Notes: generated from the letters alone by a model not told the origin. A DNA stretch of 27,458 bases from a virus (IMGVR_UViG_3300036835_000247:1-27458), one strand, 5' to 3'. Counted from the first letter of the stretch, positions 1 to 27,458 are shown. Made by a program: numbers and translations.

Positions 1-116
1 CTCGGAGGCGGTTGCGCTCCGACTCAAGGAACGAGAGAACCGGAGTGGAGAACTGAACGGGTGCTTGTTTCTGAAAAGGCATGCAGTCCAGTATCGGACC
101 GCATGGGGTGTGATAG

Positions 117-146
117 TTACGATTATCGCATGCGCGATAACCGTAA
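117..146. promoter_or_regulatory. 30-bp near-perfect dyad, operator-like
   Basis: The left arm TTACGATTATCGC (117-129) and right arm GCGATAACCGTAA (134-146) are complementary at 12 of 13 positions around the spacer ATGC. The arms are not GC-rich and no T run follows, so this does not look like an intrinsic terminator. A dyad of this length fits a dimeric repressor operator or a recombination-type site. What binds it is unknown. Confidence 0.55.
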
Positions 147-318
147 TTCCCCTCCGGCCGCGCTCGCCTCCCGTTTTTGATTTTCAAAACTGCCTGAAGG
201 GTTAGCCGCCCAATACTCTCCGCCAAGATTGTGTTCTGCGACTAACCGAGGGCAGCTTCGAGCGGTAAAAGGACCGGGAAGCGAGCCTGCCGGATTTATT
301 GTGCCATAGGTTTCTGTT

Positions 319-370
319 CCCTGTCCTGGGAGTTCAGTCGATTTTTTTCGAGTGACAGGTGAGGACAGGG
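319..370. repeat. 9-bp perfect inverted repeat enclosing a T7 tract
   Basis: CCCTGTCCT (319-327) pairs perfectly with AGGACAGGG (362-370). Between them lies a small TCGA/TCGA dyad around a seven-T run (342-348). The right arm doubles as a ribosome-binding-site-like sequence in front of ATG 373, so folding could hide that start. A regulatory role is inference. Confidence 0.4.
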
Positions 371-372
371 GT

Positions 373-414
373 ATGGCAACCACAGATCAACAGTACCAAC
401 GGGGTGAGCGGTGA
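373..414 (+). CDS. Possible 13-residue leader ORF
   Basis: ATG 373 follows the purine-rich AGGACAGGGG and would encode MATTDQQYQRGER before a TGA at 412-414. That stop overlaps a GTG at 411, which opens the upstream part of the long frame ending at 1865. The GTGA junction resembles the ATGA couplings used throughout this window, so this could be a leader peptide. It may equally be chance, since thirteen codons carry almost no coding signal. Confidence 0.2.
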   Translation: MATTDQQYQRGER

Positions 415-557
415 GTGCGGCGGCTCGGCCGCGGCGATCACGGTGCCGGGGTTATGTACGCCGCGAGCGGGTGGATGTTGGGGGGAAACGGCCGCGGCGG
501 GTTTGGCGCGAAGTACCTTCCTATCCGCACTATTTGACCCTCGGGTTGGGTGGGAAG

Positions 558-579
558 ATGCCGGAGGGATTTCCGGCAT
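558..579 (+). other. 8-bp perfect hairpin upstream of the first large gene
   Basis: ATGCCGGA (558-565) and TCCGGCAT (572-579) form a perfect stem with loop GGGATT. No U tract follows, so it is not a canonical terminator. If translation of the downstream gene begins at 672, this hairpin lies in its 5' leader. If it begins at the ATG at 558, the hairpin covers the start codon. Confidence 0.35.
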
Positions 580-671
580 TCAATATTCTGAAATGGCCCT
601 CCCGGCTACCAGAAAAGGGCTTTCCGTTATGCATCTATATTCTGGCTCAATGTTTTAAGCCCGGAGTATTC

Positions 672-1865
672 ATGTCGAACCCCTTAGATCTCGAAGAGCT
701 CACGGACGTTCTGAATTTTGAAGACCCGAAGCAAACCAGAAATATTGTGGCCGAAATGTTGGCTCTTGGCGCATTGGTTGAACTCGCGGAGGGGTCATGG
801 AGATTTGCGGTCGATGTAGAGCGGATCGAGCAATTGGACCGCGTAGAAAGAAAGCAGCGCAATTACACGCCGCGAAAGGATTTAAATGTTGAACCATACT
901 CAGCAGAACGTGGTCAGGGAGATGGCGAAGCAACTGGAAATAGCGGCGGCAATCGTGCGGCGACGCTGGAAGCGCACGCATTATACCGTCGATCCAATTC
1001 GGAATGTCGCGTATTGGCAGCCAGAGCCTTTGACTCCGGAGGAGTTCAAGACGAAGCAGCGCGGGATTTATCTATACAACCAGATTCTGAAGTGGTTGAT
1101 CTGTCCGCATGCCCAGTTGATGCCGATCGAGTGCACGATCAATCAATTTTTATCGGATGTAGCGGTACTACAGCGTTTTCTACAGATCGCGGGAGTCCTT
1201 CCGTTGCGGGGTTCGGGACATCCGATCTTGCCGAAGGAGCCAGTTCAACGTCGTTCGCCAACGAAACCTCAATTGAAGCTGGTCACGCGCTCGAAAGCGG
1301 ATTCCAGGTAGGTCTCGGGCTGGGTGTGGCGGCTGCGTTCAATCTACTCCCTAGCGAAATGGATTTCACTAATTGCGATACGGATTTCGTTCGGAAGGAA
1401 ATCGATATCCAGAAATCGGATCTCGATTTCACCAAAGAGATCGCAAGTCCAACAAACCAAATGTTGGAGCCTGATTTTCAGATTGCTTTAGATTCTATAA
1501 AGCAAGCAGAGGGCTTGCTTATCGACTCCCGTGAGGCCGATTACCTCAATCGATGGGTTGGCCGCGAGGCCTGGGGCTCACCGAAAGGCCGATGGCTGTT
1601 GACGGATGAGCAGCTTAAATCCGTCTTCGAGGAATTGCGCCGTCAGAACCGGACCGCCTACGAGTTTGTGGATTGGCTGAGTCGTTCGGGCCACACGCTC
1701 AACAATCCGAGGGATGTGGTTGCATTGTTAATTTTCCTAATTCGCCGCATGCCGCCGAAGCCTATTCCGCCGCAAAACGCGCGTACCGAGCGCTTGGCGC
1801 ATACCAGCGAAATCGATGTAAGGCTTCCGCCTGATTCAGGCTCCGAACCGCCGGGCGAGCGCTGA
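672..1865 (+). CDS. Hypothetical protein, N-terminal winged-helix-like, low-complexity middle
   Basis: The frame stays open from GTG 411 to TGA 1865. I place the start at ATG 672, which has GGAG five bases upstream; ATG 558 and GTG 411 are alternatives. The first 75 residues (from MSNPLDLEELTDVLNFEDPK) look like a small helical DNA-binding fold. The last 165 residues (from MDFTNCDTDF, ATG 1359) also look like a real protein, with WVGREAWGSPKGRW and a helical hydrophobic stretch near LLIFLIRRMPPKP. The middle third, where another gene-like ORF lies in the +1 frame, is rich in S, G, A and R with little structure. It may therefore be one protein with a disordered linker, or two genes (672 to about 900, and 1359-1865) joined by a frame that happens to stay open. 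Function is unknown; the position suggests a replication or regulatory protein at the edge of the packaging module. Confidence 0.55.
   Translation: MSNPLDLEELTDVLNFEDPKQTRNIVAEMLALGALVELAEGSWRFAVDVERIEQLDRVERKQRNYTPRKDLNVEPYSAERGQGDGEATGNSGGNRAATLEAHALYRRSNSECRVLAARAFDSGGVQDEAARDLSIQPDSEVVDLSACPVDADRVHDQSIFIGCSGTTAFSTDRGSPSVAGFGTSDLAEGASSTSFANETSIEAGHALESGFQVGLGLGVAAAFNLLPSEMDFTNCDTDFVRKEIDIQKSDLDFTKEIASPTNQMLEPDFQIALDSIKQAEGLLIDSREADYLNRWVGREAWGSPKGRWLLTDEQLKSVFEELRRQNRTAYEFVDWLSRSGHTLNNPRDVVALLIFLIRRMPPKPIPPQNARTERLAHTSEIDVRLPPDSGSEPPGER
886..1311 (+). CDS. Hypothetical 141-aa protein nested in another frame
   Basis: The start is well defined. A TAA in the same frame lies at 883-885 immediately before ATG 886, and AAAGGA (875-880) sits five bases upstream. 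The protein is basic and has convincing globular composition: a charged N-terminal helix (REMAKQLEIAAAIVRRRWKR), then an aromatic and proline-rich section (VAYWQPEPLTPEEF), then hydrophobic helices (GIYLYNQILKWLICP) and a basic tail. No family recognised. It lies wholly inside the 672-1865 frame on the same strand, shifted by one base. Its composition is more protein-like than the enclosing frame over this interval, so it is likely the true product here. Confidence 0.65.
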   Translation: MLNHTQQNVVREMAKQLEIAAAIVRRRWKRTHYTVDPIRNVAYWQPEPLTPEEFKTKQRGIYLYNQILKWLICPHAQLMPIECTINQFLSDVAVLQRFLQIAGVLPLRGSGHPILPKEPVQRRSPTKPQLKLVTRSKADSR

Positions 1866-2198
1866 GTACAGCTCTTCGAGCAAATCATCAGATACCTGGT
1901 CGAGCTGCTGCTCCAGCGGCTCTGGATCGGCATGCGCGGCCGGCTGCGGCTGTCTTCCCTGGGCGCCTAAGCAGGACATTTCCGCATTCTTTTGGGCGGT
2001 GAGCCATTTCGGCCGCATTCGTCGCGTGAGCGCGGCCTTGCGCGCGATCCTGCGGCGCTCTTCGGGCGTGCGGCGGGAATTGGTTTTCGCCGCCGCCGCG
2101 GCGCCTGCGGAAATGAATTTCGCGCGCTCTTCGGCTGTCATCTTCGCTTGCCGGCGCTTTCCCATTTCCACGGCCGCCGGGTTTTTCTCGCGTGCCAT
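1836..2198 (-). CDS. Small basic Ala/Arg-rich protein with TxEER repeats
   Basis: This 120-residue gene is convergent with the preceding one and overlaps its last 30 bases. The N-terminal half carries repeated short units of the type MTAEERAKF and RTPEERRRIARKAALTRR. They resemble the basic GGKARA..LTPEERxxIARKAA repeats of many small bacterial proteins of unknown function, which are suspected to bind nucleic acid. The C-terminal half is acidic and Gln/Glu-rich (PEPLEQQLDQVSDDLLEELYSA). The start at 2198 lacks a strong ribosome-binding site. A DNA- or RNA-binding role is inference from charge and repeats. Confidence 0.6.
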   Translation of the reverse strand: MAREKNPAAVEMGKRRQAKMTAEERAKFISAGAAAAAKTNSRRTPEERRRIARKAALTRRMRPKWLTAQKNAEMSCLGAQGRQPQPAAHADPEPLEQQLDQVSDDLLEELYSALARRFGA

Positions 2199-2283
2199 TC
2201 GAGCTTAGTATCTCAGATTGGTACGACTATCTTTTGGCTTCAGCTTATCCTTAGGGCCTTGTTATATATAATTCCGTGACTGC
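2199..2283. promoter_or_regulatory. AT-rich divergent promoter region
   Basis: This AT-rich gap separates the minus-strand gene ending at 2198 from rightward genes. It holds a consensus -10 box TATAAT (2267-2272) within TATATATAAT on the plus strand. No good -35 box lies at the usual 16-18 bp, so an activator or extended element may be required. On the minus strand the same tract could serve as a -10 for the leftward gene. Assigned on composition and hexamer match only. Confidence 0.4.
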
Positions 2284-2436
2284 ATGAAATTAGTTTCGGA
2301 CAAGAAATGTAGTTTTTGTGAGGTTTCATCCGGAGTCAGTAAAAAAACCAGTGCTCTCCGCAATTTACCCTGTTGCAATCCTGTGGACGATTTGAAATCA
2401 TCTTTACAACCTAAAATCTGTCGAAGGGATATTTAG
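2284..2436 (+). CDS. Possible 50-aa Cys-rich small protein
   Basis: ATG 2284 opens a 50-codon frame ending at TAG 2434-2436. It contains a CSFC knuckle (Cys9, Cys12), a later Cys30-Cys31 pair and Cys46. The CSFC...LPCCNPVDDL arrangement faintly recalls a degenerate C4 zinc-binding domain such as that of ClpX, but the second pair is CC, not CxxC. It lies 12 bases after a consensus -10 box and has no clear ribosome-binding site. It could be a remnant or a chance frame in AT-rich DNA. Confidence 0.3.
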   Translation: MKLVSDKKCSFCEVSSGVSKKTSALRNLPCCNPVDDLKSSLQPKICRRDI

Positions 2437-2452
2437 GCCGGTCGCTTTAGAA

Positions 2453-2492
2453 GCCCGTTGACGCCGGCAACGGGCGGCGTTTGCAAAAACGC
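2453..2492. repeat. Tandem perfect hairpins
   Basis: Two perfect stem-loops lie back to back. GCCCGTTG/CAACGGGC (2453-2460 with 2468-2475, loop ACGCCGG) is followed by GCGTTT/AAACGC (2477-2482 with 2487-2492, loop GCAA). The second is followed by TTGT, not a real U tract. They mark the point where base composition rises towards the packaging genes and could act as a leaky terminator or RNA-processing signal. Confidence 0.45.
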
Positions 2493-2545
2493 TTGTATCT
2501 GTTACGCCGCTTCGAATCCACGCACTCAGACCCCGCCGGGCCGTA

Positions 2546-2557
2546 GGGTTGCAACCC
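2546..2557. promoter_or_regulatory. Perfect palindrome GGGTTGCAACCC before a GTG start
   Basis: The 12-bp perfect palindrome GGGTTGCAACCC lies 11 bases before the GTG at 2569. Its left nine bases, GGGTTGCAA, recur in front of the genes starting at 6253, 6786 and 22507, where they end a longer conserved block after a GC-rich hairpin. Here only the core is kept, preceded by CCGTA. The role is unknown. Confidence 0.4.
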
Positions 2558-2568
2558 AGTGACTCGCC

Positions 2569-2892
2569 GTGTCGAAAGTGCAAGTCGTTTCCCCCGAATC
2601 CGATTCTGAAATTATTGGCTATACTCCGCTCGCGGAAGCGATGCGCCGGGTGCGCATTGGCGCCGCGGAGTGGGTCAGCCGCAGGCAACGCGCCATCCGA
2701 ATGAAGCGGCTGATGGATACGCCGCTCCACCCCTGCCGAACCTTCACCAGTCGCGGCGGCGTGCTGGCGTCGGCCGGTCGAAGCCAAGTGTACACGCTCG
2801 CGGACTCCCGCGGGCGTGTCACTGGCTTCAAGACCATCTATCCGGAGGATCGACACGTGTTCCAGGCCGCCGCGCTCGGGATCGACGTATGA
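2569..2892 (+). CDS. Hypothetical protein, 107 aa, first gene of packaging operon
   Basis: It starts with GTG 2569 and ends in an ATGA overlap with the next gene. The protein is basic and mixed, with an N-terminal amphipathic section (YTPLAEAMRRVRIGAAEWVSRRQRAIRMKRLMD) and a C-terminal part containing SQVYTLADSRGRVTGFKTIYPEDRHVF that reads as small beta strands. No family recognised. Its place just ahead of TerL is where a small terminase subunit or HNH endonuclease often lies, but I see no HNH His/Cys pattern and no clear helix-turn-helix. A packaging role is therefore only suggested by position. Confidence 0.65.
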   Translation: MSKVQVVSPESDSEIIGYTPLAEAMRRVRIGAAEWVSRRQRAIRMKRLMDTPLHPCRTFTSRGGVLASAGRSQVYTLADSRGRVTGFKTIYPEDRHVFQAAALGIDV

Positions 2893-3116
2893 AGTCGTAT
2901 CGGCTGACATGTGACGCGTTTGTCGCGAGAGTCCAAGTTGACGATTCCGATGTCATTCGATGGGCCGCGCCGGTGGTCCGGAAGTTCCTAGGGCAGCCGC
3001 TCGATCAACTCAAGACGTGGATGAAAAAGTATGGCGGGTTCAATATGCAGGTGGTGAGCTCGCAACCTGGATTGTTTGGCGAAGATGGCGGAACAGTTGG
3101 ACCTAATGCCGCCTAA
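2889..3116 (+). CDS. Hypothetical protein, 75 aa
   Basis: ATG 2889 overlaps the previous TGA (ATGA), so translational coupling is likely. The product begins MKSYRLTCDAFVARVQVDDS and continues with DVIRWAAPVVRKFLGQPLDQLKTWMKKYGG, giving an N-terminal beta-rich part and a helical C-terminal half. No family recognised. The frame is open further upstream, but that part is arginine/proline-rich shadow sequence inside the neighbouring gene, so the coupled ATG is preferred. Confidence 0.65.
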   Translation: MKSYRLTCDAFVARVQVDDSDVIRWAAPVVRKFLGQPLDQLKTWMKKYGGFNMQVVSSQPGLFGEDGGTVGPNAA

Positions 3117-3285
3117 GGCGGTCCGCACGGTTCGCGAGCACGTGCGCGCAAAGCTCGCCGGTTTTGATCTTCGCCAGGTGGAGCGGGAGCGGCGGCGGGC
3201 ATCGAGCGGCCGCCGCCGTTCCGCCGCTCCTGCCGTTCAAGCGCGGCTACCGATCGACGATTCGGCTACACTGACACCTCGATGA
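3085..3285 (+). CDS. Small basic protein directly upstream of TerL
   Basis: I use ATG 3085, although TTG 3076 is possible. The 66-residue product begins MAEQLDLMPPKAVRTVREHV, followed by a strongly basic low-complexity segment (RQVERERRRASSGRRRSAAP). It overlaps the previous gene by 32 bases and the TerL start by four (ATGA). The helix plus basic tail and the location invite comparison with small DNA-packaging accessory proteins, but no terminase-small-subunit motif is visible. Confidence 0.5.
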   Translation: MAEQLDLMPPKAVRTVREHVRAKLAGFDLRQVERERRRASSGRRRSAAPAVQARLPIDDSATLTPR

Positions 3286-4559
3286 TCGAGTTCGTTCCCG
3301 ACGCCACCGCCGCTGATATCCGCGCCGCTGTTGCCGCGCTTGACGATGCTCAGATTGAGCAATTGCTCTTCGATTGGCGGATGTGGGCGCGCCCGGAGCA
3401 GATCTGGCCGCCGGGCGACTGGCTGACGTGGCTGATCATTGGCGGCCGCGGCAGCGGGAAGACGCGGCCAGGTGCCGAGGCCGTGCGCGAGGTTGCTCGT
3501 GATCCGAACGCCGTGATCGCCTTGATTGGCCCTACAGCGTCCGATGTACGTCAGGTGATGGTTGAGGGCGAATCCGGATTGCTCGCGGTCTCGCCGCCTG
3601 CCGAACGGCCGATCTACAAGCCGTCGATCCGCGAGTTGCGCTGGCCGAACGGTGCGCACGGCTATACGTACTCGGCCGAAGAGCCGGAACGGCTGCGCGG
3701 GCCGCAGCACTCTTTCGCCTGGTTGGATGAGATTGCGGCGTACCCGGCGCTAAAGACGCTCTGGGATCTTATGGTTCCAGGCCTGCGACTCGGCAGCAAC
3801 CCGCGGCGCATCGCGACGACAACGCCCAAGCCGCTGCCGTTCCTCAAGCAACTGCTCGACTCGCCCGATACCGTGATCTCGCGGATGCGCACGCGCGACA
3901 ACCGCGCGAATCTGCCGGCATCGATGATTGCCGAGTTGGAGCGCGTGTACGCCGGTACGCGCATCGGCCGGCAGGAGCTCGAAGGCGAATTGCTCGAAGA
4001 AGCCGAGGGCGCGCTCTGGACGCGCGCGCGCATTGATGAGTTGCGCGTTCGCCAGGCGCCCGAGCTCGTGCGAATCGTCATCCCGATCGATCCGAGTGTC
4101 ACCAGCGGTCCGGATTCGGATGAATGCGGCATTGTGCCGTGCGGGCTCGGCGTGGATGGGCACGGCTATGTGCTGAGCGATCGCTCGGGCGTGTTTTCGC
4201 CCGATGCGTGGATCGGCCGCGCGGTGACGGCGTACGATGCGCTCGATGCGGATCGGATCATCGGCGAAGCGAACAACGGTGGCGATCTGATCGAATCGCT
4301 GTTGCGCACTCAGCGCAAGAACATCAGCTACGAAAAGGTTCACGCGAGCCGCGGCAAGATCACGCGCGCCGAGCCGATCGCGGCGCTCTACGAACAGGGC
4401 AAAGTGCATCACGTGGGCGGGTTCGAAAAGCTCGAAGATGAGATGACGAACTACGTACCGGGAGTTAGTAAGTCGCCGAACCGCATGGATTCACTCGTGT
4501 GGGGCTTGTCTTACCTGATGCTGAAACAACCGAAGATCGGGCGGGTGCATTCGGTATGA
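3282..4559 (+). CDS. terL: Terminase large subunit (packaging ATPase and nuclease)
   Basis: TerL drives ATP-powered translocation of phage DNA into the prohead through the portal and cuts the concatemer. The Walker A loop GGRGSGKT is at residues 54-61. The Walker B segment FAWLDE (about 145-150) ends in the expected acidic pair, and TTTP (179-182) fits the coupling motif. The RNase-H-like nuclease domain follows: candidate metal ligands are Asp270 in IPIDPS, an acidic residue in the GEANNGGDL segment (about 328-336) and Asp403 in NRMDSLVWG. At 425 residues it has the length of the compact TerL group (COG5323 type) seen in many HK97-like phages and gene transfer agents. The start overlaps the upstream gene by four bases. 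All key motifs are intact. Confidence 0.95.
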   Translation: MIEFVPDATAADIRAAVAALDDAQIEQLLFDWRMWARPEQIWPPGDWLTWLIIGGRGSGKTRPGAEAVREVARDPNAVIALIGPTASDVRQVMVEGESGLLAVSPPAERPIYKPSIRELRWPNGAHGYTYSAEEPERLRGPQHSFAWLDEIAAYPALKTLWDLMVPGLRLGSNPRRIATTTPKPLPFLKQLLDSPDTVISRMRTRDNRANLPASMIAELERVYAGTRIGRQELEGELLEEAEGALWTRARIDELRVRQAPELVRIVIPIDPSVTSGPDSDECGIVPCGLGVDGHGYVLSDRSGVFSPDAWIGRAVTAYDALDADRIIGEANNGGDLIESLLRTQRKNISYEKVHASRGKITRAEPIAALYEQGKVHHVGGFEKLEDEMTNYVPGVSKSPNRMDSLVWGLSYLMLKQPKIGRVHSV

Positions 4560-4569
4560 GGAGGTGCTT

Positions 4570-4860
4570 GTGCCAGAACTGCGATTGAGGCGCTTGCGCA
4601 TCGCTACGGAAATGCTGATGCGGTTTTTGCAAGAGCCGGTTGCGCCTGGTCTGGTCGCCGAAGGCATGCCGGCCGATGCACGAATCGTCAACATCGCATG
4701 GGAAAAGCCGGCCATTCTCGTGTTGTTTGTAGAAAGCGCGACGTTCGAACCGATTCCGCCGCCGTATACAACGCCGCCGTTGCTCGATGTCCGGTTTACC
4801 GGGCAGCTCGGCGGCGGCGCGAGCATTGCGGCGCCGGTGCCCATAAAGAACGGAGGTTAG
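4570..4860 (+). CDS. Hypothetical protein, 96 aa, downstream of TerL
   Basis: GTG 4570 is preferred because AGGAGG lies five bases upstream; GTG 4564 overlaps that site. The product starts MPELRLRRLRIATEMLMRFL and contains a central beta-like section (ARIVNIAWEKPAILVLFVES) and a proline-rich stretch (PIPPPYTTPP). No transmembrane segment or known motif is visible. It is the first of about eleven small genes between TerL and portal, a position where phages often carry accessory genes. Confidence 0.6.
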   Translation: MPELRLRRLRIATEMLMRFLQEPVAPGLVAEGMPADARIVNIAWEKPAILVLFVESATFEPIPPPYTTPPLLDVRFTGQLGGGASIAAPVPIKNGG

Positions 4861-4864
4861 AGTT

Positions 4865-5014
4865 ATGCCGTTAGTGCCGTTGATTCTTGTGATTGCCGCG
4901 TTTGTCTGCTTTGTACTCGCGGCCATTCAGATATCGAACACGCGGGTTAACTTGACGCCACTCGGGTTTGCGTGCGCCACGCTCGCGTGGATCCTGATCG
5001 CGTGGAAACTATGA
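4865..5014 (+). CDS. Small two-helix membrane protein, 49 aa
   Basis: ATG 4865 to TGA 5014 encodes a very hydrophobic 49-residue peptide. It has two predicted membrane helices (PLVPLILVIAAFVCFVLAAI and ACATLAWILIAWKL) joined by a short polar loop containing NTRVNLTPLG. Small proteins of this layout occur in many phage structural operons, sometimes annotated as holin-like, but I see no specific holin signature. The upstream GGAGG (4851-4856) and the four-base ATGA overlap with the next gene support expression. Confidence 0.7.
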   Translation: MPLVPLILVIAAFVCFVLAAIQISNTRVNLTPLGFACATLAWILIAWKL

Positions 5015-5271
5015 CGATCATCGAGCTGTTGGCGGGCCGCGCGAAGCGCATGATGGCCGAACGGGACGGCGCCGTAACGAAGGCGGCCGACAAAAATTCT
5101 GCTTCATTGAACCAGAATCCGGCTACGGCCGAAGCCGCTCGCGAGTTGCTTTCGATCGCGGGTGACCTGGGCGGCGAGCCGCTCACGATCAAACGGTTAT
5201 GGCCTGGTCGACGGCGTAATCCATCCGCCGGCGGTAACGGTCATAAGCGGCGAGCGGGCGGTCTACGGTGA
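5011..5271 (+). CDS. Hypothetical charged protein, 86 aa
   Basis: ATG 5011 is coupled by ATGA to the membrane-protein gene. The product begins MTIIELLAGRAKRMMAERDG, forms an amphipathic helical stretch through TAEAARELLSIAGDL, and ends in a basic Gly/Arg tail. The tail is encoded by the left arm of the GC-rich inverted repeat at 5250-5285, so the end of the gene seems to have been extended or replaced by that element. Function is unknown. Confidence 0.6.
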   Translation: MTIIELLAGRAKRMMAERDGAVTKAADKNSASLNQNPATAEAARELLSIAGDLGGEPLTIKRLWPGRRRNPSAGGNGHKRRAGGLR

Positions 5272-5285
5272 TTCCGCCCGCTCGC
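5250..5285. repeat. GC-rich inverted-repeat element, copy 1
   Basis: GCGAGCGGGCGG (5250-5261) and CCGCCCGCTCGC (5274-5285) form a perfect 12-bp stem with a 12-nt loop. The inner ten bases of both arms, GAGCGGGCGG and CCGCCCGCTC, recur exactly at 9062-9086 around a different loop. The left arm lies inside the 3' end of the preceding gene, and a strong intrinsic terminator follows 14 bases later. Confidence 0.7.
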
Positions 5286-5299
5286 TCGTTGAGTCGCTG

Positions 5300-5338
5300 G
5301 CGGCGGTCCGATCCAAAGCGGGCCGCCGCGTTTTTTTT
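5300..5338 (+). terminator. Rho-independent terminator
   Basis: GCGGCGGTCC (5300-5309) pairs with GGGCCGCCGC (5320-5329), with one G-U pair and loop GATCCAAAGC, and is followed by G and eight T residues (5331-5338). This is a textbook intrinsic terminator. It closes the transcript from the packaging genes and implies a fresh promoter for the small genes after 5400. Confidence 0.9.
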
Positions 5339-5418
5339 CAACGAGTTGCAGGATTCGGGAGATGTAGGCACGCCTGCCAATGGGATAGGGAGTGATCCGG
5401 CATAATGGTGGCTGAATT

Positions 5419-5451
5419 GGTTATGATAATCACTGTTATCAAAGGCTAACC
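5419..5451 (+). promoter_or_regulatory. Nested dyad over a start region, candidate operator
   Basis: TGATAA (5424-5429) and TTATCA (5436-5441) form a perfect inverted repeat with spacer TCACTG. GGTTA (5419-5423) and TAACC (5447-5451) add an outer pair. The segment contains a -10-like TATGATAAT, and its right side includes AAAGG, the ribosome-binding site for ATG 5452. Lying about 80 bases after a strong terminator, it could be a repressor-controlled promoter or an RNA fold that hides the ribosome-binding site. Confidence 0.5.
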
Positions 5452-5619
5452 ATGCGATTGCGATGTACGAATTGCGGAGAGTCGGTTTCCTCTGAGGTTC
5501 CGGATGATACCGTCGTTCGGGCGTGCCTCTTCTGTCCTGAGTGCATCGAGCAAATGGCCAAGGACGGGCGGTTGTGTGACAAGCCTCAAACGAAGTCAAA
5601 AAATAAGCAGCGAAGCTAA
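5452..5619 (+). CDS. 55-aa zinc-ribbon-like protein
   Basis: ATG 5452 has AAAGG six bases upstream. The peptide begins MRLRCTNCGES and contains CTNC (Cys5, Cys8) and CLFCPEC (Cys25, Cys28, Cys31), the two-knuckle layout of a zinc ribbon, then a Lys/Gln-rich basic tail. Small zinc ribbons of this kind commonly mediate DNA, RNA or protein contact; the partner is unknown. The gene ends just after an A6 run (5598-5603) and overlaps the next Cys-rich frame in the +1 register. The two may therefore once have been one gene. Confidence 0.65.
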   Translation: MRLRCTNCGESVSSEVPDDTVVRACLFCPECIEQMAKDGRLCDKPQTKSKNKQRS

Positions 5620-5788
5620 GGCGAAAGCGGCGGCGGATGGCCGGGATTTCGTCGATTGCCGCAAGTACCAGCGTTCCGGCTTCCACGATTGGGAGGAGTG
5701 CATTGATCCGAAATCTGGCGGGTTCATTCGCTGTAGGGTGTGCGGTTACTCGATCGACTGCGAAGATCCGGATGGGGATTTAGGCTGA
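5576..5788 (+). CDS. Second Cys-rich zinc-type protein, overlapping frame
   Basis: The convincing part is the last 50 residues: DFVDCRKYQRSGFHDWEECI and then CRVCGYSIDCEDPDGD, with cysteines at 28, 42, 53, 56 and 62 counted from GTG 5576. No ATG lies near the start of the conserved part. GTG 5576 gives 70 residues and ATG 5504 gives 94. It overlaps the preceding zinc-ribbon gene by 44 bases in the +1 frame. Either it is translated by reinitiation, or the two are a single zinc protein split by a one-base change in the A6 run at 5598-5603. A terminator follows at 5813. Confidence 0.55.
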   Translation: MTSLKRSQKISSEAKAKAAADGRDFVDCRKYQRSGFHDWEECIDPKSGGFIRCRVCGYSIDCEDPDGDLG

Positions 5789-5812
5789 CAGTTTCACAGA
5801 CCGACTGTTTCC

Positions 5813-5845
5813 GGCTTCCGTTCCGAGCGGACGGAAGCCTTTTTT
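5813..5845 (+). terminator. Rho-independent terminator
   Basis: GGCTTCCGT (5813-5821) and ACGGAAGCC (5831-5839) form a perfect 9-bp stem with loop TCCGAGCGG, followed by six T residues (5840-5845). It closes the two zinc-protein genes as their own short transcript. Confidence 0.9.
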
Positions 5846-5874
5846 ATTGGCTGTTCAAAGAAAGGCGGTTTCTC

Positions 5875-6112
5875 ATGCTTTCGTCCAAGTATGATCGGTT
5901 CCTTTTCGAGCTCCAGGCCGCGGCCGCGGTCGCGGACGGCGAACACGGCACAAGACTCGCGGCGCAAGCCGATCGATGCGATTGCCGCGGGATCGCCCGC
6001 GTCCGTGATCGAGCAACAGCAACAGACCGCGGCGCGCTTGGTCGAAGAGTACGTGGAGTACGTTTGGGACGGCGCGGAGAAGCCCGGTTGGGTCACGCAA
6101 GCCGGCCTGTGA
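5875..6112 (+). CDS. Hypothetical protein with an apparent +1 frame change
   Basis: ATG 5875 follows AAAGGCGG and opens MLSSKYDRFLFELQAAAAVA, which looks real. From about 5960 that frame becomes arginine-rich. The protein-like sequence continues in the +1 frame: KPIDAIAAGSPASVIEQQQQ, then ARLVEEYVEYVWDGAEKPGW and VTQAGL, ending at TGA 6112. The best reading is one protein of about 78 residues crossing a +1 shift between 5940 and 5975, through an indel, a sequencing error or recoding. No obvious recoding signal is seen. Alternatively the second part starts at ATG 5891 in its own frame. Function is unknown. Confidence 0.5.
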
Positions 6113-6240
6113 GCGGGTTTTCCGCAGTCGTATCGAGGCTTGCCGGTTCCAGTTGGGCCTGGGCCGGATGGCGATCGAAGGCGACGGCTGCGGAGCGGCG
6201 GCGATTGGGCGGCCCGTCTCGCTCAATCGCCGCAGTGTGA
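6109..6240 (+). CDS. Possible 43-aa basic peptide
   Basis: GTG 6109 overlaps TGA 6110-6112 (GTGA), in keeping with the coupling style of this genome. It would encode MSGFSAVVSRLAGSSWAWAG followed by a basic tail. The C-terminal third is read from a GC-rich inverted-repeat element (6193-6233). No family recognised, and it may be a chance continuation of the frame opened at 5875. Confidence 0.3.
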   Translation: MSGFSAVVSRLAGSSWAWAGWRSKATAAERRRLGGPSRSIAAV

Positions 6241-6253
6241 ATTTGGGTTGCAA
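6193..6253 (+). repeat. GC-rich hairpin plus GGGTTGCAA tail, copy 2
   Basis: GCGGCGATTG (6198-6207) and CAATCGCCGC (6224-6233) form a perfect 10-bp stem. The tail AGTGTGAATTTGGGTTGCAA (6234-6253) follows and runs straight into ATG 6253. The tail differs at three of 26 positions from those at 6756-6780 and near 22477-22501. The 14 bases CGCTCAATCGCCGC at the right arm are also found after the copy at 9062. Confidence 0.65.
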
Positions 6254-6426
6254 TGCGGAAGTCCGATGTTGAGGCCGTGGTCGCGGCGCTAGAACTGATG
6301 ATGAGACTCCGGTCGCAAACACGTTACAGGAGTCGGGGTTTCTTACTCTTGAACGCAGCGTGCCATCGGCTCTCCGATCGATTCTGGCGTGAAGCACGGG
6401 CGGCGCGATCGAGTTGCAAAAAATGA
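6253..6426 (+). CDS. Small basic protein, 57 aa
   Basis: ATG 6253 overlaps the last base of the GGGTTGCAA motif, and no Shine-Dalgarno sequence is evident. The product begins MRKSDVEAVVAALELMMRLR and ends in a basic Cys-containing tail (REARAARSSCKK). It ends in an ATGA overlap with the DnaA-like gene at 6423, suggesting they act together. No family recognised. Confidence 0.5.
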   Translation: MRKSDVEAVVAALELMMRLRSQTRYRSRGFLLLNAACHRLSDRFWREARAARSSCKK

Positions 6427-6725
6427 GCTGGAAGTCCGGCCGGCCGAAAGCGGTTTGCGAAGCGATTCAAATCGCGGCGCGCGCCTTCGGGTTAGAGCCG
6501 GAAGCGGTCTTGCGGCGAACGAACGAGCGGCAGCCGGTAGCAGCTCGCCGCTATGTCGCCGTGCAACTGCGGGTACGCGGCTACAGCACTACGCAAATAG
6601 GCCGTGTTCTCGGGCTGCACCATACGACCGTGCTTTACCATCTGCAAGCCAGGCCGAGATGCGCACCGCCGCGGCCGCCGATCGAGTGGAACGGCATCGA
6701 TGAAAGCGGGGTGTGGGCGATTTGA
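6423..6725 (+). CDS. DnaA domain-IV-like DNA-binding protein
   Basis: ATG 6423 overlaps the stop of the previous gene. The 100-residue product contains ARRYVAVQLRVRGYSTTQIG followed by RVLGLHHTTVLYHL (about 57-74). This closely follows the signature of the DnaA C-terminal DNA-binding domain (Bac_DnaA_C), where a helix-turn-helix ends in a GxxHTTVxxA motif. The rest of DnaA, including the AAA+ ATPase, is absent, so this is a stand-alone DNA-binding domain with a short N-terminal helix and a proline-rich tail. In the family this domain reads DnaA boxes. Here it may regulate transcription or compete with or recruit host replication; that is inference. Confidence 0.75.
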   Translation: MSWKSGRPKAVCEAIQIAARAFGLEPEAVLRRTNERQPVAARRYVAVQLRVRGYSTTQIGRVLGLHHTTVLYHLQARPRCAPPRPPIEWNGIDESGVWAI

Positions 6726-6730
6726 CAAGT

Positions 6731-6781
6731 GAGCGGCGAGTAGGCGGGCGGTTCCGCCGCCGTGTGAAGTAGGGTTGCAAA
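6731..6781 (+). repeat. GC-rich hairpin plus GGGTTGCAA tail, copy 3
   Basis: GAGCGGCG (6731-6738) leads into GGCGGGCGG (6743-6751), which pairs with CCGCCGCC (6754-6761) with one unpaired base. The tail GTGTGAAGTAGGGTTGCAAA (6762-6781) follows. The 30 bases 6752-6781 match 22473-22502 at 29 positions. ATG 6786 follows after four bases, and there is no ordinary ribosome-binding site in between. Confidence 0.7.
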
Positions 6782-6785
6782 TTCT

Positions 6786-7001
6786 ATGTGTAAGCTCTGC
6801 GATGAATCACCGGATGGCGGTTATGAATATTGCCAGGATTGCGGCTGTCTGATTTGCTTCGACGTGATCGATAGCGACGATGTTATTAGGCCGGCGTATG
6901 TGACTTCCAGCGGCGATCTGTTCTGCGATCGTTGTGGCTCGGCATGCGATGCCGCAGAGGATGAAGCGATGGAGTTCATTGACAGCGGATTTGAGGACTA
7001 A
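6786..7001 (+). CDS. Nine-cysteine zinc-binding small protein
   Basis: The 71-residue acidic protein has cysteines at 2, 5, 16, 19, 21, 24, 47, 50 and 54. They are arranged as CKLC, CQDCGCLIC and CDRCGSAC, enough for two zinc sites in a treble-clef or RING-like fold. The tail is acidic (AAEDEAMEFIDSGFED). The gene starts right after the conserved element tail. Together with the two zinc proteins at 5452-5788 it makes this accessory stretch notably rich in metal-binding mini-proteins, which in phages often bind host RNA polymerase, nucleases or nucleic acid. No specific partner can be read. Confidence 0.7.
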   Translation: MCKLCDESPDGGYEYCQDCGCLICFDVIDSDDVIRPAYVTSSGDLFCDRCGSACDAAEDEAMEFIDSGFED

Positions 7002-7005
7002 CCCA

Positions 7006-7401
7006 ATGGGCGATCAAAACGTGGGCGCCGGCATCTTCACGGTAAAGCATACTTTCACCCGTGAAGAGCTGCGCGAGCTCGGGCTCCGTCTCGCCGGCAA
7101 AGCACAGGAAGTCTACAACGCGAAATCGGCGAAGAAGGCAGCCGCCGCGGCCGCGGCCGGCCATATTCAGGAGCTTGAAGACGATGTGGCGGGCTTGGTT
7201 CAAAAGCTCAATCAGCTTTGGGAGCCGCGCGAGATGGAATGCCAGATTTACTACCACACGCCGAAACACGGGTACAAGACGATCATCCGGCCGGATACCG
7301 GCGAAACCATTCGTGAGCCGGAACCGATGAGCGAGGCGGAAATGCAATCGAGTTTCGTGTTTGTGGACACGCCGCCCGAATCAAAAGACAAACCGCAGTA
7401 G
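7006..7401 (+). CDS. Hypothetical coiled-coil protein, 131 aa, upstream of portal
   Basis: ATG 7006 is chosen; the frame is open upstream but overlaps the zinc protein. The N-terminal part (FTVKHTFTREELRELGLRLA) leads into a helical Ala/Lys-rich segment (NAKSAKKAAAAAAAGHIQEL) and a second helix (DDVAGLVQKLNQLW). A beta-like region follows with MECQIYYHTPKHGYKTIIRP, then an acidic tail. Similar small helical proteins sit near phage packaging genes, but no named family is recognised. The portal gene follows after nine bases. Confidence 0.7.
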   Translation: MGDQNVGAGIFTVKHTFTREELRELGLRLAGKAQEVYNAKSAKKAAAAAAAGHIQELEDDVAGLVQKLNQLWEPREMECQIYYHTPKHGYKTIIRPDTGETIREPEPMSEAEMQSSFVFVDTPPESKDKPQ

Positions 7402-7410
7402 GAACAAGCT

Positions 7411-8850
7411 ATGCCGGCAACCAACGTTTTTTCTCGCTTGGGCTTCTTCCGTAAGGCGGGTTCCGAACAGCCGATCATTAACGACGGCAACGGCAACCGT
7501 CCTTCCATCCGCGTCACGGCCGGCGGCGGTTTGCCCGGCGCGGTCTGGACTCCGTTTCAGTATCTCGATCAATCGCGCGAAGGCTATCAGCGCAATCCGG
7601 ATGTCTACGCCTGCATTTCCCTGATCGCCACGGCCGGCAAACAGGTGAAATGGTGGGATGGCGGCAGTGGCTCGAAATCCCTCACGCCGCCCGATATTCT
7701 CGCAAAGCAGGTGCTACCGGCCGCGGCGCTCGCGGATCCCAAGATCGGCGCCGCGGCGAAGGCGGCGGATCCGCGGGCATCCTATGCGATGCTCGTACGC
7801 GCCGGCGGCGCGAGTTTCATCGAGAATTGGCTCAGCTATCTTTTGCTCGCGGGTAACTCCTATATCGAAATCGAGCGGATCAGCGGGCGGCCGGCGGGGA
7901 TCTTTCTAGACAGGCCGGATCGCGTCACGCTACCGCCAGGCGCGAAGATTCCGGATGCCGGCAAGAAGCCGGCCGCCTGGAAGGTCTTTCCGCCGTCTGG
8001 CGGATCCGGCCGGATTGTCCCATCGGCGGATATGGTTCAGTCCAAGCTGTTCTCGCCGCTCGATGATGTGTTCGGCATGGCGCCGCTCACCGCGGCCATG
8101 TTGCTAGTAGACACGCAAAACGAAGGTGTGACACTCGCCAAACGCATGCTGCAACGCGGGTTCGCGCCTGGTTGGATTGGGGCGGCGAAGGATTCGATTT
8201 GGGAAGAGCCGCAGATTGCACAGCTCAAAGAGCGGATCAAGCAATCGAAGCAAAACGCTGAAGAAATCTTTTTGGAAAACGCCGAGTGGCATCAGATGGG
8301 CTTTCCGCCGGCCGATTCCGGGGTGACGGAAATAAAAGTTCTGTCTAAGCGCGATATCGCGGCCGTGTACCATGTGCCGTCACAGTTGATCGGTGACACC
8401 CAATCGCAGACGTACGCCAATTACAAAGAGGCGCGCCGTGCGCTCTACATGGAAGCGGTTGTACCGTTGCTCGTGCAATTCCGCGACGATTGGAACCGTA
8501 CGATCGGAGCTGAGCTGCGATCGCCGCTCGATTTCGACAAAGACAGTTTTGACGCCATCACCGCGGCGCGCGATGAGGCTACCGATCGCGTGGTTAAGCT
8601 ATTCCAGAACGGACTAATCACGCAGAACGAAGGACGCGAAGATCTGGACTACGATCCGGTGAAGGGCGGCGATCAATTCTACGCATCGGCGAATTTCCTG
8701 CCGCTCTCCGATGGCGCGGAGCCGGCGGCGCCGGCGCCGCCAAAAGCGATCCGGCCGCCCGAGATTCTGAAAGAGCTACCACCGGGGGTTGTGGAATGCC
8801 CGGAAGATGTACGCGCGCGGTTCGCGGCGGGCGGCGGGAATGGCGCATAA
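7411..8850 (+). CDS. Portal protein, HK97 family
   Basis: The portal forms the dodecameric channel at one capsid vertex through which DNA is packaged and ejected and to which TerL docks. AGGA lies seven bases before ATG 7411. The 479-residue product shows the family pattern (Phage_portal): NPDVYACISLIATAGKQVKW near 57-76, NWLSYLLLAGNSYIEI, PLDDVFGMAPLTAAMLLVDT, and KRMLQRGFAPGWIG in the central helical part. The conserved EIKVLSKRDIAAVYHVPSQL and NYKEARRALYMEAVVPLL lie towards the C-terminus. A proline-rich tail (PAAPAPPKAIRPPEIL) ends the protein. Length is normal and it appears intact. Confidence 0.93.
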   Translation: MPATNVFSRLGFFRKAGSEQPIINDGNGNRPSIRVTAGGGLPGAVWTPFQYLDQSREGYQRNPDVYACISLIATAGKQVKWWDGGSGSKSLTPPDILAKQVLPAAALADPKIGAAAKAADPRASYAMLVRAGGASFIENWLSYLLLAGNSYIEIERISGRPAGIFLDRPDRVTLPPGAKIPDAGKKPAAWKVFPPSGGSGRIVPSADMVQSKLFSPLDDVFGMAPLTAAMLLVDTQNEGVTLAKRMLQRGFAPGWIGAAKDSIWEEPQIAQLKERIKQSKQNAEEIFLENAEWHQMGFPPADSGVTEIKVLSKRDIAAVYHVPSQLIGDTQSQTYANYKEARRALYMEAVVPLLVQFRDDWNRTIGAELRSPLDFDKDSFDAITAARDEATDRVVKLFQNGLITQNEGREDLDYDPVKGGDQFYASANFLPLSDGAEPAAPAPPKAIRPPEILKELPPGVVECPEDVRARFAAGGGNGA

Positions 8851-9115
8851 ATTCGAGTTGCCCACTGCCGATAGTCTGATTCAACGCCTGGTCGATGCCG
8901 GCGTGTTGCCGAACAACTGCCGGCGCTTCGTGATCGATTGCGAGGTGGGCGAGGTTCCCACGATGTACTTCGAATGCTTCGGCGATGAACGGTTGTCGGT
9001 TGTGCTGCGGGATGCCGCTCTCATGGTGGAAGCGCGGCCGGCGGGCAGCGAGCAAGCGGGCGAGCGGGCGGGCGATCCGCCCGCTCAATCGCCGCGCGAG
9101 GGGTTCGAACTATGA
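8840..9115 (+). CDS. Hypothetical protein, 91 aa, overlapping portal end
   Basis: ATG 8840 lies 11 bases inside the portal gene. The product begins MAHKFELPTADSLIQRLVDA and has a compact alpha/beta look (RRFVIDCEVGEVPTMYFECF). The C-terminal 20 residues (GSEQAGERAGDPPAQSPREG) are encoded by a copy of the GC-rich inverted repeat. The terminal tail therefore appears acquired. It ends in an ATGA overlap with the next gene. Function is unknown. Confidence 0.6.
   Translation: MAHKFELPTADSLIQRLVDAGVLPNNCRRFVIDCEVGEVPTMYFECFGDERLSVVLRDAALMVEARPAGSEQAGERAGDPPAQSPREGFEL
9062..9110 (+). repeat. GC-rich inverted-repeat element, copy 4
   Basis: GAGCGGGCGG (9062-9071) and CCGCCCGCTC (9077-9086) form a perfect 10-bp stem with loop GCGAT. 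AATCGCCGC follows (also seen after copy 2), then GAGGGGTTCGAAC, a variant of the GGGTTGCAA tail, and ATG 9112. The element is read as the C-terminus of the upstream protein and provides the leader of the downstream gene. Confidence 0.65.
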
Positions 9116-9423
9116 AACGCGCGCCGGCGCCGCCTGAGCTCCGACTCTTTACCCGCGTGCGGATTTCGGCCGATGGCATCGGCGCCTGTTCCGGCCGGAT
9201 CGAGGATATCCGCGAAGTGAGCGAGTTGCCGGATACGCCGCTCATGCCGGCCGAGCTGCCGCGCTCGATCCTTCGCGAGTGGAACGTTACCCGCGTGGCT
9301 CTGATTTCGTTTCATGCCTATCCGGGGCAGGAATTGATTTTCGGCGCGCTCGAAATCGGCGGACGTTGGTACGATTTGCGCCGGCAAGAGCTCTTGCTCG
9401 AAGTGATCGGACAACCGCTATGA
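9112..9423 (+). CDS. Hypothetical protein, 103 aa
   Basis: ATG 9112 overlaps the previous stop, and ATG 9420 of the next gene overlaps this stop. The product starts MKRAPAPPELRLFTRVRISA and is mainly beta (TRVALISFHAYPGQELIFGA, EIGGRWYDLRRQELLLEVIG). A small beta-barrel is plausible. No family recognised. Tight coupling to portal and minor head genes suggests a minor virion or assembly role. Confidence 0.65.
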   Translation: MKRAPAPPELRLFTRVRISADGIGACSGRIEDIREVSELPDTPLMPAELPRSILREWNVTRVALISFHAYPGQELIFGALEIGGRWYDLRRQELLLEVIGQPL

Positions 9424-10181
9424 AAACAGCCGTCGCAACTACACGTACCTGGTGGGCGTTCGATCGCCAGGCGACCGAAGATCAACAAGTATTTGCGAAG
9501 GTGGCGCGCCGGCGCTTGCGCGATGAATCCGCGCGGGCGGCGGCCGCGTATCGAGCGGGCGGGCGGGCGGCGGCGACGGATGCAATTGTCGATTCGCTTT
9601 GGATCGATTACCTGCGGCGGGTGTGGGTGAACGTGGTAGTCAATGCCGGCGCGCATACGTTCGTGATCTTGGGCGCCGCTGAGAATGATCATATTTTGGA
9701 AGCCGCCGCCGGAAGCTATAACGCGCGCAATGCTGCCGAGCGCGGCGCCGGAATCGCCAACACTTCGCGCAATAAGGTCAAGAGCTCGATCGAGGAAGGC
9801 GAGCGGAAGCGCGAGCCGGTGGAACGGATCGCGCGCCGCATCATCGCGGACGGCGAAGCGGCCGCGGCATGGCGATCGCTCACGATCGCGTCAACCGAAG
9901 TACATGCGGCCGCGTGCATGGGAAGTCTTACGGCGGCGATCGCCAGCGGGCAAAGGCTCGCGAAAATCTGGTACGGGCCGCGGTTGCACTCGATCACCTG
10001 CGATCAGCATAAGACCGTCCGCGGCGCTCGCCGGCCGCTCAATGTCGCCTTTGAAGTTGCGAACGATTACGAACCGGATGCCGGCGCCGATTCGATGATG
10101 TATCCGGGTGACGGCGAAGCCGGCGCGCGGGCTTCGAACGTCATCAATTGCCGTTGCTGGTTGGATTTCGAGGTTTTATGA
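9420..10181 (+). CDS. Minor head / head morphogenesis protein (Mu F / SPP1 gp7-like)
   Basis: The 253-residue protein has a helical N-terminal half and a C-terminal domain ending in DSMMYPGDGEAGARASNVIN then CRCWLDFEVL. The P-G-D..G.A...NVINCRC ending is characteristic of phage minor head proteins of the Mu F / SPP1 gp7 group, which sit inside the capsid near the portal. The preceding SITCDQHKTVRGARRPL is also typical, with the conserved CxxH-like pattern. The N-terminal part carries AYRAGGRAAATD, encoded by an isolated GAGCGGGCGGGCGGGCGG tract (9553-9570) without the second hairpin arm. The gene is joined to both neighbours by ATGA overlaps. Confidence 0.8.
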   Translation: MKTAVATTRTWWAFDRQATEDQQVFAKVARRRLRDESARAAAAYRAGGRAAATDAIVDSLWIDYLRRVWVNVVVNAGAHTFVILGAAENDHILEAAAGSYNARNAAERGAGIANTSRNKVKSSIEEGERKREPVERIARRIIADGEAAAAWRSLTIASTEVHAAACMGSLTAAIASGQRLAKIWYGPRLHSITCDQHKTVRGARRPLNVAFEVANDYEPDAGADSMMYPGDGEAGARASNVINCRCWLDFEVL

Positions 10182-10864
10182 CTCCCGATCTGCGTTATAC
10201 GCCGAGCCGTTGCCAGGCGTTCTTCGGATGTTGGATCAAGGGCGGTACGGAGCTCATGAGTGCTCCCGATGGGTGGTGGTGGGAACATCCCGAGGCCGGA
10301 TGCTATCGCATCTACCCAAGCCGGCAGCATGTGGGCACGGATCTCGCGGCAACCATTTTGGTTGCGTCGTTCCATGTGGACCGTTCGGCGCTTGCGGGCT
10401 CGAAATCCTCGATTCAATTCAATTTCAATGCTTCAACCGCCGTACCGCCCGCAACCGGACAAATACGGCTGGATAGCGCCAATCAGCCCGCGGCTACCTC
10501 TGTCCGGGTGTCGTTTCAGGCTGCCGATAGCGCGGATGTCAGGACTCTGGTTATGAGTGTCGGGATCGGCAACCGGCTGATTATCCAGGACGACAACACA
10601 ACGAGTAAATACCAGGTCTACGATGCGACGGCCGATGCTGCGGATATGGGCACCTATGCGGACATTCCGGCCGCATGGGTCGGGGGCGGATCGGCGCTCA
10701 CCGCACAGCGGGTACTCGTTTCAATTGGCAACTCGCAACCTCCGCAGTCGGGCACGCTCATTTCCGAAATCGAGAACGATGCGTATGTGATCTGGACATT
10801 CGACGCGGCGGGAGTGCTCAAAGATATTGGCGTGAGTCTATTCGTGTTCGCGCCGATGCAGTGA
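10178..10864 (+). CDS. Putative beta-rich virion protein, 228 aa
   Basis: ATG 10178 has GAGG five bases upstream and overlaps the previous stop; ATG 10256 is an internal alternative. The N-terminal part is aromatic (APDGWWWEHPEAGCYRIYPS). The rest alternates polar and hydrophobic residues typical of a beta-sandwich: SSIQFNFNASTAVPPATGQI, ATSVRVSFQAADSADVRTLV, and a C-terminal ENDAYVIWTFDAAGVLKDIG. No family recognised. It is followed by the opposite-strand toxin-antitoxin pair, so it is the last gene of the upper head cluster. A decoration or accessory head protein is a guess from position and fold. Confidence 0.65.
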   Translation: MTPDLRYTPSRCQAFFGCWIKGGTELMSAPDGWWWEHPEAGCYRIYPSRQHVGTDLAATILVASFHVDRSALAGSKSSIQFNFNASTAVPPATGQIRLDSANQPAATSVRVSFQAADSADVRTLVMSVGIGNRLIIQDDNTTSKYQVYDATADAADMGTYADIPAAWVGGGSALTAQRVLVSIGNSQPPQSGTLISEIENDAYVIWTFDAAGVLKDIGVSLFVFAPMQ

Positions 10865-10894
10865 GGAGAAAGGAAGTTGATTCACGTTCATGAA

Positions 10895-11173
10895 TTATTT
10901 GGCTTCACGAATCATGCGTTCCCGCAGAATATCGTTGATTCGCGTCAGGTGTCCATCGCCTTTCGATTTCAGCCAGTCCAGGACATCATTGTCGATGCGA
11001 AAGGAAATCTGTGTCTTGATCGGCCGGTAATACTTGCCGATCACGCCCTTTGCCCATACGTCGGGCGAAAGCTGCGGTGCTTCGGCGTTATCCAGGCTCT
11101 TGTCGCGCTTTTCCCAAGCTTCGCGCACGGCTTGAGTGATCTTAACCTTGCGCGTTGTAGAGGATTTTTTCAT
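10895..11173 (-). CDS. brnA: BrnA-type antitoxin
   Basis: BrnA neutralises the BrnT ribonuclease by direct binding and represses the operon through a C-terminal ribbon-helix-helix. The 92-residue product starts MKKSSTTRKVKITQAVREAW (AAAGG nine bases upstream). Its C-terminal KTQISFRIDNDVLDWLKSKG and DGHLTRINDILRERMIREAK match the BrnA family pattern, in which a basic strand is followed by DxxVLxWxKxxGxGYQTRIN. It lies downstream of and overlaps the toxin gene by 32 bases, the toxin-first order usual for brnTA. The frame extends 21 codons upstream, but that part is toxin-gene shadow. Confidence 0.88.
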   Translation of the reverse strand: MKKSSTTRKVKITQAVREAWEKRDKSLDNAEAPQLSPDVWAKGVIGKYYRPIKTQISFRIDNDVLDWLKSKGDGHLTRINDILRERMIREAK

Positions 11174-11432
11174 AGGATTCAGCCTTTCGAGCGGAGATGA
11201 TATGGATGATTTCGGTATCGGGGTTGCTGCGGTCAACGTAAACCACTACGGCCAGTGCGAAATGCTTCAACATGCCGATGGCAACGTACCGTTGTTCGTC
11301 TCCGATCGAATCGTTTTCCACCGTGATGTGAAACGGATCCGCGAAGACTTCCTTTGCTTGATCGAACGATACGCCGTGTTTGCGAAGGTTTGCCGCCGCT
11401 TTCTTTCGATTCCACGTGAATACCGTTACCAT
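11142..11432 (-). CDS. brnT: BrnT-type ribonuclease toxin
   Basis: BrnT is a RelE-fold ribonuclease that blocks translation when released from BrnA. The 96-residue product shows the family layout: FTWNRKKAAANLRKHGVSFD then QAKEVFADPFHITVENDS at the N-terminus, and the C-terminal IIHIISARKAESYEKILYN, whose ISARKA..E motif is diagnostic. The usual IG.....RLLVVVY segment is present as VAIGMLKHFALAVVVYVDRS, with a Phe-Ala-Leu variation. The length is normal and no truncation is seen. It is transcribed against the head genes from the 11433-11485 gap. No good ribosome-binding site precedes ATG 11432, so a very short or leaderless message is possible. Confidence 0.9.
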   Translation of the reverse strand: MVTVFTWNRKKAAANLRKHGVSFDQAKEVFADPFHITVENDSIGDEQRYVAIGMLKHFALAVVVYVDRSNPDTEIIHIISARKAESYEKILYNAQG

Positions 11433-11485
11433 CTATTCACTATTGTATATACATTTTTGACTCTTTCGGAGTGTCAAGGAGTGAA
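11433..11485 (-). promoter_or_regulatory. Probable brnTA promoter/operator
   Basis: Read leftward, a consensus -35 TTGACA (complement of 11472-11477) is followed by an AT-rich stretch with overlapping -10-like choices TGTATA, TATATA and TATACA at spacings of 18, 20 and 22 bp. TTGAC (11457-11461) and GTCAA (11473-11477) form an inverted repeat with an 11-bp spacer over the -35, as expected for an operator bound by a ribbon-helix-helix antitoxin. The exact -10 is uncertain. Confidence 0.5.
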
Positions 11486-11502
11486 GATTGGAGCAACCGC
11501 AC

Positions 11503-12201
11503 ATGGCTGAAACCGAAAAAAGCTATACCGAATACTGCCCGCTCGAAGCGAAGGCGATCGCCGAAGATGGAACTTTCGAGGGCTACGCATCCACGTTTAA
11601 CAACGTCGATCTGCAAGGCGACATGGTGATGCCGGCGGCGTTCGCGACAACGCTCAAAAAGCACTCGGGCAAAGTGCCGGTGTTCATGGCGCATCGCAGT
11701 GATATGCCGGTGGGCTTCGGCATGGAAGCGCGCGAAGATGCCAAAGGGTTGTGGGTGAAGGGTCAGTTTACGCTCGGATCCGATGGCGGCCGGAACGCGC
11801 GCGCCACGGTCTTGCATGCGATCGAGCTCAACCACAAGCCGGGTTTGTCGATCGGCTACCGCCTGCTCAAAGACGGCGCGGAGTGGGACGAATCGACGGG
11901 CGTGCGGAAGCTGAAAGCGATCGATCTACTTGAATACTCGATCGCGCTCGTTCCGGCGAATCCGAAGGCGCGGATTACGGCGGCGAAGTCGATCACGGAT
12001 TGGAGTATTCGCGAGTTTGAGGAACACCTGCGGGATGTAGGGTTCTCGAAGGAAGCGGCGCGCACGATTGCGAGCCGCGGATTTGCTGCGCTCGATCGGC
12101 GGGAAGCTGACGCGGCGATAGCTGAGCAGAAGCGCGCGGGCGAAGCCTTTATGGCCGAGCTGCGTCAGGCATCACTCAGTTTCGAAATGATCAGAGGTTA
12201 A
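11503..12201 (+). CDS. Prohead protease, HK97 family
   Basis: This herpes-assemblin-type serine protease cleaves the scaffold region of the capsid protein during head maturation. ATG 11503 has GGAG nine bases upstream; the open frame reaches back to TTG 11488. The family hallmarks are in order: GTFEGYASTFNNVDLQGDMV (about 23-42), the histidine in VPVFMAHRSDMPVG (His64), the serine in HKPGLSIGYR (Ser116), and LLEYSIALVPANPKARI (about 142-158). At 232 residues it has the usual length, with a helical C-terminal extension (EEHLRDVGFSKEAARTIA). The capsid gene follows after four bases. Confidence 0.92.
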   Translation: MAETEKSYTEYCPLEAKAIAEDGTFEGYASTFNNVDLQGDMVMPAAFATTLKKHSGKVPVFMAHRSDMPVGFGMEAREDAKGLWVKGQFTLGSDGGRNARATVLHAIELNHKPGLSIGYRLLKDGAEWDESTGVRKLKAIDLLEYSIALVPANPKARITAAKSITDWSIREFEEHLRDVGFSKEAARTIASRGFAALDRREADAAIAEQKRAGEAFMAELRQASLSFEMIRG

Positions 12202-12205
12202 GCAA

Positions 12206-13420
12206 ATGGCCGAAGGAACAGCAGTCCTACTCAGTGCCGACGATCGCGCGGCGATTCTCGGCATGTACAACGAGATGAAGGCAACCACGGTTGCCATCAA
12301 GGCGAAGCTCGAAGCCGGCGAGCCGGCGGGCGAGCTCAAGGTGAAGTTTGAAAAGATCGATCAAAGCCTGGTCGAGTTTCACGCAAAGCACGAGACGATG
12401 ATCAAGCGCGCCGATGATCTCGAAGCGATGATCAAGCGCGCTCGCGAAGAAGCCGAGCCGCCGAAATCGATCGGCCGCCAGGCGCTCGAAAATCCGGCGA
12501 TGCTCGCCTTTTTGAAGAAGTGGCAACCGGGCGGCGTGGTGGTCGAATGCAAACGCGGGCCGATGTTGGAAGTTAAGGACATTACCGGCCTATCCGGCTT
12601 GTTGCCGCAACGGTTAGACCAAATCGCTACCGGGCCGCGGTTGCCGTTCGGCGTGCGTACGCTGATTCCGCAGGGTCGGACTACGGCGGGCTCGATCAGC
12701 TACATAGAGGAAACCAGTTTTACGAACGCCGCGGCGCCGGTGGCTGAAGGTGCGGCGAAACCGAAATCCGACAAGGTTTTCACGCCAAAGACTCTGCCGG
12801 TAGAAACCATCGCCCACTACTTCAAGATCTCGCGACAAGCTGCCGATGATCTTCCGTTTGTTCTAGCGCAAATCGAATCGAACGGGATTTACGGCGTGCA
12901 AATCGTGGAAGACAATCAGCTCTTGAACGGTAGCGGTGTGTCGCCGCAGTTGAAGGGTTTCATGCAGGTTGCCGGAGCTGCGCCGGCGCCGCCGGCCGGG
13001 CCGCCGGCTTCTACTCTGGTGGATGCGATCGGCGTAGCGGCGGTCGATCTTGCGGCAAAAGGCTACTTGCCCGATGGCACCGTGGTCAATCCGGCCGATT
13101 GGGGCGCGGTTTCCATGCTCAAGAACACGCTCGGCAATTACCTGTTTTCGAATCCGATGGACTACAGCGGAAATCAGCGGGTATGGGGCTTGCGTCTTGC
13201 GAGTAGCGCGAACATGGGCGCCGGAAACTTCCTGGTGGGTGCGTTTCAGGGCAATTCGCTCTTGCTCGATAGAGAAGATGTGAACGTCCAAATCGCAAAC
13301 CAGAATGAAGACGACTTCATTAAGAACATGTACACCGTTCTGGTGGAAGAGCGGTTGGTACTGCTGATCTTCCAGGTGGCGGCGTTCGAAAAGGGCGTAG
13401 TGCCGGCGGGTACGCTCTAA
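12206..13420 (+). CDS. Major capsid protein, HK97 fold
   Basis: This protein builds the icosahedral shell. AGAGG lies eight bases before ATG 12206. Residues 1-90 are helical and charged (KAKLEAGEPAGELKVKFEKI, HETMIKRADDLEAMIKRARE), matching the HK97 delta domain that acts as an internal scaffold and is removed by the protease encoded just upstream. The mature domain follows with LPFGVRTLIPQGRTTAGSIS, YIEETSFTNAAAPVAEGAAK, the strand/helix TLPVETIAHYFKISRQAADD, and NQLLNGSGVSPQLKGFM. The C-terminal NMYTVLVEERLVLLIFQVAA is the usual last segment. At 404 residues it is normal and intact. A Pro/Ala-rich loop (PAPPAGPPAS) sits in the middle. Confidence 0.94.
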   Translation: MAEGTAVLLSADDRAAILGMYNEMKATTVAIKAKLEAGEPAGELKVKFEKIDQSLVEFHAKHETMIKRADDLEAMIKRAREEAEPPKSIGRQALENPAMLAFLKKWQPGGVVVECKRGPMLEVKDITGLSGLLPQRLDQIATGPRLPFGVRTLIPQGRTTAGSISYIEETSFTNAAAPVAEGAAKPKSDKVFTPKTLPVETIAHYFKISRQAADDLPFVLAQIESNGIYGVQIVEDNQLLNGSGVSPQLKGFMQVAGAAPAPPAGPPASTLVDAIGVAAVDLAAKGYLPDGTVVNPADWGAVSMLKNTLGNYLFSNPMDYSGNQRVWGLRLASSANMGAGNFLVGAFQGNSLLLDREDVNVQIANQNEDDFIKNMYTVLVEERLVLLIFQVAAFEKGVVPAGTL

Positions 13421-13434
13421 GGGGGGTGAAGGTG

Positions 13435-13956
13435 ATGGACAAGGCCAGATTGCAGGATGAAGCCGAATTGCGGGAGCCGTTCCTACTCGAATTGCTCGCG
13501 CTCGAAAAATCGGGCGCCGCGCTGCCGCTCACGTTGAAACCGTCGGAAGCCTGGTATCTGTTGGCAAGCCTGCAACTGGTCTTGCGCCATACGGGTTTTG
13601 ACGGCGAAATCCGTGCCTATATCGATGGGCTCGCGCACAACATCGAAAGCCGGTTATGCAAGGGGCGGCCGGCAATGGCCGCGGTGGCCGCGATGGGGTG
13701 GCAAGCTGAATACGACGTGAGCGGGCGGGCGGGCGAACCGCCGTTGGTGGCGCCCGCTCGCTCATACGATCCGGAAACCTTCACGAAGGATATGCCTTTT
13801 CACGGCGAAGAGCAGCGAATCGAGCCGGGCGTGATTCAGCAAACCGAAAAGGGTAAGGTTCCGGAACCGGAAAAGCGCAAGCCGGAACGCACGCCGGATA
13901 ATAAACAGCTCGATGTGCCGGAAAACAAGCAAGCCGGCAAACACAAACGCAAGTAG
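13435..13956 (+). CDS. Hypothetical protein, 173 aa, after capsid gene
   Basis: ATG 13435 is preferred, with AGGGGGG eight bases upstream; GTG 13426 is also in frame. The N-terminal 90 residues are helical (LREPFLLELLALEKSGAALP, TLKPSEAWYLLASLQLVLRH). The C-terminal half is a charged low-complexity tail rich in K, E, P and N (EKGKVPEPEKRKPERTPDNK) ending KHKRK. The boundary between them is encoded by a GC-rich inverted repeat (13719-13759) that gives the peptide SGRAGEPPLVAPARS. A helical body with a disordered basic tail next to the capsid gene might be a minor virion or DNA-contacting protein. No family recognised. Confidence 0.65.
   Translation: MDKARLQDEAELREPFLLELLALEKSGAALPLTLKPSEAWYLLASLQLVLRHTGFDGEIRAYIDGLAHNIESRLCKGRPAMAAVAAMGWQAEYDVSGRAGEPPLVAPARSYDPETFTKDMPFHGEEQRIEPGVIQQTEKGKVPEPEKRKPERTPDNKQLDVPENKQAGKHKRK
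13719..13759. repeat. GC-rich inverted-repeat element inside a gene, copy 5
   Basis: GAGCGGGCG (13719-13727) pairs perfectly with CGCCCGCTC (13751-13759) across a 23-nt loop that includes a further GGCGGGCG tract and CCGCCG. The reading frame of the host gene is kept and yields the SGRAGE peptide. The same peptide appears in the gene at 16508. Confidence 0.6.
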
Positions 13957-13962
13957 GCGATC

Positions 13963-14535
13963 ATGCGGTGTCTCGATTTTCAGGTAACGGCGCCGCCGGC
14001 GATTCTGCCGGTTACGATAGACGAATTTATCGACCATGCGCGTTTGAACGCGCTCACGGTCGATCGACAGCCGGACTTGCTCACGCGGCAGTTGACGGCG
14101 GCGACCAACCGCGCCGAGTCATTCTGCCGGCGTTCACTGATAACGCAAACGCTACGCGCTCTGTTCGTGCCGGATGGGTTGACGTGCCGATGCTCGTTGC
14201 TGTTGGCGTTGCCGCGATCGCCGGTGCAGTCGGTGATTTCGGTTACGAGCGATGGAACGGTCGTTGATCCCACTACCTACCGCCTGGACTGGAACACGAT
14301 CGTGCTGAGCTCGGCGCTCGGGCAGCCGGCAACGGCGGTGTTTACGGGCGGGTACGGCGATGCCGCAGAGGATGTGCCGGCGATGATTCGCGAGGGCATC
14401 CTGGAGTACGCGAAGGTGCTCTATGAGGCACGCGGCGGCGAGCGCGAGGACCAATATGCAGTACAGGCGGGCAAGACGCTACCGCCGGGTGTGATTGACT
14501 TGTGGCGGCCGTATCAGGTGGAATTGGGCGGATGA
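13963..14535 (+). CDS. Head-tail connector protein (gp6-like / phiE125 gp8-like)
   Basis: The 190-residue protein has the family's architecture. An N-terminal helical region (IDEFIDHARLNALTVDRQPD, QLTAATNRAESFCRRSLITQ) is followed by the beta section LRALFVPDG, LLLALPRSPVQSVISVTSDG, and DPTTYRLDWNTIVLSSAL. Near the C-terminus come AVFTGGYGDAAEDVPAMIRE and GILEYAKVLYEARGG, ending PPGVIDLWRPYQV. This matches the ring protein that docks under the portal and prepares the vertex for tail attachment. It follows the capsid cluster as expected. Length is typical. Confidence 0.85.
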   Translation: MRCLDFQVTAPPAILPVTIDEFIDHARLNALTVDRQPDLLTRQLTAATNRAESFCRRSLITQTLRALFVPDGLTCRCSLLLALPRSPVQSVISVTSDGTVVDPTTYRLDWNTIVLSSALGQPATAVFTGGYGDAAEDVPAMIREGILEYAKVLYEARGGEREDQYAVQAGKTLPPGVIDLWRPYQVELGG

Positions 14536-14765
14536 GCAGGCACTTTCACGTTTCGCTCGATATTCAGGGGTTTCTGTTGCATCACTCGCGGATGCGCGAT
14601 TACGCCGGCATGTTTCACCGCGATGATGGTAGTCTGATGCCGCCGGCCGAAGCGAAAGCCGAATTACTGCGTCAACTCTCGATGGGACGCAAGATGTTGC
14701 CGTACGGCGAGTGTGAAGGTTTTAGTTACGAGACGGGTTGTCCAGGGCATCCGGTGACAGAATGA
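14532..14765 (+). CDS. Hypothetical protein, 77 aa
   Basis: It is coupled by ATGA overlaps on both sides. The product starts MSRHFHVSLDIQGFLLHHSR and contains AKAELLRQLSMGRKMLPYGE and two cysteines near the end (GECEGFSYETGCPGHP). No family recognised. It lies between connector and head-tail adaptor genes; such inserted small genes are frequent in this window and need not be structural. Confidence 0.6.
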   Translation: MSRHFHVSLDIQGFLLHHSRMRDYAGMFHRDDGSLMPPAEAKAELLRQLSMGRKMLPYGECEGFSYETGCPGHPVTE

Positions 14766-15073
14766 GCACTATGAGTAGAGTTCGTATTGTGCAGCTACTC
14801 TGCCCGTCGCGGCATTGTGTGATCGCTTGCGCTTATCAATCCGAGGACGGGGAAGCGGATTCCATCTATCAGTGGAAAATGCGCGAATCGTTCCGGCGCA
14901 ATGGCGGCGATGAAAAGTGCGGAATTTGTGGATCGACAGAACTACATTTGGAAGACGGCGCTACAAAGTGGGCAACGCTCGAAGAAGCGGAACCGATCCT
15001 TCGGGCTGAAGAGGCAAGACAAGCATTCTCGCGCCACGTAATCGATGAGATGAAAAAGGCCGGGAAAAACTGA
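14762..15073 (+). CDS. Zinc-ribbon-type small protein, 103 aa
   Basis: ATG 14762 overlaps the previous stop, and the stop shares its last base with the next ATG (TGATG). Two Cys pairs are visible: LCPSRHCVIAC near residues 14-23 and KCGICGSTE near 52-56. The remainder is helical and charged (LEEAEPILRAEEARQAFSRH). It resembles small phage proteins with a rubredoxin- or zinc-ribbon-like knuckle; target unknown. Confidence 0.6.
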   Translation: MSTMSRVRIVQLLCPSRHCVIACAYQSEDGEADSIYQWKMRESFRRNGGDEKCGICGSTELHLEDGATKWATLEEAEPILRAEEARQAFSRHVIDEMKKAGKN

Positions 15074-15408
15074 TGACCGCTTCCGATCTTAGCGAATGGA
15101 TTGCCATCTTCATGATGGAGCTGCAGCCGGATGGTGCCGGCGGATTCGCCGAAGCCATACCGGCCGGCCTGGTGGCCGATCGGCCGGCGAACGTTCGGAC
15201 TCCCACGCCGCGGGTGGTGGTCGCCGGCGATCAGCGCGCCGATCGCGTGGAGTACGTCATCACAATTCGCTATGAGCCGGGCATCACAAGTAACTATCGC
15301 GTGATGTGGAACGATCAGTTTTTTGACATCACCGGCGTAAAGGACGTGGACACGCGGCGCACCTGGTTGGAGCTCTCATGTCTACGGTACGAAGCGGGGA
15401 CACAATGA
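15073..15408 (+). CDS. Head-tail joining / adaptor protein
   Basis: The 111-residue protein has the small beta-barrel pattern of the phage head-tail joining family (SPP1 gp16 / Phage_H_T_join). VVVAGDQRADRVEYVITIRY is followed by EPGITSNYRVMWNDQFFDIT then GVKDVDTRRTWLELSCLRYE, where the W.D..F.I.GV.DVD....LEL.C motif is the recognisable part. It closes the head vertex and links connector to tail. Gene order relative to the connector agrees. Confidence 0.82.
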   Translation: MTASDLSEWIAIFMMELQPDGAGGFAEAIPAGLVADRPANVRTPTPRVVVAGDQRADRVEYVITIRYEPGITSNYRVMWNDQFFDITGVKDVDTRRTWLELSCLRYEAGTQ

Positions 15409-15662
15409 GTCGCCGCGAAATGCACTTCCGGCATGGCTTTTATTGCGGATTGGCGGATCGCCTACTTGGCACGTTTGAATATGCGATGCGGAGGCCGAGT
15501 AGTCCAGAGGCTCTCACGATCGAACAATACTTGTCCGATGTGCAGGAGATCCAGGGCAAATTGGTTGCCGCCGGGCACTATGGGCCGGATGAAGATCCTT
15601 TGGAGCGGGAGTATCCGGGCTTTTCGGCGCGGTTGCAAGAAAATGAAGCGGGGACGCAATGA
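15405..15662 (+). CDS. Hypothetical protein, 85 aa
   Basis: ATG 15405 overlaps the preceding stop. The product begins MSRREMHFRHGFYCGLADRL and continues with helical sequence (TIEQYLSDVQEIQGKLVAAG), ending NEAGTQ. The same last four residues AGTQ and similar DNA (GAAGCGGGGACRCAATGA) occur at the end of the previous gene. This short duplicated gene-end cassette suggests insertion by recombination at the stop/start junction. No family recognised. Confidence 0.55.
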   Translation: MSRREMHFRHGFYCGLADRLLGTFEYAMRRPSSPEALTIEQYLSDVQEIQGKLVAAGHYGPDEDPLEREYPGFSARLQENEAGTQ

Positions 15663-16033
15663 TTTGTCCGAGGTGTGGCGGTACCGGGCTCGCCGATGCA
15701 ATCCTGGTGCCGGAAGATCTCGCGCGCTCGATCGTGCATAAAACGGTCCGCTGTGGGCGTTGCCGCGGCGCCGGTGTGATTGGGGAAGGTGACGCAATGA
15801 ATAATCCAACGCAAATCGATGAATCGCTCTTGAAGCGGCGGCCGGTCGTTACCGCGGTGCCGGATCCGGACGGGCCGGGGTGGATTGTAGAGCTCATGTG
15901 CGGTCATAAAGTCTGGTGTGCCGTGCGGCCGATGAATTTCACATACTGCGGTGAGTGTCTGGTGGAGTTGACCAAACAGGCGCGGGCGTTGCTCTCGGAA
16001 CAGCAACGGCCGGCCGGTGCGCATCGTGGGTAA
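15659..16033 (+). CDS. CxxCxGxG zinc-finger protein, 124 aa
   Basis: ATG 15659 overlaps the previous stop. The N-terminus carries CPRCGGTGLA and CGRCRGAGVI, two CxxCxGxG repeats like one zinc centre of the DnaJ cysteine-rich domain. A second part from about residue 47 contains WIVELMCGHKVWCAVRPMNF and TYCGECLVEL, another Cys/His cluster. A second start (ATG 15797) could give the C-terminal part alone. There is no J-domain, so this is not a chaperone in itself. The role is unknown, perhaps assembly-related given the position. Confidence 0.65.
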   Translation: MICPRCGGTGLADAILVPEDLARSIVHKTVRCGRCRGAGVIGEGDAMNNPTQIDESLLKRRPVVTAVPDPDGPGWIVELMCGHKVWCAVRPMNFTYCGECLVELTKQARALLSEQQRPAGAHRG

Positions 16034-16034
16034 G

Positions 16035-16511
16035 ATGTTCCGCGTGGATCTTCGCGGCATTGAGGGCTTCCAGCGTAACTTGCGCGATGTTAGGGCAGGT
16101 ATGCCGGAATGGGCGGCCGCCGCGAATCGCTCGACTGCCGAAACGATCGCCGATATTGCCCGGCGCAACGTCAAGGCCATCGATGCGATCGCCACCGGCA
16201 AGATGTATGCCGGCATTCAAGTAACGAGCTCGCCGAGTGGCCTGGTGTGGGCGGTAGGTTGCACGGAACGGTATGCGCCATACGTGGAGCTCGGCGCGCG
16301 GCCGCATTTTCCGCCATTGGCCGCGATTCGTGAATGGTGCCGAGTACGCGGCATCCCGGAACGCGCGGCATATCCGATTTGTCTTGCGATCGCGCGCCGC
16401 GGGTTGCCGGAACGGCCGTTTCTCTATCCGGCGTTTTTGCAGGGCATGCGTGATCACGTTAACAAGGTGCGCGATGCCTACAACCGCGGGTTAGAAAGGC
16501 TTTTGGCATGA
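16035..16511 (+). CDS. Tail-completion protein (HK97 gp10-like)
   Basis: MFRVDLRGIEGFQRNLRDVR opens the protein at ATG 16035; GTG 16017 is an alternative. Family features are the N-terminal GxxxFxxNLR helix, a long helix (AAAANRSTAETIADIARRNV), the strand region SGLVWAVGCTERYAPYVELG and the conserved ARPHFPPL. The C-terminal ERPFLYPAFLQGMRDHVNKV matches the RPFLxPAxxxxxxxxxxxi motif. These proteins cap the tail tube before joining to the head. The family normally has a GT/GxPR motif near this place, and here GARPHF is in good agreement. Confidence 0.85.
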   Translation: MFRVDLRGIEGFQRNLRDVRAGMPEWAAAANRSTAETIADIARRNVKAIDAIATGKMYAGIQVTSSPSGLVWAVGCTERYAPYVELGARPHFPPLAAIREWCRVRGIPERAAYPICLAIARRGLPERPFLYPAFLQGMRDHVNKVRDAYNRGLERLLA

Positions 16512-16759
16512 GCAAACGATTGCCGGATGGAACGCCGGATTTCCGGACTCTCGATGATCCGCCGAGCGGGCGGGCGGGCGAGCGGTCCGCCGTCCCGCCG
16601 CCGTCCGAGGTTCAATTCAACTGCGGCGATGTACCGTCGCCGATTATGGGGATTCCGCCGCCGGCCGGGCAATGGAGCATACCGGCGGCGGCGCCGAACC
16701 GATGGCGCCGCTTTTGGGTGTGGGCTCTTCTGGGATGGCGTTGGCAATGCTACCGATAG
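16508..16759 (+). CDS. Small protein with C-terminal membrane-like segment, 83 aa
   Basis: ATG 16508 overlaps the previous stop. The product begins MSKRLPDGTPDFRTLDDPPS, then GRAGERSAVPPPSEVQFN encoded by a GC-rich element (16564-16612), then a proline-rich region. It ends with a basic-aromatic hydrophobic stretch (RWRRFWVWALLGWRWQCYR) that could anchor in a membrane. It overlaps the start of the next gene in another frame. It may be a genuine accessory gene or a coding remnant altered by the element. Confidence 0.45.
   Translation: MSKRLPDGTPDFRTLDDPPSGRAGERSAVPPPSEVQFNCGDVPSPIMGIPPPAGQWSIPAAAPNRWRRFWVWALLGWRWQCYR
16564..16612 (+). repeat. GC-rich element inside a gene, copy 6
   Basis: GAGCGGGCGGGCGGGCGAGC (16564-16583) is followed by CCGCCGTCCCGCCGCCG, able to fold back on it. 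The 24 bases 16589-16612 agree at 20 positions with the right arm and tail start of the copy ending at 22502. After that, AGGTTCAA replaces the AGTRGGGTTGCAA ending. Like copy 5 it is read as SGRAGE in the overlying protein. Confidence 0.6.
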
Positions 16760-17133
16760 CCGCGGTGCAGCAGTCGATTTACGAAGCGCTCACGCCGGCG
16801 CTCGCGCCGGTTCCGGTGTTCGATGAAGCCGGGCCGAACGCCGCGTATCCGTACGTCACCATCGGCGAAGTGATCGGCGGCGAGTCAGACACGCTCGATA
16901 AAGAAGCCGTGGATTTAGAGCTGACCATCCACACGTGGAGCCGCCAGGCCGGCATGCTCGAAATATCCACGATCATGGCAACGGTAAAAGATACGCTTCA
17001 CCGGAAATCGCTTCCGGCGAGCGGCTTTCAATGGGTTACAACGATCTGGATCTACGCGCAAACCTTGCGCGATCCGGACGGTAAAACGAGACACGGAGTT
17101 TCGCGATTCCGGGTGATGACGTTCGAACAATAG
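16735..17133 (+). CDS. Tail terminator / completion protein (DUF3168-like)
   Basis: MALAMLPIAAVQQSIYEALT starts the protein; ATG 16747 is possible and neither has a strong ribosome-binding site. It shows the DUF3168 (HK97 gp11-like) pattern: QQSIYEALTPALA...PVFDEAGPNAAYPYVTIGEV, then DLELTIHTWSRQAGMLEIST, then an ending that includes a QxLRDPDGKTRHGVSRFRV segment. The family forms the ring that ends the tail tube and joins head and tail. Length (132 aa) and place before the tube gene fit. It overlaps the upstream gene by 25 bases. Confidence 0.82.
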   Translation: MALAMLPIAAVQQSIYEALTPALAPVPVFDEAGPNAAYPYVTIGEVIGGESDTLDKEAVDLELTIHTWSRQAGMLEISTIMATVKDTLHRKSLPASGFQWVTTIWIYAQTLRDPDGKTRHGVSRFRVMTFEQ

Positions 17134-17136
17134 AAG

Positions 17137-17152
17137 GGCCGCCGCCGCGGCC
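17137..17152 (+). other. Perfect GC hairpin between tail-completion and tube genes
   Basis: GGCCGC (17137-17142) and GCGGCC (17147-17152) form a perfect 6-bp stem with loop CGCC, four bases after the stop of the preceding gene. Only scattered T residues follow (GTAGTTTGATTCC), so termination would be weak. It may set off the highly expressed tube gene as a separate or processed message. Confidence 0.4.
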
Positions 17153-17199
17153 GTAGTTTGATTCCTTTCCCAATTTCAACAATCAGGAGTGGTACAGCT

Positions 17200-17946
17200 A
17201 TGGCAAAGTTTACGGGCAAGGGTGCGCAGTTTCTCGTTAAGACAAGCGGCGCAACACCTACGTATGTGGCAATCGGCCAAATTCAGGAAGTAGGCGCGAT
17301 CGCGGTGACGGCGGAGGAGGTAGATGTTACAACGCTCGATGCTGGCGACTATCGCGACTATATTCAGGGCTTCAAGGATCCCGGCACTTGCGAGCTCAAG
17401 GTGATTTGGGATCCAGGTTTATCGGATCATGGGGATGGCGCGGATGGCCTGGTTGGGCTCTTCGTATCCGGAGAAACGCGCGATTGCGCGATCCGCTGGA
17501 ACAGTTCGGGTACCGGCGGCGAAGCATTCGGCACGTTCCAGGCTTTCATACGCGATATGACCTACGGCGCGCTCAACGCGGATGATCCGCAAATGATCAC
17601 GCCGCTATTCCGGTTGCGCACGCCGGTTACTCTGGTCGATACGTTGCCGGCAACACTCGCGGGTCAACCGATCAGCGCATTTATGCAGGCCGAACAGGCG
17701 GCTCGGGAAGCCGCGGCGCGGGCGAAATCGGCGGATATCTCCGCGAAACGCTTGCGCGATGCCGCCAATAAGGCGGCGGCCGCTGCGGCGGATCGACTGA
17801 AGGCGGCGGAAGCGGCGGAAGCGGCGGCGCGCACGGCCGATGCAGACTCACTGCAAAAGCAGGCTGATATGTGCCAGGAACAGGTAAGAATGGCGCAACA
17901 GGCGCCTCAAACGGCGCCGCCGGCCGCCGGACCGCCGCCGGCGTAG
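17200..17946 (+). CDS. Major tail tube protein with C-terminal coiled-coil extension
   Basis: AGGAG lies ten bases before ATG 17200. Residues 1-155 follow the tail-tube family: KGAQFLVKTSGATPTYVAIG, then VTAEEVDVTTLDAGDYRDYI, KDPGTCELKVIWDPGLSDHG, and the ETRDCAIRWNSSGTGGEAFG...FIRDM section. Residues about 162-234 then form an unusual Ala-rich charged helix (AEQAAREAAARAKSADISAK onward to QKQADMCQEQVRMAQQ), followed by a Pro/Ala tail (PQTAPPAAGPPPA). Tube proteins often carry an extra C-terminal domain, usually Ig-like; a long coiled coil is less common. On an assembled tube it would repeat hundreds of times on the surface. It may bind a partner or the host, or help assembly; that is inference. 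Confidence 0.85.
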   Translation: MAKFTGKGAQFLVKTSGATPTYVAIGQIQEVGAIAVTAEEVDVTTLDAGDYRDYIQGFKDPGTCELKVIWDPGLSDHGDGADGLVGLFVSGETRDCAIRWNSSGTGGEAFGTFQAFIRDMTYGALNADDPQMITPLFRLRTPVTLVDTLPATLAGQPISAFMQAEQAAREAAARAKSADISAKRLRDAANKAAAAAADRLKAAEAAEAAARTADADSLQKQADMCQEQVRMAQQAPQTAPPAAGPPPA

Positions 17947-17962
17947 GATGGTTCGACAAATC

Positions 17963-18000
17963 ACCGCGGATTATATGGCTCGGGTCATGTAATCCGTGGT
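17963..18000 (+). other. 11-bp hairpin before the tail-assembly chaperone gene
   Basis: ACCGCGGATTA (17963-17973) pairs with TAATCCGTGGT (17990-18000) with one G-U-type mismatch, enclosing a 16-nt loop. It lies in the 76-base gap after the tube gene and before ATG 18023. No T run follows. It could stabilise the 3' end of the abundant tube message or reduce read-through into the chaperone gene, which is needed in small amounts. Confidence 0.5.
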
Positions 18001-18022
18001 CCGTCTTTGCGGCAAACAGCTT

Positions 18023-18505
18023 ATGAACAACGAGCAAAACATTCTATCGGCCGCAGTGCCGATTACGCTGGACGGGCGCGAGCTGGCAATCCGGTTCCGC
18101 GCCTTCGCTTTTATTACCTACGCCGAGACGTTCGATCGTGATCTCTTGCAAGACGTGGCGGGGATGGCGCAATCGCTCAAGGACGTGGGCGACGGTGCGC
18201 GTGCCGGCGCGATCGGTAAAGGGTTCGGTGAGGCGTGCGCGAAACTCCGCGATGTCCTGTGGGCGGGCCTGGTCGACCTTCAGCCGAAGATCACACGCGA
18301 TGAGATTGCGCGTATGTTCTCGGTGGCGGACTTCACAACGATTGTTCCGGCGCTGATGAAGGCGATTCAGGCCACATTGCCCGAGGATGCGCGCCCTATG
18401 ATCGCGGTCCAGACGGGCCGCGATTCAGCGCGCGCAAATGGGCAAGACTCTGGGCTTTCCATCGGGATAGAAGCGGCATCACTGCTACCGAGTTCCGTAG
18501 CTTAA
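18023..18505 (+). CDS. Tail-assembly chaperone, short form (gpG-like)
   Basis: ATG 18023 to TAA 18505 encodes 160 residues: AVPITLDGRELAIRFRAFAF, then YAETFDRDLLQDVAGMAQSL, a central CAKLRDVLWAGLVDLQPKIT, and FSVADFTTIVPALMKAIQAT. A small mainly helical protein between tube and tape measure is the gpG position, where it coats the tape measure during assembly. The last 25 codons (ANGQDSGLSIGIEAASLLPS) read as out-of-frame sequence. The protein-like continuation is in the -1 frame, so this short form and a -1 frameshifted long form are both expected. Confidence 0.75.
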   Translation: MNNEQNILSAAVPITLDGRELAIRFRAFAFITYAETFDRDLLQDVAGMAQSLKDVGDGARAGAIGKGFGEACAKLRDVLWAGLVDLQPKITRDEIARMFSVADFTTIVPALMKAIQATLPEDARPMIAVQTGRDSARANGQDSGLSIGIEAASLLPSSVA

Positions 18506-18810
18506 CGCTCGCCGAGCTCTCCTATCTCAGTGCGGCGGCGACGGCGCGCGAAATCCGACAGGACTATTACACCGCTCGGATTGTCGCGATGCTCTCCGCG
18601 GTCAACACCAAAAACGGCCGTTATGATCCTGCAAAATACATGCTCAACAAAGAGGCGATCAACCGCGAGCGTGCCGAACGCGAAGCAGCTCGGGAACCGC
18701 TAACCGGCGAACAGGTGATAACGCGTTTCCGGCAGTTGGGCGTACCGATCATCGATATGCGATCGCGCACCAAAAACGGAGGAAAAACGAATGGCTTCGA
18801 TTTCAGGTAG
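18304..18810 (+). CDS. -1 frame extension of the tail-assembly chaperone (gpGT-like)
   Basis: This frame is open from just after a TGA at 18301-18303 to TAG 18810. From about 18436 it reads WARLWAFHRDRSGITATEFR then SLTLAELSYLSAAATAREIR, YYTARIVAMLSAVNTKNGRY and QVITRFRQLGVPIIDMRSRT. No plausible start codon precedes the conserved part; the first ATG is 18589, well inside it. A -1 shift out of the 18023 frame is therefore the best explanation, as for lambda G/GT. The listed coordinates are the open interval, and the true junction probably lies about 18420-18440. I could not find a textbook X XXY YYZ heptamer there. The region ends 20 bases inside the tape-measure gene. Confidence 0.7.
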   Translation, partial: DCAYVLGGGLHNDCSGADEGDSGHIARGCAPYDRGPDGPRFSARKWARLWAFHRDRSGITATEFRSLTLAELSYLSAAATAREIRQDYYTARIVAMLSAVNTKNGRYDPAKYMLNKEAINRERAEREAAREPLTGEQVITRFRQLGVPIIDMRSRTKNGGKTNGFDFR

Positions 18811-21800
18811 CGGGCTCTCGCTCGGAACGCTATTTGTCAACATCGCGGCAAATATCCAGGATGCGCTTTCCTCGCTGAGCAAATTTGGAAGCGAAGCGGC
18901 GGATGCGGTAGATAAAGGGCTCGGCCAGGTCGAAAAGGAAGCAAATGACGCGGCCAACGAGATCGATAAATCGTTTAGCGGGCTCGCGAAAGATGTTTCT
19001 TCGGTACTCGGTGCGCTCGCGGGTGCGCTTGCGCTTGGCAAGTTCATTTCCGATGCGCAGGACTACGCAAAAGAACTCCGGGGCGTGCAAAAGTCCTTCG
19101 AAGCGCTGTACGGTGCATCGCAAGACACTCGCGATGTACTCGATTCGATAAGCACTATTGCCAAGTCCTCACCGTTTGATTTCAAGACGGTCGCCGAAGG
19201 CGCGAAAAATCTGGCACTCGCCGGCATGAGCGCGCAGGACGCGAACAAGGCGATTCAGGCGGTAGTTGATACCGTCGCGGCGCTCAAGCTTGGGCCGGAT
19301 ACCATCGGCAAGGTTACTGATGCACTCGCCACGATGCAGGCACGCGGAGAAGTAACCACGCGCTCGATGATCGGGCTTGTAAAGGAAGGCATCCCGGCAT
19401 GGCAGCTACTTGCGGATGAAATCGGCGTTAGCGTTCCGGCCGCACAGGATTTGGTCGCCAAGCACGCGATTGATTCGGCTACGATCATCGAGGCAGTTGT
19501 CAACGGCATGGGCGATGCCTACGCCGGCGCCGCGCTGAAAGCTTCCCAAACATGGGGCGGCGAGCTAAAACGCATTTCCGAAGGTGCAACCGAAGCCGGC
19601 GCATCAATCATCGGGTCCATTACTTCGTTTTTGAATAAACTCGCGCCGGCATTGGAGCCGGTAACGAAGGCGCTCGAAGGCTTTTCAGACTGGTGGAAAA
19701 GCCTGCCGGGACCGATCAAGGATGCCGCGGCCGCGATCGCGATCGCCGTCTCGGCTGTGGCGGGGCTGATCGGCGTGATTACGGCGGCCGGCGCCGCGAT
19801 TGCCGGCATCGAGCTCGCGCTCGGCGCGCTCGGCGTAGCGATCGGTCCGGTACTCGGCGTGGCGGCCGCCGTGGCGGCGGTAACGGCCGCGTTGATCTTC
19901 CTGGGCGGTTGGGTCAGTGATCATTGGGACGCGATCAGTAAGGCACTCACGGAGGCCTGGGACGGCATCAAAGAGATTTGGGGCGGTACATGGAGCTCGA
20001 TCACATCCACGCTCACCGGGTTGTGGGATGGCTTTATCCAGTCCACTAAACGCGATTTCGAGGCACTGGCGACGTTTTTCGCCGCAATTTGGGATGGCCT
20101 GGTCGCCGCCTACAAGGCGATCTGGGGCGCCATCTTCGATGTCCTGAAAGGCGTTTGGGCGATCATTCAGACCGAAGCGCACATCTTCGATCAAATTCTG
20201 AGCTACCTCTTGCCGATCTGGGAGCCGCTAAAGCAGGCTTTTTCGGCCGCGTGGCAATGGGTTCTCGATACGCTCACCGGGATCTGGTCCAAGATCCAGG
20301 CGACGGCGGCGCTACTCGGCGGCGCCGCGGCGCAAGTGTCGCAAGCGGTGGTCGCTCAAGTTCAGCAGACCAATCAGCAGCTCGATCAGGCGGAAAAGGA
20401 TCGCCTGAAAAAGCAGGAAGATTACGCGAAGCTCGCGAAAGAGCTCGGCGTGCAAACCACAGCCGATTTACAGGCCGATGCCGATCGAAAGCGCGCGATC
20501 TATAACCAGATGGCCGCGGATGTGGCGGCCGGCATCGGCAGTGAAAACGATTTGGCGGCCGCCCGTCTCGCCGTTCAGGCGGCCGATAAAGCCGTAACCG
20601 ATGGAACGCAAGCGCTACAACAGGCGCGCGCGAAGGCGGCGGCCGAGGCTAAAAAGCAGGCGGATGAAGAGCAGCGCAATTTGAAAGAGAGTCAACAACT
20701 CGTTGACAAACTCGAAAAAGCCTACGATCAGCTCGATAAGACCAATCAACGTTGGGGCACTACCGCCGTCAAGGCGATGGGCAAACTTCAGGAGGAGGGT
20801 CTGAAGGCGGTCAAGATTACCGTTAGCCTGGTCGACCAAATCTCGAATATCAATCCCGCGATCGGCGCATGGGTCAAACAGGTACAACAGGTCAACGCAG
20901 CATTCAAGGACCTTGGGATCACCAGCGAGAAGCAGCTCGGCTTGATCGCGGACAAAGCCGATTCAGATTTAAAGGTTGTCGATGATGCACGCAAGAAGAA
21001 CATCGCTACCGAAGCGGACTATCAGGCGGCACTCGAAAAGAGCAAACAAGCGCATAAAAATCTGGCGGACTATATCAATCAAACCGAGCTCGCCGCCTAC
21101 AAAGCTCTCGGAGTCACTTCGAGCCAGGTTCTACAGCAACAGGTTGCCGACGCCGAAAAGGCATACCAGACGCTCAAAGCGAGCGGCGATGCAAGTACGG
21201 CGGACCTATACAACGCATGGCAAGCGGTTCTGAAGGCACAACAGGCCGTTGCGGACAATCTCAACAAAGAAGTAATTGACGCATACCACGCCGTAGGGCA
21301 ACAGGCGCCATCGGAGCTACAGAAGATCGTTACCGACACGCAACATGCGTATGAAACCATCGCGGCTTCTGCCGGCGAAAACTCGATCGCCGCTCAACAG
21401 GCCTGGATTACGAACACCGAAGCAGCATTCAAGGAAATCATCGCCGCGGGCGGTACGGTAACAACGGCTCAACAGAACGAGTTAGATAAGCAGAAGCAGC
21501 AGTTAGAAAACAGTCTGCCGGAGCATTTCGCGACGTGGAAAAAGACCTACGATGCAGTCCACGACACGATCAGTCAAACCTTCGATTCGCTCGAAGAGCG
21601 ATTGATCACGGGTAAAGGATCTTTCAGCGAAATCCTCACGAACATGTGGCAAGGGCTTGCAAAGGCGGCGCTCGATGCCTTTGTTAACCCTGTAAAAACC
21701 GCGATCGAGGACTTCATCGCGAACACTATTGCGGATTTGCTGAGCGGCCGCGGGCTCGGTGGTGTTCTCGACAGCATCAAGGAAATCGGTACTCAGCTCG

Positions 21801-22432
21801 CAGGTGTGTTCACGGCCGCTAACGATGTGGCGGATACGGCGGGCGATGTGGCAAAGGGCGCCGGCGGTGCAGCGAGCAGTGGGGCAAGCTCGGCGGGCAG
21901 CGCGATATCTCAGGTGGCATCTGGTCTAACTGGACTTGTTAGCGCCGTGAGCGGTGTGGTCAGTGCGATTTCCGGAGTAGTGAGCAATTTCCAGCTACAC
22001 GCCGTGAATAAGTCGCTCGACGTGATCGTGAATCATACCTTGCGGATCTTCAACGAGCTGTTCAATCTGCGCGCGGATGAATGGGATCGGTGGGGCGGAT
22101 GGATGCAAATCAAGGATGACATCCTGAACCGCCTGAATACGATCATGGACGATGCGAATTTAGCGCGCGATCAGAATAGCGACATGATTCATGCGCTCAA
22201 CTCGATCATGGACTCGAGCTCGGCTGGCGTGGCAATTCTCCAATCGATGGCGGATGCGCAAGCGGCTACCGACGCTCAGCAAACCACGCTATTTGACAAG
22301 CTCTTCGCCAGTCTGGATCGAATTACTGCCGGCCAGCAACAGGCAATGAACGTTACGTTAGCCGGTTCGGATCCGGCTTTGGTTGCCGCAAAACTTGCTC
22401 AGCAATTGAGACTGCAGGGTGCGGTTGCCTAA
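18791..22432 (+). CDS. Tail tape measure protein
   Basis: This 1213-residue protein sets tail length and is ejected at infection. GGAGG lies eight bases before ATG 18791. The N-terminal region is helical (GLGQVEKEANDAANEIDKSF) and leads to a conserved tape-measure domain: AYGASQ-type segments, SSPFDFKTVAEGAKNLALAG, then TTRSMIGLVKEGIPAWQLLA. Residues about 314-373 form a long Ala/Gly/Ile hydrophobic region likely to cross the membrane. About 373-485 carries a run of Trp repeats (WDGIKEIWGGTWSSIT, LWDGFIQ, IWDGLVAAYKAIWGAIF). The rest is a very long coiled coil rich in Gln, Lys, Ala and Asp. At the usual 1.5 angstrom per residue the tail would be about 180 nm long. No lysozyme or peptidase motif seen. 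Confidence 0.94.
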   Translation: MASISGSGLSLGTLFVNIAANIQDALSSLSKFGSEAADAVDKGLGQVEKEANDAANEIDKSFSGLAKDVSSVLGALAGALALGKFISDAQDYAKELRGVQKSFEALYGASQDTRDVLDSISTIAKSSPFDFKTVAEGAKNLALAGMSAQDANKAIQAVVDTVAALKLGPDTIGKVTDALATMQARGEVTTRSMIGLVKEGIPAWQLLADEIGVSVPAAQDLVAKHAIDSATIIEAVVNGMGDAYAGAALKASQTWGGELKRISEGATEAGASIIGSITSFLNKLAPALEPVTKALEGFSDWWKSLPGPIKDAAAAIAIAVSAVAGLIGVITAAGAAIAGIELALGALGVAIGPVLGVAAAVAAVTAALIFLGGWVSDHWDAISKALTEAWDGIKEIWGGTWSSITSTLTGLWDGFIQSTKRDFEALATFFAAIWDGLVAAYKAIWGAIFDVLKGVWAIIQTEAHIFDQILSYLLPIWEPLKQAFSAAWQWVLDTLTGIWSKIQATAALLGGAAAQVSQAVVAQVQQTNQQLDQAEKDRLKKQEDYAKLAKELGVQTTADLQADADRKRAIYNQMAADVAAGIGSENDLAAARLAVQAADKAVTDGTQALQQARAKAAAEAKKQADEEQRNLKESQQLVDKLEKAYDQLDKTNQRWGTTAVKAMGKLQEEGLKAVKITVSLVDQISNINPAIGAWVKQVQQVNAAFKDLGITSEKQLGLIADKADSDLKVVDDARKKNIATEADYQAALEKSKQAHKNLADYINQTELAAYKALGVTSSQVLQQQVADAEKAYQTLKASGDASTADLYNAWQAVLKAQQAVADNLNKEVIDAYHAVGQQAPSELQKIVTDTQHAYETIAASAGENSIAAQQAWITNTEAAFKEIIAAGGTVTTAQQNELDKQKQQLENSLPEHFATWKKTYDAVHDTISQTFDSLEERLITGKGSFSEILTNMWQGLAKAALDAFVNPVKTAIEDFIANTIADLLSGRGLGGVLDSIKEIGTQLAGVFTAANDVADTAGDVAKGAGGAASSGASSAGSAISQVASGLTGLVSAVSGVVSAISGVVSNFQLHAVNKSLDVIVNHTLRIFNELFNLRADEWDRWGGWMQIKDDILNRLNTIMDDANLARDQNSDMIHALNSIMDSSSAGVAILQSMADAQAATDAQQTTLFDKLFASLDRITAGQQQAMNVTLAGSDPALVAAKLAQQLRLQGAVA

Positions 22433-22443
22433 TAAACGGTGAT

Positions 22444-22502
22444 GGAGCGGCGGGCGGGCGGACCCTTCGCCGTTCCGCCGCCGTGTGAAGTGGGGTTGCA
22501 AA
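22444..22502 (+). repeat. GC-rich hairpin plus GGGTTGCAA tail, copy 7
   Basis: GGAGCGGCGGGCGGGCGG (22444-22461) can fold onto TTCCGCCGCCG (from 22473). GTGTGAAGTGGGGTTGCAAA (22483-22502) follows, four bases before ATG 22507. Bases 22473-22502 agree with 6752-6781 at 29 of 30 positions. It fills almost the whole gap between tape measure and hub genes, and the downstream gene has no other ribosome-binding site. Confidence 0.75.
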
Positions 22503-22506
22503 GCAA

Positions 22507-24927
22507 ATGCGGGTGAGGGTAGGGCTCGCCGGGTTCGATGTTTCTAATGCGTGCCTGGTAGAGACTGCAACAGTTCAGCAGGACTCAACCGAAGCCATTT
22601 CCACGTGCCAGTTGACGCTATTTCAGGCGTATGGCGTCTCCCGGTACGATACGGCGGTTTATAGCCACGCCGCGTTTGTCTATGAATGGACGGTTGAAGA
22701 GTGGCAAGAGATTGTCGTTTGGGATCAGGACGGCGGGCAATTGCTGTTCGCCGGGTACATCATTTCCGTACAGCGAAAGCAGGAAGCACAGCATGTCCGC
22801 TATGAACTGTCGTGTTCCGATTGGGGGATTCTCTTTGAGCGGGCACTGATTACCCAATCATGGCCGGAAGGCACGCTCGATTCCACGATCGTTGAGGATT
22901 GCATTCGCCTGGTGCCGGGCCTTTCGGTTGGAACGGTCGTTCCGCAGGTTGCTGTTGGCGCGCTTGATGCGAAGGATCAGCGAATCCGCGACGTTCTCGA
23001 TGCCGTCTGTCAGTTGACTGGCGGCGAATGGAACGTCAGCTATGACGCGAAGGTCAATTATTACCGGCAAGGTTCGATCGTGGCGCCGTTCATTCTCTGT
23101 GATCGGCCGGAAAATCCGAACGAAGTTCCCTATCAACTCAACGATTACGGTTCTGATTTTTCAGATGCCGCAAACCGCGTGTTGGTGCTCGGAGCGATCA
23201 CCGATACCGGCGAAATCCGCGCTACAGCGAATCACGGCGCGAGTCAAAACCAGTATGGCTTGCTTTCGATCACGCTCGTTGATCGTAATCTCGCCGATCA
23301 AGCAACGGCGGATGTGTGGGCACAAACGGAAGTTGCCACTCGTGCTTATCCGAAACCTACCGTAAACGTCTCGCTCTTTGAACCGGGCCTCAGTCGCGGC
23401 ATGACGGTTGAAATCGAAGCCGATAAATATGGGCTCAGCGCAACGTTGATCTTGCGCACGCTCATCATTGTAATCGCGGCGCCGGATCGCACACGGGCGA
23501 CCATTGCGGGGCACGTCATCAAGTACACGGCGACGCTTGGTTGGCGGCCGCCCGATCTCGTATACACGTTGCGGCGGATGCAGCGCAAGCCGGTGCAATC
23601 TACCATTGCGCCGTCAACGCCGGTTCCGCCAGGTTCGATTACAGCCGATGATTTCGCATCTTCGATCGAGCCGGTTCACGTCGTAAGTTCTCTTCCGGCG
23701 CTTCCGGATCCCGATTACAGCGCTAGCGCCATTGCATTGTGGACGGGCGCGCCGGGTGGACCGCAGCTCTACCGGCGTACCGGGAATAGCTGGACGGCGT
23801 ACGTCAACGCGGCTGATATTCAAGGGCAACTGCAAACCTCGCAGCTTGCGCCGGGCTCGGTAACCACTACAGTACTCGCCGATGGCTCGGTGGTAACCGC
23901 GAAGATCCCGGCCGGCGCGATTCAGGCGCCGCAGCTCGCCGCTTCGAGCGTCACCGCAAACGCGGTAGCGGCCAATGCGATCTATGCACAGGCGCTACAG
24001 GCTAACTCGGTTACCGCAATCGCACTCGCAGCAAATTCGGTGATTGCCGGCAAGATCGCGGCGCTCGCCGTGGTCGCCGGCAACATCGCGGCCGATGCCG
24101 TGATTGCCGGAACGATTGCAGCCGGCGCCGTCCGCGCGGGAAATCTCGCGGCCGGCGCCGTCACAGCCGGAACCATCGCGGTAGGCGCCATCCGCGCGCA
24201 AGATGCCGTCTTTCAAACCGGCGCCATTCAAAGCGCGGATATCCAGAGTTTGAGCGGCGATAAGATCATCGCTCACACGATCACAGCGGACAAGTTAAGC
24301 GCCGTAGAGCTCGCCATCGGCTACGGCGGCGACAAGCCAGGCCGCATCGGCGTGTACGCGCAACAGGGCTTGTTCGCGCTGATCGGTGACATGTCCGCGG
24401 CCGGCGTACAGGGGTTGTGGGGTATTTGGGCTCGCGTGGCGGCATTTGGCGGCACTGGTTATCAGGATTCCAAGATGTATACGGATGTCTTTGGAAACCT
24501 GTTTTTGCGCAATGTTTCGCTCACGATCACCGCGGCCGATCTAAGTACGATCGTCACCAGTCCTACGACATTCGACAATTCTTACCCGAATGCGCTCGCG
24601 ATCACGATCACGCAACCGGGAGACTCGCAATCGTCGGTAGTATCCCGTGGCCTTGTACTCCGCAACTCAAGCAGCAGCGTGATCGGCGCCTTTGTGCGGA
24701 GTCCGGGCGGCCAATACAGTGAGTTGACGCTTTACTCGGCGGGCCTCACTCGTACGTGTTTGATCGATGGATCAACGGGCAACGTATCGGTGCATGGCCT
24801 GGTACTGGCAGACGGCGAGGTACACGCGAGCGGGTTCGCGGTCACTGGTACGCCCTCGTTTGACGGCACGGTACCGGCCGGCCGCGCGATCGTTGTGAAA
24901 AAGGGTTTGGTTACCGGGTATGTGTGA
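22507..24927 (+). CDS. Tail hub / tip protein with decapeptide repeats
   Basis: The 806-residue protein directly follows the tape measure, where the distal tail, hub and tip proteins lie. Its N-terminal third is beta-rich with segments like WQEIVVWDQDGGQLLFAGYI, RYELSCSDWGILFERALITQ and RVLVLGAITDTGEIRATANH, typical of hub domains that clamp the tube end. A middle linker (PVQSTIAPSTPVPPGSITAD) precedes ten-residue repeats at about 512-561 (VIAGKIAALA, VVAGNIAADA, VIAGTIAAGA, VRAGNLAAGA, VTAGTIAVGA). These resemble the repeat collar of J-like tip proteins and would form a beta-helix or trimeric stalk. The C-terminal 240 residues are again beta-rich and could bind a receptor. No Shine-Dalgarno is seen; the start follows a GGGTTGCAA element. 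Confidence 0.8.
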   Translation: MRVRVGLAGFDVSNACLVETATVQQDSTEAISTCQLTLFQAYGVSRYDTAVYSHAAFVYEWTVEEWQEIVVWDQDGGQLLFAGYIISVQRKQEAQHVRYELSCSDWGILFERALITQSWPEGTLDSTIVEDCIRLVPGLSVGTVVPQVAVGALDAKDQRIRDVLDAVCQLTGGEWNVSYDAKVNYYRQGSIVAPFILCDRPENPNEVPYQLNDYGSDFSDAANRVLVLGAITDTGEIRATANHGASQNQYGLLSITLVDRNLADQATADVWAQTEVATRAYPKPTVNVSLFEPGLSRGMTVEIEADKYGLSATLILRTLIIVIAAPDRTRATIAGHVIKYTATLGWRPPDLVYTLRRMQRKPVQSTIAPSTPVPPGSITADDFASSIEPVHVVSSLPALPDPDYSASAIALWTGAPGGPQLYRRTGNSWTAYVNAADIQGQLQTSQLAPGSVTTTVLADGSVVTAKIPAGAIQAPQLAASSVTANAVAANAIYAQALQANSVTAIALAANSVIAGKIAALAVVAGNIAADAVIAGTIAAGAVRAGNLAAGAVTAGTIAVGAIRAQDAVFQTGAIQSADIQSLSGDKIIAHTITADKLSAVELAIGYGGDKPGRIGVYAQQGLFALIGDMSAAGVQGLWGIWARVAAFGGTGYQDSKMYTDVFGNLFLRNVSLTITAADLSTIVTSPTTFDNSYPNALAITITQPGDSQSSVVSRGLVLRNSSSSVIGAFVRSPGGQYSELTLYSAGLTRTCLIDGSTGNVSVHGLVLADGEVHASGFAVTGTPSFDGTVPAGRAIVVKKGLVTGYV

Positions 24928-25102
24928 TTTGCGGGATGTTCCGATCGAAACGCCGATTCCTGCGCGCGAGGGTTTGTATGTCTGGTCGGAGCAGTCGGAA
25001 GCATGGATTACCTGGGATCAATACATCGAAGAAACGATTTTTCAGCCGAACGCGGCTTTACGTGAAGAGCGACGCCGCGCTCTCGAAACTACGCTCTTTT
25101 GA
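24920..25102 (+). CDS. Small protein, 60 aa, after hub gene
   Basis: ATG 24920 lies eight bases inside the hub gene end. The product starts MCDLRDVPIETPIPAREGLY and has aromatic-acidic YVWSEQSEAWITWDQYIEET, ending in a charged helix. Short proteins with a W..D.Y.EE pattern are common between hub and fibre genes; this one is not recognised by name. It could be a tail accessory or fibre-attachment protein. Confidence 0.6.
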   Translation: MCDLRDVPIETPIPAREGLYVWSEQSEAWITWDQYIEETIFQPNAALREERRRALETTLF

Positions 25103-25116
25103 GGAAGGGTCAACCA

Positions 25117-25443
25117 ATGCAAATCAAACACAAGTTATCGCCGGCCGTGCAGGGCTTCGCCCAAACCACACTGAAAGAACTGAACGAACTGCGTACGCAG
25201 TATCTTGCCGCGCTCGGAGCGGCGAAGGAAATCGAGCTCCGAAGTCAAACGCTGCAACAGGCGCTGTCGCAACAGCTCGCGCTCGTTCAGGCGGCCGAAG
25301 GATTGCCGCAACCGATCGAGCCGTACCGGCTATCGCCCGATTGCTCGATGATGATCGGCGAGATTGCAGATTTGCCGGCGGCCGCGGATCCCGAGCCGGT
25401 GGGCTTGAGCTCGGGCTCTGTGAATGGGGCAAATAATGGGTGA
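25117..25443 (+). CDS. Hypothetical coiled-coil protein, 108 aa, before tail fibre
   Basis: ATG 25117 has GAGGAAGG eight bases upstream and is preferred. The N-terminal two thirds form a helix (TTLKELNELRTQYLAALGAA, ELRSQTLQQALSQQLALVQA) and the end is Pro/Asp/Ser-rich. It overlaps the fibre gene start by eight bases. A chaperone or fibre-base role fits but is not shown. Confidence 0.6.
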   Translation: MQIKHKLSPAVQGFAQTTLKELNELRTQYLAALGAAKEIELRSQTLQQALSQQLALVQAAEGLPQPIEPYRLSPDCSMMIGEIADLPAAADPEPVGLSSGSVNGANNG

Positions 25444-27458
25444 TGACAAACTGCCCGTGCCGTTTAGTCTGCAGTCGGGCGGCGCCGGCGCGCGCGCGGT
25501 AGTATTGCCAGCCGGATGGCCGCCGGATGTGGCGCCGAATCAGGTCATTTTTGCCTCTCATATCAACGCGATTCGCGATTCCGTTGCCCTATGGCCTGGT
25601 GATGTGGATGCGCAAAACCATCACCTGAAAAATGTCATTCTCGATAATCCGCAAGGCGTGATGGTGGATCCCACTACGGCCGCGGGCGATATCGTGGTTC
25701 GCGGCGCCGCAGCGATCGCCGCGCTGCCGATCGGCGCGAACGGTCAGTTTCTAACCACGGATACCAGTCTGCCGGGCAAGCTGAAATGGGCTACGCCGAT
25801 CGGCCAGGTGGCGAGCGTGTTCGGCCGGCAGGGTGCCGTGGTCGCGGCGGCGGGCGACTATACGGCCGCACAGGTGACGAATGCCGTCAACACGGCCGCC
25901 GTCTACGCGGATCCGCCTTGGATCACGGCGCTCGCCTGGTCGAAGATCACCGGCGCGCCGGCCATCTATCCACCGTCACCGCACACGCATGATGCCGCTG
26001 AGATTGTTTCGGGGCGCCTGAATACCGCGAGACTCGGCACGGGCATTGCCGATGCTTCGGTGTTTCTCCGCGGTGATGGGACATGGGCGGCGCCGGCCGG
26101 CGGTAGTGGTGGCGGCGCCGTTTCGAGCGTGTTCGGGCGGGCGGGTGCGGTGATCGCGCAAGCCGGCGATTACACGGCCGCGATGGTGACAGATGCGGTA
26201 GTAAACCGGACATCGGTCCGCGGCGATCTGTTGGTACGAACGCAAGCCGGTACGATCGAGCGGCTGCCGGCCGGCGGCGATGGCCAGGCGCTTGTGGCGG
26301 ACTCATCGCAAGCGGCCGGGCTTCGGTATGCAACCGTCTCGGGCACGTTCATCGATCCAACCACGACGCGCGGCGATTTGCTGGTCCGCAGCTCGGTAGC
26401 AATCACCCGGTTGCCAGTGGGCGCCGATGGGCAGGTGCTCACGGCGAGCAATGCGGATGCACTCGGCGTGGTGTGGGCGAATCCTACGGGCGGCGGCGGC
26501 GGCGCCGTAGCGAGTGTGTTCGGCCGTACCGGCGCCGTGGTTGCGGCGGCCGGCGATTATACGGCGGCGCAAGTCCTGAATGCAGTGAACGATCAGACTG
26601 TCTACACGGATCCGCCGTGGATCGCATCGCTCGCCTGGTCAAAGATCGTGAGCGCGCCGGCGTTTCTGGTGGATCCGACAACCAACAAGGGCGATATTAT
26701 CGCGCGAACCGCATCGGGTACAACGCGCGTTGCGGTGGGCTCGGACTCGCAGGTGCTCACGGCGGATTCGAGCGCGCCTACCGGCCTTGCGTGGAAAACC
26801 GCGGCGAGCGGCGGTACACCCGCGGCTCCGGTAAACTCCGTGCAATTCAACAATGCCGGGCTGTTCGGCGGTTCGGCCAATCTGACATGGGACAACGCCA
26901 ACGGGCGGTTGGGCGTGGGGACGGCACCGGGCGCAACCCTACACGTCAAGGGCGGCGTAGCTCTTTTCCAGAACGACGCCAACGGGTTATCAAGTAGTAT
27001 CGGAATCGCGCAATTGGCGATTCGTGGCACGACTGATCCCAACAAGAATCTATGGGTCGGATTTGATACTTCAAATAACGTCGGAGTGATCCAGGCTGGG
27101 GTGGCGGGTTCGACATGGAATAACCTTCTGCTATCTCCCAGCGGCGGCAACGTGGGCATCGGGACGGCGAGCGCGCTCTCTAGGCTTAGTTTAGGCGCGG
27201 CCAATGCTACGGCAGTGCAGCGAATCGCTTTATACGAAGCCTCCGCAACCAATTTTTACGGTATCGGGATGTCGAATCCTGCCGGATTCGGTGTTGCAAT
27301 TTGGGCAGGTAAGCAGGCAACTGATACGAATATGGATTTCCTTGTCTCAAACAACGGCTATGTGGGAGTCGGATCTACGAACCCGATGTCTAAGCTCAGT
27401 CTCGGCGGCGTTGCCAATTGCACCAATCGCATCGCGCTCTACGAGACAACCTCCTCCG
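25436..27458 (+). CDS. Tail fibre protein, repeat-rich, 3' partial
   Basis: ATG 25436 opens a frame that stays open for 674 codons to the window edge. The N-terminus (MGDDKLPVPFSLQSGGAG) is followed by a QVIFASHINAIRDSVALW section. Two repeat types then alternate. SVFGRxGAVVAAAGDYTAAQ units start at 25814, 26126 and 26513; two of them continue into VYADPPWITALAWSKIxGAP. GDxLVRxxxxIxRLPVGxDG-type units start at 25685, 26222, 26372 and 26690. From about 26820 the protein changes to the NSVQFNNAGLFGGSANLTWD and GVGTAPGATLHV type, with GIGT/GVGS repeats typical of fibres that end in an intramolecular chaperone (Peptidase_S74). That end would lie beyond the window. It is likely trimeric and receptor-binding. 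Confidence 0.85.
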   Translation, partial: MGDDKLPVPFSLQSGGAGARAVVLPAGWPPDVAPNQVIFASHINAIRDSVALWPGDVDAQNHHLKNVILDNPQGVMVDPTTAAGDIVVRGAAAIAALPIGANGQFLTTDTSLPGKLKWATPIGQVASVFGRQGAVVAAAGDYTAAQVTNAVNTAAVYADPPWITALAWSKITGAPAIYPPSPHTHDAAEIVSGRLNTARLGTGIADASVFLRGDGTWAAPAGGSGGGAVSSVFGRAGAVIAQAGDYTAAMVTDAVVNRTSVRGDLLVRTQAGTIERLPAGGDGQALVADSSQAAGLRYATVSGTFIDPTTTRGDLLVRSSVAITRLPVGADGQVLTASNADALGVVWANPTGGGGGAVASVFGRTGAVVAAAGDYTAAQVLNAVNDQTVYTDPPWIASLAWSKIVSAPAFLVDPTTNKGDIIARTASGTTRVAVGSDSQVLTADSSAPTGLAWKTAASGGTPAAPVNSVQFNNAGLFGGSANLTWDNANGRLGVGTAPGATLHVKGGVALFQNDANGLSSSIGIAQLAIRGTTDPNKNLWVGFDTSNNVGVIQAGVAGSTWNNLLLSPSGGNVGIGTASALSRLSLGAANATAVQRIALYEASATNFYGIGMSNPAGFGVAIWAGKQATDTNMDFLVSNNGYVGVGSTNPMSKLSLGGVANCTNRIALYETTSS

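Follow-up and report, generated by a model that had tools for sequence, protein, structure and literature searches.

The interval between TerL and portal

What kind of region separates the TerL and portal genes of this phage, and what could its many small genes do? The window, by which we mean the whole stretch of DNA analysed (27,458 nucleotides), is a virus record of 27.5 kb that carries, in order, TerL (3282–4559, + strand), a gap, portal (7411–8850, + strand; Pfam Phage_portal, E=2.9e-40), a MuF-like gene (9420–10181), an S78 protease (11488–12201), an HK97-type capsid (12206–13420) and a tape measure gene (18791–22432). From the end of TerL at 4559 to the start of portal at 7411, 2,851 bp hold small ORFs only. 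No Rfam RNA or tRNA was found. The tape measure and tail genes suggest a siphophage, and the set of contigs suggests an origin from soil. The nearest TerL among cellular genomes is alphaproteobacterial, at 53% identity, which is too distant for naming a host.

TerL relatives were obtained from 416 viral contigs, the closest one found being 71% identical. Contigs with TerL above about 60% identity also have portal, MuF and capsid genes in common. We compared the window with 17 further uncultivated phages from its clade, all metagenome contigs and some of them fragmentary; the TerL ORF of the window is 60–71% identical to the TerL of relatives L003–L022. Across 18 measured loci, including two pairs of duplicates, the TerL–portal interval ranges from 12 to 6,001 bp (median 2,745, sd 1,409). 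The gaps of relatives measure 17–2,594 bp between portal and MuF (median 678), −6 to 1,527 bp between MuF and protease (median 524) and −22 to 13 bp between protease and capsid. Of all intervals in the head module, the one between TerL and portal is therefore the longest and varies most. In L020, TerL and portal are only 12 bp apart and the cargo of the interval is absent.

The earlier note had read the layout as that of an accessory region, which the variation in length and content among relatives supports: the pattern that the note named as refuting it, an identical set and order of genes throughout, did not occur among 18 distinct relatives. When the gap ORFs were compared all against all, a single family, that of gene B, broadly crossed subclades (about 14 of the 18, 13 clear and one borderline), the others being common mainly within subclades; J was found in the gap in three cases. 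Length and content thus vary while the site itself, flanked by core genes, stays fixed, as in accessory regions, and the presence of genes at other positions or in unrelated phages, which would point to horizontal transfer, was observed for B, I and A. The GC content of the island equals that of the window (59.1% vs 59.1%) and is lower only in D–E (53.7%) and in I (51.9%). We consider it likely that, in this clade of phages with HK97-type heads, the TerL–portal interval is a fixed hotspot for accessory genes and represents a region of genomic plasticity.

Cargo of the interval in related phages

Several relatives carry recognizable genes at this site. The interval of L003 holds an N4/N6 DNA methyltransferase (N6_N4_Mtase, E=9e-43), that of L010 a ParB-like/methylase fusion (ParB_N + N6_N4_Mtase), and that of L016 a ParB_N protein, a C5 methylase (E=2e-51) and BrnA- and HicB-like antitoxins. 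In L022, a CopG-type antitoxin-like protein falls just under the Pfam cut-off. Inspection by eye also detected LuxR-like HTH and CxxC proteins in the gaps of L012, L016, L013 and L021. Because relatives hold methyltransferases, ParB-like proteins and antitoxins there, the comparison supports the view that anti-restriction or counter-defence cargo would be typical of the TerL–portal site at the level of the clade.

The expectation that anti-defence genes are often found in such a region thus agrees with the relatives, but no match came from the window's own genes: searches of the island genes gave no known anti-defence family (PHROG matches were sub-threshold only, NCBIfam empty or sub-threshold). 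PADLOC, whose library covers defence genes and not anti-defence genes, was also empty on the island. No island gene of the window could be assigned to a confident functional family.

Small genes of the island

Ten ORFs, A to J, all on the + strand, were retained as possible genes, of which about nine are plausible; the estimate of about eleven in the earlier note was too high, although the 2.85 kb do hold small ORFs only. Coding status was evaluated by a codon-usage test trained on the long genes of the window, expressed as a log score (LLR) and as a sliding score by frame. A, B, J and the C-terminal part of F appeared coding-like, and C, H and I weakly so, whereas D, E and G received no support. 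Despite these scores, the paired CxxC motifs argue for D and I as convincing genes, and less so for E.

A (4570–4860, 96 aa) has a GTG start behind GGAGG and an LLR of +21, and a weak relative of it lies on the far side of portal in L020 (36%, E=7e-5). C (5011–5271, 86 aa) starts within an overlap with the stop of B. Its coding signal departs from the frame near 5190, where C may be split by a +1 frame change; a weak match of the shifted part to G007, at the end of a long ORF, is probably due to chance. D (5452–5619, 55 aa) is zinc-ribbon-like (CxxC..CxxC) with atypical codon use and is overlapped by the Cys-rich E (5579–5788, about 69 aa; five Cys, one CxxC). F (5875–6112) shows a +1 frame change at about 5955–5980, the sliding score following the frame of 5875 in the N-terminal part and that of 5891 in the C-terminal part, and is apparently a single gene that is disrupted or has undergone a +1 shift. 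G (6253–6426, 57 aa) is doubtful (LLR −12, non-coding-like).

H (6414–6725, 99–103 aa) contains a helix-turn-helix resembling domain IV of DnaA. Its best family is Bac_DnaA_C (E=1.8e-6, covering most of the domain), and the noted resemblance to DnaA holds as a best match but remains below the Pfam cut-off (28.3 bits vs a curated 31.5). A richness in metal-binding mini-proteins had also been proposed: D and I are indeed zinc-ribbon-like or Cys-rich, but E is less clear.

I (6786–7001, 71 aa) carries four CxxC and the motif MCxxC..CQDCGxLICFDV..RPAYVTSSGDLFCDxCG. Homologues with 55–67% identity were found in three phage contigs (L357–L359), to which I alone matched when the window genes were searched against them. 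Finding I alone in these contigs points to its transfer from one phage to another that is not related. A 41% relative is also present elsewhere in the L012 genome, downstream. The predicted model of I (pLDDT 56.5) was unusable.

J (7006–7401, 131 aa) is a relative of phrog_12688 (best member E=1.5e-8), predicted to form a long helix and a beta hairpin; its AlphaFold model (pLDDT 71) gave no PDB match at E<=0.001. The window, L003 and L011 have it in the gap, whereas in L007, L010, L012, L013, L015 and L019 it follows MuF. Because its position alternates in this way, we take J to be tied to the head module, where it recurs, and not to the TerL–portal gap; it does not behave as a moron. In tblastn searches of 50,697 cultured-phage records, B, H and I gave no match; in the case of B, the low-complexity filter may hide some.

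Terminators and repeated elements

The two intrinsic terminators announced in the island were confirmed at 5300–5329 (+ strand, 11 pairs, T8) and 5813–5839 (+ strand, 11 pairs, T6). Of 15 terminator-like matches, a raw count at the level of shuffled sequences (15 vs 15.5), these two clearly exceed all others in strength, and they close the units A-B-C and D-E. Promoter-like matches were at chance level (5 vs 5.0) and a promoter proper to the island was not identified.

Long inverted repeats are more numerous in the window than in four shuffles (14 vs 3–5), and three of them lie between island genes (5250–5285, 5813–5839 and 6198–6233); the hairpins of the island are rich in GC. The first is a perfect 12-bp repeat on the + strand, GCGAGCGGGCGG..CCGCCCGCTCGC, located over the end of C; together with the first terminator (5250–5329) it folds with z=−5.0 relative to shuffles. 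The operator-like dyad noted earlier, TGATAATCACTGTTATCA (5424–5441), is perfect over 6+6 bp, but this possible operator is weak against shuffles: with at most two mismatches it has two matches vs 0.43 expected, and 9% of shuffles reach two.

One element is truly repeated. It combines a hairpin with a 19-nt start-associated repeat, GTGTGAANNNGGGTTGCAA, present in three copies (6235, 6762 and 22483), a number reached by none of 100 shuffles. Copy 1 (6198–6253), made of the hairpin 6198–6233 and GTGTGAATTTGGGTTGCAA, precedes the start of G, copy 2 (6741–6780) that of I, and copy 3 (22440–22501) that of the long ORF 22507–24927, all on the + strand. Of the several hairpin cassettes described earlier, this element is the one that stands, but its third copy lies outside the island. 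The element is absent from relatives, and no exact copy of a stricter form, CGTGTGAAGTRGGGTTGCAAA, turned up elsewhere in IMG/VR. The hairpins of the element fold with unexceptional energy (z −0.5 to −1.1 vs shuffles). Two further candidates were set aside. The hairpin GAGCGGGCGG..CCGCCCGCTC is uninformative as a special mobile palindrome, occurring in at least 119 stretches in IMG/VR. GTTGCAA alone stands just before ATG in 5 of 8 copies, with p=0.004 but among 10,000 words, and its copy at 15632 lies inside a reading frame; only the 19-nt element was kept.

A recurrent two-segment mini-protein

The most unusual component of the island is B (4865–5014, 49 aa), with two hydrophobic segments and the signature RxNLxxxGLAxW. 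The membrane peptide foreseen in the island is thus borne out by a hydrophobic protein with two segments. Members of the B family have 44–50 aa, two hydrophobic segments each (by hydropathy only) and a basic turn; in alignment A3 (27 rows, row 1 being a consensus-like query), the turn shows R/K-x-N-L, followed by G-L-A-x-W. Within the interval B comes close to being a core gene and, like J, it is too regular for a random moron. In L018, it is found between the Neck1 and tail terminator genes instead.

Outside the clade, a scan with one short peptide pattern gave 57 viral loci, and B is present in at least 40 contigs, mostly unrelated to the window TerL; the loci of the first scan were, with one exception, without similarity to this TerL. 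Its neighbours in other phages are mainly terminase, portal, capsid and tail genes, with HNH endonucleases and methylases also present among the best 25 families. To judge from its sequences, B is under purifying selection (dN/dS in close pairs mostly 0.1–0.6). It matched no Pfam, PHROG or PDB family, and was absent from 289 genomes sampled from one class in a search run without a positive control. B is probably inserted in the membrane and recurrent, going with the site and also moving between phages. More tentatively, and with some doubt, B could found an undescribed and widespread family of two-helix proteins of about 45 residues (RxNLxxxGLAxWVLxxL), spreading as a single mobile gene between soil phages that are not related, often into head-gene junctions, and serving a shared function at the host membrane such as superinfection exclusion or the blocking of a membrane-triggered defence.

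Alternative explanations

One could think of a packaging or head accessory module, in which the small proteins would assist TerL or portal as motor regulators, portal chaperones or decoration proteins, like the small head genes of other siphophages. The recurrence of J in the head module of relatives, the position of A and B behind TerL with good SD sequences, and gap genes of some relatives that by eye resemble virion-type small genes would fit such a module. We nevertheless hold it unlikely: L020, with TerL and portal 12 bp apart, has none of the island, gene content turns over between subclades, and the gap of relatives holds methylases and antitoxins. It is quite improbable that the middle of the island (C–G) is instead decaying sequence with broken or spurious ORFs. 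Codon use indeed makes G look non-coding and is atypical in D and E, and the frame changes within F and perhaps within C, but D keeps its paired CxxC intact, both terminators are intact, the neighbouring I is conserved at 55–67% in unrelated phages, and the frame changes could be assembly errors or programmed shifts.

Very doubtful, finally, is the idea that B is a holin or other lysis protein and part of the island a displaced lysis cassette. B is small with a basic turn, its two hydrophobic segments lie within the 1–3 TM segments of holins (by hydropathy only), one copy directly follows a putative endolysin gene (L156), and the lysis genes were not located, no endolysin being among the top PHROG families of the other genes of relatives. 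Against this, about 50 upstream and 50 downstream neighbours of B in other phages included one endolysin, on the upstream side, terminase, portal, capsid and tail being dominant among the best 25 families, and matches of B to holin PHROGs were not significant (E>=0.13). The neighbourhood gives no support to a holin, which we rejected.

Proposed role of the region

In an accessory-gene hotspot, small genes would be gained, lost and swapped between the core genes TerL and portal, and the terminators and hairpins would buffer the site so that cargo could change without harm to the expression of the head operon. Cargo in the clade comprises DNA-modifying (anti-restriction) and antitoxin genes; in the window's phage it would be the small metal-binding D, I and probably E, the DnaA-box-binding-type HTH protein H, and others. 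Such cargo would most probably work early in infection, against replication of the host's DNA, its regulators or its defence proteins. The analysis itself shows the geometry of the hotspot, its turnover, the cargo of relatives, the presence of B and I outside the clade and the selection on B; how genes are exchanged, when they are expressed and what each small one does are inferred. Position between TerL and portal alone nominates candidates, and the interval could be mined in relatives for exchangeable, probably counter-defence genes. B represents a family of very small, probably membrane-inserted proteins that many unrelated phage contigs share and that the profile libraries searched lack.

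Comparison with known systems

The repeated element recalls the SAS/ESAS of cluster K mycobacteriophages, in which a repeated motif immediately precedes start codons and inverted repeats lie upstream of it (PMC3203893). Here it has only three copies, is absent from relatives and has no exact copy elsewhere in IMG/VR, whereas SAS/ESAS precede many starts and are conserved in relatives (PMC3203893). As in lambdoid morons, extra genes lie between adjacent core genes and are accompanied by terminators (PMC4378225); in contrast, there are several genes per unit here, the composition is not distinct overall, and single-gene promoter-terminator units were not seen. The P2/P4 antiviral hotspots (Rousset et al. 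2022, PMC9122126) share a fixed locus, cargo exchanged in related phages and a role in conflict. However, they carry anti-phage defence systems, whereas the relatives studied here hold methyltransferases, ParB-like proteins and antitoxins, and the window mini-proteins only. The Mu-like phages of Pseudomonas aeruginosa have regions of genomic plasticity (RGPs) A–I, including an anti-CRISPR region (PMC4378225). These resemble the island in their short ORFs (34–100 codons in the RGPs), mostly without an assigned function, in their variability between relatives, in their fixed sites flanked by conserved genes and, for some, in counter-defence (PMC4378225). They differ from it in phage group and site, and the island has neither a low-GC signature as a whole nor an anti-CRISPR match. 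The region is thus an ordinary, known kind of phage accessory region, in an unusually variable interval of an uncultivated clade.

A hairpin joined to a 19-nt start-associated repeat was found ahead of three genes in the window (at 6198-6253, 6741-6780 and 22440-22501), with copies spaced by up to 16 kb and the best two sharing 34 nt at 94% identity. Close to the left end, a strong inverted repeat, TTACGATTATCGC-atgc-GCGATAACCGTAA (117-146), appears operator-like. In the related viral contig L004 (8000-19251; duplicate, L005), many gene junctions are occupied by heptamer repeats, TCAGCNN forward and GCTGANN reverse, which could pair with each other and often end immediately 5' of ATG.

Within the small gene F (5875-6112), codon usage favours the frame of 5875 up to about 5955-5980, where the signal shifts by +1 into that of 5891. 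This switch may reflect an assembly error, a programmed shift or a broken gene.

The TerL-portal gap of several relatives (L006, L009, L011, L017 and L031) harbours a recurrent small Pro-rich protein with the pattern PPI.LPP.IWP...GW...VD..PKK.

Finally, the ORF starting at 25424 contains repeated blocks of 60-90 nt (25801-26661), 71-84% identical, which resemble the repeats of tail fibre genes.
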